Positions 1-64,000 of a DNA stretch of 64,000 nt are shown here, in pieces. The notes beneath the pieces are model-generated. The model saw only the letters and a program-made list of their open reading frames with translations, was not told the DNA's origin and did no database searches. The DNA is from Streptomyces sp. SAI-127 (GTDB lineage: Bacteria > Actinomycetota > Actinomycetes > Streptomycetales > Streptomycetaceae): assembly GCF_029894425.1 (NCBI RefSeq), contig NZ_JARXYJ010000001.1, positions 1,054,001 to 1,118,000 on the forward strand, written 5' to 3'. The translations under genes and the position numbers were made by a program. The number at the start of each line of letters is the position of its first letter. The first letter of the stretch is position 1.

Positions 1-1
1 C

Positions 2-775
2 TGGTACGCGGAGACCGGGATGATGTTGACGACCCAGTTCTTCGCGCTGAAGACGCAGCGGTATCTGCACGAGTACGCCATCCCTGAGCGGACGTTGGCG
101 ACGGTGGCGGCACGCGCCTTCCGCAACGGCTCCCGCCACCCCCTGGCCTGGCGGCGCAAGGAGCTGACCGAGGAGGAGATCCTCGGTTCCGCCGAGGTCA
201 GCCCGCCGCTCACCCAGTACATGTTCTGCTCTCCGGGCCAGGGCGCGGCGGCGCTGGTCCTCGCCCGCGGCGACCGCGCCTTCGATCTGTGCGAACGGCC
301 GGTGAAGCTGGCCTCGTTGGCCTTCAGGACCAGACGGTTCGGCTCGTTCGAGGTGTTCGCTCCGTGGCTGCCGCCGGGACCGCACCGCAGCCCCAGCGTG
401 GACGCGGCCGAGGCCGTCTTCCGCGGCGCCGGTCTGGGGCCCTCGGACGTCCAGGTCGCGCAGTTGCAGGACACCGACAGCGGTTCCGAGCTCATCCACC
501 TGGCGGAGACCGGGCTGTGCGGGCACGGCGAGCAGCCGAAGCTGCTGGCCTCGGGTGACACCGAGCCCACCGGCCGGATCCCGGTCAACACCGACGGCGG
601 CTGCCTGGCCGGCGGCGAGCCGGTGGGCGCGTCCGGGCTGCGCCAGTTCCACGAGGTCGTACGGCAGTTGCAGGGCCGCGCGCCGGGGGTGCAGGTGCCC
701 GGCGGTCCCCGGGTGGGCTTCACCCATGTGTACGGGGCGCCCGGGATCAGCGCCTGCGCGGTGCTGACGGTCTGA
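2..775 (+). CDS. Lipid-transfer/SCP-x-type thiolase, 3' part
   Basis: The reading frame is open from base 2, so the gene starts outside the window and the first in-frame ATG (position 20) is unlikely to be the true start. The visible C-terminal half has the hallmark of non-decarboxylating lipid-transfer thiolases: an NTDGG segment, then GEPVGASGLRQ, in place of the GGAIALGHP block of classical thiolases, and a YGAPG motif near the end. Family members thiolyse or bind acyl-CoA during side-chain degradation of steroids and other bulky acids, usually with a DUF35 zinc-ribbon partner; one such protein lies at 46.2-46.6 kb. An SDR follows after 21 bases on the same strand, suggesting co-transcription. 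The substrate cannot be read from sequence. Confidence 0.85.
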   Translation, partial: WYAETGMMLTTQFFALKTQRYLHEYAIPERTLATVAARAFRNGSRHPLAWRRKELTEEEILGSAEVSPPLTQYMFCSPGQGAAALVLARGDRAFDLCERPVKLASLAFRTRRFGSFEVFAPWLPPGPHRSPSVDAAEAVFRGAGLGPSDVQVAQLQDTDSGSELIHLAETGLCGHGEQPKLLASGDTEPTGRIPVNTDGGCLAGGEPVGASGLRQFHEVVRQLQGRAPGVQVPGGPRVGFTHVYGAPGISACAVLTV

Positions 776-796
776 CCGCAGTCGAAGGGAATCGCC

Positions 797-1501
797 ATGA
801 GCGAGAACAGGACCGCCCTGGTCACCGGCGGCGCTCGCGGGATCGGCGTGGAGATCTGCCGGCAACTCGCCGAGCGGGGGCTGCGGGTACTGGTCGCGGC
901 ACGGCAGCGGGAGGCCGCCGAGGAGGCGTGCCGCACCCTTGGCCTGGGGACGCTGCCGCTGGCCCTGGACGTGAGTTCCGCGAAGAGCGTCACCGAAGCG
1001 GTGCGGGAGGCCGCAGGGCTGACCGGCGGTGGGGTGGACGTACTGGTGAACAACGCGGGAGTGTCCCTGGACGGCGAGGTGCGGCCTCCGTACGTCGACG
1101 AGGAGGTCCTGCGTGCCACCCTGGACGTCAATCTCGTGGGCGCCTGGCGGGTGGCCGAGGCCGTCGTCCCGGGCATGGTGCGGGCAGGCTACGGACGCGT
1201 GGTCAACCTCACCAGCTCGTACGGCTCCCTGGCGCTGATGGATTCCGGCCGGCACCCGGCCTACCGCGTCTCCAAGACCGCGCTCAACGCCTTCACGCGG
1301 ATGCTCGCCGGCGAGCTGTCCGGCACGGGCGTCCTGGTCAACGCGGCCGACCCCGGCTGGACCCGCAGCGGCATGGGCGGTCAGTCCGCCCCGCGCGGTC
1401 CGGAGGAGGGCGCGGACACGCCCGTCTGGCTGGCGACGCTCCCCGACGGCGACGAGACGACGGGCGGGCTGTTCGCCGGCCGTCGGCCCCTGCCCTGGTG
1501 A
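797..1501 (+). CDS. SDR-family oxidoreductase (234 aa)
   Basis: A classical short-chain dehydrogenase/reductase. The N-terminal Rossmann motif TGGARGIG is at about residues 10-17, NNAG at about 86-89, and the catalytic YxxxK (YRVSK) lies near residue 155 after a serine-rich strand. It is slightly shorter than the usual 245-255 residues. The ATG at 797 follows a GAAGGGA ribosome-binding sequence. It probably interconverts a hydroxyl and a keto group on the substrate of the preceding thiolase, 21 bases upstream. The C-terminus runs into a short duplicated sequence (1475-1530). Confidence 0.9.
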   Translation: MSENRTALVTGGARGIGVEICRQLAERGLRVLVAARQREAAEEACRTLGLGTLPLALDVSSAKSVTEAVREAAGLTGGGVDVLVNNAGVSLDGEVRPPYVDEEVLRATLDVNLVGAWRVAEAVVPGMVRAGYGRVVNLTSSYGSLALMDSGRHPAYRVSKTALNAFTRMLAGELSGTGVLVNAADPGWTRSGMGGQSAPRGPEEGADTPVWLATLPDGDETTGGLFAGRRPLPW

Positions 1502-1530
1502 ACCAGGTCTGCCGGCCGCTGCCCTGGTGA
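1475..1530 (+). repeat. Imperfect direct repeat duplicating a gene end
   Basis: Two near-copies lie at 1475-1501 and 1511-1530. They share GCCGGCCG at the left end and CTGCCCTGGTGA at the right, including the SDR stop codon; the first copy has seven extra bases. The sequence CCTGGT-GA-ACCAGG around the first stop is also a small inverted repeat. It looks like a local slippage duplication rather than an attachment site. Confidence 0.5.
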
Positions 1531-1560
1531 CCGGCTCCGCCGAAACGGGACCGCGGGCGG

Positions 1561-2214
1561 TCAGGCCGGTGCGGCAGTGCTCCCCTGGTCGGCGGCGACG
1601 ATGCGCAGCGCCAACGCCCTGACGGCCTCCTGCACGGACCGGGACGGCAGCTCCGACAGCGGCCCGCCCTCCGCCCGCAGCGCGGTGACGAGGATGGTCG
1701 TACTGATCAGCGTGCGTACGGCAAGGGCCTGCGACGCATGCCGCGACTTGGCCGCCCGCGGGTTGCGGGTGGTGCCGTCCGGCAGATAGTCGTACGCCCG
1801 CTGGATGTGCCGCTGCTCGAACTCGTCGCGCAGCGCCTTGAGGTTGCCGTTGGCGGAGGCGACCTGGACCTGGTAGAGCCGGGCCTCGTCCGGGTTCTTC
1901 TCCACCCAGTCCCACACGGCGTCGATGACCCGTACCAGGCCCTCGGCGTCACCCGGCTCGGACTCCGGCCGGGCCGCCTCCACGACCGCGTTCAGCTGGT
2001 CGAAGACCCGCCGCATGGACAGTTCGAGCAGCTCCTCCTTGCCGGCGAAGTGGTAGTAGACGGCCGTGGGCACCACCTGGGCCTCGTCCGCGATGTCCTG
2101 CACGCTGGTCTCGGCGAAGCCGTTGCGCCCGAACACCCTGACCGCGGCCGCGATGATGTGCTGCCGCCGCGAGGGACGGTGGGCCGGTTGCTTGCCGTTC
2201 TGCTTCGTGGCCAT
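1561..2214 (-). CDS. TetR-family transcriptional regulator (217 aa)
   Basis: The N-terminal TetR helix-turn-helix begins around residue 15 (ETSVQDIADEA, then YYHFAGKEELL), and the all-helical C-terminal part should bind a ligand. The ATG at 2214 is preferred because AGGGAG sits six bases upstream; an in-frame ATG at 2247 is possible. It is transcribed divergently from a second TetR gene with about 120 bases between the starts. By position the pair could control the 2-oxoacid dehydrogenase operon or the SDR/thiolase unit, with acyl-CoA-like compounds as likely effectors. That is inference from context only. Confidence 0.88.
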   Translation of the reverse strand: MATKQNGKQPAHRPSRRQHIIAAAVRVFGRNGFAETSVQDIADEAQVVPTAVYYHFAGKEELLELSMRRVFDQLNAVVEAARPESEPGDAEGLVRVIDAVWDWVEKNPDEARLYQVQVASANGNLKALRDEFEQRHIQRAYDYLPDGTTRNPRAAKSRHASQALAVRTLISTTILVTALRAEGGPLSELPSRSVQEAVRALALRIVAADQGSTAAPA

Positions 2215-2334
2215 GCTGCTCCCTGTACGCCCGACGGTACTCACCATGCTATCCAGTAACTCCGCCTGGTCGGGACCGTAATTCCTGGTGTCCCGGCGGT
2301 ACGGGCACAGAAGGATCCCGGCATACTTGACACC

Positions 2335-2946
2335 ATGACTACATCCGGAACCCGCGCCGCTCACCGCCCCTCGCGCAGGCAGTGGGTGATCGAGGCGGCC
2401 ACGGAGCTGTTCGCCACCCAGCCTCCGGACGAGGTGACGGTGGCCGACATCGCCGCGCGGGCGGAGATGACGTCGGCCGCGGTGTACTACCACTTCTCCT
2501 CCAAGGACCAGGTGCTCGTGGAGGGCATGCGGGTGTTCGCCGCGGCGCTGCGTGAGCAGGTGGAGACGCTTGCGGAGAACCACGCGCCGGGCACGGACGT
2601 CGGTCCTGCCGTCACGGCGCTGGTGGCCTGGCTGGGCGAACACCGCTCCGCCGCCACGGTCTTCTTCGTGTCCTCGGCCGGCATGAGCCAGGAGGCGGAG
2701 GCGCTGCGCCACGAGGTCCGCACGCAGTTGCTGGAGGACCTGGTGCGGCTGGTCCGCAAGGCCACTCGGCCGGTGACGGACGCGGAGGCGGCGGTGATCG
2801 GCCTGGGTGTGCTGGCGCTGCTGGAGACCGCGGCGATCTCCCAGGCGCGGGGGGACGACGCCTACCGCTCCCTGGGGCACCGCTCCTTCCTCCGCGAGGT
2901 GGGCCGCCTCGCGGAGCGGATCGCCGATCCGGTGGCGGAGGGCTGA
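2335..2946 (+). CDS. TetR-family transcriptional regulator (203 aa)
   Basis: A second TetR regulator. The DNA-binding region spans residues 12-60 (TVADIAARAEM, YYHFSSKDQVL). The AHRPSRRQ stretch before the HTH is shared with the divergent neighbour, so the two may be paralogues. The C-terminal half is unrelated in detail, suggesting a different ligand. It ends 44 bases before the convergent E2 gene. No palindrome convincing enough to call an operator was found between the two TetR genes. Confidence 0.88.
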   Translation: MTTSGTRAAHRPSRRQWVIEAATELFATQPPDEVTVADIAARAEMTSAAVYYHFSSKDQVLVEGMRVFAAALREQVETLAENHAPGTDVGPAVTALVAWLGEHRSAATVFFVSSAGMSQEAEALRHEVRTQLLEDLVRLVRKATRPVTDAEAAVIGLGVLALLETAAISQARGDDAYRSLGHRSFLREVGRLAERIADPVAEG

Positions 2947-2990
2947 GCGCTCCGCCGGAAGGATGGGGCCGCGGGCTCCCGCGGGCGACG

Positions 2991-4406
2991 TCAGACCAGC
3001 AACCGCAACGGCTTGCGCAGCAGTTCACCGACCGTGCGCAGGTACTCGGCCGCCGGAGCCCCGTCGACGGCACGGTGGTCGAAGGTGAGGCTCAGGGTGA
3101 GCACGCGCGTCCGCCGCGGCTGGTCGTCCACCCACTCGACGCCGTCCCTGAGCCTGCCCACGCCGAGGATGGCCACGTTGCCGGGATTGACCACGGGGGT
3201 GAAGAAGTCGACGCCGTATCCACCCAGTGAGGTGACGGTGAAGGTGGCACCCTCCAACTGCGCCGGAGAAATCCGGCCGGCGCGGGCCTTCTCGGCCAAC
3301 TCCCGTGAGCAGCGCGCCATTTCGGGCAGCGGCAGGTCCGCCGCGTCCTGGATGACGGGGACGAGCAGGCCGTTCGGCACCGCGACCGCGAACCCGAGGT
3401 GGATGTCCTCGAACAGATGGATGCCGTCGTCGAGCACTCCCGCGTTGAGCAGCGGGTGTTCCCGCAGGGCCAGTGCGGCGGCCTTCATCAGGAAGTCGCC
3501 CAGACTGGGCACCGGCAGGTCGCTGTCGGCCCACTCCTGTTTCAACTGGGCCCGCAGGGCCACCACGGCGTCCATGCGCACTTCGTAGCCGTGTGTCAGC
3601 TGCGCCATCTCCTGGAGGCTGGCGTGCATCCGGCCGGCGATGATGCCGCGCATCCCGGTCAGCGGGACGACGTCCCCGGGCTGTGGCGACGCGGTGGCCT
3701 GGCGGGCGGGCGCCGGAGTCGGTGCGGCCGCCGGGGTGACGGCGTCGAGGTCGGCCCGTCTGATACGCCCGCCCGCACCGGTGGGCCGTACGTCCGCCAG
3801 GTCGATGCCCCGTTCCTTCGCCAGCCGGCGGACCAGGGGGGAGGTGGGGGTCACCGGGTCCGACGGGAGGACGACGGGCGGCTGCGCCGCCGAGGCGAGC
3901 AGGTACTCCTCCACGTCCTCGGAGACGATCCGGCCACCGGGCCCGGTGCCGCGTACGGCGGTCAGGTCGACGCCGGTCTCGGCGGCCACCCGCCGGGCGT
4001 TCGGGGACGCCAGGAGCCGGCCCCCCGAGCCGTTGAGCCCACCGCTGCCGTTGAGGGACACCTCCACGGGGGGAACTGCTGCGGCAGCCGACACCGCGTC
4101 CGCCGTGCCGGCGTCCACAGGCCCGGTGGGCACAGGCCCGCCGGATCCCGGCAGCGACTCCCCTTCGGCCAGCAGCCAGCCGATCAGTGCCCCTGCCGGA
4201 AGGGTCGCCCCGGCCTGGACCACGGGGTGGAACAGGCCCCCGGCCTCCGCCTCGACGTCCACGTCGACCTTGTCGGTGGCCAGCCGCAGCAGCGCGTCGC
4301 CTTCCGCGACGAAGCCGCCGGTCGGCACGAGCCACTCGTCGATCGTGCCTTCCTGCATGGTCAGGCCGATCTTCGGCAGCAGAACCTCGACCGCCACTTC
4401 GGTCAC
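2991..4406 (-). CDS. 2-oxoacid dehydrogenase E2 (dihydrolipoamide acyltransferase)
   Basis: Protein of 471 residues, third gene of the E1alpha-E1beta-E2 operon. The GTG start at 4406 overlaps the E1beta stop (GTGA). Order of domains: lipoyl domain at residues 5-80 with lipoyl lysine K46 in TDKVDV; an Ala/Pro/Gly linker; a peripheral-subunit-binding domain at 133-169; a second one at about 188-224; a second linker; and the catalytic acyltransferase domain from about 245, with the active-site HRAVDG at 444-449. Two subunit-binding domains in one E2 is unusual. Gene order and size fit acetoin, pyruvate or branched-chain complexes; the substrate is not decided by sequence. No E3 (lipoamide dehydrogenase) gene is in the window. 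Confidence 0.92.
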   Translation of the reverse strand: MTEVAVEVLLPKIGLTMQEGTIDEWLVPTGGFVAEGDALLRLATDKVDVDVEAEAGGLFHPVVQAGATLPAGALIGWLLAEGESLPGSGGPVPTGPVDAGTADAVSAAAAVPPVEVSLNGSGGLNGSGGRLLASPNARRVAAETGVDLTAVRGTGPGGRIVSEDVEEYLLASAAQPPVVLPSDPVTPTSPLVRRLAKERGIDLADVRPTGAGGRIRRADLDAVTPAAAPTPAPARQATASPQPGDVVPLTGMRGIIAGRMHASLQEMAQLTHGYEVRMDAVVALRAQLKQEWADSDLPVPSLGDFLMKAAALALREHPLLNAGVLDDGIHLFEDIHLGFAVAVPNGLLVPVIQDAADLPLPEMARCSRELAEKARAGRISPAQLEGATFTVTSLGGYGVDFFTPVVNPGNVAILGVGRLRDGVEWVDDQPRRTRVLTLSLTFDHRAVDGAPAAEYLRTVGELLRKPLRLLV

Positions 4407-5428
4407 GACCTTTCGAGGAGACGACGGCAGCCCTGCACGATGCGGGCCTGGTCGGGCACGTAGGCCTTCTCCAGCACCGGGGAGAACGGCACCGGGGAGA
4501 AGGGCGCGCCGATGCGCAGGACCGGAGCGTCCAGGTAGTCGAAGGCCGCGTCCTGGATCTGGGCGGCGATCTCCCCGCCGAGCCCGCCGAAGGTCACGGC
4601 CTCGTGGACCACGAGGACCCGGTTGGTGCGGCGCACGGAGGCGATCATGGTCTCGGTGTCCAGGGGCTGCACGGTACGCGGGTCGATGACCTCGACCTCG
4701 ATGCCGTCGGCTGCCAGTTCCTCGGCCGCCGCGAGGGCCTCGCCCACCATGCGGCCCAGGGCGATGACGGTGACGTCGGAGCCGTGCCGTGCGGTGTGGG
4801 CCTGGCCGAGCGGGATGCCGTAGATCTGCTCGGGCACCTCGCTCTTGCTGCCCAGCAGGACCTTGTTGAGCATGACGACGACCGGGTTGTTGTCCCGGAT
4901 CGCGGAGACGGTCAGGCCCTTGGCGGTGTACGCGTCGCACGGCATGACGACCTTGAGGCCGGGGACGTGCGCTAGCCAGGCCTCCAGGCTCTGGCTGTGC
5001 TGGGCGGCGGCGCCGAGGCCCGCGCCGGACGCGGTGGTGATGGTGAGCGGCACGGAGACCGAGCCGCCGAACATGTACTTCATCTTGGCGGCCTGGTTGA
5101 CGATCTGGTCCAGGCAGACGCCGATGAAGTCCATGAACATCAGGTCGACGACGGGGCGCAGTCCCCGGGCGGCGGCGCCCACGCCCAGGCCGACGAGCGC
5201 GGCCTCGGAGATCGGGGTGTCGATCATGCGGCGGGGGCCGAACTCGTCGAGCAGGTTGTCGAACATGCGGAAGACACCGCCGTACCCGGCGACGTCCTCC
5301 CCGGCGACGAAGACGTTCTCGTCCTCGCGCATGACCTGCGCCAGGCCCTCGTTGAAGGCTTTGACGTAGGTGAGCTTGCGGGCCGTGCCGTCCGGGGTGG
5401 CGGCGGGCGCTTCTGAGACAGTGGTCAT
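4403..5428 (-). CDS. 2-oxoacid dehydrogenase E1 component, beta subunit
   Basis: Protein of 341 residues of the transketolase central/C-terminal type (AcoB/PdhB/BkdB-like). Typical segments are the GEDVAGYGGVF region near residue 45, DTPISEAALVGLG, the DLMFMDF stretch, and a C-terminal DPRTVQPLD block. It pairs with E1alpha, whose stop lies five bases upstream of this ATG, to form the thiamine-diphosphate decarboxylase of the complex. The E2 start overlaps its stop by four bases, so the three subunits are probably translationally coupled. Acetoin versus pyruvate or branched-chain specificity is unresolved. Confidence 0.93.
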   Translation of the reverse strand: MTTVSEAPAATPDGTARKLTYVKAFNEGLAQVMREDENVFVAGEDVAGYGGVFRMFDNLLDEFGPRRMIDTPISEAALVGLGVGAAARGLRPVVDLMFMDFIGVCLDQIVNQAAKMKYMFGGSVSVPLTITTASGAGLGAAAQHSQSLEAWLAHVPGLKVVMPCDAYTAKGLTVSAIRDNNPVVVMLNKVLLGSKSEVPEQIYGIPLGQAHTARHGSDVTVIALGRMVGEALAAAEELAADGIEVEVIDPRTVQPLDTETMIASVRRTNRVLVVHEAVTFGGLGGEIAAQIQDAAFDYLDAPVLRIGAPFSPVPFSPVLEKAYVPDQARIVQGCRRLLERS

Positions 5429-5433
5429 GGCGG

Positions 5434-6444
5434 TTACCCCGAGTAGACGTTGAGCAGCAGGTCGGCGGTGTCGGGCAGCGGGCTGGCCTCGGCGTACGCG
5501 ATGGCCTCGGCGATCTCGTCGCGGGTGCGCTGCCAGGTGTCGTCCAGCTCGGCGCGGGTGGCGGTGCCGTCGGCGAGGGCGCGGGCTTCCAGCAGGTCGA
5601 TCGCGTCGCGGGCCTTCCACTCCTCGACCTCCGCGTCCGAGCGGTAGGGGTGACGCAGTCCCTTGACGCCCTGGTGGTCGTAGTAGCGGTAGGTCTTGGC
5701 CTCGATGAACATGGGGCCCTCGCCGGCCCGGGCGCGTGCGACGGCGTCGAGGGTGGCCTGGTGGACGGCGAGCGCGTCCATGCCGTCGACGATCACGCTG
5801 GGCATGCCGTAGGACGCGGCCCGCTCGGCGACGTCGGTGATCAGCATGTGCTTGGACTGCGGGGTGAACTCGGCGTAGCCGTTGTTCTCGCAGATGAACA
5901 GGACCGGCAGCCGCAGGATGGCGGCCATGTTGGCGCCCTCGTGGAAGCTGCCGATGTTGGTGGCGCCGTCGCCGAAGAAGGTGACGGCTATGTTGTCCTC
6001 GCCCCGGTACTGGGCGGCGAAGGCGGCGCCGACGGCGATCGGGACGCCGGCGCCGACGATGCCGTTGGCGCCGAGCATGCCGAGGGAGACGTCGTTGATG
6101 TGCATGCTTCCGCCGCGGCCGAGGCAGGCGCCGGTGACCCGGCCGTACAGCTCCGAGTACATGTGCTTGAAGCTGACGCCCTTGGCCACGGCGTGTCCGT
6201 GTCCCCGGTGGGTGGAGGTGATCTGGTCGTCGTCGCGCAGGGCCGCCATCACGCCCGCGGCCACGGCTTCCTGACCGACGTAGAGATGCAGGAAGCCCGG
6301 CAGTTTGCCGGCCTCCATGAGCTTTCCCGCCTCGGTCTCGAACAGCCGGATGCGCACCATGCGCTCGTGCAGATCCCTGACGACCTGCGCGGATGTGTGG
6401 TTCGTGGCCGGATCGGCCGACTTCTTCGATGCCCTTTGAGCCAT
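5434..6444 (-). CDS. 2-oxoacid dehydrogenase E1 component, alpha subunit
   Basis: Protein of 336 residues, first gene of the leftward operon. The thiamine-diphosphate motif runs from GDG at residues 158-160 to NN at 187-188, and the phosphate-binding histidine region STHRGHGH is at 77-84. The length and the LGRGGSMH segment resemble acetoin dehydrogenase or PDH E1alpha of Gram-positive bacteria. The ATG at 6444 is chosen because the family homology begins shortly after it and an AAGGGG sequence lies upstream; the frame stays open further 5'. It faces a divergent Rieske oxygenase gene across a 340-base control region. Confidence 0.93.
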   Translation of the reverse strand: MAQRASKKSADPATNHTSAQVVRDLHERMVRIRLFETEAGKLMEAGKLPGFLHLYVGQEAVAAGVMAALRDDDQITSTHRGHGHAVAKGVSFKHMYSELYGRVTGACLGRGGSMHINDVSLGMLGANGIVGAGVPIAVGAAFAAQYRGEDNIAVTFFGDGATNIGSFHEGANMAAILRLPVLFICENNGYAEFTPQSKHMLITDVAERAASYGMPSVIVDGMDALAVHQATLDAVARARAGEGPMFIEAKTYRYYDHQGVKGLRHPYRSDAEVEEWKARDAIDLLEARALADGTATRAELDDTWQRTRDEIAEAIAYAEASPLPDTADLLLNVYSG

Positions 6445-6784
6445 CGTCCGCCCCTTCGCCCCGAGCGAGGTGTTTCCAGCAATCGGACTTTGTTGTGCCG
6501 GTCTACAGTAACCAGCAGCGGGCACGTTACTGGAGAGGTTCTCTAATTACTATGCCTCGGTCCGACCATGCGAGAGTGACTGGAGCCGCTCCCTAGAAAG
6601 ATCGAACTGGTTTTGGAACCCTTTGCCCCGGGTGAAGGTGATGTGACCTGCGGTATACCGACCGGCAAGTTACGCAGTTTCTATTGACAGACACCACTAA
6701 CCCCTGTTGTCGTGTCGCTCACAGCCCGGCCGCCGCACCTGAAGCCCCTCGCCGGTTCGCGGCTGAGAGGATTGTGAGGACATC
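6445..6784. promoter_or_regulatory. Divergent control region with two dyad elements
   Basis: No gene is evident in these 340 bases between the E1alpha and Rieske genes. Two symmetrical elements stand out: an inverted repeat CAGTAAC (6506-6512) with GTTACTG (6526-6532), 13 bases apart, and a perfect 10-base palindrome CGGTATACCG at 6651-6660. The first lies 60-90 bases upstream of the E1alpha start. Either could be the operator of a local TetR regulator. The local base composition is clearly AT-richer than the flanking genes. No promoter hexamers were strong enough to assign. Confidence 0.4.
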
Positions 6785-8053
6785 GTGGTCCAGACCAGTT
6801 CACCGGAGCTCCGGGAGACAGGTGCCGATCGCCGGCCGCCCCCGGCTCCCGAGTACTCCTCGTGGATCAGCCAGGACCGGTCCACCGATGCCGCCGCCGT
6901 GGCGATGCGGCAGGAAGCCGCCGAGCTCGTCGAGCGCGTGCTGGAGCACTACCGCAACAACACGACGCACCAGGCGGACGGCCAGTGGACGGAACCCGTC
7001 GCCAACTACCTCGACGCCGACCGCTGGCACCGGGAGATGGACGCCGTCCACCGGACCGTCCCGCTGCCGCTCGCCATGTCCGCCGAACTCCCCGGACCGA
7101 ACACCTACAAGGCACTCGACGTGCTCGGTGTGCCGGTGCTGATCACCCGGGACCGGCAGGGCACCGTACACGCGATGATCAACGCCTGCCGGCACCGCGG
7201 GGCCAAGCTGATCGAGCCGGGTTGCGGGGTCTCCAAGCGGCTGACCTGCCCCTATCACTCCTGGTCCTACGACCTGGCCGGTGAACTGCGGGGCGTGTAC
7301 GCCGAGAAGACCTTCGGCGACGTGCCCCGCACCGGGCGCGGTCTCGTACGGCTCCCGGCCGGGGAGCGCGCCGGCATCGTCTTCGTCTCACTGGACCCGG
7401 CGGCCGAGCCGGACCTCGACGCCTGGCTCGGGGATCTGCAGCCGCTCCTCGAGGGGCTGCGCCTCGCGGACTGCCATCACTACTCGACCAAGGAGCTGAC
7501 CAGTCCCAACTGGAAGGTCACGCTCGACGGCTATCTGGAGACGTACCACTTCGCCTCGCTGCACCCGAAGACGGTGTTCGAGACCAACCTCTCGAACATG
7601 ATGGCGCACGACACCTGGGGCGCTCACCAGCGCATCGCACCGGCCCTGCGCCCCATCGCGCAGGCGGCCGAGCTGCCCGCGGACATGCGCGATCCCGGAG
7701 ACTGCGTCGGAGCCATCTACTGGCTCTACCCCGGTCTGGCGATCGCGGGCGGCTGGCGTCACAAGATCGCCGTGTCCCTGGTGCTCCCCCGGACGGCCAC
7801 CGAGTCGGTGACCCAGCAGATCATCCTGCTGCGCGACCCCGCGGTGACCGAGGAGGAGCGGCACGCCGCCGACAAGTTCGGCGAGTGGTTCCACGAGGTG
7901 GTCCGCGACGAGGACTACGCGACCACCTACGGAGTACAGCAGGGGCTTGCGGCCCTGAACGGGACCGACTTCGTCTTCGGACGCAACGAACCCGGACTCC
8001 AGCACTTCCACCGCACCGTTCACGGACACCTGGACAGCAGAGCCGCCAGGTGA
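6785..8053 (+). CDS. Rieske non-heme iron oxygenase, alpha subunit
   Basis: Protein of 422 residues. The Rieske [2Fe-2S] ligands are C135/H137 (CRHRG) and C155/H158 (CPYHSW). The mononuclear iron site is in the C-terminal domain, with H255 and H260 in the YHFASLH segment and an aspartate (D248) just before it. The enzyme should hydroxylate or demethylate an aromatic or steroid-like ring using electrons from a reductase. No beta subunit is nearby, which fits three-component or VanA/KshA-type enzymes. The GTG start follows a GAGGAC ribosome-binding sequence. An SDR follows after 29 bases. The reductase at 25.9 kb and the ferredoxin at 12.4 kb are candidate partners. Confidence 0.92.
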   Translation: MVQTSSPELRETGADRRPPPAPEYSSWISQDRSTDAAAVAMRQEAAELVERVLEHYRNNTTHQADGQWTEPVANYLDADRWHREMDAVHRTVPLPLAMSAELPGPNTYKALDVLGVPVLITRDRQGTVHAMINACRHRGAKLIEPGCGVSKRLTCPYHSWSYDLAGELRGVYAEKTFGDVPRTGRGLVRLPAGERAGIVFVSLDPAAEPDLDAWLGDLQPLLEGLRLADCHHYSTKELTSPNWKVTLDGYLETYHFASLHPKTVFETNLSNMMAHDTWGAHQRIAPALRPIAQAAELPADMRDPGDCVGAIYWLYPGLAIAGGWRHKIAVSLVLPRTATESVTQQIILLRDPAVTEEERHAADKFGEWFHEVVRDEDYATTYGVQQGLAALNGTDFVFGRNEPGLQHFHRTVHGHLDSRAAR

Positions 8054-8082
8054 CGCACCGACAACCCTCGCAGGAGAACAAC

Positions 8083-8874
8083 ATGGTGGCTACGGGCAGC
8101 CTCGACGGACGTGTCGCGGTGATCACGGGCAGCACACGCAGTATCGGCCGCGCCATCGCCGAGGCCTTCCTGGCCCACGGCGCGACGGTCGTCATCAGCG
8201 GCCGCAGCGAGCTCAAGGGCAAGCAGGCCCTGGAGGAGCTGGACGCCGGGGACAAGGCGGTCTTCCACCCCTGCGACGCCAACAGCCAGGCGGACATCGA
8301 GGCCCTCGCCGACTTCGCCGCCGAGCGCTTCGGCCGGCTCGACATCTGGGTCAACAACGTCGGCGGCACCTCGGGCTTCGCCCCCGTCCACGAGCTCAGC
8401 GACGAGGCCTGGCACGCCGCCCTCGACCTGAACCTCAACGCCTACTTCTACGGCACCCGCCGCGCACTGCCGACCATGCTGGCGGGCGGCTGGGGGCGCG
8501 TCATCAACATCTCGTCCGTCGAGGGCAAGCAGGCCAACAAGCCCGCGATCAGCCACTACATCACCAACAAGCACGCCATCCACGGCCTGACCAAGGCGAC
8601 CGCCTTCGAGTACGGCACCCAGGGCATCACCTGCAACGCCATCTGCCCCGGCGCCGTCGACACCGACCTGATGCGGGCCGCGGGTCCGGCGGCGGCCGAG
8701 GCCGAGGGCATCTCGTACGAGGAATGGCTGGGCCGCTTCGCCGAGCACGCCGCCACCAAGCAGATCACCACCGTGGAGCAGGTGGCCGCGGTCGCCTCGC
8801 TCCTCGCGAGCGACGCCGGCGCGGGCATCACGGGCACGCTGATCAGCGTGGACGGCGGAACGGCGCAATGGTAG
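8083..8874 (+). CDS. SDR-family oxidoreductase (263 aa)
   Basis: Classical SDR with TGSTRSIG near residues 14-21, NNVGG near 90, an ISSVEG serine strand and the catalytic YITNK (YxxxK) near residue 165. Length matches the family. The ATG at 8083 has GGAG seven bases upstream; the frame extends further 5' but overlaps the Rieske gene. It is second in the rightward operon and probably oxidises the hydroxyl product of the upstream oxygenase, a role inferred from position. The neighbouring NNVGGTSG replaces the more common NNAG. Confidence 0.92.
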   Translation: MVATGSLDGRVAVITGSTRSIGRAIAEAFLAHGATVVISGRSELKGKQALEELDAGDKAVFHPCDANSQADIEALADFAAERFGRLDIWVNNVGGTSGFAPVHELSDEAWHAALDLNLNAYFYGTRRALPTMLAGGWGRVINISSVEGKQANKPAISHYITNKHAIHGLTKATAFEYGTQGITCNAICPGAVDTDLMRAAGPAAAEAEGISYEEWLGRFAEHAATKQITTVEQVAAVASLLASDAGAGITGTLISVDGGTAQW

Positions 8875-8911
8875 AGACCGGCACCGACACGGACAGCAGG
8901 AGATCCTCGGC

Positions 8912-10648
8912 ATGAAGAGCTGGATCACGGACGGGCGCCGCAGCGAGCGGCTGCCCCACTACACCCGCGCCAACGCGGGCGAGACCCTGCCGGAGCCCGC
9001 CAGCCCACTGGGCTGGACCCTGGTGTGGGGACGCGGGCTGCAGGGCTGGCGCCGCGGCTTCGTCGGGTTCGGCATCTACCGCGAGGAGGAAGTGGCCGGC
9101 CCCTGGCCGCCGTTCGCCGGAATGTTCGGCGGGTACTTCTACCTCAACCTGTCGCACATGCGGCTGTTCGGCATCCGTATGGGGCAGACGGCGGACCAGA
9201 TCGACACGGCCTTCGTCGGCCAGCGCTCCGACACCCCTGTGTACGTGGCGCATCCGGAGGACGAGGACGCGGAACTGACGGCCAAGGCCGGGGCGACGGT
9301 CCAGCGGATGCTGGGACAGACCGGCTTCCCCGAGGCCGACGCCGACCAGGAACGGCTGCGCCGGATCCGGCGCGAGCGGCCCGACCTGACGCGGTTGTCC
9401 GCCGCGGAACTCGTGACACACGCCCGCTCGCTCCTCGACGAGGTGGAGACCACCTTCCAGCGGCACGTCGAGTCGTCGCTGCCGGCGTCCGTCGGACCGG
9501 CCATCCTCGGCCCGCTGTGCGCGGGTCTGGACCGGCCCGGCGCCATGCTGGACCTCATCGGCGGTCTCGGTGACGTCGACTCGGCCTCCCCCTCCACCGG
9601 GCTGTGGGCACTGTCCCGCCAGGTGGTGGCCTCGGCCGAGCTGACCGCGCTGTTCGACGGGGGTACGGCGGCGGTGGAGCGGGCGCTCGACGGGGCGAGC
9701 GGGGACGTGAAGGCGTTCCGGGACGCCTTCGAGGAGTTCCTGGCCGCGTCCGGAGACCGGGGCCCCAACGAGTGGGACATCCACGCGCTGTCCTGGGAGG
9801 CCGCGCCCGTCCAGGCCCTGGCTCTCGTCGACCGCATCCGGCACAGCCCGGACGACGACTCCCCGGCCGAGCGCCACCGTCGGCTGACCGAGCGCCGCGA
9901 ACGGCTCGCGAAGGAGATCCGGGAGGCCCTCCCCGAGGACGTCCAGCCGGTGTTCGACGCCGGGATGCACGCCTCCCAGGTGTGGATCCCGGCCCGCGAG
10001 CGGACCAAGGCGAACTGCGTGACCGTCATCAACGAGATCCGGATGGCGGTCCGGGAACTGGGCCGCCGCGGGGTCGCGGCGGGCCTCTTCGCCCAGCCCG
10101 AGGACGTGATGATGCTGCTGGAGAGCGAGCTCGACGACTACGTCGCCGACCCGGGCCGCTTCGGCCCCGTCATCGCACAGCGGCTTCGGGAGTACGCCGG
10201 ACTGCGGGAGCTGGAACCGCCGTTCTTCGTCGCCCAGGACGCCCAGACGGAGATCGACACCTGGCCGCGGCGCAGCGAGGACGGGATCACGTCCGCCGGT
10301 GAAGGCGATGTGCTGACGGGCGTGGGCGGCAGCCAGGGAACCTACACCGGCCGGGTGCGGGTGGTCACCGACCCGGCGTCGTGCGAGGCGCTGGAGCCGG
10401 GCGAGGTGCTGGTGGCGCCGATCACCGACGCGGCCTGGACGCCGCTGTTCCTGGTCGCCGGGGCCGCCGTGGTGGACGTGGGCGCGCTCAACAGCCACGC
10501 CGTCGTGGTCTGCCGGGAGCTGGGCATCCCGGCCGTCATCTCCGTCGAGGGCGGTACCCGGCGGCTGCGGGACGGCATGGTGATCACGGTCGACGGCACC
10601 AAGGGCACGGTCACCGTGGACGGTGTCCCGGCGGCACTCGCCATCTGA
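8912..10648 (+). CDS. PEP-utilising mobile-domain protein without ATP-grasp
   Basis: Protein of 578 residues. The last 100 or so form the swivelling phosphohistidine domain of PEP synthase, rifampicin phosphotransferase and phenylphosphate synthase; the phosphorylatable His is in NSHAVVVCRELGIPAV. The first 450 residues are helical and lack any nucleotide-binding ATP-grasp module, which is normally fused at the N-terminus. This resembles one subunit of a split phosphotransferase, as in phenylphosphate synthase, with an ATP-grasp partner elsewhere. It follows the SDR by 37 bases and has AGGAG before the ATG. By context it may phosphorylate an aromatic or alcohol intermediate; that is inference. 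Confidence 0.8.
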   Translation: MKSWITDGRRSERLPHYTRANAGETLPEPASPLGWTLVWGRGLQGWRRGFVGFGIYREEEVAGPWPPFAGMFGGYFYLNLSHMRLFGIRMGQTADQIDTAFVGQRSDTPVYVAHPEDEDAELTAKAGATVQRMLGQTGFPEADADQERLRRIRRERPDLTRLSAAELVTHARSLLDEVETTFQRHVESSLPASVGPAILGPLCAGLDRPGAMLDLIGGLGDVDSASPSTGLWALSRQVVASAELTALFDGGTAAVERALDGASGDVKAFRDAFEEFLAASGDRGPNEWDIHALSWEAAPVQALALVDRIRHSPDDDSPAERHRRLTERRERLAKEIREALPEDVQPVFDAGMHASQVWIPARERTKANCVTVINEIRMAVRELGRRGVAAGLFAQPEDVMMLLESELDDYVADPGRFGPVIAQRLREYAGLRELEPPFFVAQDAQTEIDTWPRRSEDGITSAGEGDVLTGVGGSQGTYTGRVRVVTDPASCEALEPGEVLVAPITDAAWTPLFLVAGAAVVDVGALNSHAVVVCRELGIPAVISVEGGTRRLRDGMVITVDGTKGTVTVDGVPAALAI

Positions 10649-10722
10649 ACGGCCCACGGGCCCGTCGTTCCTTCCTGACAGAGGGCGGCGGGCCCATGGG
10701 CGTGAGTACGGAAAGGACCACC

Positions 10723-11037
10723 GTGGCAGAGGAAATCATCGTCGCCGGCTGGATGGACTACGAGCCCGCGGACCGCGGCACGATGCTGGGCCACCTCGTC
10801 GAGGTCGGAAAGCGCACCCGTGAGGAGGAGCCCGGCTGCCTCGACTACGCCATGACGGCCGACCCGACCGACGAACGCCGGATCCGGGTGTACGAACGGT
10901 GGGCGTCCCAGCAGGCCCTGGACGAGCACTTCACCACGGCGCATATCAAGGACTTCCGGGCGGCCACGGCAGGGCTGACGCGGGTGGGTGTCTCCATGGA
11001 GGTCTTCAGCATCGGGGCGAGCCGCACCATGCGATAG
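10723..11037 (+). CDS. ABM-fold (antibiotic biosynthesis monooxygenase-like) protein
   Basis: Small dimeric alpha/beta-barrel family protein of about 104 residues. Family features are a first strand (EEIIVAGWMDY), a charged helix, EPGCLDYAM and a YERWASQQALDEHF block near the middle. Members include quinone-forming monooxygenases and heme or small-molecule binding proteins. GTG at 10723 is chosen because AAAGGA lies a few bases upstream; an ATG at 10696 and a GTG at 10702 are in frame. It is last in the Rieske-SDR-PEP unit, just before an inverted repeat. Exact activity is unknown. Confidence 0.8.
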   Translation: MAEEIIVAGWMDYEPADRGTMLGHLVEVGKRTREEEPGCLDYAMTADPTDERRIRVYERWASQQALDEHFTTAHIKDFRAATAGLTRVGVSMEVFSIGASRTMR

Positions 11038-11053
11038 ACGTACGGGCATGCCG

Positions 11054-11083
11054 GGGGGCGTCGGCCGCGCGGCCGACGCCCCC
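11054..11083. terminator. Bidirectional terminator hairpin
   Basis: A perfect 15-base inverted repeat (11054-11068 with 11069-11083, GGGGGCGTCGGCCGC and its complement) with no spacer lies between two convergent genes that end at 11037 and 11088. There is no long U tract. Confidence 0.7.
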
Positions 11084-11087
11084 TGAA

Positions 11088-12131
11088 CTATGCGCGGCTG
11101 TACGGGTCTTCGGCCAGCCGGACCAACATCTTGCCGACGTTGCCACCGTCCAGCAGCGCCAGCAGGGCACCGGCCGCGCTGTCGAGGCCGTCCGTCACCG
11201 TCTCGCGGGCGGTGATGCGGCCCGAGCGGAGCCAGTCGGCGACACGGCTCTCGAATTCCGGCCGCAGGTCGTCGTGGTCGCGGACGATGAAGCCGCGCAG
11301 GGTGATCCGTTTGAGGACCGCCTGGATCAGCTGGTTGATGTCGGTGGACCGCCGCTCCCCGCCGAACTGCGACATCATGCCGCACAGGGCGACCCGGCCG
11401 CCCGTCCGCAACGCGTGCAGAGCGGCGGCGAGTTGCTCGCCGCCCACGTTGTCGAAGTAGACGTCGATGCCGTCTGGCGCCAGTCGGGCCAGCGCGTCAC
11501 GCACCGGCTCGGCGCGATAGTCCGCGGCGGCGTCGTAGCCGAACTCCTTCACCAGCAGGGCGCACTTGTCCGGCCCTCCGGCGGTTCCGACGACGCGCTC
11601 CGCGCCCAGCAGCCGGGCGAACTGTCCGGCCGCGCTGCCCACGGCCCCGGCCGCCGCCGACACGAAGACGGTGTCGCCGGGCCGCACCTCGGCGATCCGC
11701 GCAAGCCCGACGTAGGCGGTGAAGCCGGTCTGTCCGAGCAGCCCCAACCACGTGGGCAGCGGGGCGAGTCGCGGGTCGATGCGGCCCGCGGCGTCGGTGT
11801 CCGCGGGGTCGAGCACGGCCCACTCCCGCCAGCCGAGCTGGTGGCGTACGAAGGTGCCCGGCGGCACGGAGGCGCTGCGGCTCTCCTCCACGACACCGAG
11901 GGCCCGGCCGTCCAGCGGCGATCCGGGCGTGAAGTTGTGCGTGTAGTGCTTCTCGGTGCTCTCCAGGCGCCCGCGCATGGACGGGTCGACGCTCATGTAG
12001 AGGTTGCGGACGAGCAGCTGTCCCTCGTTCAGGGGCGGAAGCGGGCGCTCCTCGACGGCGAAGTCCGCGAGGGCCGGCTCCCCGTCGGGCCGGCGCACCA
12101 GGCAGACCACGCGGGTGGTACGGGGCGGCAC
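11088..12131 (-). CDS. NADP-dependent MDR-superfamily oxidoreductase
   Basis: Zinc-free medium-chain reductase of 347 residues, resembling leukotriene B4 dehydrogenase and prostaglandin reductase. Marks are SVDPSMRGR near residue 50, TAYVGL, the nucleotide-binding segment AAAGAVGSAAGQFA, and YFDNVGGEQL in the C-terminal half. Enzymes of this group reduce alpha,beta-unsaturated ketones or aldehydes. GTG at 12131 starts four bases after the upstream gene's stop. It is the last gene of the leftward Rieske/ferredoxin operon, so it may reduce an enone made by that oxygenase. Confidence 0.9.
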   Translation of the reverse strand: MPPRTTRVVCLVRRPDGEPALADFAVEERPLPPLNEGQLLVRNLYMSVDPSMRGRLESTEKHYTHNFTPGSPLDGRALGVVEESRSASVPPGTFVRHQLGWREWAVLDPADTDAAGRIDPRLAPLPTWLGLLGQTGFTAYVGLARIAEVRPGDTVFVSAAAGAVGSAAGQFARLLGAERVVGTAGGPDKCALLVKEFGYDAAADYRAEPVRDALARLAPDGIDVYFDNVGGEQLAAALHALRTGGRVALCGMMSQFGGERRSTDINQLIQAVLKRITLRGFIVRDHDDLRPEFESRVADWLRSGRITARETVTDGLDSAAGALLALLDGGNVGKMLVRLAEDPYSRA

Positions 12132-12135
12132 CGGC

Positions 12136-12354
12136 TCACGCCTCCGGCGGTGTGGCGCCGCGCCGCTGGGCGAGACGGCCCACCCAGCCGGCCATCTGGA
12201 GGTCGGCGTGGCGCAGTTCGCCGGACTGCCAGCGGGCCTGGAAGTCGAAGATGCCGCGGGCTCCGGTCCGTGGGTCGGTCACCTCGACCAGCCCGTCCTC
12301 GGTGAGCCGGTACACCTGCCCGGTCAGCGGATGGGTCACTTGCTTGGCGCTCAC
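12136..12354 (-). CDS. Small unknown protein (72 aa) of Rieske operon
   Basis: I do not recognise this protein. It is 72 residues long and soluble, with a GQVYRLTEDGLVEVTD stretch resembling a short beta-hairpin that could carry a cofactor or bind a partner, followed by a Trp/Arg-rich helical tail. GTG at 12354 has GGAG about eight bases upstream inside the ferredoxin gene's end, and spacing is 3-4 bases on both sides. This tight packing between ferredoxin and MDR reductase indicates a real gene, perhaps an accessory subunit of the oxygenase. Confidence 0.75.
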   Translation of the reverse strand: MSAKQVTHPLTGQVYRLTEDGLVEVTDPRTGARGIFDFQARWQSGELRHADLQMAGWVGRLAQRRGATPPEA

Positions 12355-12357
12355 GGC

Positions 12358-12672
12358 TCACTCCTGCGGTCTGCGGCGTACGCCGCGTTTGGTCACGGTC
12401 ACCGGGCCCTCGACCCGGAGCCGGCAGGCGAGCCGGGTCAGGCCGTCCACCGGCCTGCGCAGGGCCTCGATGCCCTCGCGCTCCAGCGGGCCCACGGGAG
12501 AACAGTTCTCGGCGCCCTCCTCGACCTGGACGAAGCAGGTGCGGCAGGTGCCCTTGCCGCCGCAGACGGTGGGCCAGCGGTAGCCGAGCCGCTGAGCGGC
12601 ACTGAACAGGTCCTCGCCGTCGCGCACTTCGATCTCGACGTCCGAGGGCCTGACCGCCACGGTGTGGGTCAC
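12358..12672 (-). CDS. 2Fe-2S ferredoxin
   Basis: Protein of 104 residues with one [2Fe-2S] cluster. The ligands are the cysteines of CGGKGTCRTC (Cx5Cx2C) and the distal cysteine of LACRLRV. The spacing is of the adrenodoxin/putidaredoxin-like or bacterial chemotaxis-type ferredoxins rather than the plant Cx4C form. The GTG at 12672 overlaps the stop of the upstream Rieske oxygenase by four bases (GTGA), so the two should be made in step. It is the probable electron carrier to that oxygenase. Confidence 0.92.
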   Translation of the reverse strand: MTHTVAVRPSDVEIEVRDGEDLFSAAQRLGYRWPTVCGGKGTCRTCFVQVEEGAENCSPVGPLEREGIEALRRPVDGLTRLACRLRVEGPVTVTKRGVRRRPQE

Positions 12673-14075
12673 TTGTTCATCCACCGGTCGAGCGTCTGGT
12701 TGAAGTGGCGGATGCGGCTCTCCTGGTAGTTGGACAGCGTGATGCCCGGCTTGCGCATCGCCTTCAGGCCCTGCTGGACATAGGGCAGGTTCTCGCAGTC
12801 CTGGTCGAAGACCGGCCCGAGCACGCCGAGTTCGGGGATGTCCGCGAAGAGCATGTCGTCCGGCACCCAGCGGATCTTGACCGGGGGCGGCATCTCGCCG
12901 GGCTGCTTCGGGGCCGACATGAAGATGATCTCCGCGGTGCAGGAGTCGGGGTCGAGGCCGTGGGGCCGGAACCGGTAGATGATGTTGGACTTGGCGCCGC
13001 CCCAGGGGTTGAAGTTGGGGAACAGCAGGTAGTTGATGGCGTCCAGCAGTTCGGTGTCCGCGGTCTGCGAGAAGTCCTGGTGCGAGGTGGCCGCCAACTG
13101 ATCGCGCATCCGCTGGGCGAGGACCTGGCGGGCGGTGCCGCCGGGCGGGATCGAAGGCAGCTCGTCGCCCTCCTGTATCACCAGATCCCGGCCCTGGGCC
13201 GCCGCGTAGAACGCACGGGAGTCGTAGAAGGTCTCCAGGACGTCCTCCTCCGTGACGGAGTCGGCCACATGGGGGCTCGGAGCGCCCTGGATGTTGATCA
13301 TCCTGTTCCAGTTGGGCTGGTCCGCCATCACGTCGTACTGGGAGTTGGCGTCGGCCAGCCACGGCAGCATCTGCGGGTGCGTGGCGATCACATGGAAGGA
13401 CTCGATGAACGCGTCCTGGGCGACCTTCCAGTTGCAGGGCAGCACCTTGGCGATGTGCAGCGACTTGTAGCGGTTCTCCAGCGGCCAGATGTAGTAGTCG
13501 TCGAAGGTGCCGCGGTAGCTCTCGAAGGACTCGGCGTACGGGTCCATGTTGATGAAGACGAAGCCGCGCCAGGTGGCCACCTGGGCCTCGGGCAGCGAGA
13601 ACTTCTCGGGGGCGACATGCGGGAAGTCCCAGGCGCAGGGCGGACTCTGCATGCTGCCGTCGAGGTTCCAGGCGAAGCCGTGGAACGGGCAGCGGAACTC
13701 GCCGACGTTGCCGCCGCTGGTGCGCAGCTTGCGTCCGCGGTGCAGGCAGACGTTGACGAACGCGCGGATCTCCTCGGGTGCCGTGCGCACGACGATCAGC
13801 GAGTCGTCACCGATCTCGTAGATCTCGTGGTCGCCGACCTCGGGGATCTCGCTCTCCAGGCAGGCGAACTGCCACACGCGCCGCCAGACCTGTTCCATCT
13901 CGCGTTCGGCCCAGGCGCGGGAGGTGAAGCGGGCGGCGTCGATGTCCTCGCTGCCGATGTGGTCGTTGTGGTCGAACCTCAGCGCCTTGGGGACCGGCCG
14001 GCTGTCCCGGTCGAGATAGTCCTGGACGCTGGGTCCGGGGCACCGCGCCGTGCCCGTCTCCGACGTATCGTCCAT
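12669..14075 (-). CDS. Rieske non-heme iron oxygenase, alpha subunit
   Basis: Protein of 468 residues. Rieske ligands: C110/H112 (CLHRG) and C129/H132 (CPFHGF). Catalytic iron ligands: H228 and H233 in the FHVIATH segment after NWKVAQD. It belongs to a different subgroup from the Rieske protein at 6.8 kb, closer to ring-hydroxylating dioxygenase large subunits; again no beta subunit is adjacent. ATG at 14075 has GGAGGAG seven bases upstream; the frame is open for 30 more codons but without family similarity. It heads the leftward operon with its own ferredoxin, a small unknown protein and an MDR reductase. Confidence 0.93.
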   Translation of the reverse strand: MDDTSETGTARCPGPSVQDYLDRDSRPVPKALRFDHNDHIGSEDIDAARFTSRAWAEREMEQVWRRVWQFACLESEIPEVGDHEIYEIGDDSLIVVRTAPEEIRAFVNVCLHRGRKLRTSGGNVGEFRCPFHGFAWNLDGSMQSPPCAWDFPHVAPEKFSLPEAQVATWRGFVFINMDPYAESFESYRGTFDDYYIWPLENRYKSLHIAKVLPCNWKVAQDAFIESFHVIATHPQMLPWLADANSQYDVMADQPNWNRMINIQGAPSPHVADSVTEEDVLETFYDSRAFYAAAQGRDLVIQEGDELPSIPPGGTARQVLAQRMRDQLAATSHQDFSQTADTELLDAINYLLFPNFNPWGGAKSNIIYRFRPHGLDPDSCTAEIIFMSAPKQPGEMPPPVKIRWVPDDMLFADIPELGVLGPVFDQDCENLPYVQQGLKAMRKPGITLSNYQESRIRHFNQTLDRWMNK

Positions 14076-14480
14076 CTTCGCTCCTCCGACAGAAACTTTA
14101 GAGTGAGTGTAGTTATCGATCGCGGCCAGGAGCAACACTCGGGGCATCACCCAAGCGACGTTCACCTTGAATTAGTGGTGACCTACCTCTCCCCAAGCCG
14201 GTCGGGGCGTGTCACACTCCGTCGCATCCGAGGCTGTAGAGCCTCAAAAGTTTCTCCACGGCCAGAGGTGGCGTTGCGCCCCTTCTCGGCCACAGCGCCG
14301 CCCGGTCATCCCGACGGCCCGCGCCGTTCCCCACGACGGCGATCCACACAGCTTTCGATCACCATGCGTGCCGTCCCGGACCGGGCGGCAACGGATCCCG
14401 CCTGACAGAGCCGGCCGCCGCGGACGCACAAGCGACGCGGGCCGCGGCAGCGCAGGCCCACACCACGGGAGTACTCAACG
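14076..14480. other. Divergent intergenic region
   Basis: About 405 bases between the leftward Rieske operon and the rightward ABC transporter operon. The half near the Rieske gene is AT-richer (14090-14190) and probably holds its promoter. No gene, clear dyad operator or confident promoter hexamers could be assigned. Confidence 0.5.
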
Positions 14481-15626
14481 ATGAGTCCCAGACCCGGACG
14501 CGCGCTCCGTCGCGCGCTCACCGCGATCGTCCCCGTCACCGCCCTTCTCACCCTGGCGGCGTGCGGCACCGACACCACTCCGGCCGCCGGCTCCGCCAAG
14601 GCCGCGGGGGCCGACCCCGCCGGGCTGAGCGCGGCCCGCGCGGCCATGACGAAGTACTCGGCGCGCCCGGACCGGATCCCTGTCACCGAACCGGTGGGCA
14701 AGAAGATCCCCACGGGCAAGAAGATCGACTTCATCCTGTGCGGCGTTCAGTCCTGCAAGGATCTGGCCGACTTCTTCACCGCCGGGGCCAAGGAGCTCGG
14801 CTGGGACGTCAAGCAGATCGCCACGCAGGGCACACCGGAGTCCGTCCAGGCCGCCTACGAGCAGGCACTGCGCGACAAGCCGGACGCCGTCGTCGCCTCC
14901 GGGTTCCCGCGCGCGGTGTACGCCAAGCAGCTGGCGCAGCTGAAGCAGGCCGGCATCCCGGTCATCCAGTCGAACGCCGACGACGTGGCGGGCGACGGCA
15001 TCTCCCTGCTGAAGAACGGGCCGAAGGACGTCGCCGTCCAGGGCGAGATGCTCGCCTCGTGGGTGGTGTCGGACAGCGGCGCCCAGGCCGACACCGTCTA
15101 CTTCGACCTGCCCGCCTACACCATCCTCAAGCCGGTCAAGGACACGTTCGCGGCCAAGTACAAGCAGTGGTGCACGGACTGCGGGCTGGACACCGTCGAC
15201 GTACCGATCACCGCGATCGGCAAGGACATGCCGGACCGCGTGGTGTCCTACGTCCGCTCGCACCCCAAGGTGACCCACATCGTCTTCTCCCTGGGCCTGC
15301 TCAACGTGGGCGTGCCGGCCGCGCTGAAGACCGCCGGCATCACCGGCAAGCACATCGCGGTGAACGTCGGTGACGCGCAGAACTACCAGTACATCGAGAG
15401 CGGCCTCAGCGACGGCGCCATGGCCCTCAACTCCCACGAGGCCGCCTGGCTCCAGGTCGACGCGCTGGCCCGCCACTTCACCGGCCAGTCCATGGCGGTG
15501 GATCAGAAGGCGGTGCTGCCCAACATGCTGATCACCGGCAAGGACAACCTCCCGTCCGCCGACGGTGACTTCCCGCTCGTCGAGGACTACCAGGCGCAGT
15601 TCAAGGCGCTCTGGGGTCTGAGCTGA
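14481..15626 (+). CDS. Substrate-binding lipoprotein of ABC importer
   Basis: Protein of 381 residues. An Arg-rich signal peptide ends in a lipobox (LTLAAC, Cys about residue 28), so the mature protein should be a lipid-anchored extracytoplasmic receptor. The rest is a type I periplasmic-binding fold of the sugar (RbsB/LsrB-like) family, with a PVIQSNADD segment and HIVFSLGLLN. It is followed after 15 bases by the ATPase and then the permease. Although the family typically binds sugars, the surrounding aromatic and acyl-CoA catabolic genes suggest a hydroxylated aromatic, glycoside or cyclitol; the ligand is not deducible. Confidence 0.9.
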   Translation: MSPRPGRALRRALTAIVPVTALLTLAACGTDTTPAAGSAKAAGADPAGLSAARAAMTKYSARPDRIPVTEPVGKKIPTGKKIDFILCGVQSCKDLADFFTAGAKELGWDVKQIATQGTPESVQAAYEQALRDKPDAVVASGFPRAVYAKQLAQLKQAGIPVIQSNADDVAGDGISLLKNGPKDVAVQGEMLASWVVSDSGAQADTVYFDLPAYTILKPVKDTFAAKYKQWCTDCGLDTVDVPITAIGKDMPDRVVSYVRSHPKVTHIVFSLGLLNVGVPAALKTAGITGKHIAVNVGDAQNYQYIESGLSDGAMALNSHEAAWLQVDALARHFTGQSMAVDQKAVLPNMLITGKDNLPSADGDFPLVEDYQAQFKALWGLS

Positions 15627-15641
15627 GCGCCGGAAGGAGCA

Positions 15642-17198
15642 ATGGTGCACGCTGAAACGTCGCTCGGGTCGGCCGGGACGCAGGAGACCGACCGGACCGT
15701 GCTGCGGGTGTCCGGACTGTCGAAGCGGTTCGGCGCGACCCAGGCACTCCAGGACGTCGACCTCGACATCGCCCACGGCGAGATCCATGCGCTGATCGGG
15801 CCCAACGGCTCCGGCAAGTCCACCCTCATCAAGATCCTCGCCGGGTATCACCACGCAGACCCGGGAGCGGCCGCCGCACTCGACGGCGAGCCGTTCGACC
15901 TGGGCCAGGTCACCGGCTCCCGGCACGACCGGCTCCGCTTCGTCCACCAGGAGCTGGGCCTGGTCGGCGAGTTGAGCGCCACGGACAACCTCGCGCTCAG
16001 CCGCGGCTTCGCCCGTACGGCCCTGGGGAACATCCGCTGGCCGGAGATGGAACGCCGTACGGCCGCCCTGGTCGAACGCTTCGGCCTCGGCATCGACGTA
16101 CGCCGTCCCCTGTCGACCGCCACCCCCGTCCAGCGCGCGGTGGTGGCCATCGCCGCCGCCCTGCAGGGCTGGGAGGGCCGCCGTGGCGTCCTGGTGCTCG
16201 ACGAGCCGACCGCGGTGCTGCCGCCCGGGGAGGTGGCCCGGCTCTTCGACATCGTGCGGGAGATCCGCGACTCCGGTGCCAGCGTCCTGTACGTCTCGCA
16301 CCGGATGGACGAGATCTTCGCGCTCGCCGACCGGGTCACCGTGATCCGCGGCGGCCGCCGGATCGCCACCCGCCGGGTCGGCGAGCTCACTCCCCGGTCC
16401 CTGGCGGAGCTGATGGCGGGCGAGGAGACGGAGACCGAGCACCGGCCGCGGCCCGTCGCCGATGGCGCCGAGGCCGTGCTGGAGGTGCGCGGACTGTCGG
16501 CCGGACCGCTGCACGGCGTCGACTTCACCCTGGCCCGGGGCGAGCGGCTGGGCATCACCGGCCTGGTCGGCTCGGGCCACGAGGTGGTGCCGTACGCGGT
16601 GTGCGGGGCGTACGGCGGACCCGTGCGCGGCCAGGTGCGGGTACCGGAACGCTCCCCGCGCTGGGTCGACGCGAAGGACGCGGGGCGGCTCGGAATCCCT
16701 CTCGTCCCCGCGGACCGGGCCGGCGAGGGCGTGATCGGTGACTTCTCGGTCGGCGAGAACCTCACCCTCCCGCTGCTCGACCGGCTCCGCGCCCGGGCCG
16801 GGCGGCTGCACCGGCGCCGCGAATCCTCACTCGCCGAGGAATGGATCCGGCGGGTCGGGGTGCGCACGGCCGGCCGCGGCGCCCGGATCACCACGCTGAG
16901 CGGCGGCAACCAGCAGAAGGTCGTCGTGGCCCGCTGCCTGGCCCAGCAGCCGCCGGTACTGGTGCTGTGCGAGCCCACGGCGGGCGTCGACATCGCGACC
17001 CGTCTGCAGCTGTACGGCCTGATCGAACGTCAGGCCGACGCCGGGATGGGCGTGATCGTGTCCTCGTCCGACACCGAGGACCTGCTCGCCCTGTGCACCC
17101 GGGTCCTGGTGGTACGGGACGGCCGGATCGTACGGGAGATCAGCGGCCGGGACATCACCGAGCCCGCGCTGGTCCACGCCATGGAAGGAACCGAGTGA
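15642..17198 (+). CDS. Sugar-type ABC importer ATPase (RbsA-like, two NBDs)
   Basis: Protein of 518 residues with duplicated nucleotide-binding domains. NBD1 has Walker A GPNGSGKST near residues 50-58, Walker B VLVLDEPTA and a poor signature (LSTATPVQ). NBD2 has the normal degenerate Walker A of this family, a good signature LSGGNQQK, and a Walker B in which the Asp before Glu is Cys (VLVLCEPTAGVD). So NBD2 hydrolysis may be weak, and NBD1 has a weak signature. Cytoplasmic partner of the permease that starts two bases after its stop. Confidence 0.9.
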   Translation: MVHAETSLGSAGTQETDRTVLRVSGLSKRFGATQALQDVDLDIAHGEIHALIGPNGSGKSTLIKILAGYHHADPGAAAALDGEPFDLGQVTGSRHDRLRFVHQELGLVGELSATDNLALSRGFARTALGNIRWPEMERRTAALVERFGLGIDVRRPLSTATPVQRAVVAIAAALQGWEGRRGVLVLDEPTAVLPPGEVARLFDIVREIRDSGASVLYVSHRMDEIFALADRVTVIRGGRRIATRRVGELTPRSLAELMAGEETETEHRPRPVADGAEAVLEVRGLSAGPLHGVDFTLARGERLGITGLVGSGHEVVPYAVCGAYGGPVRGQVRVPERSPRWVDAKDAGRLGIPLVPADRAGEGVIGDFSVGENLTLPLLDRLRARAGRLHRRRESSLAEEWIRRVGVRTAGRGARITTLSGGNQQKVVVARCLAQQPPVLVLCEPTAGVDIATRLQLYGLIERQADAGMGVIVSSSDTEDLLALCTRVLVVRDGRIVREISGRDITEPALVHAMEGTE

Positions 17199-17199
17199 C

Positions 17200-18321
17200 A
17201 TGACCTCCACCCCGACCCGGACCGCCGAGTTCCAGCCGAGCGGAACGGAGGTGCCCACGGTGTCCGGCGCACGGACCCTGGGCACGCTGAGCCGACGGGC
17301 GGCGGCCGCCCTGTCGTTCCGCACCATCGGCGCCGTCTACGTGTGGCTGCTGATCATCGTCCTCTTCTCCGTGTGGGCGCCGGACACGTTCCCGACCGTC
17401 ACCACGGTCAAGCAGGTCCTCAACGGCAACGCGGTGGCCGGGCTGGTGGCGCTCAGCGTCGTCCTTCCGCTGGCGGCGCGCGTCTTCGACCTGTCGGTCG
17501 CCTTCACCATGTCCCTCACCAGTGTGCTGACCGCCTACTTCATGGTCACCAAAGGGCTCGGCCCCGGCACCGCGATCGCCCTGGCGATGACCGCCGCCCT
17601 GCTGATCGGGTTGGTCAACGGAGTCGTGGTGGTGGTGCTGCGGGTCGACTCGTTCATCGCCACGCTGGCCACCGGAGCGCTGATCCAGTCCCTGATCACC
17701 ATGGTCACCAACGACAGCTCCATCACCGGTGTGAAGCTGCTGGCCAAGCCGTTCGCGAACATCGCCCAGCTCGACGCGGGGGGCATCACCCTGCCGGTGC
17801 TGTATCTGCTGCTCGCCGCGACGGCCATCTGGTTCCTGCTGGAACACACCGCGACCGGGCGCCGGTTGTACGCGACCGGCTTCAACGCCGACGCGGCACG
17901 CCTGCAGGGAGTGCGCACCAACCGGCTGCGCTTTCTGACCCTGGTGACGTCCTCGCTGCTCTCGGGATTCGCGGGAGTCGTCTTCGCGTCCTCGGTGGGG
18001 TCCGGATCGCCGAGCGCGGGCACCCCGTATCTGCTGTCGGCCTACGCGGCGGCCTTCGTCGGGGCGACCCAGTTGCGTGCGGGCCGCTTCAACGCCTGGG
18101 GGACGGTGATCGCGGTGCTGCTGCTCGGCACCGGCATCACCGGGCTCGGACTCGCCACCAGCGCGCAGTGGGCCGCGAGCCTGTTCACCGGTTCCGTCCT
18201 CATCGTCGCGCTCGTTCTCACGGGTGGGCGGATCACCCTGCCGGCGGTCCTGCGCCGCCACAAGGCGCCCGCGGTCGCCGTGACCGACGACGTATCCGTC
18301 CCGGACAAGGAGTTCTCATGA
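17200..18321 (+). CDS. ABC importer permease (RbsC-like)
   Basis: Protein of 373 residues with eight to ten hydrophobic segments starting near residue 45 (AVYVWLLIIVLF). The family EAA-like loop appears as GRRLYATGFNADAARLQGV near residue 225, the coupling region contacting the ATPase. The hydrophilic N-terminal 40 residues and C-terminal tail are cytoplasmic. Only one permease is encoded, so it should act as a homodimer. Its stop overlaps the start of an alcohol dehydrogenase, so uptake and first oxidation of the substrate are probably coupled. Confidence 0.92.
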   Translation: MTSTPTRTAEFQPSGTEVPTVSGARTLGTLSRRAAAALSFRTIGAVYVWLLIIVLFSVWAPDTFPTVTTVKQVLNGNAVAGLVALSVVLPLAARVFDLSVAFTMSLTSVLTAYFMVTKGLGPGTAIALAMTAALLIGLVNGVVVVVLRVDSFIATLATGALIQSLITMVTNDSSITGVKLLAKPFANIAQLDAGGITLPVLYLLLAATAIWFLLEHTATGRRLYATGFNADAARLQGVRTNRLRFLTLVTSSLLSGFAGVVFASSVGSGSPSAGTPYLLSAYAAAFVGATQLRAGRFNAWGTVIAVLLLGTGITGLGLATSAQWAASLFTGSVLIVALVLTGGRITLPAVLRRHKAPAVAVTDDVSVPDKEFS

Positions 18322-19364
18322 TGAAGGCGGTTCAGTACCGGACGGTGGGCAGCGCACCCGAGGTCGTCGAGGTCCCCGTGCCCGAGCCGGGCCCGGGACA
18401 GGTGCTGCTGAAGGTGACGGCCGCGGGGCTGTGCCACTCGGACCTGGCGGTCATGAGCTGGCCGCAGGAGCAGTTCCCCTATCCCCTGCCGATGACGCTC
18501 GGTCACGAGGGCGTCGGCACCGTCGCGGGACTGGGAAGCGGGGTCACGGGAGTGACCGAGGGCGACGAGGTGGCGGTGTACGGCCCGTGGGGCTGTGGTC
18601 TGTGCCGGGCGTGCGCGGAGGGCAGGGAGAACTCCTGCCCGCACGCCGCCGGGCTCGGCATCATGCCGCCGGGACTCGGCTCGCCGGGCGCGCTCGCGGA
18701 GTACATGGTGGTGGACTCGCCGCGCCATCTGGTGCCGCTCAACGGGCTGGACCCGGCGCAGGCCGCACCCCTGACGGACGCCGGCCTGACGCCGTACCAC
18801 GCGATCCGCGCGTCCCTGCCCAAGCTCGTGCCCGGCAGCACCGCGGTGGTGGTCGGCGTCGGGGGCCTGGGCCATATCGCCGTACAACTGCTGCGCGCGT
18901 TGACCCCGGCCCGGGTGGTCGCCCTCGACGTCAGCAAGGAGAAGCTGGAACTGGCCCGCGCGGTCGGCGCCCACGAGACGCTGCTGTCCGACGGCGAGGC
19001 GGCGGCCCGGGTGCGGGAGCTGACCGACGGCGTCGGGGCCGAGGTGGTGCTGGACTTCGTGGGGGCCGAGGCGACTCTGGCGGTGGCCGCCGCTTCGGTG
19101 GCGGTGGCCGGCGATGTCACCGTCGTGGGTATCGGGGGTGGCACTCTCGCGGTCGGCTTCGGCGGCGGTCTGCCGTTCGAGGTGTCCGTCTGCGCCCCCT
19201 ACTGGGGCAGCCGCCGGGAACTCATCGAGGTCCTCGAACTGGCGAGGCAGGGGCTCGTCTCCTCCCACATCGAGACCTTCTCGATCGAGGACGCACCCCT
19301 GGCGTACGAGCGCCTGCACTCCGGTGAGGTGGGCGGGCGCGCGGTCGTGCTGCCGCACGGCTGA
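18318..19364 (+). CDS. Zinc-dependent alcohol dehydrogenase
   Basis: Protein of 348 residues of the MDR superfamily with both zinc sites. The catalytic zinc ligands are the Cys of GLCHSD and the His of GHEGVG; the structural zinc Cys set is CGLCRACAEGRENSC. The NAD-binding GVGGLG is near residue 178. ATG at 18318 overlaps the permease stop (ATGA) and has AAGGAG seven bases upstream. As the last gene of the importer operon it should oxidise an alcohol on the imported compound. Prefers NAD by family analogy; the substrate is unknown. Confidence 0.92.
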   Translation: MMKAVQYRTVGSAPEVVEVPVPEPGPGQVLLKVTAAGLCHSDLAVMSWPQEQFPYPLPMTLGHEGVGTVAGLGSGVTGVTEGDEVAVYGPWGCGLCRACAEGRENSCPHAAGLGIMPPGLGSPGALAEYMVVDSPRHLVPLNGLDPAQAAPLTDAGLTPYHAIRASLPKLVPGSTAVVVGVGGLGHIAVQLLRALTPARVVALDVSKEKLELARAVGAHETLLSDGEAAARVRELTDGVGAEVVLDFVGAEATLAVAAASVAVAGDVTVVGIGGGTLAVGFGGGLPFEVSVCAPYWGSRRELIEVLELARQGLVSSHIETFSIEDAPLAYERLHSGEVGGRAVVLPHG

Positions 19365-19378
19365 GCCACGCGTGCGTG

Positions 19379-19414
19379 CCTGGGCCCGGGTCCCCGCGGG
19401 GACCCGGGTCCAGG
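19379..19414. terminator. Bidirectional terminator hairpin
   Basis: A 17-base stem (CCTGG, one G-T wobble, CCCGGGTCCCC) with loop GC sits between the convergent alcohol dehydrogenase and ThuA-family genes. No U tract. Confidence 0.7.
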
Positions 19415-19418
19415 CGCG

Positions 19419-20216
19419 TCAGGCCGACGCCGGTTCGGTGACCGCACGCTCCGCGCCCACCGCCCGCTCCAGACACCGCCCGAGCACCGTCAGGAACTCC
19501 GGTGTCTCCCAGGGCCCCCGGTCCACGCGCCGGGTGTCGTCCACGCCGAGGTCCTGCATGTCGTACCGGCCCCGGCAGTGGCCGAGCGTGAAGTAGCAGA
19601 CCTCGCCGAGACCGTGCCGTTTCAGATAGAGGACGGGACGGGGCGCGCCGTCCAGCGCCGCCGTGTCGCCCTCCTCGAAGCCGCGGCACGGCCCGGTGTA
19701 CTCGGCGTGCAGCAGCACTTCCAGGTCCCCGTGCAGCTCGCACACGTACAGCTCGTCGGTGACGGTGAACGGCTCGATCCCGGCGACCAGCGGATGGTCG
19801 GGCCGGGTCACGCGCACCTCGTACGGCTCGATGGGCGGGTGCGCCAGGAACTGGCTGCCGAGCACCTCGGCCAGCTGCCCGAGCACCCGGGGGGTGGAGA
19901 ACATCCGGGGTCCGCCGGGAGCGGGCGCCTCGATCACCGAGTTGGTGCCGTGCAGGGCGAGCCAGCGCCCGCCCCGCGCGGTGAAGCGTGCCAGCGCGTC
20001 CCGCTGCGCCGGGCGGGGACGCACATCGCAGGTGTAGGTGACCAGCAGATCCGCCTGCTCCAGCGCGGGGAGGCAGTCGTAGTCCTGGTAGACCCTGGTG
20101 CGGACCCGGGGATGGTCGCCCAGCATCTCCAGCAGCCTGAGCCGCGCGTGGTCGAAGTCGTGCCATCTGCCGCCGCAGACCAGTACGGCGTCCAGGCGGC
20201 CTGCCGGGCCCGCCAC
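19419..20216 (-). CDS. ThuA-family (trehalose-utilisation-like) protein
   Basis: Protein of 265 residues with a class I glutamine amidotransferase-like (ThuA) fold: an initial VLVCGGRWHDF strand, the DLLVTYTCD strand, and a central WLALHGTNS motif where these proteins carry the conserved histidine. ThuA-like proteins occur in catabolic operons for sugars and cyclic polyols, often with oxidoreductases; the true activity is poorly known. GTG at 20216 begins three bases after the SDR stop, so it is third in the operon acyl-CoA dehydrogenase-SDR-ThuA. Function here is inferred only as catabolic. Confidence 0.8.
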   Translation of the reverse strand: MAGPAGRLDAVLVCGGRWHDFDHARLRLLEMLGDHPRVRTRVYQDYDCLPALEQADLLVTYTCDVRPRPAQRDALARFTARGGRWLALHGTNSVIEAPAPGGPRMFSTPRVLGQLAEVLGSQFLAHPPIEPYEVRVTRPDHPLVAGIEPFTVTDELYVCELHGDLEVLLHAEYTGPCRGFEEGDTAALDGAPRPVLYLKRHGLGEVCYFTLGHCRGRYDMQDLGVDDTRRVDRGPWETPEFLTVLGRCLERAVGAERAVTEPASA

Positions 20217-20219
20217 GGC

Positions 20220-20984
20220 TCAGTACTGGACGCGGGTCAGCAGCCCGCCGTCCACCACGAGGTTGACTCCGACACAGAAGGAGCCCGTCCGGCCGAGCAG
20301 GAACGCCACCGCGGCGGCCACGTCCTCGGCGGTGCCGTAGCGGCCGATCGGCAGCTTGGCGAGCACCTCCTCGTAGACCTCCGGGCGGCCGGTGCGGATG
20401 GTCTCCCACGCGCCGCCGGGGAAGTCGATCGGGCCGGGCGAGACGGTGTTGACGCGGATGCCCTTCGGGGCCAGGGCATGGGCGAGGGCCGAGGCGTGCT
20501 GGACGACGGCGGCCTTCAGCGCGGAGTAGGAGTTGGCGCCCGCCGGTCGGGCGGTGTCGGAGGCGTTGGTGGTGCCGATGGCCACGACGGCGGCCCGGTC
20601 GGACGCCTCCAGATGGGGAAGAGCCGCCTCGACGAGGCCGGCGAACGGGATCAGGTCGCCGCGCAGGCTGGCCTCCCACGACTCGGGCCCTTTGACGTTG
20701 CCGGCCGAGACGTTGGACACCAGCAGGTCCAGTCCGCCGAGTTCACCGGCCGCCCGCTCCACGAAGCCCGCGAGAGCGGCCGGGTCGGTGACGTCGACCG
20801 GTTCCGCGAAGACGGTGGCCCCTTCGGCCCGCAGTTCGGCGGCCGCCTTGGCCAGCCCTTCCTCGCCCCGGGCGCACAGGGCCAGTGCACAGCCCTCGGC
20901 CGCCAGGGTCTCGGCGATCGCCCGGCCGATACCCCGGCTCGCACCGGTCACCAGCGCCTTCGCGCCGGTCAGTCCCAGTTCCAT
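20220..20984 (-). CDS. SDR-family oxidoreductase (254 aa)
   Basis: Classical SDR: TGASRGIG at about residues 13-20, a VSNVSAG segment in the NNAG position, and YSALK (YxxxK) near residue 153. ATG at 20984 is chosen over GTG at 20993 because AAGGAG lies eight bases from the ATG and would abut the GTG. Middle gene of the leftward acyl-CoA dehydrogenase operon; probably a beta-hydroxyacyl or ring-alcohol dehydrogenase. The VSNVSAG segment is unusual for the active-site neighbourhood. Confidence 0.92.
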   Translation of the reverse strand: MELGLTGAKALVTGASRGIGRAIAETLAAEGCALALCARGEEGLAKAAAELRAEGATVFAEPVDVTDPAALAGFVERAAGELGGLDLLVSNVSAGNVKGPESWEASLRGDLIPFAGLVEAALPHLEASDRAAVVAIGTTNASDTARPAGANSYSALKAAVVQHASALAHALAPKGIRVNTVSPGPIDFPGGAWETIRTGRPEVYEEVLAKLPIGRYGTAEDVAAAVAFLLGRTGSFCVGVNLVVDGGLLTRVQY

Positions 20985-21021
20985 CGATGTCACTCCTTTG
21001 TGAGAAAGCTTCTGGAAGCCT

Positions 21022-22260
21022 TTAATCGCCGGGAAGCTGCGAGAACGGCGCCCGGTCCACCCGGGGTTCCGGCGGCAGCTTGAGCACCCGTTCGCCGATC
21101 AGGTTGCGCTGGATCTGGTCGGTGCCTCCGGCCAGCCGGTAACCGGGGGCGCCGAGCAGATGCTGGGTCCAGGCGAAGGTGCCCGGTTCCCCGGTGTCGG
21201 CGCTGATCCGCGCCCCCATCAGCTCGGCGGCGACCTGGCCGGTGCGGGTGAGCAGCTCGGAGGCCATCAGTTTGGTCAACGAGGCCTCCGGACCCGGCCG
21301 GCCGCCGGCTGCGCTCGTCCTGGCGACGCGGTCGACGGTGGCCGCGCGCAGGGCGGCACGGACGTACAGGTCGGCCAGGCGCTGGCGGACCAGCGGGTCC
21401 CCGGTCCGGCCCAGGGAGCGGGCGAGCGCGAGGACGTCCGGGAAGGTGCCGCCCTTGCGGCGGTTGCCGCTGCCCGAGGCGGTCCGCTCGAAGGCGAGGG
21501 TGGCGTTGGCGACCTCCCAGCCCTGGCCCGGCCGCCCGATCCGGAGCCGGTCCGCGACGCGTACGCCGCCGAGGAACACCTCGTTGAAGGAGGTGCCGCC
21601 GCTCATCTGCCGGATGGGGCGCACCTCCACTCCGGGGGCGTCCATCGGGACCAGGAAGGCGGTGATGCCGGCCTGTTTGACGACGTCCGGGTCGGTCCGG
21701 GCGAGCAGCAGACCGTAGTCGGCGAACTGGGCTCCCGAGGTCCACACCTTCTGGCCGTCGATCACCCACTCGTCGCCGTCCTGCCGGGCCCGGGTGCGCA
21801 GGGCAGCGAGGTCGGAGCCGGCACCGGGTTCGCTGAAGAGCTGGCAGGCCAGCAGGTCGGTGCGCAGGAACGCGCGGGCGTGGTCGCGGCGTTGCTCGTC
21901 CGTCCCGAACAGGGAGACGGCCATCGCGACCAGGCGCACCGTGACACTGATCAGTTCGGTGGACGGCGGCACCTCGAACGCGGACTCCTCCTGGGCGAAG
22001 ACCGCCACGTGCGCGGCGCTCAGACCCGCACCGCCCTTGTCCTCGGGGAGTGTCAGCGCCTGGTAGCCGGCGTCGAAGCGGGCCCGCTGGTAGACGCGGC
22101 AGCGATCCAGCAGGAGGCGTTCCTCGTCCTCCGGAAGGTTGTGGAACACGGCGAGGTCGGCGGCCTCCGCGGTGGCCTCCGGCGCCCGCGCCGGTTCGAG
22201 CACCGTGGCCAGCCACTGCCGGACCTGCCGGCGCCATGCGTCCGGATCGGGCTGGGACAT
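21022..22260 (-). CDS. Acyl-CoA dehydrogenase
   Basis: FAD enzyme of 412 residues. The FAD-binding segment QLFSEPGAGSDLA is near residues 145-157, followed by WTSGAQFADYGLLLART. The C-terminal half has YRLAGGTDQIQRNLIGERVL, typical of this family. Several FadE-type enzymes of steroid and branched-chain acyl-CoA degradation look similar and some work as heteromers; only one subunit is encoded here. ATG at 22260 has GAGGAGG upstream. Diverges from the acyl-CoA synthetase, which would supply its CoA-ester substrate. Confidence 0.92.
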   Translation of the reverse strand: MSQPDPDAWRRQVRQWLATVLEPARAPEATAEAADLAVFHNLPEDEERLLLDRCRVYQRARFDAGYQALTLPEDKGGAGLSAAHVAVFAQEESAFEVPPSTELISVTVRLVAMAVSLFGTDEQRRDHARAFLRTDLLACQLFSEPGAGSDLAALRTRARQDGDEWVIDGQKVWTSGAQFADYGLLLARTDPDVVKQAGITAFLVPMDAPGVEVRPIRQMSGGTSFNEVFLGGVRVADRLRIGRPGQGWEVANATLAFERTASGSGNRRKGGTFPDVLALARSLGRTGDPLVRQRLADLYVRAALRAATVDRVARTSAAGGRPGPEASLTKLMASELLTRTGQVAAELMGARISADTGEPGTFAWTQHLLGAPGYRLAGGTDQIQRNLIGERVLKLPPEPRVDRAPFSQLPGD

Positions 22261-22458
22261 GGCTCCTCCTCGGGTACTTACCAGACGACGGTTTGAGTAA
22301 CGGTGAGTGTGCTGTATGCCTGCCTCACCGCTGGAACATGCGGGAATGGCTTCGTCTGGGGTCAGAGTGTTCCGTACTTTCTTGATAAACGCTACAGTCT
22401 CCGCATTCCCTCTCTCCCGTCGACATCGGGAGAGGACCGCGGAGCCGCCGGAGGAGCC
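22261..22458. promoter_or_regulatory. Divergent promoter region, dehydrogenase/ligase
   Basis: About 200 bases between the leftward acyl-CoA dehydrogenase operon and the rightward acyl-CoA synthetase operon. A possible rightward promoter is TTGAGT (22293-22298) followed after 16 bases by TATGCC (22315-22320). The stretch 22290-22400 is AT-richer than the genes. No clear operator dyad was recognised. Confidence 0.35.
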
Positions 22459-24039
22459 ATGTCGCTGCTGCCACTCGACCGTCGCGCCCAGGAGACACCC
22501 GAGGAGCCCGCCCTGGCGGACGACCTGGGAGTGCTGTCCTGGTCCGGCCTCGCCGACCAGGTGGCCCGGGCGGCGGCCCGGCTGCTGGAGTTCGCGCCCG
22601 GCCCAGGCGACCGGATCGCCGTCCTCGGCGACAACGCGATTCCGACACTGGTGGCCCATCTGGCGGGCCTGCGAGCCGGAGTGGGCACCGTGGCCACGTC
22701 CCGGAACCTCACCTCGGGCGAGCTCGTCGACCAGATCATCGACGCGGGGGTGACCGGCATCGTCGCGGGACCGGCCGGCGCGGGCGCCGCCCTCGACGCG
22801 GCCCGGGAACTGGGGCTGCCGATCGTGACGCACGGAACCCCGGCAGCCGGGCACGCGTTCGACTGGGACAAGTGGCTCGCCGCAGCGCCCACTGGACGCA
22901 CCCTCCCGACCGACCGGCCCGCCCGGCCTCCGCTCGTGTACACCTCGGGAACCACCGGACGAGCGCGCGGCACCGAGGTGCGCTGGGTGAGCGGCCCGGT
23001 CGCCGACAGCTCCGCCTACCTCGCCGCAATGTCCGCCCGGCCCGGATTCCCGGCGGGACCGCACCTGGTGTGCGGTCCTCTGCAGCACAACGCGCCACTG
23101 ACCTCGCTGCGGCACCTGGCGGCCGGTCAGCCGGTGGTCGTCCTCGGCAGGTACGACGCGGAGTCGTTCCTCAGCCGGGTGCAGAAGTGGCGGGTCTCCT
23201 CGACGGTGATGGTGCCCACCCACTTCCAACGGCTGCTCGCCCTACCGGAAGACGTCCGCGCCCGGTACGACGTCTCCAGCCTGCGGCAGGTCTCCCACAC
23301 CGGCTCCGCGTGTCCTCCGGACGTGAAGCGCGCCATGATCGACTGGTTCGGGCCGGTGCTGACCGAGTCGTACGGCGCCAGCGAAGCGGGAACCGTGGCC
23401 CGCATCAGCAGCACCGAGTGGCTGGCGCACCCGGGCTCGGTCGGGCGGGCCCGGCCTCCGTTCGAGGTCGTCGTCACCGGTGACGACGGCCGGCGACTGC
23501 CGCCCGGGGAGCACGGGCTGCTGGCCTTCCGGGCGCCCGAGGACCAAGGCGTCCGCTACCACGCGGACCCCGACAAGACCAAGGCCGCCTATCTCTCCCC
23601 CGGCGTTTTCACGCTCGGCGACATCGGCTACATCGACACCGACGGCTACATCTTCATCACCGACCGGGCCGCGGACGTCGTGGTCTCCGGCGGCGTGAAC
23701 CTGTACCCGGCCGAGAGCGAGGCGGTCCTGCGCCGGCACCCCGCGGTCGTCGAGGTCGCCGTGATCGGCGTGCCCGACCCGGACTTCGGCGAGTCGCTGC
23801 GGGCGCTGGTCGTGGTGGCCGGGGACGAGCCGCCCGCCGGCGAGCTGGACGCCTTCTGCCGCGAGCGCCTCGCCGCCTACAAGTGCCCGAAGTCGTACGA
23901 GATCGTTCCCGAGCTGCTGCGCAACGCGATGGGCAAGCTCGACAAACGCGCGATGCGCCGCCCCTACTGGGGCTCGGAACGGACCATCGCCAGGCTGAGC
24001 CGCTCCCCCACGTACTTGCACGTACTTGCACGTACTTAA
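22459..24039 (+). CDS. Acyl-CoA synthetase / AMP-dependent ligase
   Basis: ANL-superfamily enzyme of 526 residues. The P-loop YTSGTTGRARGTE is at 161-173; TGRARG replaces the usual TGxPKG. SYGASEAGT is the substrate-site motif, and DRAADVVVSGGVNLYPAE precedes the hinge. The catalytic lysine should be in AMGKLDKR, about residue 505. It activates a carboxylic acid to its CoA thioester by way of an acyl-AMP. ATG at 22459 follows GGAGGAG; the frame is open upstream without similarity. The last residues derive from a 10-base tandem repeat. First gene of a five-gene operon. Confidence 0.9.
   Translation: MSLLPLDRRAQETPEEPALADDLGVLSWSGLADQVARAAARLLEFAPGPGDRIAVLGDNAIPTLVAHLAGLRAGVGTVATSRNLTSGELVDQIIDAGVTGIVAGPAGAGAALDAARELGLPIVTHGTPAAGHAFDWDKWLAAAPTGRTLPTDRPARPPLVYTSGTTGRARGTEVRWVSGPVADSSAYLAAMSARPGFPAGPHLVCGPLQHNAPLTSLRHLAAGQPVVVLGRYDAESFLSRVQKWRVSSTVMVPTHFQRLLALPEDVRARYDVSSLRQVSHTGSACPPDVKRAMIDWFGPVLTESYGASEAGTVARISSTEWLAHPGSVGRARPPFEVVVTGDDGRRLPPGEHGLLAFRAPEDQGVRYHADPDKTKAAYLSPGVFTLGDIGYIDTDGYIFITDRAADVVVSGGVNLYPAESEAVLRRHPAVVEVAVIGVPDPDFGESLRALVVVAGDEPPAGELDAFCRERLAAYKCPKSYEIVPELLRNAMGKLDKRAMRRPYWGSERTIARLSRSPTYLHVLART
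24011..24038 (+). repeat. 10-base tandem repeat over a stop codon
   Basis: The unit CGTACTTGCA occurs at 24011-24020 and 24021-24030, then a third partial copy CGTACTTA at 24031-24038. It spans the last codons and into the stop of the acyl-CoA synthetase, encoding the tail TYLHVLART. Unit length is not a multiple of three, so copy-number change would alter the C-terminus and the distance to the AAGGA ribosome-binding site of the next gene. Confidence 0.8.
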
Positions 24040-24050
24040 TAAGGATCACC

Positions 24051-24656
24051 ATGACCGAACTCCTCCTCGTCCGGCACGGCCTCCCCCTGGCGGGCGTGTT
24101 CGACCCGGGGCTGTCGCCGGAGGGCACCGCCCAGGCCGAACGCCTCGCCGACTGGCTGGCACACGAAGACCTCGACGCCCTGTACGTCAGCCCGTTCCAA
24201 CGGGCCCGCGAGACCGTGGCGCCCCTGGAACGGCGCACCGGCATGACGGCCACCGTCCTCGACGACCTGCGCGAATGGGACACGGACGTGTCCCAGCCCT
24301 ACACCCCACCCGAGCAGATCGGGACGGGTGACCCCCGGGCGGCGGCGCTCGCCGAAGGACGCTTCGAGGACTTCGTGCCCGACCTGGACTGGGACGCCTT
24401 CCGCGGGCGGGCCGTACGTGCCATGGACACCATCCTCGACGCCCATCCCGGCGGACGGGTCGCAGCCGTGTGCCACGGCGGCATCACCAACACCTATCTG
24501 GCGACGGTGCTCGGCCTGCCGACGATGTTCTGGTTCCACCCCGGCTACACCTCCGTCAGCCGGGTGCGGCGCATGCCCGGCGGCCGGATCGTTCTGCACT
24601 CGGTGAACGAGACCGCCCACATGATCGCCGAACGTGCCGTCGACCCCGTCGTCTGA
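24051..24656 (+). CDS. Histidine phosphatase family protein
   Basis: Phosphoglycerate-mutase-like phosphatase of 201 residues. The catalytic RHG is in LLVRHGLPL at residues 4-12 and the second conserved His in AVCHGGITN near residue 144. Substrates range from sugar phosphates to phosphorylated cofactors. ATG follows AAGGA and lies 11 bases after the ligase stop, so it is in the acyl-CoA operon. A phosphatase there is not expected in a simple beta-oxidation module; it may remove a phosphate added by the phosphotransferase at 8.9 kb or the kinase at 28.4 kb. That link is inference. Confidence 0.9.
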   Translation: MTELLLVRHGLPLAGVFDPGLSPEGTAQAERLADWLAHEDLDALYVSPFQRARETVAPLERRTGMTATVLDDLREWDTDVSQPYTPPEQIGTGDPRAAALAEGRFEDFVPDLDWDAFRGRAVRAMDTILDAHPGGRVAAVCHGGITNTYLATVLGLPTMFWFHPGYTSVSRVRRMPGGRIVLHSVNETAHMIAERAVDPVV

Positions 24657-24686
24657 CCCCGTCCCACACCCCAGGAGGTCCCGGCC

Positions 24687-25877
24687 ATGCCCGGATCCGT
24701 CATCGTCGCCGGAGCAAGGACGCCCATCGGCAGACTGCTGGGCGCCCTGAGCCCCCTGTCCGCGGTCGATCTCGGCGCCCACGCCATCCGCGCGGCTCTG
24801 GCCGCCGTCCCTCTGGACCCGCAGGCCGTGCAGGCGGTCGTCATGGGCCATGTGGTGCAGGCCGGCGCCGGCCCCAACCCGGCCCGGCAGGCCGCGGTCC
24901 TCGCCGGCATTCCCTTCTCCGTGCCGGCGAGCACCGTCAACAAGCTCTGTCCGTCCGGCCTGCACGCCATCGCCCTGGCCGACCTCATGATCGCCTCCGG
25001 CCGTCACGAGGTGGTCGTCGCGGGCGGCATGGAGTCCATGTCCGGCGCCCCCCATCTGCTGCGCGGATCACGCGCCGGCTGGAAGTACGGCTCGGCCGCG
25101 ATGGAGGACGCCCTGGACCGGGACGCCCTCGTCTGCGCCTTCGACGGCGTCTCCATGGGCGCGGCCACCGAGCGCTACCAGCAGCCGTTCGCCCTGACCC
25201 GGCAGGAACAGGACGAGTACAGCGCGCTCTCCCATCAACGGGCCGCCCACGCCCAGCAGTCGGGCGCCTTGTCCGAGGAGATCGCCCCCGTCACGGTGGC
25301 CGGACGACGGGGCGAGACGGTGGTGGACACCGACGAGGGCGTACGACCGGGAAGCACCGCCGAGACCCTGGGCCGCCTGCGGCCCGCCTTCTCCGGCACG
25401 GGCACCATCACCGCCGGCAACTCCTCTCAGCTCTCCGACGGCGCCGCGGCCGTCGTCGTGATGAGCGCGGAGCGCGCCCGGCGGGAGGGCCTGACACCGC
25501 TCGCCGAGATCGGTGCCTACGGCACGGTCGCGGGCCCCGACCCCTCACTGCTCGTCCAGCCGGCCGGCGCCGTCCGCGACGCCCTGGACCGGGACGGCCG
25601 TCTGAAGACCGCCGACCTGGACCTGTTCGAGATCAACGAGGCGTTCGCCGGAGTGGCCCTGGCTTCCCTGCGCGAACTGGACATCCCGCTGGACAAGGTG
25701 AACGTCAACGGCGGAGCGATCGCGCTCGGACACCCGGTCGGCATGACCGGAGCCCGGCTGGTGCTGACCCTCGCGACGGAACTGCGCCGGCGCGGAGGCG
25801 GCAGCGGAGCGGCGGCCCTGTGCGGGGGCGGCGGTCAGGGCGACGCGCTGTTGCTGCATGTACCGACGCAGGCCTGA
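24687..25877 (+). CDS. Acetyl-CoA C-acetyltransferase (thiolase)
   Basis: Classical type II thiolase of 396 residues. The nucleophilic Cys88 is in NKLCPSG; the His/Cys base block appears as NGGAIALGHPVG near residue 345, and the second Cys in CGGGGQGD near the end. It cleaves 3-ketoacyl-CoA with CoA. It is unlike the lipid-transfer thiolase at the window start, so two thiolase types may act at different steps. Start chosen from the immediate similarity of the first residues. It sits 30 bases after the histidine phosphatase and 19 bases before the reductase. Confidence 0.95.
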   Translation: MPGSVIVAGARTPIGRLLGALSPLSAVDLGAHAIRAALAAVPLDPQAVQAVVMGHVVQAGAGPNPARQAAVLAGIPFSVPASTVNKLCPSGLHAIALADLMIASGRHEVVVAGGMESMSGAPHLLRGSRAGWKYGSAAMEDALDRDALVCAFDGVSMGAATERYQQPFALTRQEQDEYSALSHQRAAHAQQSGALSEEIAPVTVAGRRGETVVDTDEGVRPGSTAETLGRLRPAFSGTGTITAGNSSQLSDGAAAVVVMSAERARREGLTPLAEIGAYGTVAGPDPSLLVQPAGAVRDALDRDGRLKTADLDLFEINEAFAGVALASLRELDIPLDKVNVNGGAIALGHPVGMTGARLVLTLATELRRRGGGSGAAALCGGGGQGDALLLHVPTQA

Positions 25878-25896
25878 GACCGGGAGCCGAACCAGC

Positions 25897-26865
25897 ATGA
25901 ACGACCAACTGCCCTCGGTCCCGACCACCCTCACGGTGGCCGCCCGCACTCTCGCCGCCGACGGCGTCGTCTCCCTCACCCTGCGCCGCCCCGACGGCGG
26001 CACGCTCCCCGCCTGGACGCCCGGCGCCCATATCGACGTACTCCTGGAAGGTGACGCCGACGGCCTGGTCCGTCAGTACTCCCTGTGCGGACAGCCGGCC
26101 GAACGCGGGTCCTGGCAGATCGCCGTGCTGCGCGAGCCGGAGGGCCGCGGCGGTTCCGCGTACGTCCACGACCACCTGCGGGAAGGCTCCACCGTGCGGG
26201 TCCGCGGACCGCGGAACAACTTCCCGCTACGGCCGGCCACCCGCCATCTGTTCGTCGCCGGCGGCGTCGGCATCACGCCCATCCTTCCCATGGTCGAGGC
26301 CGCCGAGGCCGCGGGGGCCGACTGGAGTCTGCTGTACGGCGGCCGCACCCGGACCTCGATGGCGTTCCTGGACCGCCTCGCCCCGCACGGGGAGCGGGTA
26401 CTCGTCCGTCCGCAGGACGAGTACGGCCTCCTGGACCTCGCCGCCCACCTCGGCGTGCCCAAGGAGGGCACCCTGGTGCATGCCTGCGGTCCCGAGCCCC
26501 TGCTGCGGGCGGTGCAGGAGCAGTGCGCGGGCTGGCCGCCCGGCACGCTGGGCGTCGAACGGTTCGCCCCGGTGGCGACGACCGAGAGCGGCGCGGCCGC
26601 GGCCTTCGAGCTGGAGCTCGTCCGTTCCGGGCTCACCCTCACCGTGCCGCCGGACCGTTCGGTGCTCGAAACCGTGGAGGAGGCCGGCGTCACGGTCGAC
26701 TTCTCCTGCCGGGAAGGCACCTGTGGCACCTGCGAGACCGACGTACTGGACGGCACACCCGACCACCGCGACTCGCTGTTGACGGAGGACGAACGAGCCG
26801 CCGGCGACACCATGCTCATCTGTGTCTCCCGCTCGTGCGGGCCCCGTCTCGTGCTCGATCTCTGA
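25897..26865 (+). CDS. Oxygenase reductase, VanB-type (FMN, NAD(P)H, 2Fe-2S)
   Basis: Protein of 322 residues. In order: flavin-binding barrel with RQYSLCG near residue 65, NAD(P)-binding domain with GGVGITPI near residue 125, and a C-terminal plant-type [2Fe-2S] domain with CREGTCGTC and a distal CVSRSC. It is a phthalate-dioxygenase-reductase/VanB-like protein that passes electrons from NAD(P)H directly to an oxygenase. Since it has its own ferredoxin domain, it probably serves the Rieske protein at 6.8 kb, while the Rieske at 12.7 kb has a separate ferredoxin. Pairing is inferred. Confidence 0.92.
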   Translation: MNDQLPSVPTTLTVAARTLAADGVVSLTLRRPDGGTLPAWTPGAHIDVLLEGDADGLVRQYSLCGQPAERGSWQIAVLREPEGRGGSAYVHDHLREGSTVRVRGPRNNFPLRPATRHLFVAGGVGITPILPMVEAAEAAGADWSLLYGGRTRTSMAFLDRLAPHGERVLVRPQDEYGLLDLAAHLGVPKEGTLVHACGPEPLLRAVQEQCAGWPPGTLGVERFAPVATTESGAAAAFELELVRSGLTLTVPPDRSVLETVEEAGVTVDFSCREGTCGTCETDVLDGTPDHRDSLLTEDERAAGDTMLICVSRSCGPRLVLDL

Positions 26866-26918
26866 CGTCGATCGCTTCCCGTTCACCAGACCCGCTCACC
26901 AGAAAGGACGGACTCCGG

Positions 26919-27779
26919 ATGGATCCCGTCACCCGTCTCGGCGTCGTCGGATGCGGCCTCATGGGCTCCGGCATCGCCGAAGTCGCCGCCCGCAGCGGTA
27001 TCGACGTCCATGTCGCCGAGGCCACGCATGACGCGGTCGAGGCAGGCCGCCGCCGACTCACCACCTCCCTCGACCGAGGCCTACGGCGTGGCAAGCTCAG
27101 CGAGGAACAACGCGACCAGACCCTCGCCCGGCTCTCGTTCACCCGTGACCTCGGTGACATGGCCGACCGTCAGTTCGTCATCGAGGCCGTCGCCGAGAAC
27201 CGCGACATCAAGACCGGTGTCCTGCGCGACCTGGACAAGGCGATCGAAGACCCTGCGGCGGTCCTCGCCACCAACACCTCCTCCATTCCCGTCGTCGATC
27301 TCGCCGTCGTCACCGAGCGGCCCGAACGGGTCATCGGCCTGCACTTCTTCAACCCCGTCCCCGTGCAGCAGTTGGTCGAGGTCATTCCCTCCCTCGTCAC
27401 CGGCGCGGACACGGTGCGGCGGACCCGCGGCTTCGCCGAGCAGCTGGGCAAACAGGCCATCCAGGCGCCCGACCGCTCCGGCTTCGTCGTCAACGCCCTC
27501 CTCGTGCCCTACCTGCTCAGCGCGGTACGGATGGTGGAGTCGGGCTCCGCGCGGCCGGACGACATCGACCGGGGCATGGAACTGGGGTGCGCGCACCCCA
27601 TGGGGCCGTTGCGCCTGCTCGACCTCATCGGCCTCGACACCGCCCAGGCCGTGGCCGAGTCGATGTACGAGGAGTACAAGGAGCCGCTGTACGCACCGCC
27701 CGCCCTCCTGCGCCGGATGGTCGCCGCCGGTCACCTCGGCCGCAAGAGCGGCCGCGGGTTTCACACCTACGACAGCTGA
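26919..27779 (+). CDS. 3-hydroxyacyl-CoA dehydrogenase (HBDH family)
   Basis: Protein of 286 residues. NAD site GCGLMGSGIAE starts near residue 12; the catalytic His is in LHFFNPVP and the substrate region in TNTSSIP. C-terminal dimerisation half has GCAHPMGPLRLLDLIGLD. Length and sequence match 3-hydroxybutyryl-CoA dehydrogenase. It is a close paralogue of the gene at 40.9 kb (whole blocks such as LVEVIPSL and the C-terminal GPLRL-DLIGLDT region are identical). ATG at 26919 follows AAAGGA. Last gene of the ligase operon; convergent with the cupin gene. Confidence 0.93.
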   Translation: MDPVTRLGVVGCGLMGSGIAEVAARSGIDVHVAEATHDAVEAGRRRLTTSLDRGLRRGKLSEEQRDQTLARLSFTRDLGDMADRQFVIEAVAENRDIKTGVLRDLDKAIEDPAAVLATNTSSIPVVDLAVVTERPERVIGLHFFNPVPVQQLVEVIPSLVTGADTVRRTRGFAEQLGKQAIQAPDRSGFVVNALLVPYLLSAVRMVESGSARPDDIDRGMELGCAHPMGPLRLLDLIGLDTAQAVAESMYEEYKEPLYAPPALLRRMVAAGHLGRKSGRGFHTYDS

Positions 27780-27822
27780 GTGCTGCGGAACGTTGGCCTA
27801 CCGAGCACCCTCCGCCACGCCC

Positions 27823-28353
27823 TCAGTGTTCGGGTTCCGCGCCGATGAGGACGAACGCCACCGTGGACGGTTGTCCGCTGCGGTTGCGCCAGGCGTGCCG
27901 GGTGCCGTTCTGGATCACGATGTCGCCCGCCGAGAGCGGGGTGCAGTTTCCGTCGTCGAGTTCGAGGACGATCTCGCCCCCGAGCACGATGCCGTAGTCC
28001 ACGGTCGGCGTCGCGTGCATGCCGTCGGGCTCGATGAGTTCGGCGATACCGGGCGAGTCCGCCCGCTGTTCCCGGTCGTAGGCCGCAGGGTCGAACGCCG
28101 GGTCGGTGAACGCGGCCTCCGGCGGGAAGGTCAGGACGACGAACCGGGTGCCGCCGGGCGCCGGAAGAAGGGTGGTGACCTTCGGCGTGGGGTCCTCTCC
28201 CGCCCTGCTGACCGGTTCGCCGGGGTCGGTGGCCCACGGCAGTCGGGACACCCAGCCAGGCAGGCTGGTGAACTCCCGGCTGCGCGGGACGGGGCCGTCG
28301 CTGACGACGACCGACTTGCCGTTCTCGTCATGGCCGGTGACGACTCTGCGCAT
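27823..28353 (-). CDS. Cupin-domain protein
   Basis: Protein of 176 residues; the cupin barrel is in the C-terminal half, with a VDYGIVLGGEIVLELDD strand pair and a GDIVIQNGTRHAW segment providing a His ligand. The first cupin motif lacks the usual HxH (TVDYGIV instead), so metal binding may be altered. Upstream residues 1-90 are not typical. ATG at 28353 has AAGGAGG about eight bases upstream; only 41 bases separate it from the kinase gene. Cupins in catabolic operons are dioxygenases, isomerases or sensors; the role here is unknown. Confidence 0.8.
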   Translation of the reverse strand: MRRVVTGHDENGKSVVVSDGPVPRSREFTSLPGWVSRLPWATDPGEPVSRAGEDPTPKVTTLLPAPGGTRFVVLTFPPEAAFTDPAFDPAAYDREQRADSPGIAELIEPDGMHATPTVDYGIVLGGEIVLELDDGNCTPLSAGDIVIQNGTRHAWRNRSGQPSTVAFVLIGAEPEH

Positions 28354-28394
28354 GGTCTGCCTCCTTCGGTCCGCCGGATCCACCGGACGATCGG

Positions 28395-29447
28395 TCACGC
28401 GGGTCGGCCGCTGTCGGTCTGGGTCGCAGCGTCCAAGGCGGTCACCCAGGCGTCCAGCACACCGACCACCGTGGCTGCGGGCGCCCGCAGCAGGGCCGAC
28501 GCCACCGTCCGGACGAACAGCCGGTGCCGGTCGTCCGTGAGGTACTCCACCGGGGACTTGCCGTCCACACGGGCGAGCAGCAGTGCCGGCAGCAGGGAGG
28601 CGGCCCGCGCCTCCAGGGCGGACCGGGGTTCCCAGTCGATGTGCCGCAGGTATCGATCGGCCAGCGCATGGGCGGACCGCAGGAGTTCGGCGCGGCGGCC
28701 GGGCACGACGAGACTCTTGAGGAGCAGATGGTTGACGCAGAAGGCCAGATCGAAGGCCGGGTCGCCGTACCAGGCGCACTCGGCGTCCAGCAGCACGGGC
28801 CCCGACGGGCCGACGAGGACGTTCTTGGGGCTGACGTCGCCGTGCACCAGGGCCAGGCGGGTACCGGCCGTGCGGTCGGCGAGGCCCTGGAGGATGTCGG
28901 CCAGGCCGGGGTGCGCCGCCGCGGTGGCCAGAAGGTACGGCTCGATCCGCAGGGCGTGGAAGTTTGCGTCCGTGGCGAACTCCGCGGCGAGGACCGTGTC
29001 ACCCGCGCTCGCCGCGTGCAGGGCGCCGAGCACCTCTCCGACGGCCGCCGCGGTCGCCGGCTCCACCTCGCCGGCGAGGAGTTGGGACTTCCACATGGGG
29101 TAGCGCTCGGCGGGCAGGTACGCCATCGCGAACAGGCCGGCCTCGGGGTCGTGTGCCAGCAGTTCGGGCACGCTGTCCGGCCGGTGCAGGGACGCGAACC
29201 GCATCCACGCCCATTCGTAGGCGTTGCGCGACACCGGCGCCTCCCAGTCGGCCGCGACCCGCAGCCGGGCCAGGGCCCGCTTGACGCACAGGGAGCGCCC
29301 CGGCAGGTCCACCCGCCACAGGTCGGAGGAGACTCCTCCGGCCAGCGGCGTCCACCGCGCGGTTTCGCCGGGGAGTGCGAGCTCGTGTGCGGTCAGGAAA
29401 TCGGACAGGGCGCGGTCCGGGGTCTCCGGCGCGGCTGTGGGGCTCAT
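28395..29447 (-). CDS. Aminoglycoside-phosphotransferase-like kinase
   Basis: Protein of 350 residues of the APH/choline kinase superfamily. The Brenner motif HGDVSPKN and the metal-binding DAECAWYGDPAFD lie near residues 200-230. The N-terminal lobe carries LCVKRAL with the probable ATP-binding lysine. Such kinases phosphorylate hydroxyl groups of small molecules, often not antibiotics. Start overlaps the upstream dehydrogenase stop (ATGA), so it is a metabolic gene rather than a resistance gene by context. Together with the downstream enolase paralogue it suggests a phosphorylated intermediate. Confidence 0.87.
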   Translation of the reverse strand: MSPTAAPETPDRALSDFLTAHELALPGETARWTPLAGGVSSDLWRVDLPGRSLCVKRALARLRVAADWEAPVSRNAYEWAWMRFASLHRPDSVPELLAHDPEAGLFAMAYLPAERYPMWKSQLLAGEVEPATAAAVGEVLGALHAASAGDTVLAAEFATDANFHALRIEPYLLATAAAHPGLADILQGLADRTAGTRLALVHGDVSPKNVLVGPSGPVLLDAECAWYGDPAFDLAFCVNHLLLKSLVVPGRRAELLRSAHALADRYLRHIDWEPRSALEARAASLLPALLLARVDGKSPVEYLTDDRHRLFVRTVASALLRAPAATVVGVLDAWVTALDAATQTDSGRPA

Positions 29448-30448
29448 CGCCGGTCACCCGGTCCGGCGGGCAGGCCGCCGGGGTGGTTGCACGGGTGTGC
29501 CGGGGCCTCGCCCGCCAGGATCCGAACGACCTCTTCGGCGGCGCGGCGGCGCAGTTCCGTGACCGAGGCGTCGGAGGAGAAGGCGACGTGGGGGGTGAGC
29601 AGCGCACCGGGCTGGTCCAGCAACCCGGCGGGGACATGGGGCTCGCTCTCCAGGACGTCGAAGGCGGCTCCGTCCAGCTGGCCGCCGTCCAGCGCCTTGA
29701 TGACCGCGTCGGTGTCGACCAGGCCGCCGCGGCTGACGTTGACCAGCAGCCCGCCCGGCTTCATCAGCGCCAGCTGATCGGCGCCGATGAGGTGGTGGGT
29801 GCCGGGTGTCAGCGGCACGTGGAGGATCACCGCGTCGCTTCGGCGCAGCAGTTCCTGAAGGTCGACCAGCTCGACTCCGGGGGCGTCCTTCGGAAGATGA
29901 GGGTCGTGGGCCAGGATCCGGCAGCCGAACGCGCCGAGCTTGCGGGCGGTGGCGCGTCCGATCCGGCCGAAGCCGACGATGCCGCAGGTCAGCGTGGACA
30001 ACCGGCGCAACCGGGCGCCGGCCGGGTCCCAGCGACCCGTACGGACCTCCCGGTCGAAGACGGCCAGGCCGCGCGTCCAGGCGAGCACCATGCCGACGGC
30101 GTGGTCGGAGACCTCGTCGACGCAGTAGTCCGGCACGTTGGTGACCCACACGCCCCGCTCGGTGGCGGTGTCCACGGCGATGTTGTCGAGGCCGACGCCG
30201 AGCCTGGCCACGATCCGAAGATCGGGGGAAGCCTCGACGGCGAGGGAGGAGACGGGCGCCCAGCAGGTGAGGATGCCGGCGGGCCGGTGCTCGGCGACCA
30301 GCTCCTCGATGGTGTCGGCGGAGGCGGGTTCCGCGGGGCCGGACACCAGCGTGTGGCCCGCGCCCTCGATGACGGATCGCTCGACGGAGTCGTCGGGCCA
30401 GGCGTAGTCGGTGAGCAGCACGGTGTCTGGGCGGCTCGGTGGTGTCAT
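29444..30448 (-). CDS. D-2-hydroxyacid dehydrogenase
   Basis: NAD-dependent enzyme of 334 residues of the formate/glycerate dehydrogenase-like family. The nucleotide motif GIVGFGRIG is near residue 155; the substrate Arg, catalytic Glu and catalytic His are in VSRGGLVD, ESEPH and LTPHVAF in the last third. Related enzymes include hydroxypyruvate and glyoxylate reductases and C-terminal-binding-protein-like dehydrogenases. First gene of the leftward kinase/cupin operon. A LacI-type operator lies 277 bases upstream, shared with the divergent MFS gene. Confidence 0.9.
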   Translation of the reverse strand: MTPPSRPDTVLLTDYAWPDDSVERSVIEGAGHTLVSGPAEPASADTIEELVAEHRPAGILTCWAPVSSLAVEASPDLRIVARLGVGLDNIAVDTATERGVWVTNVPDYCVDEVSDHAVGMVLAWTRGLAVFDREVRTGRWDPAGARLRRLSTLTCGIVGFGRIGRATARKLGAFGCRILAHDPHLPKDAPGVELVDLQELLRRSDAVILHVPLTPGTHHLIGADQLALMKPGGLLVNVSRGGLVDTDAVIKALDGGQLDGAAFDVLESEPHVPAGLLDQPGALLTPHVAFSSDASVTELRRRAAEEVVRILAGEAPAHPCNHPGGLPAGPGDRR

Positions 30449-31175
30449 GGCAGATCGTCCTCGCAGAAATCGTACGGCCGCCGTGGACGGCCGGGTTTGA
30501 CGTCCGGTCTCGTCCGATCAGCAGGTCTGAGCATCACCCGGGACGGCGGCCGTCGGCTGTCCGATGGTCCACGGCCGCCATGGGCGCGGGGGAAGAGTGT
30601 CGCTGGGCTCGGTCGGGTGTCACCGGCGCTCCCCGACTCGTGGTCGGAAGACGCCGGTACAGGCCCCCGGAACTGGGTCACGCGATGCCGGGGCACGTCG
30701 AATCACTTTGTCACAGCCACATGATGCTAACGATAGCACTGTGGGTCTGCGAATCGTCAAGAACGCGGCGTGCAGCGGCTCACCCGCGCCCCGTACCCGA
30801 GGCCGGCGGGCCCGCTCATCACGGCAAAGCGGGGGAATCCCAGGAAATCCGTCCGTACATCTTGACGCGCCGGGCACTTCCCTTCATGGTTTCAGCCAAC
30901 CCCGGCCGTGCGGCCGACACGTATCCGCACAAGGTCCGGTTGTCGAAGACGCCATAGCCACGGACGTCCCCGACGGGCGCTATCCGGCTGAATTCCGCAT
31001 GCGGTGTCCGACCGCGCGGTGGCCGATCGCCCGCATTCCGTCAGACGGCGCCCGATTTCGCCGTCGCCGACTCGAGTCCGTGTTCAGCTCACCGCTTCTT
31101 TCCTCGCCGCACGCCTCCCGTGCGCCGATGGATCCGCCGCGGCCTGCCGTGGCCCATTCCTCATCAGGAGCCGCA
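30449..31175. other. Long intergenic region with operator
   Basis: About 730 bases between the D-2-hydroxyacid dehydrogenase and the divergent MFS transporter. A few ORFs up to 170 codons exist, but their composition resembles non-coding DNA and I recognise no protein. The only feature supported is a LacI-type operator at 30725-30738. A TTGTCA hexamer (30708-30713) precedes it by about 11 bases and may be part of a promoter that the site blocks. Confidence 0.6.
30725..30738. promoter_or_regulatory. Putative LacI-type operator 1
   Basis: TGCTAACGATAGCA, a near-perfect dyad centred on CG. It differs from the perfect palindrome at 33350-33363 at one base. It lies between the D-2-hydroxyacid dehydrogenase operon and the MFS gene, so it could control either or both. 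Confidence 0.75.
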
Positions 31176-32444
31176 ATGCCTCACGCAGCGCAAGTCGACA
31201 CCAGTGCAGTGCCCGTCAAGGACACACAGGAAAGCAACCGGCCCCCCGTCTCCCGCGCCATGATCGGCGTGGGCTTCCTGTTGGTGGTCCTCTCCTACAT
31301 GGTCAACGCGATGGACCGTCAGGTCTTCCCGCCGCTGCTGCCCAACATCCGTGCGGAATACGGGTTCTCCCTGGATCAGGGCGGCCTGCTGGCGACGAAC
31401 TTCACCCTCGGCATGGCCCTGGCCGGCCTGCCCGCGGGGTATCTGCTGGACCGCTTCCGACGCAAGACCGTCCTGCTGGTCAGCATCGTCATCTACTCCC
31501 TGGGCACGATGGCCACCCCGCTGGCGACCGGCTTTGCCGACATGACCCTGTACCGGGTCGTGTCGGGCTTCGGTGAGGGCATGCAGTCCGCTGCGATCTT
31601 CGCGGCGATGGGTGCCTTCTTCGTCCAGCGGCGCGGCCTCGCGTTCGGTGTCATCGGCATGGGCTACTCCGTCGGCGTGTTCATCGCCCCGCTCATCGGT
31701 GTCGGACTCGCCGACACGCACGGCACCTGGCACTCGCCCTTCTACCTGTTCGGCACGGCCGGGCTGCTGATCGCCGCCGCCTCCCTGTTCCTCGTGAAGG
31801 CCGGCCTGACCGAGCACTCCGCCGAGAAGGCCGTCTCGACCAGCACCTACGAGTACATGCCGGCCTCCGCCTACAACCGCAACACCATCGCGCTTGCCGT
31901 CCACTCGGTCGTCAGCGGTGTGGCCATCTACGGATTCCTGGGCCTCTACCCGACGTACCTCATCACCTCGCTGCACTACTCCTCCGAGCAGGCCGCGCTG
32001 GCGATGAGCTTCCTCGGCTTCGGCGGCATGGCGGCCCTGTTCGGCGGCTGGCTCGGCGACCGCGTGAACCAGCGCAACCTGCTGATCCTGAGCCTGCTGG
32101 CCGTCTCCGCCATCAGCGCGTGCATCTACGAGACACAGGCGGGAGTCGGCGTGCAGTGTGTGTTCGCCTTCCTCATGGGCGCCTTCGGCCTGGGGTTCAT
32201 CTATCCCAACAGCAACAGTGCGATGCAGCGGGCCGTCCGTCCGGCACAGATCGGACGCGCCTCCGGCCTGTTCGTCACCAGCTACTACGGACCGGCGGCG
32301 TTCTCGGGTCTGCTCTTCGCCGCTCTGGTGGGCTCCTTCGGCTGGGACCGGGCCGGACTCCTGCAGGTCACGCTCCTGCCGCTGGTCGGCGTCCTCGCCC
32401 TTGCCTTCGTCCGTCCCGCGCAGTTCAACAGCGCGGTCCGCTGA
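31176..32444 (+). CDS. MFS transporter
   Basis: Protein of 422 residues with twelve predicted membrane segments, the first at about residues 28-48. Early motif FRRKTVLLVSI is near the loop 2-3 region that carries the MFS signature. Closest in style to the anion:cation symporter or hexuronate/aromatic-acid groups, so import of an organic acid is likely. ATG at 31176 has AGGAG upstream; the frame is open for 200 codons before it without membrane or family character. It sits between LacI-type sites and the FAH-family gene, so it probably supplies the regulon's substrate. Confidence 0.85.
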   Translation: MPHAAQVDTSAVPVKDTQESNRPPVSRAMIGVGFLLVVLSYMVNAMDRQVFPPLLPNIRAEYGFSLDQGGLLATNFTLGMALAGLPAGYLLDRFRRKTVLLVSIVIYSLGTMATPLATGFADMTLYRVVSGFGEGMQSAAIFAAMGAFFVQRRGLAFGVIGMGYSVGVFIAPLIGVGLADTHGTWHSPFYLFGTAGLLIAAASLFLVKAGLTEHSAEKAVSTSTYEYMPASAYNRNTIALAVHSVVSGVAIYGFLGLYPTYLITSLHYSSEQAALAMSFLGFGGMAALFGGWLGDRVNQRNLLILSLLAVSAISACIYETQAGVGVQCVFAFLMGAFGLGFIYPNSNSAMQRAVRPAQIGRASGLFVTSYYGPAAFSGLLFAALVGSFGWDRAGLLQVTLLPLVGVLALAFVRPAQFNSAVR

Positions 32445-32450
32445 CACACC

Positions 32451-32489
32451 AAGGGGGCTGCCCACCGCCGAGCGGTGGGCAGCCCCCTT
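32451..32489. terminator. Bidirectional terminator hairpin
   Basis: Perfect 18-base inverted repeat (32451-32468 and 32472-32489) with loop CGA. The stem begins AAGGGGG and ends CCCCCTT, so each strand has a short AA/TT flank. It separates the convergent MFS and FAH-family genes. Confidence 0.85.
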
Positions 32490-32516
32490 GTGCGGTCACT
32501 CCGCGGGCCTTTGCGG

Positions 32517-33296
32517 TCAACGGCTCTCGGCCACGACCGGGTTGCGCAGAACGCCGATGCCCTCGATCTCGACCTCGACCTCGTCTCCGGGACGGATCGG
32601 CCCGACACCGGCAGGCGTGCCGGTCATGATCGCGTCTCCGGGCAGCAGCGTCAGGTAGCGGCTGAGGTAGCTGACGAGGTCCGGGACGGGGAGCAGCAGG
32701 TCGGCGGTGCTGGCCGACTGCATGACTCGGCCGTTCACACGGGTCGTCAACGACAGCGCGGACGGGTCGAGTTCCGTGGCGATGACCGGCCCGAGGGGAG
32801 CGAAGGTGTCCTGGCCCTTCCCGATCAGCAGCGTTCCGTATGTGCTTTCCTTGCGCTGCACGATGCGGTCGCTGACGTCATTTCCGCAGGTATAGCCGAG
32901 GATGTACTCATGAGCCTCGGAAGGCTTGACATGGCGGGCTTCCTTTCCGATGACCACGACCAACTCGCCCTCGAAATGGATGAGTTCGCCATCCTCCGGA
33001 TAAACGATGGCGTCCCCCGGTCCCACCACCGCCGTGCTCGGCTTCATGAAGCACACGGGAACCTCCGGAATCTCACGGTCGGTCTCGCCGACGTGTGAGG
33101 CGTAGTTGTACGCGAACCCGTAGATCCGGGGTTTCTCGACCGGCGGGAGAATGACGACGTCGCTCACTTCGTCGACGTGTCCCGCAAGGGACAGTCCCGT
33201 AAAGGGGTCGCCCTCGAATCGGGCGATGGTGACGTCACCGGGTTCGAGTTCTCCGTAGTGACACACACCGCCGACGGCATACCTGACGATCCGCAC
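32517..33296 (-). CDS. Fumarylacetoacetate hydrolase family protein
   Basis: Protein of 259 residues. FAH-family marks: FAYNYASHVGE near residue 60, CFMKPSTAVVGPGD, the metal ligands in HFEGELVVVIGK, GYTCGNDVSDR, and TGTPAGVGPIRPGD near the C-terminus. Members hydrolyse or decarboxylate acylpyruvate-like products of ring cleavage, including the HpcE/HpaG isomerase-decarboxylase of the homoprotocatechuate route. GTG at 33296 is preferred: GGAGG lies five bases upstream and MRIVRYA is the usual start, although codons continue to 33335. A perfect operator lies 54 bases upstream. Confidence 0.92.
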   Translation of the reverse strand: MRIVRYAVGGVCHYGELEPGDVTIARFEGDPFTGLSLAGHVDEVSDVVILPPVEKPRIYGFAYNYASHVGETDREIPEVPVCFMKPSTAVVGPGDAIVYPEDGELIHFEGELVVVIGKEARHVKPSEAHEYILGYTCGNDVSDRIVQRKESTYGTLLIGKGQDTFAPLGPVIATELDPSALSLTTRVNGRVMQSASTADLLLPVPDLVSYLSRYLTLLPGDAIMTGTPAGVGPIRPGDEVEVEIEGIGVLRNPVVAESR

Positions 33297-33349
33297 GGAC
33301 ACCTCCGTACTTTGGGCAGCCATGGGCGGCTGCACGGCCCATCCAGCAA

Positions 33350-33363
33350 TGCTAACGTTAGCA
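33350..33363. promoter_or_regulatory. Putative LacI-type operator 2 (perfect palindrome)
   Basis: TGCTAACGTTAGCA, perfect on both arms and extended to 16 bases by A/T (33349-33364). On the minus strand a TATTAT (-10-like, 33363-33368) abuts it, which would place the operator at the start of FAH-family transcription. Confidence 0.8.
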
Positions 33364-33420
33364 TAATAGGTGATGCCCGAGCCCGCCGCTCCGCTCCCCG
33401 ACCACGCAGCGCAACACGAG

Positions 33421-33434
33421 TGCTATCGTTGGCA
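33421..33434. promoter_or_regulatory. Putative LacI-type operator 3
   Basis: TGCTATCGTTGGCA, with one mismatched pair in the outer arms, 49 bases before the LacI start. Its centre is 71 bases from operator 2, close to seven helical turns, which would allow looping or joint control of the divergent FAH-family gene and autoregulation. Confidence 0.7.
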
Positions 33435-33482
33435 TACGGAAGGTGACGACCGCGGGAACAGTCAGCCGGAGGGGACGCTTAC

Positions 33483-34514
33483 GTGATCACGACCAGGGAC
33501 ATCGCCGAGCGTCTCGGGATCTCCGTCTCGACGGTCGGCCGGGCCCTCGCCGACGACGCGCGCATCAGCGAGGAGACCAAGTTCCGGGTCCGCCAGACCG
33601 CTTCCGAGATGGGCTACGTCGGCAACCGGGCGGCGCGGATGATGCGCGGAGCGTCCAGCAACGTGGTCGCGCTGGTCATCCCGGACATCCGCAACAGCTT
33701 CTACTCGACCATCGCGCACGAGCTCTCCAAGAACATGGCGGCCGAGGGCTTCCAGTTGATGCTCTCGGAGACCGACGACGACCGGATGGTGGAGCTGCGT
33801 CATCTGCGGGAGCTGTCCGCGAACCGCGTGGCCGGCGTCATCATCGTGCCCACCGCGCGTCCGCACAGCGAGTCCGTCAAACTCCTGCGCGCCGTACCGC
33901 ACCTGCAGTTGCTGCGCCGTCACCCCTCGCTCGGCTCCCAGTGGTTCGGTGTGGACGACCGCGAGGCACTGCACCGCGCCACGGCCCACCTGGTGGCGCT
34001 GGGACACACCCGCATCGCCTATCTGGGCGGCCCCGAGGAACTGCCGACGGGTGCGGAGCGTCTGGGCGGCTTCCGCGCCGCCCTGGAGGAGGGCGGCCTT
34101 GCGGACGACGCCGGACGCGCCGAGCTGGGGCCGCCGTCGTCCGTGCACCACGGGCGCGAGGCGGTACGTCGGCTGCTGCAGGGGCCGGCCGCTCCCACCG
34201 CACTCGTGCTGGGATCGATCCAGCTCACCCTGGGTGTTCTGGAGGAGCTGTCCGCGCAGGGCGTGAAGGTGCCCGGCGAGCTGTCCGTGGTCGGGTTCGG
34301 GGACGAGCCCGGCTTCTCCTGGTGGGGCCCCGGGCTCACCACGATCGGCCTGCCGATCCAGGAGATGGCGACCAGCTGCGCACTGTGGCTTCTGCGTCGC
34401 CTCAAGAACGAGCCGGACAACGACGGCCCGTACACGTCGGTCTCCCCCGGATCGCTGGTTCTGCGCGGCAGCACGGCACCCCTCGACGGAAAGGTTCCGT
34501 CCAAGTCCGCCTGA
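33483..34514 (+). CDS. LacI-family transcriptional regulator
   Basis: Protein of 343 residues. The N-terminal LacI HTH spans residues 3-24 (TTRDIAERLGISVSTVGRAL), followed by the hinge motif NRAARMMRG, in which Met replaces the usual lever Leu. The rest is a periplasmic-binding-like effector domain (VVALVIPDIRNSFY, LGHTRIAYLGGP). GTG at 33483 has GGAGGGG upstream. It diverges from the FAH-family gene across two putative operators and precedes the convergent FMN reductase pseudogene. Most likely represses a regulon of five sites until an aromatic acid or pathway intermediate binds. Confidence 0.93.
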   Translation: MITTRDIAERLGISVSTVGRALADDARISEETKFRVRQTASEMGYVGNRAARMMRGASSNVVALVIPDIRNSFYSTIAHELSKNMAAEGFQLMLSETDDDRMVELRHLRELSANRVAGVIIVPTARPHSESVKLLRAVPHLQLLRRHPSLGSQWFGVDDREALHRATAHLVALGHTRIAYLGGPEELPTGAERLGGFRAALEEGGLADDAGRAELGPPSSVHHGREAVRRLLQGPAAPTALVLGSIQLTLGVLEELSAQGVKVPGELSVVGFGDEPGFSWWGPGLTTIGLPIQEMATSCALWLLRRLKNEPDNDGPYTSVSPGSLVLRGSTAPLDGKVPSKSA

Positions 34515-34545
34515 GCGGGTCGCACCTCGAGTCGCCACCGGCCTT

Positions 34546-34604
34546 GCGCGAGAACGTGAAGGTGCCCGGAGCGCTGCGCTCCGGGCACCTTCACGTTCTC
34601 GCGC
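34546..34604. terminator. Bidirectional terminator, 29-base arms
   Basis: A perfect inverted repeat of 29 bases per arm (34546-34574 and 34576-34604) around a single T lies between the convergent LacI and FMN reductase genes. A realistic stem is about 27 pairs with a four- or five-base loop. It is exceptionally long for a terminator and would also extrude as a cruciform. Confidence 0.8.
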
Positions 34605-34608
34605 CGCG

Positions 34609-35203
34609 TCAGTGGGCTCCGCTGCGCAGCCGGCGCATGACGGTGGCGGTGCGCGCGAGTTCCTCGAGCACGTGCCCGGCCGCCGCCTCGTGGATCTTGC
34701 CGGGGCGGAAGGCGCCGTCGTCGACCTGTTCGTTGACGAAGGGGATGCTCACGGTCGGCCCGATCGGCAGCATCCTGAGGTTGGCCACGACCTGCTTGGC
34801 CATCTGCACCGCCCGGGTGCCCGCCGAGACACCGCCGTAGCTGACGAACGCCGCCGGCTTGTGCTGCCACTCCACCACCAGATAGTCCCACGCGTTCTTC
34901 AGGGGGGGCCGGAAACCCTCCGTTGTACTCGGGGGTGACGAACACGAACGCGTCCGACGAGTCGACGATCCGGCTCCAGGCACGGGTGTGACTCTTCGTG
35001 TACTGCCTCAGAGCGGGCGGATGCGGCTCGTCGTAGAACGGCAGGTCGAGTTCGCGCAGGTCGACCAGGTGTGATGCGAACTGGTCGCACTCGGCGACCT
35101 GGGAGGTGAACCAGTCCGCGACGGATCTGCCCACACGTCCGGGACGGGTGCTGGCCACGACCGTGGTCAGAGTCATGGGTGCCACCGAGGGCTCGGATGT
35201 CAT
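34609..35203 (-). pseudogene. NADPH-dependent FMN reductase-like, frameshifted
   Basis: Two overlapping frames reconstruct one flavodoxin-fold reductase of about 197 residues. The first frame gives VVASTRPGRVGRSVADWF and ends FVTPEYNGGFPAP; the second resumes at LKNAWDYLVVEWQHKPAAFVSYGG. The break falls in a run of seven G (34902-34908, C on the coding strand): one base fewer would restore the frame. So this is either a real inactivation, slippage at a homopolymer, or an assembly error. ATG at 35203 is preferred over 35176. Convergent with LacI, and preceded by operator 4 about 116 bases upstream, so it belongs to the same regulon. Confidence 0.85.
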
Positions 35204-35318
35204 GTCGGGCTCGCTTTCCTGTCGGCCGCGATCGGCCCGGCGAGCCCACGCCGCCTGTGCTGTCCGTTCTTCCAGGAGGAGGTGGGCCCGCCGGAGTTTC
35301 AGCCACTGCCACGGGGTG

Positions 35319-35332
35319 TGCGAACGATAGCA
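35319..35332. promoter_or_regulatory. Putative LacI-type operator 4
   Basis: TGCGAACGATAGCA, matching the consensus except for the fourth base. It lies 116 bases upstream of the FMN reductase start and in the divergent region leading to the enolase operon; its centre is 115 bases from operator 5. Confidence 0.65.
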
Positions 35333-35401
35333 TTGGCGCGCGAACGGCCCAAGCAAAGGGAAACGAGCAACCTGTAGGAGGAATGGAACACTCCTCACCC
35401 C

Positions 35402-35431
35402 TTGACAGGACGGGCTCACAGTTCGCACGAT
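35402..35431 (+). promoter_or_regulatory. Promoter candidate for enolase operon
   Basis: A perfect -35 hexamer TTGACA is at 35402-35407, and after 18 bases a poorer -10 candidate CACGAT is at 35426-35431. Operator 5 begins three bases later, at the expected transcription start. The enolase gene starts about 190 bases downstream. Confidence 0.5.
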
Positions 35432-35433
35432 TG

Positions 35434-35447
35434 CGCTATCGATAGCA
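35434..35447. promoter_or_regulatory. Putative LacI-type operator 5
   Basis: CGCTATCGATAGCA; the inner twelve bases GCTATCGATAGC are a perfect palindrome. It lies right behind a TTGACA promoter candidate, so a bound repressor would block the enolase operon. Confidence 0.75.
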
Positions 35448-35625
35448 CAACGAGAGCCGCAGTGGACGAGCACTCCTCGTCCTCCCGTTCCCCCTCACAC
35501 ATCACCCGGGGTGCCGCACCGATTCGAGTGCCGCCCCGAGAGGTCGGCCCGCGCCCGTTCGCCGGTCGACAGGCACGGGCATCACACAACGCCTCGACCG
35601 TCCGACTCCGAAAGGTCGCACCGCA

Positions 35626-36936
35626 ATGACAGACGCGCGGATCGCCAAGCTCTATGGCCGCAGGGTGTGGGACTCCCGCGGGCGGCCGACCGTCGAGGTC
35701 GAGGTGCACCTCGCGGACGGAGCAAGCGGGCGGGCCATCGCACCGGCGGGAGCCTCGACGGGTCAGGGCGAGGCGCTCGACCTGCGTGACGGCGGCTCCC
35801 GCTTCGGCGGACTCGACGTCCGTCGCGCCGTCGGTTCGGTCAACCAGGAGATCGCGCCCGCCCTCCTGGACCTCGACGCGATCGACCAGGAGGCCGTCGA
35901 CCGGCTCCTGGTGAACCTCGACGGCACCCCCGACCGCAGCCGCCTGGGCGGCAACGCCGTCGTCGCCACGTCCATGGCGGTGCTGCACGCCGCCGCCGCG
36001 TCGGCGGGCGTACCGCTGTGGCGGCACCTGTCGGGCGATCGGCCGGTTCGCATCCCCCTGCCGGAGATCCAGATCTTCGGCGGCGGCGCCCACGCGGACC
36101 GTCGCGTGGACGTCCAGGACTTCATGGTCGTCTGCCCCGCGGCACGCAGCTTCAGCGAGGCCCTCGACTGGACCGCGGAGATCTACCGGGCGGCCGGCAG
36201 CCTGATGCGCAAGGCGGGCAAGGCACAGGGCGTGGCGGACGAGGGCGGCTTCTGGCCCGCGTTCGACTCCAACGAGGAGGCGTTGGAGACCCTGACCCTC
36301 GCCATCGAGACCGCCGGCTTCACGCCGGCCACACAGGTCGGCATCTCGCTGGACATCGCGGCCTCACAGTTCGGCACCGGTGGGCGCTACACGCTGGCCC
36401 TGGACGACCGCACCCTGGACACCGCGGCGCTGATCGACATGCTCGGCGGCTGGATCGAGCAGTACCCGATCCTGTCCGTCGAGGACCCGGTGGGCGAGGA
36501 CGACCACGAGGGCATGGTGGAGTTCACCCGGCGATTCGGCCACCGCTGCCAGGTGATCGGCGACGACTACCTGGTCACCAACGCCAAGCGCGTGGAAGCG
36601 GCGGCCACCAACGGGGCGGCGAACGCCGTCCTCGTCAAGCCGAACCAGGCGGGCACGGTCACCGAGGCCCACCAGGCCCTGCGTGCCGGAAAGGACGCCG
36701 GCTTCGCCACCATCGTGTCGGCCCGCTCGGGCGAGAGCGAGGACATCACCATCTCGCACCTGAGCGTCGGTTGGGACGCGGGCCAGCTGAAGGTGGGCTC
36801 CTTCACACGCTCCGAGCGTATGGCGAAGTGGAACGAGGTTCTGCGCATCGAGGAGGCCCTCGGCGATTCCGCGGAATTCAGCGGCTGGTCGGCCTTCACA
36901 TTCGCCGATTCCACCCGTTCCGCGACCAAGCCGTAA
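35626..36936 (+). CDS. Enolase paralogue with altered active site
   Basis: Protein of 436 residues of full enolase length and fold: the GASTG loop at 42-46, metal ligands D243, E286 and D313, the base K338 and acid E206 (DEGG), K389, and His156 all present. However, the position of yeast Glu168 is Asp165 (VQDFM instead of QEFM), and that of His373 is Ala367 (SARSGE instead of SHRSGE). It is therefore unlikely to be the glycolytic enolase of the cell. It heads an operon with a dioxygenase-like, a CMD-like and an alcohol dehydrogenase gene behind a LacI-type operator. It may act on another 2-phospho-3-hydroxy acid or a related compound; this is inference. Confidence 0.85.
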   Translation: MTDARIAKLYGRRVWDSRGRPTVEVEVHLADGASGRAIAPAGASTGQGEALDLRDGGSRFGGLDVRRAVGSVNQEIAPALLDLDAIDQEAVDRLLVNLDGTPDRSRLGGNAVVATSMAVLHAAAASAGVPLWRHLSGDRPVRIPLPEIQIFGGGAHADRRVDVQDFMVVCPAARSFSEALDWTAEIYRAAGSLMRKAGKAQGVADEGGFWPAFDSNEEALETLTLAIETAGFTPATQVGISLDIAASQFGTGGRYTLALDDRTLDTAALIDMLGGWIEQYPILSVEDPVGEDDHEGMVEFTRRFGHRCQVIGDDYLVTNAKRVEAAATNGAANAVLVKPNQAGTVTEAHQALRAGKDAGFATIVSARSGESEDITISHLSVGWDAGQLKVGSFTRSERMAKWNEVLRIEEALGDSAEFSGWSAFTFADSTRSATKP

Positions 36937-36996
36937 AACAGCCCAAAGCATTACAGTCATCGAAATCAAGAGCCGAACCGGAGCACGGAGTCCAGC

Positions 36997-38001
36997 ATGC
37001 TGCCACCCGTCAATCTGCGACCGAGTTTCAACATCACCCGCTCCAGTCATGTCCGGCTCACGGTCGCGGACCTGGCCGAGAGCCGGAACTTCTATGCGAG
37101 CGCCCTCGGGCTCGTCGTCAGCGACGAGGACGAGCGCACCTGCTATCTCCGCGGGCTCGCCGAGGCATGCCACCACAGCCTCGTCCTGGAGCTGGACGAA
37201 GAGGGCGCCGGTTCCTGTCAGAGGATCGGTTTCCGCGTCTTCTTCGACGAGGACCTCGACATCGCCTACACATGGTTCCGCGACCGGGGGCTGCCCGCGG
37301 AGTGGGTCGACATGCCGTACCAGGGCCGCACCCTGCACGTCAGCGACCCGGTCGGTACACCGCTGGAACTCTGCGCGCACATGGAGACGCGCCCGAGGCT
37401 GCACATCGACTTCGAGCACTACAAGGGCGCCCACGCGCAACGTCTGGACCACTTCCAGACCTTCGCGCCGAACACCTATGAACTGACCGCGTTCTACGGC
37501 GAACTCGGCTTCCGCAACTCCGAGTACCTGGCGCACGGCGACACCCTGCTGAGCGCGTTCATGTACCGCAAGGGCACGTGCCTGGACCTCGCGATCGTGG
37601 AGAACACCGGGCCCGCCCTGCACCACTTCGCCTACACCGTCTCCGAGAGCCGCGACATCTTCACCGCCTGCGACTGGGCGGGCATCCTCGGCTACGGCGA
37701 AGGGGTGGAGCGGGGTCCGGGACGGCACGGGCCGGGCGGCATGCTCTTCACCTACCTCCGCGACCCCGACGGTCACCGGGTGGAGGTCTTCAACAGCCAC
37801 TACCAGACCATCGACACCGAGGTCGAGCCGGTGCGCTGGGACGCGGGATCGCTGAGCACCAACGTGCGCTGGGGACTTCCCGCGCTGGAGAAGTGGTACT
37901 TCGAGGCCTCGCCCTTCGTGGGAGTGAAGCAGATCCCGCCGGCCCAGGTGCCGCAGCCCATGACCCTCGAGCGGTTCCTGCTCGAGCAGTCCGCCCACTG
38001 A
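36997..38001 (+). CDS. Homoprotocatechuate 2,3-dioxygenase-like protein
   Basis: Protein of 334 residues with duplicated VOC modules, resembling the type I extradiol homoprotocatechuate 2,3-dioxygenase (HpaD/HpcB). Metal ligands H152 (RLDHF), H210 (LHHFAY) and E263 (HRVEVF) are intact, as are H244 and Y253 of ERGPGRHG and the following strand. The catalytic His that follows the second module's fifth strand (His200 of the Brevibacterium enzyme) is Leu196 in TCLDLA, and Asn157 is Gln154. So a metal centre is kept but proton transfer is altered. The product could differ from ordinary meta-cleavage. It starts 60 bases after the enolase stop in the same operon. Confidence 0.85.
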   Translation: MLPPVNLRPSFNITRSSHVRLTVADLAESRNFYASALGLVVSDEDERTCYLRGLAEACHHSLVLELDEEGAGSCQRIGFRVFFDEDLDIAYTWFRDRGLPAEWVDMPYQGRTLHVSDPVGTPLELCAHMETRPRLHIDFEHYKGAHAQRLDHFQTFAPNTYELTAFYGELGFRNSEYLAHGDTLLSAFMYRKGTCLDLAIVENTGPALHHFAYTVSESRDIFTACDWAGILGYGEGVERGPGRHGPGGMLFTYLRDPDGHRVEVFNSHYQTIDTEVEPVRWDAGSLSTNVRWGLPALEKWYFEASPFVGVKQIPPAQVPQPMTLERFLLEQSAH

Positions 38002-38026
38002 CCCTTCCGTCCCCCGAGGAGACGAC

Positions 38027-38578
38027 ATGGCACGCGTTCCCTACCTTCGCCGCGAGGATGCGGACGAGGCGAACAAGCCCCTGTACGACCGGCTCGAAGC
38101 CGAACGCAAAGTACCGACGGCGAACATCTTCCTCGCTCTCGCGGGCGCGCCCGAGCAGCTGGACGGGTTTCTGACCTACGCCAACTCACTGCGGGCCGCC
38201 GACCTCAGCCCCAAGCTGCGTGAGCTGGCCATTCTGACCGTGGGGTACGCGACGCGTTCCGCCTACGAGGTCGCGCACCACCAGTCGCACGGACTCAAGG
38301 CCGGACTCACCGGGGAACAGCTCGCGGCGGTGGCCGACTTCGAGTCGTCCGAGTTGTTCGACGCGACGGAAAAGGCGGTCATGCGCCTCGCGAAGGAATC
38401 CACACTCCACGTCGATGTCTCTGAGGAAACATGGCGTGCCGCCGCCGATCACCTGACGGACCGGCAGATGGTCGAACTGTCGTTGTCCATCGCCTGGTAC
38501 AACTCCGGCGTCCGCATCATGGGTCTGCTGGACATCGACCTTGAGGACAATTACCCGAACCCGTTCCAGAATTCCTAG
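38027..38578 (+). CDS. Carboxymuconolactone decarboxylase/AhpD-like protein
   Basis: Protein of 183 residues of the CMD/AhpD all-helical family. The family core LRELAILTVGYATRSAYEVAHH is near residues 68-88; the ExxH-type Glu/His site is kept but the CxxC peroxidase cysteines of AhpD are absent, favouring the decarboxylase-like or hydratase-like subgroup. It starts 25 bases after the dioxygenase stop and precedes an alcohol dehydrogenase. In this operon it may act on the ring-cleavage or lactone product. Exact reaction is not predictable. Confidence 0.87.
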   Translation: MARVPYLRREDADEANKPLYDRLEAERKVPTANIFLALAGAPEQLDGFLTYANSLRAADLSPKLRELAILTVGYATRSAYEVAHHQSHGLKAGLTGEQLAAVADFESSELFDATEKAVMRLAKESTLHVDVSEETWRAAADHLTDRQMVELSLSIAWYNSGVRIMGLLDIDLEDNYPNPFQNS

Positions 38579-38618
38579 CTCTCGGCACCGTACTGCCCAT
38601 CAATTCCGGAGTATTTCA

Positions 38619-39728
38619 ATGGCGAAGATGCTCGCTGCACGACTGCACAAGCTCGGTGAGCCGATGTCCGTGGACACCGTCGACGTGCCCACCCCCCGGC
38701 CGACCGACGTGCTGGTGCGCGTCAAGGCATGCGGAATCGTGCCGAACATGGCCAACGTGATCAACAACTGGCCCTCTTGGTACCCGCACCAGCCGCTGCC
38801 CCAGCTGCCCGCGATCTTCGGCCTGGACCCGGCGGGCGTGGTCGAGGCCGTCGGCGAGGCGGTGCTCAACACCAAGCCCGGCGACCGGGTCTATGTGAGC
38901 CCGCTGCGCTCCTGCGGCAGCTGTCAGGTGTGCCGCGGAGGCGAGCTCAGCCGGTGCCGCTACTTCACCCTGAACGGTTACTTCAGCACCTCCCGCGACG
39001 GCCAGCGGATCTTCGACCTCTACCCGTACGGCGGGTTCTGCGAGTACATGACGGCGCCGCAGCACTCGATCGTCAACATCCCCGACAACATGACGTTCGA
39101 GCAGGCCGGCAAGCTCGGCTACATCGGCACCTCCTACAGAGCCCTCAAGTACGCCGTGGCCAGCCCCGGCCAGGTCGGGCTGATCGACGGAATCACCGGC
39201 ACCCTCGGCGTCGCCTCCACCCTGCTCGCGCTGGCCTCGGGCGTCTCCAGGGTCCTCGGAACCGGCCGCAACGAGGAACTCCTCAAACGCGTCAAGGAAC
39301 TGGCCCCGGACCGGATCGAGGTCATGCGGCTGGGCGAGGGATCCACCGGCGCGTGGGCGAAGTCCCGCACCGGAGGCGAGGGTGCGGACTTCGTCATCAG
39401 CGCTCTGGGCGCCAAGGCGCCGGTGGAGACGATGCTGGATTCCATGCAGGGCGTCCGCCGGGGCGGCCGGGTGGTCAACGTCGGGGGTGTGGCCGACCGG
39501 TTGCCCGTGGACGTGAAGTGGCTCATGGACGAGCAGGTCCACCTGATCGGCTCCAACTGGTTCTCCACCGCGCAGGGTCAGGAGGTCGCCGACATGGTGG
39601 CCACCGGAGCCCTGGACCTGTCCTACCTGATCACCAAGCCGTTCCCGCTGTCCAAGGTCAACGAAGCGATCTCGGGACGTGCCGCGGACCTCGACGGCGG
39701 ATTCAGCAACTACGTCGTGCTTCCCTGA
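38619..39728 (+). CDS. Zinc-type alcohol dehydrogenase with lost catalytic His
   Basis: Protein of 369 residues of the MDR superfamily. The structural zinc Cys set (C99, C102, C105, C113; CGSCQVCRGG) is intact. The catalytic Cys38 is present (ACGIV), but GHE is GLD (68-70), so the catalytic zinc His is missing and the following CHSD-type segment is VPNM. The NAD-binding region is GITGTLGVAST. It is last in the enolase operon. It probably still binds NAD but may work without catalytic zinc, or with a different substrate, such as a 2-hydroxy acid or enol compound. Confidence 0.85.
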   Translation: MAKMLAARLHKLGEPMSVDTVDVPTPRPTDVLVRVKACGIVPNMANVINNWPSWYPHQPLPQLPAIFGLDPAGVVEAVGEAVLNTKPGDRVYVSPLRSCGSCQVCRGGELSRCRYFTLNGYFSTSRDGQRIFDLYPYGGFCEYMTAPQHSIVNIPDNMTFEQAGKLGYIGTSYRALKYAVASPGQVGLIDGITGTLGVASTLLALASGVSRVLGTGRNEELLKRVKELAPDRIEVMRLGEGSTGAWAKSRTGGEGADFVISALGAKAPVETMLDSMQGVRRGGRVVNVGGVADRLPVDVKWLMDEQVHLIGSNWFSTAQGQEVADMVATGALDLSYLITKPFPLSKVNEAISGRAADLDGGFSNYVVLP

Positions 39729-39817
39729 CCCCACGGACCATCCACACTCACCCCGCGGCGATCCTGTTCTGCCCTGACTGCGCCGCGGGGTGCCCGCACC
39801 ACAGGACGGAGGAGCCG

Positions 39818-40723
39818 GTGGAACTGCGCTGGCTGGAATCGTTCGTCGTCGTCGCGGAGGAACTGCACTTCGCGCGGGCGGCGGATCGTCTGCACCTCGC
39901 CCCGTCGGCACTCAGCGCCCAGATCAGGGCGCTGGAGTCGCACCTGGGTGTGCGGCTGATCGACCGGGGGCGACGCACCCGCCCGGCGCTGACCAGTGCC
40001 GGGCAGCTGTTCCTCGACGAAGCGCGGCTGACCCTCGCACAGGCCGCCCGAGCCGTGGCCGTGGGCCGGCGGGCAGGGCGCGGGGAGCTGGGGCACGCCC
40101 AGATCGCGTACGTCGCCTCGGCCGCGTTCTCCGGGGTGCTCACCGATGTCCTCACCCGGTGCGCGGCCCCCGGCACCGATCTGACGGTGCAGGTGCGCGA
40201 GTTGGAGACACCGGCCCAACTGGAGGCGCTGGCCTGCGGTGACATCGACGTCGGCTTCCTGCGCTGGCGGCCGGAGTACCCGCCCGAGGTCACGGCCACC
40301 TGCCTGCTCAGCGAGGAGGTCGTCCTGGCACTGCCGGCCGGCGCGCCCCTGGCGGCGTACGAGACGATTCCCGCGGCCATGCTGCGTGACGAGAACTTCG
40401 TGGCCCCGCACTTCGACGAGGAGTACGGCTGCCGCGACCAGATCCTGGAAGTGGCCGAGCGGGGAGGCTTCAGTCCCCTGTGCGCTCCCCCGGTGCGGGA
40501 CTACGTCGCCGCGCTGACGCTGGTGGGCGGTGGTCTCGCGGTGGCCCTGGTCCCCGACTCGCTGCGGCGCGTGCACATCCCCGGGGTGGCCTACCGTCCG
40601 CTGGCGGACGTATCGCTCACCACCCGGCTGGTGGGTGCCTACCGCAGGGGTGAGACCTCGCCCGCGGTGCGCGGTGTGATCCGCCGGCTGCGGGAGGCCG
40701 CGGTCTCGACGGCCGCCGGCTGA
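39818..40723 (+). CDS. LysR-family transcriptional regulator
   Basis: Protein of 301 residues. The HTH is in ELRWLESFVVVAEELHFARAADRLHLAPSALS at residues 2-33, followed by the usual linker helix and an effector-binding domain. GTG at 39818 has GGAGGAG upstream; the frame is open much further but overlaps the dehydrogenase gene. It follows the enolase operon by 89 bases and precedes a 3-hydroxyacyl-CoA dehydrogenase. It may control that dehydrogenase (through the element at 40808) or the glutaryl-CoA operon; no target is proven. Confidence 0.92.
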   Translation: MELRWLESFVVVAEELHFARAADRLHLAPSALSAQIRALESHLGVRLIDRGRRTRPALTSAGQLFLDEARLTLAQAARAVAVGRRAGRGELGHAQIAYVASAAFSGVLTDVLTRCAAPGTDLTVQVRELETPAQLEALACGDIDVGFLRWRPEYPPEVTATCLLSEEVVLALPAGAPLAAYETIPAAMLRDENFVAPHFDEEYGCRDQILEVAERGGFSPLCAPPVRDYVAALTLVGGGLAVALVPDSLRRVHIPGVAYRPLADVSLTTRLVGAYRRGETSPAVRGVIRRLREAAVSTAAG

Positions 40724-40807
40724 GGCCCTGATCCCGATGCCGTTCCGGGCGGGCCGTTCGTCGTGGTCCGCGCAGCGCCGCGCGGGTCGGCCGGTCAGCG
40801 TCGAACA

Positions 40808-40839
40808 GACGCATGTTTGTGCGCGGATGACGCACTGTT
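40808..40839 (+). promoter_or_regulatory. Regulatory element A, shared with 46715
   Basis: A 32-base element that begins GACGCATGTTTGTGCG and matches element B at 46715-46746 at 25 of 32 positions. It lies 105-136 bases upstream of the 3-hydroxyacyl-CoA dehydrogenase start. The arms GACGCA and TGCGCG form an imperfect dyad around TGTTTG. Confidence 0.6.
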
Positions 40840-40943
40840 TTCGCAGGTCAGAGCAGGTATGCCGGTCTACGCTCAACACGGAAGCACACACCGTGGCGGC
40901 GTCGGTCGACCGCCGCCCGACGGAGGGACAGGCGGAGAAGCAC

Positions 40944-41810
40944 ATGACAGCGATCAAGCACGTGGGCGTCGTAGGCGCGGGCCAGATGGGCCGGGGCATC
41001 ACCGAGGTCTGTGCACGGGCCGGGCTGCACGTCACGTTGTGCGACGTGACCGAGGACAGGGCCCGGGCCGGGCTGGCGGGTGTGGCGGACTCCCTGCTCA
41101 AGGCGGAGAAGCGCGGTGCGATCGCACCCGAGGACCGCGCACTCGCCCTGGCCGGGGTCTCGGTCACCGACGATCTGTCCCGCCTGTCGAGGGCGGACCT
41201 GGTGATCGAGGCCGCCGTGGAGGACGAGCAGGCCAAGACCGAACTGTTCCGGCAGCTGGACAAGGTGGTCACGAACCCGGCCGCCGTGCTGGCCAGCAAC
41301 ACGTCCTCCATCCCCATCGCCAGGCTCGCGGCGGTGACCGGCCGGCCGGAGGCGGTGGTGGGCCTGCACTTCTTCAACCCGGTTCCCGTCATGCCGCTGG
41401 TCGAGGTGATCCCCTCGCTGCACACCTCGAAGGCCACGGAACTGCGGGTGCGTGCCTTCGCGGGCGAGATCCTGGGCAAGAAGACGGTCGTGGCGCAGGA
41501 CCGCGCGGGTTTCGTGGTGAACTCCCTGCTGGTGCCCTACCTGTTGGCGGCGGTGCGGATGGTGAGCTCCGGTACGGCGACGGCGGAGGACATCGACACG
41601 GGGATGACCGCCGGTTGCGCTCACCCCATGGGTCCGCTGCGTCTGGCCGATCTCATCGGGCTCGACACCGTCGCGGCGATCGGTGAAGCACTGTACGAGG
41701 AGTACCGGGAACCGCTGTACGCCCCGCCCCCATTGCTGCGCCGCATGGTCGAATCGGGGCTGCTGGGCCGTAAGTCGGGGCAGGGGTTCTTCAGCTACCG
41801 GGCGGCCTGA
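40944..41810 (+). CDS. 3-hydroxyacyl-CoA dehydrogenase (HBDH family)
   Basis: Protein of 288 residues, paralogue of the gene at 26.9 kb. NAD site GAGQMGRGITE near residues 10-20, catalytic region ASNTSSIPIA and LHFFNPVPV, and a C-terminal dimerisation half with GCAHPMGPLRLADLIGLD. It should oxidise a short-chain (3S)-3-hydroxyacyl-CoA with NAD. ATG at 40944 follows GGAG; the frame is open upstream. It stands alone on the right strand between LysR and the ETF genes, with a shared element 105 bases upstream, so it probably completes the glutaryl-/crotonyl-CoA branch. Confidence 0.93.
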   Translation: MTAIKHVGVVGAGQMGRGITEVCARAGLHVTLCDVTEDRARAGLAGVADSLLKAEKRGAIAPEDRALALAGVSVTDDLSRLSRADLVIEAAVEDEQAKTELFRQLDKVVTNPAAVLASNTSSIPIARLAAVTGRPEAVVGLHFFNPVPVMPLVEVIPSLHTSKATELRVRAFAGEILGKKTVVAQDRAGFVVNSLLVPYLLAAVRMVSSGTATAEDIDTGMTAGCAHPMGPLRLADLIGLDTVAAIGEALYEEYREPLYAPPPLLRRMVESGLLGRKSGQGFFSYRAA

Positions 41811-41840
41811 GGGCTACGGCGGGCCGCACATGGGCGTGCG

Positions 41841-41893
41841 TTGTCCGACGGCGACTGCCACCGGCCTGGCCGGTGGCAGTCGCCGTCGGACAA
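41841..41893. terminator. Bidirectional terminator, 26-base arms
   Basis: A perfect inverted repeat of 26 bases per arm (41841-41866 and 41868-41893) around a single T separates the convergent dehydrogenase and ETF alpha genes. Same architecture as the repeat at 34546. Confidence 0.8.
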
Positions 41894-41906
41894 CCGCTCC
41901 GATACG

Positions 41907-42872
41907 TCAGGCGGTCCCGCGACGGGCGGCCACTGCCTGCGTGAGCTGGGGAGCCACCGAGAACAGGTCGCCCACCACGCCGTAGTCGGCCACACCGAAG
42001 ACCGGTGCCTCCGGGTCCTTGTTGACCGCCACGATCGTCTTGGACGTCTGCATCCCGGCGAGGTGCTGGATGGCCCCGGAGATGCCCAGCGCGATGTACA
42101 GCTGCGGGGAGACGGACTTGCCGGTCTGCCCCACCTGGTACTGGTGGGGGTAGTACCCGGCGTCGACCGCGGCACGGGACGCGCCGACCGCACCGCCCAG
42201 GACGTCGGCCAGCTCCTCCACCACCTTGAAGCCCTCCGCTCCCGCGACACCGCGTCCCCCGGAGACGACGACGCTCGCCTCGGTCAGCGCGGGACGGTCG
42301 CCCGCGAGCGGGGCGCGGCGGGCGATGACGCGGGCGGATGCCGCCGGGTCGACCGGCGCCGGGACGAGCTCGTGCTCCACCGCCGCCACGGGATGTTCCT
42401 CCGGCTCGAAGGCGCCCGGCCGCAGGGCGATCACCGGTACCCCGTGGGTGACCTCGGAGCGCACGGTGTACGACCCGCCGAAGACGATCTGGGTGACCAC
42501 TCCGGAGGCGTCCAGGTCGACCGCGTCGATCAACAACCCGCTGTCCAGTCGCGCGGCGAGACGCCCGGCCACCTCCTTGCCGTCGGTTGTCGCGGAGACC
42601 AGAACGGCGGCGGGAGAGACCTCCCGTGCCGCCGACTCCAGGGCCTCGACGGCGGGCGAGCCAAGAAATCCGTCGGCCTGCGCGGATTCGGCCGCGTAGA
42701 CGCTGGTGGCGCCGTGCCGGGCGAGGGAGTCCTTGAGGCGGGCCGCGGTGCCGGGAGTTCCCACGAGCACGGCGGCCGGGTCGCCCAACCTCCGTGCGGC
42801 GGCCAGGAGTTCGTACGTTGACTTGTGGACGTGATCCCCGTCGTGGTCGACGAGGACGAGGACGTCGGGCAT
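41907..42872 (-). CDS. etfA: Electron transfer flavoprotein alpha subunit
   Basis: Protein of 321 residues. The FAD-binding C-terminal domain carries [33 protein letters not shown] and [17 protein letters not shown], the family signature. It accepts electrons from the acyl-CoA dehydrogenases and passes them to ETF-quinone oxidoreductase. It starts 29 bases after the stop of the beta subunit gene. Last gene of the DUF35-CoA transferase-dehydrogenase-ETF operon, so it is probably a pathway-dedicated ETF, distinct from the housekeeping one expected elsewhere on the chromosome. Confidence 0.96.
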
Positions 42873-42901
42873 GGGTGTGCCTGCTTCTTGGTCGGAGCGG
42901 T

Positions 42902-43678
42902 TCAGACGAGTTTCCGGGCGATCAGGTGGTCGGCGAGCTGCCGGCCCGCCGAGCCGTCGTCCGTGACACGGATGCCGGCGGCCCGCGCCGGACGCGGGAC
43001 GGCCTCCACCACACGCGTGCGGCTCACCAGGAATCCGGTGTCGTCCGGAAACAGGTCGTCGAGGCCGACCGTCGCCACGGGCTTCTTCTTGGCGGCCATG
43101 ATGCCCTTGAAGGAGGGATAGCGCGGTTCGTTGATCTTCTCGGTGACGCTGACCAGCGCGGGCAGCGGCGCCTCCAGGGTCGCCTCACCGCTCTCGGTCT
43201 CGCGCTCGGCGCGCACCCGGCCCGCGTCCAGGCCGAGTTCGCGTACGTGGGTCAGCTGCGGCAGACCGAGCAGGTCCGCGACGACGGCCGGGACCGCACT
43301 GGCCTGTCCGTCGGTCGCCGCGTTGCCCGCGAGGACCAGGTCCACGTCCGCCACCGTCCGCACGGCGGCGGCCAGGACCCTGGCGGTGGTCACCACATCG
43401 GCGCCCTGAAGCCGGTCGTCGCAGATGTGGATCCCACGGTCGGCGCCCATCGCCAGGACCTTGCGGATGGCGTCGAGCGCCGAGTCGGGTCCCATGGACA
43501 CGACGGTGACCTCGGCGTCCGTCGTCTCCTTGAGGGTCAGGGCTTCCTCCGCGGCGCGCTCGTTGATCTCGTCCAGGACGAGGTCGGTGTTCTCACGGTC
43601 GAGGGTGTGGTCCCCCTCGGACAGAGCGCGTTCGGCAGCGGTGTCCGGAACCTGTTTGACGAGTACGACGATGTTCAC
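42902..43678 (-). CDS. etfB: Electron transfer flavoprotein beta subunit
   Basis: Protein of 258 residues. N-terminus MNIVVLVKQVPDT and the middle block GNAATDGQASAVPAVVADLLGLPQLT are standard; the adenine-nucleotide loop and the recognition loop region SVTEKINEPRYPSFKGIMAAKKK are present. It binds AMP and docks acyl-CoA dehydrogenases. It lies 25 bases behind the glutaryl-CoA dehydrogenase-like gene, its probable main electron donor, and 29 bases before ETF alpha. Confidence 0.96.
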   Translation of the reverse strand: MNIVVLVKQVPDTAAERALSEGDHTLDRENTDLVLDEINERAAEEALTLKETTDAEVTVVSMGPDSALDAIRKVLAMGADRGIHICDDRLQGADVVTTARVLAAAVRTVADVDLVLAGNAATDGQASAVPAVVADLLGLPQLTHVRELGLDAGRVRAERETESGEATLEAPLPALVSVTEKINEPRYPSFKGIMAAKKKPVATVGLDDLFPDDTGFLVSRTRVVEAVPRPARAAGIRVTDDGSAGRQLADHLIARKLV

Positions 43679-43703
43679 GGTCGTCTTCCTTCGGCCGGGG
43701 CGG

Positions 43704-44879
43704 TCAGCGGAACGCCGGGTAGCCGGTGATCGCCTGGCCGACGACCAGCGTGTGCATCTCGCTGGTGCCTTCGTAGGTGAGGACGGACTCCAGGTTGTTG
43801 GCGTGGCGCAGCGGCGAGTACTCCAGGGAGATGCCGTTGGCGCCGAGGACGGTGCGGCACTCCCGCGCGATCGCGATCGCCTCCCGCACGTTGTTGAGCT
43901 TGCCGACGCTGATCTGCTCGGGCCGGATGCGGTGCTGGTCCTTCAGGCGGCCCAGGTGCACGGCGAGCAGCGCGGCATTGCCCACGGACACGGTCATGTC
44001 GGCGAGCTTCTTCTGCGTGAGCTGGAAGGCGCTGATCGGCTTGTCGAACTGGACCCGGGAGTCGGCGTAGTCGATGGCCGCCTGGATCGAGTCGCGGGCG
44101 GCGCCGACCGCGCCGAACAGAATGCCGAAGCGGGCCTCGTTGAGACAGGACAGCGGGCCTCGCAGGCCCTCCGCGAGCGGCAGCCGCGCCGAGTCGGGCA
44201 GCCGTACGTTGTCGAAGTACAGCTCCGAGGTGACGGACGCCCGCAGCGACATCTTCTGCTTGATGTCCTGGGTGGTGAAGCCGGGCGTCCCGCGCGGCAC
44301 GAGGAAGCCGCGAATGCCCTCCTCGGTCTGCGCCCAGACGGTGGCCACGTCGGCGATGCCGCCGTTGGTGATCCACATCTTGGAGCCGTTCAGGATCCAG
44401 TCACCGCCCTCGCGGACGGCCTTGGTACGCATCCCGGACGGGTTGCTGCCGAAGTCGGGCTCGGTCAGACCGAAGCAGCCGATCGCCTCACCGGCGGCCA
44501 GCCGCGGCAGCCACTCGAGCTTCTGCTCCTCCGAACCCCACTTCCAGATGGAGAACATCGACAGCGAGCCCTGCACGGAGACGAAGCTGCGGAAGCCGGA
44601 GTCCGCCGCTTCCAGCTCCAGACAGGCCAGCCCGTAGCTGACGGCGTTCGTGCCGGCGCAGCCGTACCCTTCGAGGTGCATGCCGAGAACGCCCAACTTG
44701 CCGAGTTCCGGGGCGAGTTCGCGAGCGAAGTGGGCGTTCTCGAACCACTCGCCGATGTGCGGGCGGACCCGGTCCGCGAGGAACCTGGCGACGGTGGCCT
44801 GGATCTCGCGCTCCTCGTCGGTGAGGACGGAGGCGATGTCGAACAGTTCGAGGGGGTCCTGCAGCGGCTTGGCGCTCAT
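43704..44879 (-). CDS. Glutaryl-CoA dehydrogenase-like acyl-CoA dehydrogenase
   Basis: FAD enzyme of 391 residues. It looks more like glutaryl-CoA dehydrogenase than straight-chain enzymes: an FRSFVSVQGSL segment near residue 95, CFGLTEPDFGSNP, WITNGGIADV, ARFGILFGAVGAA and the catalytic Glu in YEGTSEMHTL near residue 370. Glutaryl-CoA dehydrogenase oxidises and decarboxylates glutaryl-CoA to crotonyl-CoA. The ATG overlaps the CoA-transferase stop (ATGA). With ETF next door and a CoA-transferase before it, a glutarate-type branch is likely, though no crotonyl-CoA hydratase was found. Confidence 0.88.
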   Translation of the reverse strand: MSAKPLQDPLELFDIASVLTDEEREIQATVARFLADRVRPHIGEWFENAHFARELAPELGKLGVLGMHLEGYGCAGTNAVSYGLACLELEAADSGFRSFVSVQGSLSMFSIWKWGSEEQKLEWLPRLAAGEAIGCFGLTEPDFGSNPSGMRTKAVREGGDWILNGSKMWITNGGIADVATVWAQTEEGIRGFLVPRGTPGFTTQDIKQKMSLRASVTSELYFDNVRLPDSARLPLAEGLRGPLSCLNEARFGILFGAVGAARDSIQAAIDYADSRVQFDKPISAFQLTQKKLADMTVSVGNAALLAVHLGRLKDQHRIRPEQISVGKLNNVREAIAIARECRTVLGANGISLEYSPLRHANNLESVLTYEGTSEMHTLVVGQAITGYPAFR

Positions 44880-46117
44880 GTCGTGCTCCTTGTGTTCAGG
44901 CTCGGATGAAGGGGGTGGTCGAGTATCTGTGCGGTGTGCTGGCCCAGGCGGGGCGGGGCGAGGCGGTACCGCGCCGGGGTGCCACTCAGCCCGATGGGAT
45001 GCGCGACCTGGCGGGAGAAGGTGGCTTCTTCTCCCTCGGCTGCGGCGACGGGGATGTCGACGATGCCGGGAAGGCCGAGCCGGTGGGCGAAGGCGAAAGC
45101 CCCGTCGAGGGTGTTGACCGGTCCGGCGGGCACCCCGGCCGCCAGCAGGACGGTGGACCAGTGGTCCGCGCCCGCGGCGCCGAGCCGCTTGGTCAGGACG
45201 TCCCGCAGTTCGACGCGATGAGCGACCCGGTCGGCGTTGCTGCGGAAGCGGTCGTCGAGAGCGAGACCGGGATCGCCGAGGACCTCGGCGAGTGCCGCGA
45301 ACTGCCGGTCGTTGCCCACCGCGAGGGCGATCGGCCGATCCGCGGTCGGCAGGGTCTCGTACGGGGCGATGCTCGGGTGCGCGTTGCCCATGCGGCCGGG
45401 AACCACACCGGCTACGGCGAAGGCCGAGGCCTGGTTGACCATGGCCGACAGCAGCGATCCGAGCAGGTTCACCTCCACGAGCTGCCCTTCGCCGGTGGCG
45501 TCCCGGTGCCGTAGGGCGGCGAGGATGCCGAGCGAGGCGTGCAGTCCGGTGATCACGTCGACCAGGGCCACGCCCGCCTTCACCGGTTCGCCGTCCGCGG
45601 TCCCGGTCACGCTCATCAGGCCGCCGACTGCCTGTACGAGCAGGTCGTAGCCGGGGATCGCGGCGCCCGCGCCGCTGCCGAAACCGCTGATCGAGCAGTA
45701 GATCAACTCCGGGTGCCGGGCACGGAGTTCGCGAGGACCGAGTCCCAGTCGTTCCATCGTCCCGGGACGGAAGTTCTCCACCAGGACGTCGGATTCGGCG
45801 ATCAGGGAGCGGGCCTGTTCGAGGCCGGCCCGGGTCGTGAGGTCCAGGACGACGGACCGTTTGTTCCGGTTGACGCCCAAGAAGTACGTCGAGGTGCCGT
45901 CCTGGTCCGCCGGCGGGTGCCAGGCCCGGGTCTCGTCCCCGATGCCCGGACGCTCCACCTTCACCACGTCGGCGCCGAGGTCGGCGAGGAGCATGGTGGC
46001 ATAGGGTCCCGCGAGAACCCGGGAGAAGTCGGCGATGCGCAGCCCGTGCAGCGCGGCGCGCCCTGCTGCGTCGACCGCGTCGGCCCGTTCGTCCGGTGCG
46101 TCGTACTGGGTGTCCAC
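44876..46117 (-). CDS. Class III CoA-transferase (CaiB/BaiF family)
   Basis: Protein of 413 residues. The family core LADLGADVVKVERPG is near residues 45-59 and VENFRPGTMERLGLG near 113-127; the catalytic Asp158 is in PGYDLLVQAVGG. It moves CoA from an acyl-CoA donor, commonly succinyl-CoA, onto a carboxylic acid. GTG at 46117 has GGAGGG five bases upstream; codons continue to 46183. Beside the glutaryl-CoA dehydrogenase-like gene it probably makes glutaryl-CoA from glutarate, as in the SUGCT-type reaction. Specificity is inferred. Confidence 0.9.
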   Translation of the reverse strand: MDTQYDAPDERADAVDAAGRAALHGLRIADFSRVLAGPYATMLLADLGADVVKVERPGIGDETRAWHPPADQDGTSTYFLGVNRNKRSVVLDLTTRAGLEQARSLIAESDVLVENFRPGTMERLGLGPRELRARHPELIYCSISGFGSGAGAAIPGYDLLVQAVGGLMSVTGTADGEPVKAGVALVDVITGLHASLGILAALRHRDATGEGQLVEVNLLGSLLSAMVNQASAFAVAGVVPGRMGNAHPSIAPYETLPTADRPIALAVGNDRQFAALAEVLGDPGLALDDRFRSNADRVAHRVELRDVLTKRLGAAGADHWSTVLLAAGVPAGPVNTLDGAFAFAHRLGLPGIVDIPVAAAEGEEATFSRQVAHPIGLSGTPARYRLAPPRLGQHTAQILDHPLHPSLNTRSTT

Positions 46118-46176
46118 GCGCCCTCCTCTCTCTTCGTGCCGCCTACGCGAACTGACATGACCGGTGCCGTGTCCTC

Positions 46177-46611
46177 TCACCACCAGCGCTCCAAGGACGT
46201 TGCCCGGTAGGTGAGTTCGACGAGGGGAAGTCCCTGCTCACGAGGGGCTACGGCCCGCACGACACGTACTCTCGCCCCCACCCCGGCCACGGCAGGTTCT
46301 GTGCCGGCGATCTGACAGACCAGGGTGAAGCCCTCGTCCATCGCGACGAACCAGGTGTGGAGTGGCGATTGGCCGATGCGGCGCACCAGGGCCCCGGCAC
46401 CCGTGCTGCGCTCCCGCTTGAAGGCGGTGGAGCCACAGGCGCGGCAGAACGAACGGCGGTAGGCCGCGGTGCCGCACCAGAGGCAGCTCTGGAAGAGCAG
46501 TTCGCTGCGGACCTCCGGCGCGGACGGGTCGGCGGTCCCGGTCGTGGCCGCGGCAGGGATGTCGTGACCTGTCCGGAACTCGTTGGGTCCACGGCTGTCT
46601 GTCTGGAGCAT
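46177..46611 (-). CDS. DUF35 zinc-ribbon/OB-fold protein
   Basis: Protein of 144 residues. The N-terminal zinc-ribbon has CLWCGTAAYRRSFCRACGS near residues 43-61, followed by a small OB-fold. DUF35 proteins typically form complexes with lipid-transfer thiolases or ketosynthase-like enzymes and are acyl-CoA binding. ATG at 46611 is preferred over GTG at 46614 because AGGAGG lies five bases upstream of the ATG. First gene of the leftward glutaryl-CoA operon; no thiolase is adjacent, so its partner could be the SCP-x-type thiolase at the start of the window. Confidence 0.85.
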   Translation of the reverse strand: MLQTDSRGPNEFRTGHDIPAAATTGTADPSAPEVRSELLFQSCLWCGTAAYRRSFCRACGSTAFKRERSTGAGALVRRIGQSPLHTWFVAMDEGFTLVCQIAGTEPAVAGVGARVRVVRAVAPREQGLPLVELTYRATSLERWW

Positions 46612-47134
46612 CACAGCCTCCTGTACTCACTCCGGTGGCCGGAAACGGGCGATCGGAGTCCGATATGGCTCCCTCACCCTGGCCCGTCCGCGAATCGCTG
46701 GTCAACGACGAGCTGACGCATCTTTGTGCGTCGAAAACGTTCTGTTCACCACGCCCGAATGCACCGGGGCACGTTCAGGCGGCGCGATACTCGTCAGGCA
46801 TATGCCAGCAGTACCACCCCCACGATGGACGGCACGCCAGTGCGGCAAACGACGTACTGCGCATCGCCCCGCCGACGGGGACTGATGTACGACGTACGGA
46901 CGGCCGAATTCCAAGGAAAGTGAAAACAGAAGACACCTGTGGCACTTCCGTCCCACCGTCACCAGGGGCACCAACCGCGGCCTGCTCGCCTTCGGGGCTC
47001 CCGCCGGAAAGTTCAACGGAACACACATCCACCGCCCGGACACCCGCATAACGTGCGGTGACCCGAACCGCCTCCGCCTCCCCCACTTTCCTGCGGTCCG
47101 TGAATGCCGGGCCCACCGCGCTAGGAGTTTTGGG
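46612..47134. other. Divergent intergenic region
   Basis: About 520 bases between the DUF35 operon and the DUF485/symporter operon. It contains element B (46715-46746). Short ORFs occur on both strands but resemble no protein and lack ribosome-binding sites. The segment 46700-46920 is AT-richer and likely contains the promoters in both directions. Confidence 0.6.
46715..46746 (+). promoter_or_regulatory. Regulatory element B, shared with 40808
   Basis: GACGCATCTTTGTGCGTC is a dyad (GACGCA and TGCGTC around six bases), followed by GAAAACGTTCTGTT. It matches element A at 25 of 32 positions. It lies 104 bases upstream of the DUF35 gene and about 390 bases upstream of the symporter pair. Confidence 0.6.
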
Positions 47135-47578
47135 ATGTCCTACGACCGCTCGGAATTATCCCTGTCGCACCGGCACAACGGACGGGTCCCCTCCCCCACC
47201 GCACACCGGCCGCCGCCCATCGCGTCGGCCGGAGAGCGCCCGGGAAGCGGGGCCCGTCAGCGTTCGTGGTCCAGCTATCACCGCGCCCTGCGGGTCCTGC
47301 GCCGCGCCTGCCGGTGGCAGCGACGCGTGGCCACCCTCGCCGCCCTCGGTTACTTCGCCGTCTTCCTCACCCTCACCGTCAAAGCCCCCGCCTTCATGGC
47401 TCGCCCGACCCTCGGCGGGCTCCCCACCGGCCTGCTGCTCGCCGTCGTACAGATCCCCGTCACCTGGCTTGCCGTCCTGCTGTTCGAGTACTCGGCCCGG
47501 CGATTCGTCGATCCCCTGGCCCGCAGGGTCAGCCGGTACGCGTCCCCGGCCGACGGCGACGGACGGGCACAGGCATGA
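47135..47578 (+). CDS. DUF485 membrane protein
   Basis: Protein of 147 residues with a charged, Pro/Arg-rich N-terminal 55 residues and two membrane segments (near 67-87 and 98-118; VATLAALGYFAVFLTLT and LLLAVVQIPVTWLAVLLF). DUF485 proteins are almost always encoded just before acetate/organic-acid symporters of the SSS family and probably assist them. The next gene starts inside its stop codon (ATGA), which supports that pairing. The N-terminal extension is longer than in most members. Confidence 0.88.
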   Translation: MSYDRSELSLSHRHNGRVPSPTAHRPPPIASAGERPGSGARQRSWSSYHRALRVLRRACRWQRRVATLAALGYFAVFLTLTVKAPAFMARPTLGGLPTGLLLAVVQIPVTWLAVLLFEYSARRFVDPLARRVSRYASPADGDGRAQA

Positions 47579-49203
47579 CCGGCCTCGGTGGCTCCGCGCA
47601 GTCCTGGTCCCTGGTCGCGTTCTGCAGCGTCGTCACCCTCACGCTCCTGCTGTGCGTCCTGACCGGCCCCGACCGCGACGACCTGGAGGAGTTCTACACC
47701 GGCTACCGATCGCTGTCCCCGCTGCGCAACGGCCTGGCCGTCGCCGGCGACTACATCTCCGCCGCGACCGTACTCACCATCGGCGGGGTCATCGCCCTGT
47801 GCGGCTACGACGGAGTCGTCCTGGCCCTGAGCACGCTGCTGTCCCTGCTCCTGCTGATGTTCCTGCTCGCCGAACCCCTGCACAACACCGGCCGGTTCAC
47901 CATGGGTGACGCGCTGAGCCGACGTGTCCCCGGGCGGGCCGTGCGCATCACCGCGTGTGCGGTGACCCTGCTTTCGCTGATCCCGATGATGATCGTGCAA
48001 CTGGCGGGCGTGGGACAGTTGCTGGCGTTCATCCTGGGCTTCTCCGACCGCGCCATGCAGACCGGCTGCATCGCCGGCGCCGGCATCCTGATGATCAGTT
48101 ATGCCGCCCTGGGCGGGATGAGGGGAACCGCGCTGATCCAGATCATCAAGACGGTGATGCTCCTCGGATCCGGCCTCGTGGTCGCCGTACTCATCCTCGC
48201 GACCTTCGGCTGGCACCCGGGCACGCTGGTCGACACCGCCGCGCAGCGCAGCGGGACCGGCGAGGCGTTCCTCCGGTACGGCCTGCAGTTCTCGGACGGG
48301 CCGCACCCCGGACTGGACATGGTCAGCACACAGGTCGCCATCGTGCTCGGCGGCGCCTGCCTGCCGCACGTCACCATGCGGATGTACACCGCGGGCGACG
48401 CCCGCCAGGTACGGCGCACGATGTCCTGGGCGGTGTCCTCGGTCGCCCTGTTCATGCTGGTGATCACCGTCATCGGCCTCGGCACCACGGCGCTGGTCGG
48501 CCGCGAACGGATCACGGCCGCCGACCCGCACGGCAGCACCGCCTACCTGCTCGGGGCGCGCGCCGTGTTCGGACCCGATGTCTCCCGCCCCGAGAGCCTG
48601 GTGTTCAGCACCGTCACCACGGCGATCTTCCTGACCCTCCTGGCGTCCGTCGCCGGGATGACGCTCGCCTGCGCCAACTCACTGGCGCACGACGTCGCCG
48701 CCTCCAGGCACAGTGGGATGCCCGCCCTGCGGGAGATGACCCTGGCGAGGGCCGGCGCACTGATCGTCGGCGTACCGGTGGTGCTGCTGGCTGCCCTGGC
48801 CCAGCACCGCAGCCTTCAGTCGCTGGCCACCCTGTCCTTCTGCATGGGCGCCTCCGCCATCGCGCCCGCGCTGGTCTACTCGCTGTTCTGGCGACGTTTC
48901 GGCAAGGCCGGGCTGCTCAGCACGCTGATCGGCGGTTCGGTCGCCGTTCTGGTCCTGATGTCGGGCACCCGGCTCGTCTCCGGTTCCCCGGCATCGGCGT
49001 TCCCGGAAGCCGACCTGAACTGGTTCCCCTTCACCACGACCGCCCTGGTCTCGGTACCGGTGGGCTTCGCCTGCGGCTGGCTGGGCACCGTCCTGAGCGG
49101 ACGCCGCAGCGCCCGTCGCGCACGCGAACGGTACGCCTGCATCGAGCAACTGATCCTCGCCGGACCTCCGCAGCGCCGCCCGAGCTGGAGCGACAACGAC
49201 TAG
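47575..49203 (+). CDS. Solute:sodium symporter (ActP-like)
   Basis: Protein of 542 residues with about thirteen membrane segments. The SSS signature is visible as FYTGYRSLSPLRNGLAVAGDYISAAT near residues 40-65 and GGACLPHVTMRMYTAGDAR near residue 263. Closest to cation/acetate symporters, so import of acetate, glutarate or another short carboxylate is plausible. ATG overlaps the DUF485 stop. It diverges from the glutaryl-CoA operon across the intergenic region holding element B, so it may supply that pathway. Confidence 0.9.
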   Translation: MTGLGGSAQSWSLVAFCSVVTLTLLLCVLTGPDRDDLEEFYTGYRSLSPLRNGLAVAGDYISAATVLTIGGVIALCGYDGVVLALSTLLSLLLLMFLLAEPLHNTGRFTMGDALSRRVPGRAVRITACAVTLLSLIPMMIVQLAGVGQLLAFILGFSDRAMQTGCIAGAGILMISYAALGGMRGTALIQIIKTVMLLGSGLVVAVLILATFGWHPGTLVDTAAQRSGTGEAFLRYGLQFSDGPHPGLDMVSTQVAIVLGGACLPHVTMRMYTAGDARQVRRTMSWAVSSVALFMLVITVIGLGTTALVGRERITAADPHGSTAYLLGARAVFGPDVSRPESLVFSTVTTAIFLTLLASVAGMTLACANSLAHDVAASRHSGMPALREMTLARAGALIVGVPVVLLAALAQHRSLQSLATLSFCMGASAIAPALVYSLFWRRFGKAGLLSTLIGGSVAVLVLMSGTRLVSGSPASAFPEADLNWFPFTTTALVSVPVGFACGWLGTVLSGRRSARRARERYACIEQLILAGPPQRRPSWSDND

Positions 49204-49291
49204 AACTCAGTGCGTTTCCGGGTGTCGAGAATGTGGCGCCGACTCCGTCCCAGGTGTGACCGACCCCCACGATCACAACGGAGGAACAACC

Positions 49292-49792
49292 GTGGAGACG
49301 AACGAGATCACCGAGGTTCTGAACCGACCGATCAGTCAGGAGCTGTTGGCTCGCGATGTGACCCGCTTGGCGTACGTCGCCAAGGACGGCACACCCCGCA
49401 ACGTGCCGATCGCGTTCGTCTGGAACGGCTCGGAGATCGTCATGTGCACTTCGAAGAACGCCCCGAAGCTGCCGTCCCTGCGCGAGAACCCGGCGGTCGC
49501 CCTGACCATCGACACCGAGGTGCACCCGCCCAAGATCCTCCTCATCCGGGGTCGGGCCGAGCTGGACTTCGTCGACGGCATCCCGGACGAGTACCTCCAG
49601 CCGACCAGCACCTACGAGATGACCCCCGAGCAACGGGTCGAGTGGGAGGCGGAGGTGCGTTCGCTCTACCACGACGGCATGGTCCGCATCGTCGTGACAC
49701 CGACCTGGGCAAAGCTGATCGACTTCGAGACGACCCTGCCGAGCGCGGTCGAGGAACTGGTGCGGCGGCGGGAGGAGCGTCAGCGCGCCTGA
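49292..49792 (+). CDS. PPOX-fold (pyridoxamine phosphate oxidase-like) protein
   Basis: Protein of 166 residues with a split-barrel flavin-binding fold: VAKDGTPRNVPIAFVWNG, CTSKNAPKLPSLRENPAVALTID. Such actinobacterial proteins bind FMN or F420. GTG at 49292 is preferred: GGAGGA is six bases upstream; the frame continues back to 49256. It stands alone, convergent with the GH35 gene, and ends just before a hairpin. No specific reaction can be assigned. Confidence 0.85.
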   Translation: METNEITEVLNRPISQELLARDVTRLAYVAKDGTPRNVPIAFVWNGSEIVMCTSKNAPKLPSLRENPAVALTIDTEVHPPKILLIRGRAELDFVDGIPDEYLQPTSTYEMTPEQRVEWEAEVRSLYHDGMVRIVVTPTWAKLIDFETTLPSAVEELVRRREERQRA

Positions 49793-49817
49793 GCACAGTC
49801 ACGGTGACGCGCCGCTG

Positions 49818-49845
49818 CTGCCCGTGCCTCGCGAGGCACGGGCAG
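49818..49845. terminator. Bidirectional terminator hairpin
   Basis: A perfect 14-base inverted repeat with no spacer (CTGCCCGTGCCTCG and its complement) separates the convergent PPOX-fold and GH35 genes. Confidence 0.7.
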
Positions 49846-49877
49846 AAGAATCAGGACCCACTACCTCTATACGGCTG

Positions 49878-52800
49878 TCAGCCGCATGTCAGTGTGGGGA
49901 CCGCCCAGTCGCCGTGGTCGTTGCCGTTGCCGTCGTCTCCGTCGCCGACCTTGAGGTCGATCACCTGGGCGCCGCTGATGTCGACGTCGATGGGTACGGC
50001 GGTCTGTCGGCCGCGGATCGTCTGGGTGGTCAGCAGCGTCTTGCCGTCGGCGATCACGGAGAACGTCACCGTTCCCGCACCGCCCGTCTCGTCGTCGACG
50101 CCCACGTCCGCCGTCAGCCGCGAGCAGCTTCCGGCGAGGTAGAGCTGGACGTCGCTGAGCGCGTTGGTGCCGAGGCCCTTGGCGTAGCCCACTCCGCCGA
50201 TGCTGATCGCACGGCCGTCCCCGGCCGCCTGCTCGCCGACGCTGCTGTCACGCTCCACCGGCCCCCATCCGTTGGTGGAAGACAGGAACGGCAGGTCGCT
50301 CACAGCGCTCTTCCCGGCCGGCGGCGCCGGTGGTATCCCGCCGATGATGCGCTCGTCGACACCGGTGGCCTGCCGTCCGCTCTGCAGGTAGCGCACCGTG
50401 GTGGTCAGTGCCGAGGCGGAGGGCAGATCCCCGGTCGGTGGCTGGACCTTCCACGTGAAGGTTGCCGAGCCGCCCGGCTGCAGGCGCTTGAGGGACACGG
50501 GGCTCGTGGCGCTCACGTTCCAGCCGTCGGGTGCGGAGAGCGCGGCCGTCAGCCGGGACGCGGGCGGTGCGCCGTTCGGCACCCGCACGGTCGTCCGGGC
50601 CGTGAAGGCCTGGCCCGGCTGAGCGGTGTCGGGCACGTCCAGGGTGACCTCCGCTCCAGGACGCTTCGGCATCGCGTACTTCTGGGAGTCGTAGCGCGGG
50701 CTGTCGTTCTGCCCGACGCGCAGGGACGAGGCGTAGCTGCCGTAGTCGGTGAGCGAGACCTTGCCGAGGCCGCCGGTGCTGCCGTCCAGGTTCCACACGG
50801 CGATGGCGATGCTGTTGCGGCCGTTCGGGTTCAGGATTCCGTTGGGGACGGGGAACGTGTGCTGCGGACCGAGGTAGTTGACGTAGTTGCCGACCTGCCA
50901 GCCGTTCACGAAGAGCGTGGCACGGTACTTGCGTGACGGGTCGTCGGTGAACGTCAGGCCGAGTGAGGTGTCCTGGCCGCGGGGCAGGTCCAGAGTGGCA
51001 TCGGTGCGGTACCAGGACACCCCGGGGCGGGTGTCGGTCGCCGGCAGGGTGACCCGGTTCCACTTGCCGTCCGGGTAACCCGGGAGGGACCAGCCCGCCC
51101 GCTCGCCGTACAGGCCGCCCGTCGAGAGCGGGCCGCGCACCGTGTCCTGCAGGTCCTCGCCACCGCGTACGCCCTGGAGGCGCCAGGTGACGGAGGTCAG
51201 CGGGGCTCCGACCAGGGAGGCGCTGGTCAGACCGCGCGCGGTCTTGTTGCCGTTGGTCGAGTTGTAGTCCTCCTCGTGCCCCATGTTCACGGTGAGCACG
51301 GAGAGGACGTTGTCGCCCTTGGACCTGACCGACCCGGCCGGGAAGGTGAAGTCGGCGCTGCCCGTGGTCGAGCTCCCCAGGAAGGTGCCGTTGAGCCAGG
51401 CGGAGAACGCCTGTGCGCCTCCGCCGGAGTCCGAGACCAGGTGGATGCCGGTCTCCTTGCCGGTGGCGCGGAAGCGGCCGCGGTACCAGGTGTTGCCGGT
51501 GTGGAAGCCGTAGTCGTCCGCGTAGAGCACCGGCAGTTTGTTGACGCCGGAGACGCTGTTCGTGGTCGTCCTGTCGGCCACCTGCCAGTCGGTGTCGTCG
51601 AAACCGGGGGCCGCTTCGGGGGACTCCTCGGCGTGCTTCCAGTTCGTGAGGGCCGGCAGGTGTATCGCGGCGGCCGTCGGGATCGTGCCGGTGAGGCTCC
51701 GGGAGTCGGTGGCCCGGGTGTCCACCGGCCGGCCGTTCCAGGTGACGCGGGCCGCGGAGGTGAACACCTCGATGTTCTTGTCGTCGTCGTTGTCGCCGGT
51801 GAGCGCGACCGTACGGCCGCCGTTCAGGCTGGTCGCCGTCCGCAGCAGGTGGGTGCCGCGCACCAGGACCGGGCCGGTCGCGGTGTCCTGACGCCAGAAC
51901 GTCTTCGCAGTGGCCTTGTCGCCCACGAGCAGCACCAGCGGGCGCTGTGCGTCGCCGCTGACGTTGATCCTGATCAGGCCCGTGTGGGTGTAGTTCAGCC
52001 GCAGGTCACCGGTGGCCGGGTCCCAGGTGCTCGTGACGGTGCCGCCGCTGGTGGTCACGGTGGGCTTGGAGGAGTAGCGCAGGACGGTTTCGCCGTCGCT
52101 GTCCGGGTCGCCGTAGAGCACGGCGAGGTCCCGGTCGCCGATGGTCGCGCCGGTCATGATCTCCGAGGTGGAGTACTGCAACTGCGCATCCCCGAGACGG
52201 TAGTTCGCCACGATCACGTGGGAGTCGCGTCCGTCGAGCGTGATCGCGGTGCCCGGCTGCTGGGGGACGACGGGGTAGGTCGGCTCCGCGGCGGCGTCAC
52301 CCGTCGGTACGTCGATGGCGTCGATGGACACGTAGTTGTCGGTGGACCCCGAGCTGTGGCTCCCGGCGACGACGATCTTCAGCGTGTGCGCTCCGGCCGT
52401 CAGGCCGGTCTTCTGGAAGATCACCGCTTGGTTCTCGCTGCCGGAGTCGTCGACCGTGGCCACCTTGGTGCCGTCCAGGTAGACGTCGGCGTTGCCGTGG
52501 TTGTTCGTCTTCGAGCCGATCCAGCGGATCGCGGTGCCGTCGAAGGGGACGGTGACCGAGTCACCGGCCTTGTTGGAGAACGACTCGGTGTGCTTGTAGT
52601 CGCCTCCGGTGTAGCTCTGGTCGGCCACATGCGACCACGAACCGGCGTACTGGAGCGCGGAGTCCGGGTCGTCCCAGGTGTAGGTGGTGTCCGTGGCCGG
52701 CTGAGCGTTGAAGTCCAGCGAGATGTGAGTCCTGTCGACCGCCGTGGACGTGGAGTTGCCGTGCCGCAGCACATGGAACTGTGTCCTGGTGTCCGGGTTC

Positions 52801-54053
52801 ATCCGTGCGGTGTCGACGATCGCGGAGTCGTCCGGTGGTGTGGTCCTGATCGCGTCGGTCTTGGTCAGCGGGGCCACCGACTGGGTGAAGTACCCGATCA
52901 GCTTGTCCTCGTCGTACTTCGGATCGAGCTGGCGGGTCTCGCGGATCGCGGCTCCGTAGTCGTACGACGTGTAGTTCTGCGGCATGCTGAGCCAGCCCCA
53001 GTTGGTGCCGCCGTAGGTCATGTAGAAGCTCTGCGCGGTCGCGCCGACCGCGATGTTCTGCTTGTAGAAGACGTTGGCGAACTGGTCGTTGATGAGCTCG
53101 GCGCACTTGTCGTAACCCGGACCGCCCCAGGGATCGAAGGCGCCACCCTGGAACTCCGGGGAGTACAGCGGCTTGCCGGCGGGGTGGTCGTAGCTGATGT
53201 CGGGGACACCGTTCCACTTCGAGGGGTTCGAGCAGTCGAAGCCCTGCGGATAGGAGTCCGGTCCGTCCACGTCCAGGGCGCCGGCACCGGAGTTGAAGGT
53301 GCCGTTGTTGTTGCCGGTCAGCGGCACGGTGATGCCGTCGGCGCGGGCCTTGTCCTCGAGGTGCTGCATGTAGGAGCGGGCGGCGGAGGAGCCGTTGTAG
53401 TACTCGTTCTCGACCTGGTAGGCGATGACCGACCCGGTGCCGTTGGTGAGTTGGTGCCGGGCGATGATCCGGTCGATCTGCGTCAGCCACTCGTCGGCGT
53501 ACTTGAGGAACCGCGGGTCGTCGCTGCGGTTGTTCTCGGCCTTGGTGGTCAGCCACCCGGGCAGGCCGCCGCTGTCGACCTCGGCGTTGATGTAGGGCGC
53601 GGGGCGCGCGATCACGTAGAGCCCGGCTTCCTCGGCCATGTCGAGGAGCTTGTCGACGTCACGCACCCCGCTGAAGTCGTACACGCCCGGCTTGGGCGAG
53701 TGGTATCCCCAGTCGAAGTACAACGAGGTGGAGTTGAAGCCGGCGGCCTTCATCTTCTGGAAGATGTCCCGCCACAGGTCGGGGCTCGGAAGCCGGAAGT
53801 AGTGGAACTCGCCGGACCAGAGGTAGGTCCGCTTGCCGTCGACGAGGAACGAGTAGCCGTCGAGAGTCACCGTGTGCGCCTGCGCGTCGGCGGCGGATGC
53901 GGCGGCGGGCGCCGGCCCGTCCGCCTCCCGCGCCGTGGCGGGCGCGGCCATGCCCACGGCCAGGGCGATGGTCGCGGCCGTAGCGATGGCCGCCCTCCAC
54001 CACCCACGACGACCGGGTCTCGCGGTCTCTGAGTCGATCGGATTACCCCGCAC
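49878..54053 (-). CDS. Secreted GH35 beta-galactosidase, multidomain
   Basis: Protein of 1391 residues. An Arg-rich signal peptide (RRGWWRAAIATAATIALAV) ends in a likely ATA-RE cleavage near residue 41. The GH35 barrel occupies about 55-410, with the acid/base E217 in QVENEY and the nucleophile E300 in YSPEFQGG. An inserted jelly-roll-like module (about 455-580) carries DNYVSIDAIDV, then further galactose-binding-like modules, and a C-terminal NPCBM-like carbohydrate-binding domain (about 1255-1391; GVGYAKGLGTNA). It should release beta-galactose from plant polysaccharide or glycan outside the cell. GTG start follows AGGGAGG. Not linked to the catabolic clusters. Confidence 0.93.
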   Translation of the reverse strand: MRGNPIDSETARPGRRGWWRAAIATAATIALAVGMAAPATAREADGPAPAAASAADAQAHTVTLDGYSFLVDGKRTYLWSGEFHYFRLPSPDLWRDIFQKMKAAGFNSTSLYFDWGYHSPKPGVYDFSGVRDVDKLLDMAEEAGLYVIARPAPYINAEVDSGGLPGWLTTKAENNRSDDPRFLKYADEWLTQIDRIIARHQLTNGTGSVIAYQVENEYYNGSSAARSYMQHLEDKARADGITVPLTGNNNGTFNSGAGALDVDGPDSYPQGFDCSNPSKWNGVPDISYDHPAGKPLYSPEFQGGAFDPWGGPGYDKCAELINDQFANVFYKQNIAVGATAQSFYMTYGGTNWGWLSMPQNYTSYDYGAAIRETRQLDPKYDEDKLIGYFTQSVAPLTKTDAIRTTPPDDSAIVDTARMNPDTRTQFHVLRHGNSTSTAVDRTHISLDFNAQPATDTTYTWDDPDSALQYAGSWSHVADQSYTGGDYKHTESFSNKAGDSVTVPFDGTAIRWIGSKTNNHGNADVYLDGTKVATVDDSGSENQAVIFQKTGLTAGAHTLKIVVAGSHSSGSTDNYVSIDAIDVPTGDAAAEPTYPVVPQQPGTAITLDGRDSHVIVANYRLGDAQLQYSTSEIMTGATIGDRDLAVLYGDPDSDGETVLRYSSKPTVTTSGGTVTSTWDPATGDLRLNYTHTGLIRINVSGDAQRPLVLLVGDKATAKTFWRQDTATGPVLVRGTHLLRTATSLNGGRTVALTGDNDDDKNIEVFTSAARVTWNGRPVDTRATDSRSLTGTIPTAAAIHLPALTNWKHAEESPEAAPGFDDTDWQVADRTTTNSVSGVNKLPVLYADDYGFHTGNTWYRGRFRATGKETGIHLVSDSGGGAQAFSAWLNGTFLGSSTTGSADFTFPAGSVRSKGDNVLSVLTVNMGHEEDYNSTNGNKTARGLTSASLVGAPLTSVTWRLQGVRGGEDLQDTVRGPLSTGGLYGERAGWSLPGYPDGKWNRVTLPATDTRPGVSWYRTDATLDLPRGQDTSLGLTFTDDPSRKYRATLFVNGWQVGNYVNYLGPQHTFPVPNGILNPNGRNSIAIAVWNLDGSTGGLGKVSLTDYGSYASSLRVGQNDSPRYDSQKYAMPKRPGAEVTLDVPDTAQPGQAFTARTTVRVPNGAPPASRLTAALSAPDGWNVSATSPVSLKRLQPGGSATFTWKVQPPTGDLPSASALTTTVRYLQSGRQATGVDERIIGGIPPAPPAGKSAVSDLPFLSSTNGWGPVERDSSVGEQAAGDGRAISIGGVGYAKGLGTNALSDVQLYLAGSCSRLTADVGVDDETGGAGTVTFSVIADGKTLLTTQTIRGRQTAVPIDVDISGAQVIDLKVGDGDDGNGNDHGDWAVPTLTCG

Positions 54054-54284
54054 TGCGGCCTCCCTATCGCCCGAGCAATCAGCATCGAACAGACTCAGGC
54101 AAAGTCGAACAGTAGGGGGGCAGTTGCCTCAGCACAATGGGGCGGTAGAACACGGATGGGGCGGTGGGGGCGGCTGACGATGCGAAGCCTGTGGGCTCGG
54201 CCGATCCCTCGCCCTGCACGGCCGCCCGTCTCGGGCAAGCCGCTTTCCGCACACGGGCGTTGACGGAACGAACCGTTGCGGTCG

Positions 54285-54422
54285 TCAGCTGTCCGCAGGT
54301 CGTTCGAGCGCCACCCTGGGCAGGCGACGGGCGAGCGGGGCTGGCGGCCACCAGGCCCACTTGCCCATCAGCTGCATCAGAGCCGGGACGATCAGGCAGC
54401 GGATGACCAGGGCGTCCATCAG
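54285..54422 (-). pseudogene. Remnant of an MMPL transporter C-terminus
   Basis: A 45-codon stretch ending at a stop resembles the last membrane helix of MMPL/RND-type lipid exporters (DALVIRCLIVPALMQLMG, then KWAWWPPAPL). The remaining 650 or more residues of such a transporter are missing, and the frame upstream is not related. Evidence of past loss of a membrane exporter; the fragment has no good ribosome-binding site. The flanking 54054-54284 and 54425-54521 hold nothing recognisable. Confidence 0.7.
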
Positions 54423-54521
54423 GCCGCGGTGACGAGCTGGCGACTGTGTGGGCCCCGCACGGTGTGCGGGGCCCATGCCACGACTACGGGTCGCGAGTGT
54501 TCGGGCCACCCCGAAACCGAT

Positions 54522-54671
54522 TCAGTGGCGCTGTCCCCGGAGCCTGCCGAGCAGTTGCCGAGCCTGGGCTCGGCGACGCGGATCGGCCGAGGCACGGCGC
54601 ACCTGTTCGGCGGCACGTCGCCCCTGCGGGCTCCTGCTGAACCGCTTGATCTTCTCCAACATGCCAGGCAC
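54522..54671 (-). CDS. Small basic protein (49 aa)
   Basis: An ORF of 49 codons starting at GTG 54671 with AGGAGG seven bases upstream. The protein is strongly basic and helical: a KIKRFSRSPQGRRAAEQVRRA segment followed by another Arg-rich helix. The pattern of a short start, KxKRF, SPQGR is typical of small actinobacterial proteins of unknown role, possibly nucleic-acid or membrane associated. It is the only convincing coding feature between the MMPL remnant and the nuclease gene. Confidence 0.65.
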   Translation of the reverse strand: MPGMLEKIKRFSRSPQGRRAAEQVRRASADPRRRAQARQLLGRLRGQRH

Positions 54672-54769
54672 GACTGTCCTCCTGAGAAGGTCGACGACAA
54701 GGCCTTCGTACAGACGCGGTTACCCCGCGCCCACCGTCCCACCCCTGTCGTCCACCCCTGCGGACGGGA

Positions 54770-55294
54770 TCAGCTCAGGCCGAGGTTCGACAGGGCGGTC
54801 GTCCAGTCCGTGACGATCGCGTCCTGGGCGTCGGCGAGGCTGACGGTGCCGGCGCAGACGGCCTTCTTGAGTTTGTTCTCGACGGTGTCCTTGTTGGCGG
54901 CGGTCGTGGTGCCGTACTCCGGCTCGGGCCAGAGGTTCAGCGCACTCTTGGGAGCACCGCCGAGTTCGAGGGGTACGAAGTGGTCCTCCTCGTAGTCCGA
55001 GGTGCTGGTGTCCGTGTAGCCGTACTCGACGATCTGCGTCTTCTTCAGCGCGGTGGTGTAGGAGCTGGACGGCCGGACGGTCGCGGTCCACCCGGAGACG
55101 CAGATGGTGGAGTCGATGGTGGACTGGGTGACGTCCGGGTTGAAGTCACCGGGCTGGCAACTCGGGTCGGGCAGGGGGAGGTAGCCCTGGCTGCAGCTCT
55201 GCGCGTGCGCGGTGCCGGCTGCGACGGTGAGTCCGGCGGCGGCGAGGGCGAGGGAGGAGAGGGCGGTGACCAGGGAGCGGGATATTCGGGGCAT
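54770..55294 (-). CDS. Secreted DUF1524/HNH-type nuclease
   Basis: Protein of 174 residues with a cleavable signal peptide (about 1-31, ending AHA). The family core EEDHFVPLELGGAPKSALNLWPEP near residues 101-124 contains the His of the HNH-like metal-finger site; two Cys in the mature protein may form a disulphide. Such proteins are common extracellular nucleases in Streptomyces. It stands alone; no immunity or secretion partner is adjacent. Confidence 0.88.
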   Translation of the reverse strand: MPRISRSLVTALSSLALAAAGLTVAAGTAHAQSCSQGYLPLPDPSCQPGDFNPDVTQSTIDSTICVSGWTATVRPSSSYTTALKKTQIVEYGYTDTSTSDYEEDHFVPLELGGAPKSALNLWPEPEYGTTTAANKDTVENKLKKAVCAGTVSLADAQDAIVTDWTTALSNLGLS

Positions 55295-55528
55295 GGGGGG
55301 TCTCCCGAGGGGGGTGCCCGGCAGGAATTCCGGGCGGTCGTGAGCATGACAGCATCGAGGTCGTCTATGCGGGTAGACCTCTTTGCCAGTCGTGGAGATC
55401 CCTTTTTTGAATGTTTGATCACGCCGGTACCGACGGAGGGCAAGTCATGGCCGGCACTTGGTTGTCCGCCTGGGCCGGCCGGCGACGGCCGTGGCGTGAG
55501 CGCCGCCACCCCGCTCACCGTGACCACG

Positions 55529-55942
55529 TCAGGAGAAGTCTGCTGCGGTGATGCCGTCGGCGTGTCCGGGCGGCCACTCCACCAGCTCGATCCGGTAACC
55601 GTCCGGGTCGGTGAGCCATGACGTCTTCGGGCCGTGAGGGCCGCCCGGGTACTGGACAGGTCCCGGTTCCAGGCCGGCTTCGGCCAGCGTCTCCAGGGTG
55701 ACAGTCAGCGTGTCCACCTGGATCGCGAGGTGGTCGACTCCGCTGCCCACGTCGACGCGTCCGTCGGCGGGACGGTGGACCAGTTCGAGCGAGGCCGCCG
55801 GTTCGCCGGGGAACTTCAGGATCACAAGGCGGCTCCCGTCGCCGACCTCGACCCTGCCCAGTTCGGCATAGCCCAAGGCGGTGTAGAAGCCGAGCGAGCG
55901 ATCCAGATCGGTGACGCGGTAGGCGACGAAGAGCGTCTTCAT
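55529..55942 (-). CDS. VOC-family (glyoxalase-like) protein
   Basis: Protein of 137 residues with the paired beta-alpha-beta-beta-beta motifs of the vicinal-oxygen-chelate fold (FVAYRVTDLDRSLGFYTALGY; DHLAIQV; DPDGYRIELVEW). The metal-ligand positions look like glyoxalase I (a His, two Glu). It overlaps the upstream RibD-C gene by four bases (ATGA) and is probably a small-molecule lyase or resistance protein. No specific substrate. Confidence 0.87.
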   Translation of the reverse strand: MKTLFVAYRVTDLDRSLGFYTALGYAELGRVEVGDGSRLVILKFPGEPAASLELVHRPADGRVDVGSGVDHLAIQVDTLTVTLETLAEAGLEPGPVQYPGGPHGPKTSWLTDPDGYRIELVEWPPGHADGITAADFS

Positions 55943-56523
55943 ACGGCCTCTCCCGGTCGGCGCACCCGGTAGCGGAGGTGCGTGACGTCGCGGTCCTCGA
56001 GCCGGCGGACGAGGTCGAGTTCGATGTGATCACCACCGAGGTGGTCGAACAGCCGTCGACCGTCGCCGAGGAGGACCTGCACCAGGTGGATCTCCATCTC
56101 GTCCAACTGCCCGGCTCGGAGAAGCGCTTGGGCCGCCCCCGCCCCATGCACCATGACCGGCCGGTCCCCGGCGGCCGCGCGAGCCTGATGGGCGCAGTCC
56201 TCGACGTCGGTGACGAAACGCGCGTGGCCGGGTGGCACGTCCCCGTCGTCCACCCGGTGGGTGAGGACGAAGATCGGCACGCCGTCGTGATGGTCGCCCT
56301 GCCAGCGCCCGGCGAGTTCGAAGGTCCGTCGGCCGGAGATCACCGCGCCGGTCGCCAGCGCTTCGCGGTAGACCTGGCCGCTCGGGCCGTCGGACTCCCG
56401 GTCGTCGAGCCAGTTGAACAGCCGTCCACCGTCACGTCCGAGCTCCTGCCCCGGCCGATCGTCCGGACCGGCGATACAGCCGTCGAGCGACATCGACATG
56501 TACAGCCGAATCGGATTGCTCAT
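55939..56523 (-). CDS. Dihydrofolate reductase-like (RibD C-terminal) protein
   Basis: Protein of 194 residues with the RibD-C/DHFR fold: IRLYMSMSLDGCIAGPD at the start, TGAVISGRRTFE near residue 58 and DRPVMVHGAGAAQALLRAGQLDEMEIHLVQVLLGDGRRLFD. It should bind NADPH and reduce a keto or pteridine-like group. First gene of a two-gene operon with the VOC protein; the 243 bases upstream (56524-56766) hold no gene I recognise. Confidence 0.88.
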   Translation of the reverse strand: MSNPIRLYMSMSLDGCIAGPDDRPGQELGRDGGRLFNWLDDRESDGPSGQVYREALATGAVISGRRTFELAGRWQGDHHDGVPIFVLTHRVDDGDVPPGHARFVTDVEDCAHQARAAAGDRPVMVHGAGAAQALLRAGQLDEMEIHLVQVLLGDGRRLFDHLGGDHIELDLVRRLEDRDVTHLRYRVRRPGEAV

Positions 56524-56766
56524 TCTGACCTCCGCCTCTCCTCCAGTTCACAAGGGAGACTTCAGGCAACCGGCAAACTCATCGGCCTGCCCCGAGAGCC
56601 ACGCAGCCTGAACGACCTCGACTCATACGGCTCGCCGGCGGTCCTGGGCGAACTCGACGAGGACCTCCTGCCCCCCGGCGCAGGTGATCCACGCCGGACA
56701 AGATGCCTCGGACAACTTCGAACGACGTCAAGTAGCGTGCGGGGAAGGGCCGTTCACGATGAACGC

Positions 56767-57738
56767 TCAGGTCTCGTCCGTCACGGCCGCCGTGAAACGC
56801 TTGGCGAGCGCCTCCACCGCCGCCCGCAGCTCCTGCCCGCCCTCGACGCGGAAGGCGAACGGCAGCTGCGCCAGCCACTCCTGCGCGTACATCGTGGGAT
56901 TTCTCGTGCTGCCGACAAGCACGCACCCGTCTCCCGACGGTTCAAGCCGTCCCATGGGCGGGCGGATCGACGGCAGCACCTCGGCCATCGGGGCGTCGAA
57001 CACCACCCGCGTGGGAAACTCCCACCCCTTGCCCAGGTTCTCCTCCAGCGCCGCCACCGGGTCGAGGCCGGCGGGCATCTCGAAGCCGTGGGCGGTCTCC
57101 CGGACCGCGCGGACCCGGTCGATCCGGTAGGTGCGGATCGCGTCCGCGCGGTGGGAGTGGCACAGGAGGTACCAGCGGCCGTAGCGAACGACGACCGCCC
57201 AGGGATCCACCTCGGCCTCCCACTCGTTGCCGGACTCACTGCGGTAGGTGACCAGCACACGGCGTCGCACCGCGCTCGCCGCGACGAGTGTGCTCGTGAG
57301 GGCGGGATCCGGACGGGACGCGTTCCGGTCGGGTGCCGCCGACGCGTGCTCTCGCAGGGCGGCCGCCTGCCGGCCGACGCTCTCGGGCAACGCCCGGATG
57401 ACCTTGCCCAGGGCGGCACCGACGAGGTCGTCGGCATCGGGATCGGCGGCCGCCGGCTGACCGTCGAGGACGGCCATGACCAGGCCCAGCGCCTCGGGTT
57501 CCGTGAAGACGACCGGCGGCAGCCGCGCCCCGCGCCCCAGTCTGTACCCGCCGTAGGGGCCCCGGGCCGAGTGCACGGGGATGCCCGCCTCGCGGAGGAT
57601 CCCGACGTACCGGCGCGCGGCCCGTTCCGTGACGCCCAGGGACGCGGCGAGCTCGTCGGCCGTCACCCCCGCGGGGCGGGACTGGAGGATCTCGAGGGTG
57701 CGCAGGGCTCGCGCGGTGGGGCTGAGCTCGGTCGGCAC
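56767..57738 (-). CDS. WYL-domain transcriptional regulator
   Basis: Protein of 323 residues: an N-terminal winged HTH (residues 9-65, SPTARALRTLEILQSRPAG, LGVTERAARRYVGILREAGI), a WYL domain (YRSESGNEWEAEVDPWAVVVRYGRWYLLCHS near 165-195) and a C-terminal WCX-like extension. These sensors often respond to nucleic-acid or small-molecule ligands. It is divergent from an alpha/beta hydrolase, its likely target. Confidence 0.92.
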   Translation of the reverse strand: MPTELSPTARALRTLEILQSRPAGVTADELAASLGVTERAARRYVGILREAGIPVHSARGPYGGYRLGRGARLPPVVFTEPEALGLVMAVLDGQPAAADPDADDLVGAALGKVIRALPESVGRQAAALREHASAAPDRNASRPDPALTSTLVAASAVRRRVLVTYRSESGNEWEAEVDPWAVVVRYGRWYLLCHSHRADAIRTYRIDRVRAVRETAHGFEMPAGLDPVAALEENLGKGWEFPTRVVFDAPMAEVLPSIRPPMGRLEPSGDGCVLVGSTRNPTMYAQEWLAQLPFAFRVEGGQELRAAVEALAKRFTAAVTDET

Positions 57739-57849
57739 CCGAGCAGATTAGGTGGTCACGAGACATACCGGAAGTGGATTGTCCGGAATCAGTCGTAGCG
57801 TGATGGCACCGACCGGCCTCACGGGCTTCACGGGAAAGAGGACTCATCC

Positions 57850-58536
57850 ATGGACATCCTGCTCATCGCCGGCCTGTGGCTGGACGGCTCCGCCTGGGAC
57901 GGCGTCGTGCCCGCGCTCGAGGAACTCGGCCACCGCCCCGTGGCACTCACCCTCCCTGGTCAGGGTGACGGAGCTGAGTCCGCCACGTTGGAGGACCAGG
58001 TGGCGGCGGTGCTCGCCGCCGTGGACGCGGCGCCGGAGAAGCCCATGGTGGTCGGGCACTCCGCCGCCGGCACCCTGGCCTGGCTGGCCGCCGACGCGCG
58101 GCCGGAGCGGGTCGCCAAGGTGGCCCTCGTCGGAGGCTTCCCGTCCGCCGACGGGCAGCCGTACGCCGACTTCTTCGAGACCAAGGACGGCGTGATGCCC
58201 TTCCCCGGGTGGGGCCCCTTCGAAGGACCGGACTCCGCCGACCTCGACGAGGAGACACGCAACCGCTTTGCCTCGGCGGCGATCCCCGTGCCCGAGAGGG
58301 TGACCAAAGGCACGGTGCGGCTGAAGGACGAGCGGAGGTTCGACGTCCCGATGCTGCTCGTGTGCCCCGAGTTCACCCCCGCCCAGGCCCGGGACTGGAT
58401 CGACGCCGGTGACGTGCCCGAGGCCACCCGCGCCAGGCACCTGGACTTCGTCGACATCGACTCGGGCCACTGGCCGATGATCACCAAGCCGGTCGAACTC
58501 GCCCGGCTGCTCGCCGCGGCGGCTGCCGATGCCTGA
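57850..58536 (+). CDS. Alpha/beta hydrolase
   Basis: Protein of 228 residues. Nucleophile elbow GHSAAG near residues 74-79, an acid in the mid-part and a late DSGHWP region for the catalytic His near residue 208. It resembles small actinobacterial esterases/hydrolases of unknown substrate. The next gene starts eight bases before its stop, so the two are translationally coupled. Probably controlled by the divergent WYL regulator. Confidence 0.88.
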   Translation: MDILLIAGLWLDGSAWDGVVPALEELGHRPVALTLPGQGDGAESATLEDQVAAVLAAVDAAPEKPMVVGHSAAGTLAWLAADARPERVAKVALVGGFPSADGQPYADFFETKDGVMPFPGWGPFEGPDSADLDEETRNRFASAAIPVPERVTKGTVRLKDERRFDVPMLLVCPEFTPAQARDWIDAGDVPEATRARHLDFVDIDSGHWPMITKPVELARLLAAAAADA

Positions 58537-59107
58537 GCCCACGCCGTACCAGGTCCGCCCCCTGGACGCCGCCACCTGGGACGCCTTCGCGGAGCTCGTC
58601 GAACGCAACAACGGGATCTTCGGCGGGTGCTGGTGCATCGGCTACCACCCGGAGTGCGGCCAGTCCGGGATCAGCCACCGCGAGGCCAAGGAGGACCGGG
58701 TGCGGACCGGCCGCGCCCACGCCGCGCTCGTCCTCGACGAGGACGGCACCGCGCAGGGGTGGTGCCAGTACGGCAGCCCCGAGGAGCTCCCCAACATCAA
58801 GCACAGGCGCGCGTACGACAAGGACGTACCGCCGCGTCCGGACTGGCGGATCACCTGCGTCTACGTCGACAGGAAGCACCGCGGACGGGGCATCGCGCGG
58901 GTGGCGCTGGAAGGCGCCCTCGACCAGATCGCCCAAGCCGGAGGGGGCATCGTGGAAGCCATCTCGGAAGTGACCGACGGACGCGAGGCGCAGGGCCGCT
59001 TCCTGTTCAGCGCGACCGTCGAACTCCTCCAGGACTTCGGATTCACGCGCGGTCGGCAGGTCGGCAAGCATGCGTGGATCGTGAGCAGGGTGGTCGATCC
59101 GGCGTGA
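58529..59107 (+). CDS. GNAT-family acetyltransferase
   Basis: Protein of 192 residues. The acetyl-CoA loop is VYVDRKHRGRGIARVALEGAL near residues 112-132; the N-terminal half contains a CWCIGYHPEC segment that is unusually cysteine-rich for the family and could bind metal. Overlaps the hydrolase gene by eight bases. Substrate unknown. Confidence 0.87.
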   Translation: MPEPTPYQVRPLDAATWDAFAELVERNNGIFGGCWCIGYHPECGQSGISHREAKEDRVRTGRAHAALVLDEDGTAQGWCQYGSPEELPNIKHRRAYDKDVPPRPDWRITCVYVDRKHRGRGIARVALEGALDQIAQAGGGIVEAISEVTDGREAQGRFLFSATVELLQDFGFTRGRQVGKHAWIVSRVVDPA

Positions 59108-59142
59108 GGCCGACGCGCCCGCCGAGGGGCAACCGGCTTGCG

Positions 59143-60048
59143 TCAGGCGGTGGTTGGCGGCGGCGCGAGTTCGGCCGCGACCTCGACGGCGATGTCGACC
59201 GCGCGGGCGGCGAGTGGTGAGTGGATACGTCCGGCCTGCCAGTGCAGGTAGATCTCCCGTGGCGGCAGGGTGGGCCGTAGCTCGTGGATGCGGAGCCTGT
59301 CGTCGGAGGGGACCCCGGCTCCGAGGATGGCCAGCCAGGGCAGGAGCGCCGATCCCAGGCCGGCTCGCACCATCGACAGCAGGGTGTCGTTGACCGCGCT
59401 GCGGAACACGATCTGCGGACGGGCGCCGCTGCGGGCGAGCGCCTGCTCCATCAAGGGCTGGTCGCAGGTCAGCGGCCAGGCCACCATCGGTGTCCCGTCG
59501 AGCCGCTCCAGCGGGACCGGACCTTCGGGAAAGTCGCCGACGCGGGCCACCAGCAGGTAGGGATCGTCGAGCAGCTTGCGGTGCTCACCGTCGCCGTCGA
59601 TGCGGCCGTCGTAGAACAGCAGGTCGAGGTCACCGATCTGCGGCTGTTCCGGCTCCTCCTCGGACAGTCTGATGTCGCAGCCGGGGTGCGCGTCCCGCAG
59701 CCGGCGTACGACCGACGGCAGGATCACGTTGGACACGCTCTGGAACGTCCCGATGTCGATACGGCCGTCCCCCGCCTGGAACCGGTCCACGGCCTCGGCC
59801 AGTGCCGCCGCCTTCGCCAGCAGTGCGCGACCGTGCTCCAGGACCACGGAGCCGAGCGGGGTGAGCCGCACCGGCTTGGGGCCGCCCGGCCGGTCGAACA
59901 CCGGACCTCCGACCGCCCGCTCCAACGCGGCGATCTGCTGGCTCACCGTCGACTGGGTGTACCCGAGACGGGCGGCTGCCCGACCGAACGAGCCCTCCTC
60001 GGCGATGGCGGCCATCGCCTCCAAGTGGCGCAACTCGAAGGTGCTCAC
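59143..60048 (-). CDS. LysR-family transcriptional regulator
   Basis: Protein of 301 residues. The N-terminal HTH is FELRHLEAMAAIAEEGSFGRAAARLGYTQSTVS, then a linker helix and effector domain (QPLMEQALARSGARPQIVF). GTG at 60048 is preferred because GGAG lies just upstream; an ATG at 60072 lacks a ribosome-binding site. It is divergent from the next hydrolase/LLM/methyltransferase operon and is its likely regulator; the 87 bases between carry no obvious dyad. Confidence 0.9.
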   Translation of the reverse strand: MSTFELRHLEAMAAIAEEGSFGRAAARLGYTQSTVSQQIAALERAVGGPVFDRPGGPKPVRLTPLGSVVLEHGRALLAKAAALAEAVDRFQAGDGRIDIGTFQSVSNVILPSVVRRLRDAHPGCDIRLSEEEPEQPQIGDLDLLFYDGRIDGDGEHRKLLDDPYLLVARVGDFPEGPVPLERLDGTPMVAWPLTCDQPLMEQALARSGARPQIVFRSAVNDTLLSMVRAGLGSALLPWLAILGAGVPSDDRLRIHELRPTLPPREIYLHWQAGRIHSPLAARAVDIAVEVAAELAPPPTTA

Positions 60049-60135
60049 GCGCTCCAGCGTAGCGACGTACATTGTTGTAAGCGATTGAATTGATCGGAAA
60101 TCATCGCTTTTCACAATGGAGTCGCGGACTCTAGC

Positions 60136-60999
60136 GTGCCAGACATGACCTCACATCGATCTCACGGCGAACAACTACTCGGAATCAACGGTGTCGAGCT
60201 GTGTGTCGAGACCTTCGGAGACGGCGCGGACCCGGCGATCGTGCTGGTCGCGGGGGCGGCCGCCTCGATGCTGTGGTGGGACACCGACCTGTGCGAAGAG
60301 ATCGCCGCCCGTGGCCGGTTCGTGGTCCGCCACGACCATCGGGACACCGGCCGGTCGACCTGCTGCCCGCCGGGGCAGCCGACCTACTCGTTCACTGATC
60401 TGACCCTCGATGTACTCGGTATCCAGGACGCCTTGGGCATCGAACGCGCCCATGTGGTCTGTCAGTCGATGTTCGGCGGCCTGGGGCTCGTCCTCGGTGT
60501 GGACCATCCCGACCGGGTGGCGTCGCTGACGTTCGTTTCGGCCTCGACCGGTGCCGACGACCTGCCGCCGCCATCGAGCGACCTGGCCATGCCGGCCGAT
60601 CCGGACGTCACCGACTCGGCCGCGGTCGTGCAGTACGTGGTCGACGGCGCGAGGGCGTACGCCGGTGGCTCGCCGTACTTCGACGAGCCCGTGATCCGGG
60701 CGCTGGTCGAACGTGACGTGGCGCGCGCCAGGAACTACGCGTCGACGTTGGTCAACCACTTCGCCATCGAGCTCGACGGGCCGGCGCACGGCGGCTTCGG
60801 CGACATCGCGGCGCCGACGCTCGTGGTCCACGGCGATCACGACCCCCTGCTGCCGCTGCCGCACGGTGAGGCGCTGCGCGATGCCGTCCGAGGTGCGGAG
60901 CTGCTGGTCCTCGAGGGTGCCGGACATGACCTGCCGCGACCGGTGTGGGACGACTTCGTGTCGGCTCTGGAGCGGCACACGGAAGGCGGCCGCCCATGA
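60136..60999 (+). CDS. Alpha/beta hydrolase (methylesterase-like)
   Basis: Protein of 287 residues. Core strand AIVLVAGAAASMLWWD (oxyanion region), the nucleophile elbow is VCQSMFGG (GxSxG is relaxed to CQSMFG), and the late GHDLPRPVWDDF region carries the His. It resembles aclacinomycin methylesterase RdmC and similar small-molecule esterases. GTG at 60136 and ATG at 60145 are both possible starts. The stop overlaps the next ATG (ATGA). Confidence 0.87.
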   Translation: MPDMTSHRSHGEQLLGINGVELCVETFGDGADPAIVLVAGAAASMLWWDTDLCEEIAARGRFVVRHDHRDTGRSTCCPPGQPTYSFTDLTLDVLGIQDALGIERAHVVCQSMFGGLGLVLGVDHPDRVASLTFVSASTGADDLPPPSSDLAMPADPDVTDSAAVVQYVVDGARAYAGGSPYFDEPVIRALVERDVARARNYASTLVNHFAIELDGPAHGGFGDIAAPTLVVHGDHDPLLPLPHGEALRDAVRGAELLVLEGAGHDLPRPVWDDFVSALERHTEGGRP

Positions 61000-61808
61000 A
61001 CCCGCTGCGGTCGGCACTCTGGCTGCCGCTCTTCGACGACCTCGCCGATCCGCGGGTGGTCGCCCGCCTCGCCGCCGACGCGGAGGAGGCCGGGTGGGAC
61101 GGCTGCTTCGTGTGGGATCAGCTGTGCTGGCGGGAGCCGGTCCGACAGGTCGCCGACCCGTGGATCGCGCTGGCGGCTATCGCGACCGTGACCGAGCGGA
61201 TCCGGCTCGGCCCGATGGTGTCGGTGCTTCCCCGTCGACGGCCGGCCAAGGTCGCGCGGGAGAGCGCGACACTCGATCGGCTCAGCGACGGCCGCCTCAC
61301 CCTCGGCGTCGGCATCGGCAGCGACCGGTTCGCAGGCGAGCTGTCCAGAACCGGCGAGGAGCTCGACGCCCGAAGGCGCGGGCGGATGCTCGACGAGTCC
61401 CTGGCCATCCTGGCCGCCGCCTGGTCCGGCGACCCCGTGCGCCACCGCGGCGAGCACTACACCGTCGACGACCTCGCCTTCCTGCCGCGGCCGGTTCAGC
61501 GGCCCGGCGTGCCGGTCTGGGCCGCCGGATTCCCGGGCAACGCCAAGCCGATCCGCCGTGCCGCACGACTCGACGGCTTCTTCCCCGCCAATCTCGAACA
61601 CCCGGACCAGCTCGCCGAGGTCGTCGGCTCCCTCACCGCGCTGCGCCAGGGCCGGATGGCCTCGTACGACATCGCCGTAGGGCTGCCACTCGGTGTCGAT
61701 CCCGAAGCGTACGCGCGAGCCGGCGCGACGTGGTGGATGCCAGAGTTGGAACCGGGTGTACGGCTGGACACCGTGCGGGGCGTACTCCGCGACGGCCCCG
61801 CGGCGTGA
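60996..61808 (+). CDS. LLM-class flavin/F420-dependent oxidoreductase
   Basis: Protein of 270 residues of the luciferase-like monooxygenase family: residues WLPLFDDLADPRVV at the N-terminus, FVWDQLCWREPVRQ, IRLGPMVSVLPRRRPAKVARE, GRLTLGVGIGS. Likely uses FMN or F420, both common in actinomycetes. Tightly coupled to the hydrolase (ATGA). Shorter than most members at the C-terminus. Substrate unknown. Confidence 0.9.
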   Translation: MNPLRSALWLPLFDDLADPRVVARLAADAEEAGWDGCFVWDQLCWREPVRQVADPWIALAAIATVTERIRLGPMVSVLPRRRPAKVARESATLDRLSDGRLTLGVGIGSDRFAGELSRTGEELDARRRGRMLDESLAILAAAWSGDPVRHRGEHYTVDDLAFLPRPVQRPGVPVWAAGFPGNAKPIRRAARLDGFFPANLEHPDQLAEVVGSLTALRQGRMASYDIAVGLPLGVDPEAYARAGATWWMPELEPGVRLDTVRGVLRDGPAA

Positions 61809-61821
61809 GGAGACGGTCACC

Positions 61822-62592
61822 TTGTTCGACTACGACTCGGAGCTCGCTCGGTATCACGAGCGACTGCTGGAAGCCCTCGACATCCGTCCCGGGGATCGTG
61901 TCCTCGACATCGGCTGCGGCACCGGCCTGACCACCCGGGACGCGGCCCGAGCGGCGTCACCCGGTAGCGCGCTCGGCATCGACGTGTCCGGCCCCATGCT
62001 GGCGCGGGCCCGCCGACAGGCCGAGACGGAAGGGCTCCGCAATGTCGATTTCGTGCAGGGCGACGCCCAGGCCCATCCGTTCCCGGCGGAGTACTTCAGT
62101 CTGGGCGTCAGTCGGTTCGGCACGATGTTCTTCTCCGACCCGGTGGTCGCGTTCGCCAACATCGGGCGATCCCTGCGACCGGGTGCGCGCTTCGTGCAGC
62201 TGGTCTGGCAGGCCGCCGACCAGCAGGAGTGGCATACCGCGATCCGGGCGGCGCTCGCCGGCGAGCACGCGTCATCGGCGTCGGCCACTGCGGCCGACGA
62301 CCCCTTCACTCTGGCCGATCCGGACGTCGTGGCCGAGGCCCTGACCTCGGCAGACTTCGCAGCGGTGGACGTCGTCGACGTACGCGAGCCCGTCCGGTAC
62401 GGCCCGGATGCCGACCACGCGCGTGCTGCCGTACTCCAGCTGCGCATGGCGAGGGAATGGCTCGCCGATCTGGATGCCGGGTCCGCCGAGCGCGCCCTCG
62501 ACCGGCTGTCCGCGACCCTCGACGCGCACGACACCGGCGACGGCGTGTGGTTCGACTCCCGCGCCTGGCTGGTCAGCGCGCACCGGCGTTGA
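61822..62592 (+). CDS. SAM-dependent class I methyltransferase
   Basis: Protein of about 256 residues. Motif I is VLDIGCGTGLTTRDAA near residues 29-44, motif II region ALGIDVSGPMLARA. The only plausible start without overlapping the LLM gene by over 100 bases is TTG at 61822, with GAGGAG nine bases upstream. Third in the hydrolase-LLM operon. Substrate unknown. Confidence 0.87.
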   Translation: MFDYDSELARYHERLLEALDIRPGDRVLDIGCGTGLTTRDAARAASPGSALGIDVSGPMLARARRQAETEGLRNVDFVQGDAQAHPFPAEYFSLGVSRFGTMFFSDPVVAFANIGRSLRPGARFVQLVWQAADQQEWHTAIRAALAGEHASSASATAADDPFTLADPDVVAEALTSADFAAVDVVDVREPVRYGPDADHARAAVLQLRMAREWLADLDAGSAERALDRLSATLDAHDTGDGVWFDSRAWLVSAHRR

Positions 62593-62619
62593 CCGTCTGC
62601 GAGCGACCAGTAGGAGCGG

Positions 62620-63331
62620 TCAGGCCTGGGCGGCGCGGTTGGTGCGGACCCGCTGGGCGACATCGCGCAGCTTGATGTTGTGCTGCTGCGAGATGCGGCG
62701 CAGCACGTTGAAGGCGTCGTCCTCACTCAGCTTGTGCCGTTCCATCAGGATGCCCATGGCCTCACCGATGGCGTGCCGGGTCTTCATGGCGTCCTCGAGC
62801 TGGTCGATGGTGCGGGCGTCGGCCAGGGCGACGGCGGCGTGCGAGGCCAGCATCCAGCCGGCGGTCTCGATGTCCTTGCCGAAGGCGCCGGGGCGGCGGG
62901 AGTACAGGTTCAGCGCGCCGAAGTCCTCGTCGTGGGTGTAGAGCAGCACCCCGGTCATGCTGCCGATACCCAGGTCGCGAGCCGCAGCGGCGAAACCGCG
63001 GCCAGGCCGGCTGAGGCTCGGTGATGTCCGCGATCCGGAACACGCGCTCGTCGTTCCCGCCGGTGGCTCGGGCGGCGAGATCGAAGCACGGGCCCTCTGC
63101 CAGCTCACCCTGCAGCTGGTCGGATGCCTCCACCACGTCGCCGCACGAGGACAGCGTGACCGCCCGGCCCTTGCGGACCGCCAGGATCCCGGCCGCGTCA
63201 CAGCCGTCCACCAGTCGCACCGCCGAGGCCGCGATCTCGTCCAGCGTCCCCTGCACCGACTCCTGCGCCAGCAACGTCCGCGCAAGCTGGGCCATCGCCT
63301 CGGCGAATTCTCGCCACTCCACCGCCACCAC
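62620..63331 (-). pseudogene. GAF-ANTAR regulator, frameshifted
   Basis: Two frames make one protein of about 235 residues. The first gives a GAF domain (AASAVRLVDGCDAAGILAVRKG, GPCFDLAARATGG, up to RIADITEPQPAWPRF); the second resumes at FAAAARDLGIGSMTGVLLY and ends in an ANTAR RNA-binding domain (AIGEAMGILMERHKLSEDDAF). The shift falls at AAA (62993-62995; TTT on the coding strand), where one base fewer would restore the frame. Intact homologues are common antiterminators in Streptomyces. Real decay and base-calling error are equally possible. Confidence 0.8.
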
Positions 63332-63622
63332 CCACCTCGCCCACCGGTTCGCCCACCCTACCGCCGCCCCGCCCCCACCATCGGTCGAACCGGCCTCGCC
63401 GGGCCATGCCCCGGCGTGAGCAGCATGACAGGCTCACCTGAGCGCGGCCTCTCCGGCTCGTTGGCAGAACCGGAGAAGCCTGGCCGGAGCGGCCCCCATG
63501 GGGTACGCCGCCACACCGGCCTGCCCTTCAAGTCCCCAGCCCTGACCGCGCTACTCCTGCGCAATCCGGTGCTTGCATGCCGTGACGGAGGTGGGCCGAC
63601 ACCACCGGCCGTGGTCAACGTT

Positions 63623-64000
63623 TCAACGGTCCTCGTGTCGGACGCGGACGACGAGCTTGCCGGTGGCGCGGTCGTGTTCCATGTCGTCATGGGCCCTCGG
63701 CACCTGCTCCAGGCCTTCGTAGACGCGGTCCACGGGAAAGGCCAGCCGGCCGGTGGCGACGGCGTCGAGGATCTCCTGGAAGGCCTCCCGAGGCAGGTCT
63801 GCGGCGTCCCCGAAGTAGCCCGCGAGCCGTACGCCCCTCGGCAGGTACTCGTTCGGGGAGAAGTCCCGCACCGTCCACTGGTTGGAGAGACTGCCACCGA
63901 AGCAGGCCGTGCCGTGCACGCGTACCGCGCGCAGAGTGTCGGGCAGGGTCGGTGTGCCGACCAGGTCGAGGGCGGCGTCGACGCCGTGCGGGTACAGCTC
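63623..64000 (-). CDS. MDR-type quinone oxidoreductase, C-terminal part
   Basis: The frame is open to the window end, so the N-terminal part lies outside. The visible last 125 residues belong to a zinc-free quinone oxidoreductase/enoyl reductase: GVDAALDLVGTPTLPDTLRAV, GTACFGGSLSNQW, and the last strand GKLVVRVRHEDR. It ends 291 bases from the GAF-ANTAR gene; this gap has no recognisable feature. Confidence 0.85.
   Translation of the reverse strand, partial: ELYPHGVDAALDLVGTPTLPDTLRAVRVHGTACFGGSLSNQWTVRDFSPNEYLPRGVRLAGYFGDAADLPREAFQEILDAVATGRLAFPVDRVYEGLEQVPRAHDDMEHDRATGKLVVRVRHEDR

Follow-up and report, generated by a model that had tools for sequence, protein, structure and literature searches.

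The closest described regulatory systems are LacI-family regulons, for which Ravcheev et al. 2014 (PMC4052901) report an even palindrome with a central CG in 1173 of 1303 regulators, place more than 75% of the sites at 30-140 bp, state that most characterized members of the family sense sugars, and give an average of 32 LacI paralogs per genome in Streptomycetaceae. The locus described here resembles these regulons in its even, central-CG palindromes, its divergent promoters and the presence of several sites per regulon, and differs from them in its probable aromatic pathway and in a single operator conserved across phyla; the terms enolase, aromatic and hydroxypyruvate are absent from the main text of that paper.

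Among metabolic systems, the homoprotocatechuate (4-hydroxyphenylacetate) meta-cleavage pathway HpaD/HpaG shares with the locus the VOC dioxygenase family and an HpaG-like FAH enzyme; here, however, the VOC and FAH proteins score below the HpaD and HpaG cut-offs, and His200 and the Arg pair are not kept. The usual regulators of that pathway are other than LacI, whereas here a LacI protein takes their place. None of hpaE, hpaF, hpaH and hpaI was recognized among the scanned genes (part of the open reading frames of the window, that is, the whole 64,000-nucleotide stretch analysed) or among the annotated relatives. An ordinary hpa pathway was rejected, the family scores being too low and the key residues different.

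In the methylotroph serine cycle, hydroxypyruvate is converted via D-glycerate and 2-phosphoglycerate to PEP, and PEP carboxylase makes oxaloacetate. The locus resembles this segment in encoding a 2-hydroxyacid dehydrogenase, a kinase and an enolase, with PEP carboxylase in some taxa, and is unlike it in that the kinase has the APH fold and the enolase is deviant. The latter belongs to the fold family of enolase (phosphopyruvate hydratase, TIGR01060; 483 bits, above the curated cut-off of 300) and keeps the base Lys345, the acid Glu211 and the metal and phosphate ligands; unlike the canonical enzyme, it has the residue changes listed in Table 1 and an APH-fold kinase as its partner. A literature search, with most subscription journals outside its scope, found no description of this gene set and nothing pertinent to the enolase residue changes.

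Genes and operators of the locus

The features of the locus are collected in Table 1. All five dyads lie exactly where the earlier note had placed them, each with the central CG claimed for it, and as even palindromes they agree with the LacI-family operator as defined in PMC4052901. The statement that all of them fit one pattern was slightly too strong because, against the pattern TGCTAWCGWTAGCA, two are exact and three have one mismatch each. The window contains no further copies, as had been judged by eye, even when up to three mismatches are allowed, and the genes around the operators are those previously described, except that the FMN reductase gene appears to be frameshifted.

Table 1. 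Genes of the proposed regulon, operators and neighbouring features, in positions of the window
Feature	Position	Strand	Remarks
Cupin protein	27823..28353	-	Pfam PF07883; recurs in relatives
APH-fold kinase	28395..29447	-	Pfam PF01636; forms a pair with the deviant enolase in genomes of distant taxa
D-2-hydroxyacid dehydrogenase (D2H)	29444..30448	-	Pfam PF02826/PF00389
Operator 1	30725..30738	none	exact dyad TGCTAACGATAGCA; between D2H (-) and MFS (+)
MFS transporter	31176..32444	+	closest model: aromatic acid/H+ symporters (score under its cut-off)
FAH-family enzyme, HpaG-like	32517..33302	-	start codon uncertain; ORF reaches 33335
Operator 2	33350..33363	none	exact dyad TGCTAACGTTAGCA; between FAH (-) and lacI (+)
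Operator 3	33421..33434	none	TGCTATCGTTGGCA, 1 mismatch; ~49 bp before lacI
LacI-family regulator	33483..34514	+	Pfam PF00356, PF13377; orthologs in relatives
NADPH-dependent FMN reductase	34609..35204	-	apparently interrupted by frameshift at G7 run, 34902-34908
Operator 4	35319..35332	none	TGCGAACGATAGCA, 1 mismatch; before FMN reductase (-)
TTGACA, possible -35 element of enolase operon	35402..35407	+	conserved; read by eye on alignment
Operator 5	35434..35447	none	CGCTATCGATAGCA, 1 mismatch; before enolase operon (+)
Deviant enolase	35626..36936	+	Glu168Asp, Gly-to-Ala before DEGG, His373Ala
VOC protein	36997..38001	+	related to homoprotocatechuate 2,3-dioxygenase
CMD-family protein	38027..38578	+	Pfam PF02627
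Zinc alcohol dehydrogenase family protein (ADH)	38619..39728	+	nearest model scyllo-inosose 3-dehydrogenase, below cut-off
LysR-type regulator	39809..40723	+	adjoins regulon; no operator in window; within 38729-40723 ORF
3-hydroxybutyryl-CoA dehydrogenase	40737..41810	+	PRK07819, 428 bits (cut-off 319); no operator in window
ETF alpha + beta, acyl-CoA dehydrogenase, CoA-transferase family III	41907..46183	-	no operator in window; block linked in part of relatives

In an alignment of Streptomyces loci, operators 1-5 stand out as conserved islands within variable intergenic DNA, the island of operator 1 being kept in 25 of 30 aligned loci. If the TTGACA motif is the -35 element, operator 5 would lie approximately where transcription of the enolase operon would start; a strict promoter scan gave no hit. 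Operator 1 lies about 280 bp from the D2H start codon and about 440 bp from that of the MFS gene, outside the usual range in PMC4052901, which counts against the main explanation given below.

On sequence evidence, we assign a probability of roughly 0.75 to the reading in which an autoregulated LacI repressor controls eleven genes, its own among them, that serve a single catabolic route, the substrate probably being an aromatic acid, with use of the kinase and the modified enolase. LacI would bind the five operators, which are spread over three divergent intergenic regions, and repress its own gene together with D2H-kinase-cupin, MFS, FAH, FMN reductase and enolase-VOC-CMD-ADH; the substrate or an intermediate would release it from the operators. 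After uptake by the MFS transporter, the VOC protein would cleave the ring, the product would be converted further by ADH, CMD, the flavin reductase, the cupin and the FAH enzyme, and one fragment would be handled by D2H, the kinase and the modified enolase. The gene set that recurs in relatives comprises the transporter, extradiol-dioxygenase-like VOC, CMD, alcohol dehydrogenase and FAH hydrolase as well as flavin reductase, cupin, 2-hydroxyacid dehydrogenase, APH-fold kinase and enolase.

The kinase and the deviant enolase

Glu168 and His373, which we take to be the catalytic residues of enolase in yeast numbering, are replaced by Asp and Ala, respectively, in all 199 deviant enolases (181 distinct), which also have Ala before DEGG, compared with none of the 21 housekeeping enolases, where Glu and His occupy these positions throughout; the catalytic pair that marks a canonical enolase is absent from the deviant enzyme. 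Two distant genomes encode the kinase and the deviant enolase, with the full signature, as a pair without the remaining genes. Databases currently list proteins of this subfamily as phosphopyruvate hydratase or enolase. The modified enolase would most likely dehydrate some phosphorylated hydroxy acid that is not 2-phosphoglycerate. We give about even odds to the broader proposal of a widespread, undescribed pathway under one cross-phylum LacI operator, in which the APH-fold kinase and a neofunctionalised enolase would perform phosphorylation-activated dehydration of such a hydroxy acid.

In a possible, clearly less probable alternative, the regulon is the same, but hydroxypyruvate released by ring cleavage would simply pass through D-glycerate and 2-phosphoglycerate to PEP by the action of D2H, kinase and enolase, in the manner of the serine cycle, and in some taxa PEP carboxylase would go on to form oxaloacetate. 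D2H is similar to models of phosphoglycerate dehydrogenase and glyoxylate reductase, every score being below cut-off. In Rhizobium, a canonical PEP carboxylase gene adjoins the cluster, and both Rhizobium loci have an operator about 49 bp before it; such a gene is also found beside the cluster in Rhodococcus. Together with the enolase score above the phosphopyruvate hydratase cut-off, these features fit PEP formation, but an ordinary extra PEP-making enolase was demoted to a rival by the residue changes in 199 of 199 sequences. Moreover, each of the 18 relatives' genomes separately encodes a housekeeping enolase, so that 2-phosphoglycerate would not call for a second, dedicated enzyme.

The VOC protein and the nature of the substrate

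The VOC protein matches TIGR02295 (HpaD) with 284 bits, below the cut-off of 321. His155, His214 and Glu267, the metal ligands in HPCD numbering, are kept in 76 of 76 sequences (73 distinct), and all 76 have Tyr in place of HPCD His200, which we take to be catalytic; the HPCD Arg pair is also absent. Because of the Tyr replacement and the missing Arg pair, ring cleavage by this protein is not assured.

These departures from HPCD, specifically the loss of His200, would suit a substrate that is a sugar acid or cyclitol, with the same regulon and a VOC protein that is not a ring-cleaving dioxygenase. The nearest model for ADH is scyllo-inosose 3-dehydrogenase (126 bits, cut-off 450), the models matched by the FAH enzyme include a rhamnonate-pathway hydrolase (158 bits, cut-off 500), and the LacI family usually senses sugars (PMC4052901), the last point also weighing against the main explanation. 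We nevertheless consider this substrate unlikely, given that an HsaA/HPA-hydroxylase-like monooxygenase gene stands behind an operator in Rhodococcus, that the transporters are of the aromatic-acid type and that the VOC metal ligands are invariant. One genome, G014, keeps LacI, D2H, kinase and enolase and has no VOC ortholog, an observation that, like the two of 18 genomes without a LacI ortholog, runs counter to the main explanation.

The operators alone do not name the pathway. Nor was a substrate named by the annotated plasmid relatives (two of these records carry no annotation), by operator matches elsewhere in the 18 whole genomes scanned, by G014 or by the two distant genomes in which kinase and enolase stand as a pair, and passages on isoflavone catabolism (PMC11069340) gave nothing pertinent to it.

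The regulator and the scope of the predicted regulon

The LacI protein matches PF00356 (41 bits, cut-off 27) and PF13377 (100 bits, cut-off 26.5), that is, an HTH and a periplasmic-binding-protein-like ligand domain. A scan of the whole genome (10,720,516 bases), which the earlier note had called for, yielded 10 sites with up to two mismatches, namely, the five operators and five others that are scattered and have two mismatches each; the operators, all inside 4.7 kb, are the only sites with no more than one mismatch. The reversed pattern, used as a control, gave 7 and 1 sites, respectively. The outcome that had been named as refuting the proposal, a pattern common across the genome irrespective of these genes, was not observed. 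Among 199 genomes of the genus, the 11 with LacI contain 50 sites (3-6 per genome), 49 of them at the lacI locus, and the 188 without LacI contain 12 scattered sites in all.

Across Actinomycetota, Beta- and Alphaproteobacteria, 69 orthologous loci contain 269 sites, whereas 20 shuffled palindromes gave 0.3 on average and 5 at most, and the same genes are preceded by the operator in other phyla; three sites have no gene of the comparison set nearby (L093:17726, L109:18952, L127:35608). The taxa that share the regulon include Streptomyces, Rhodococcus, Arthrobacter, Variovorax, Paraburkholderia, Rhizobium and sphingomonads, among others; within Streptomyces, S. canus DSM 40017 is one of the strains with the locus (L055). 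The 84 relative loci include three genome repeats (L044/L069, L050/L065, L051/L056). A LacI ortholog was missing from 19 of the fetched loci. For one of these (L111), LacI was seen in L151, and the genomes of the other 18 were searched: 16 encode an ortholog at 59-88% identity, 11 of them on the same contig, and none was found in the remaining two, both cut draft contigs.

Genome clustering, genus co-occurrence, conserved islands and cross-phylum recurrence thus support in silico the proposal that the eleven genes make up one LacI regulon and one pathway; the regulon was called local, and here it is indeed clustered at the locus, but the unit is also found in other phyla. The predicted regulon is well supported in silico, and a single repressor very probably acts through the five dyads on eleven genes for the degradation of a probably aromatic compound. 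LacI paralogs are many in the genus (PMC4052901), and one of them or another regulator might bind the dyads and leave this LacI a bystander, but the sites and the LacI ortholog occur together in 11 of 11 genus genomes, the ortholog is present in most of the 18 genomes searched and two sites precede lacI itself, which makes this very improbable. Chance or structural repeats have a negligible probability: five matches at up to three mismatches were reached in 2 of 100 shuffled windows (mean 1.47), which makes the window scan weak evidence by itself, but the genome scan, the 199-genome comparison, the conserved islands and the cross-phylum count with its shuffled-palindrome control all contradict this origin.

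A motif guess made by eye has become a strong predicted regulon common to Actinomycetota, Beta- and Alphaproteobacteria, which suggests a pathway used by bacteria living in soil and on roots; the inducer of the operon would identify the substrate. If the proposed role of the enolase is true, the glycolytic enzyme's own family, and not only its distant superfamily, gained a new reaction, and the enolase subfamily would correct automatic annotations.

Predicted operators and the genes around them

The earlier note proposed that five LacI-type operators group eleven genes of both strands into one regulon acting in one pathway. A scan of the 64-kb window with TGCTAWCGWTAGCA, up to three mismatches being allowed, recovered the five dyads at the positions claimed and, as the note also held, nothing else. 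Two dyads fit the pattern exactly and the other three carry one mismatch each, such that the claim that all fit applies only to the former. Because five matches were also reached in 2 of 100 shuffles at the same threshold, the window scan by itself is weak. Across the genome (10.72 Mb in three contigs, with the window at C1:1054001-1118000), the sites cluster: those with at most one mismatch are solely operators 1 to 5. Five sites with two mismatches are scattered, and the reversed pattern gave 7 matches with up to two mismatches.

Pfam and NCBIfam recovered the same eleven genes around the operators (see table). The next genes beyond, encoding LysR, 3-hydroxybutyryl-CoA dehydrogenase, ETF, acyl-CoA dehydrogenase and CoA-transferase, have no operator within the window. 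The FMN reductase reading frame shifts at a run of seven Gs; given that 33 of the 36 relatives with a match have a single frame, either the change is recent or the sequence contains an error here. When the three intergenic regions were aligned across Streptomyces (25 to 28 of 30 loci, including the window), the dyads stood out as islands of near-invariant bases. A TTGACA upstream of operator 5, read by eye, is also conserved; a strict promoter scan found no promoter.

Coordinates of predicted operators and associated features (window positions unless a locus, L, or genome, G, is named; window genes from Pfam and NCBIfam)
Feature	Position	Genes or context
Operator 1	30725	leftward: D-2-hydroxyacid dehydrogenase (D2H), APH-fold kinase, cupin; rightward: MFS
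Operators 2 and 3	33350; 33421	surrounded by FAH (HpaG-like FAH-family enzyme) and LacI
Operators 4 and 5	35319; 35434	surrounded by FMN reductase and the series enolase, VOC (related to homoprotocatechuate 2,3-dioxygenase, HPCD), CMD (CMD-family protein), ADH (zinc alcohol dehydrogenase family)
LacI gene	33483	
G7 run	34902-34908	frame shift in FMN reductase
TTGACA	35402-35407	
Deviant enolase	35626-36936	
VOC gene	36997-38001	
Sixth site, TGCTATCGTCAGCA	L057:12917; L058:13012; L074:12989	start of LysR gene region in some Streptomyces; absent from window
Sphingomonad exact operators	L121:28171; L113:19244	21-48 bp upstream of a cytochrome b561-like gene; in L121, 3-hydroxybutyryl-CoA dehydrogenase starts 68 bp to the other side
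Third enolase gene of own genome (L119)	G000:C2:21551-22801	384-kb contig C2; normal motifs, long tree branch
G014 (same genus) locus	L052:9538-17822	AraC gene adjoins two operators; EPSP-synthase-like and aminotransferase genes nearby
Distant kinase-enolase pairs, another actinobacterial family	L213:8736-10942; L214:2652-4852	beside MR_MLE protein; beside SDR

Distribution of the regulator, the sites and the gene set

Among 199 same-genus genomes, the own genome included, 11 encode a LacI ortholog (E up to 1e-60), with 87-93% identity in nine of them and 69% in G014, and 22 contain sites with at most one mismatch. Each LacI-positive genome carries between 3 and 6 sites; of the 50 in total, 49 lie at the LacI locus and one, in G176, on another contig; the reversed pattern yielded 2 sites in these 11 genomes. 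The remaining 11 site-bearing genomes, with no LacI ortholog, have one or two isolated sites each (12 in total). VOC is present in 10 of the 199 genomes, each LacI-positive.

With the VOC protein as query, we obtained 62 loci in genome_contigs and 101 plasmid records (E up to 1e-60), 15 of the latter at 60-80% identity. As seen by tblastn of the window genes and in annotated plasmids, D2H, kinase, enolase, VOC, ADH, FAH and cupin occur together in relatives, usually accompanied by CMD and often by LacI and flavin reductase. This set is found in Streptomyces, Parafrankia, Arthrobacter, Nocardia and Rhodococcus, and also in Burkholderiaceae, Variovorax, Duganella and kin, Microvirga, Rhizobium and sphingomonads; some loci lack individual members, partly where the locus or contig stops.

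The pattern with at most one mismatch occurs 269 times in 69 of these loci (the 62 genome loci and 7 plasmid loci; 1.48 Mb), at least once in 69/69 and at least twice in 66/69, compared with a mean of 0.3 and a maximum of 5 for 20 palindromes with shuffled half-sites. Two loci with distant HpaD-like paralogs alone (L128 and L129, 48-50% identity) have no site with up to two mismatches, and a third such locus (L123) has three two-mismatch sites. Assigning each site to the nearest gene start within 500 bp, and counting sites between divergent genes twice, we obtained, for 42 loci (40 from outside Streptomyces), pairs of an upstream site with cupin (37), FAH (35), LacI (27), VOC (20), D2H (19), FAHb (16), MFS (15), ABC permease (12), porin (12) and flavin reductase (5), two each with monooxygenase HsaA, PEP carboxylase, CMD, enolase, TonB receptor, PcaK-like transporter, cytochrome b561 and MarR, and one each with LysR and MCP; three sites had no gene of the comparison set nearby. 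The whole genomes behind 18 of these loci all contain sites. In the 11 with complete site lists, 56 of 68 sites are on the cluster's contig and one further site (G210) is near that genome's lacI; the reversed pattern gave 32 in total over the same genomes.

Eighteen genomes, in which the locus piece contains operators and no LacI ortholog, were predicted to encode LacI elsewhere. It was found in 16 (59-88% identity), on the same contig in 11 (0.2-10 kb beyond the locus piece) and on other contigs in 5; no ortholog was found in the genomes of L060 (a 5.3-kb contig) and L073 (cut at a contig end). Together, the genus-wide co-occurrence, the conserved sites in other phyla and this prediction support the regulon beyond what was originally proposed. 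The LacI regulon is new, of a known kind, with operators predicted from sequence.

The deviant enolase and its proposed pathway

NCBIfam assigns the window enolase to phosphopyruvate hydratase, and the own genome encodes two other enolases with normal motifs. In yeast numbering, Glu168 is replaced by Asp and His373 by Ala in 72/72 cluster enolases, all of which keep Lys345, Glu211, the metal ligands and the phosphate-binding residues. We compared 199 cluster-type enolases (79 from loci and 120 from a protein search; 181 distinct), the searched ones being the best 120 of 7998 at E up to 1e-80, a limit that housekeeping enolases also pass, with 21 housekeeping enolases, two of them from the own genome and the other 19 from genomes of relatives. 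Of the 436 positions, exactly three separate the groups without exception: Asp vs Glu (168), Ala vs His (373) and Ala vs Gly just before Asp-Glu211; six further positions differ almost without exception. The same signature appears in cluster enolases with no more than 43-48% identity to the window's, namely those of Parafrankia, Arthrobacter, Nocardia, Sphingomonas and G014. One branch (100/99) of a 51-row tree divides cluster from housekeeping enolases, which is no proof of a single origin because long branches meet there.

In G014, three sites are retained along with LacI, D2H, the kinase, the deviant enolase and an FAH gene; no VOC ortholog was found. A kinase search of 396 genomes of the phylum matched only the own genome and two of another family (37-39% identity). 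Both distant kinases directly adjoin an enolase that carries the full three-residue signature, without matches to VOC, LacI or D2H, and therefore the kinase and the deviant enolase look like a functional pair.

Residues 6-308 of VOC align with HPCD. The metal ligands are kept in 76/76 sequences, all of which have Tyr in place of His200 (HPCD numbering), and the HPCD Arg pair is absent; in three distant paralogs the position of His200 is occupied by Gln, Trp and Ser. An HsaA/HPA-hydroxylase-like monooxygenase (below cut-off) lies downstream of an operator in Rhodococcus; 8 Streptomyces loci have homologs close to the cluster, and the window has none. The transporters of the cluster are of kinds that serve aromatic acids among others. 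Relatives of the window CoA-transferase (nearest model succinate-glutarate CoA-transferase, below cut-off), acyl-CoA dehydrogenase and 3-hydroxybutyryl-CoA dehydrogenase occur in 38/84, 47/84 and 45/84 loci, many of which end before these genes. PEP carboxylase adjoins the cluster in Rhizobium, where an operator lies about 49 bp upstream of it, Rhodococcus, Microvirga and Cupriavidus.

Cleavage of a phenolic acid of the C6-C3 type might yield a glutarate-like acid and a small hydroxy-keto acid, and the latter would then be processed by the dehydrogenase, the kinase and the enolase. The modified enolase probably belongs to an undescribed pathway.
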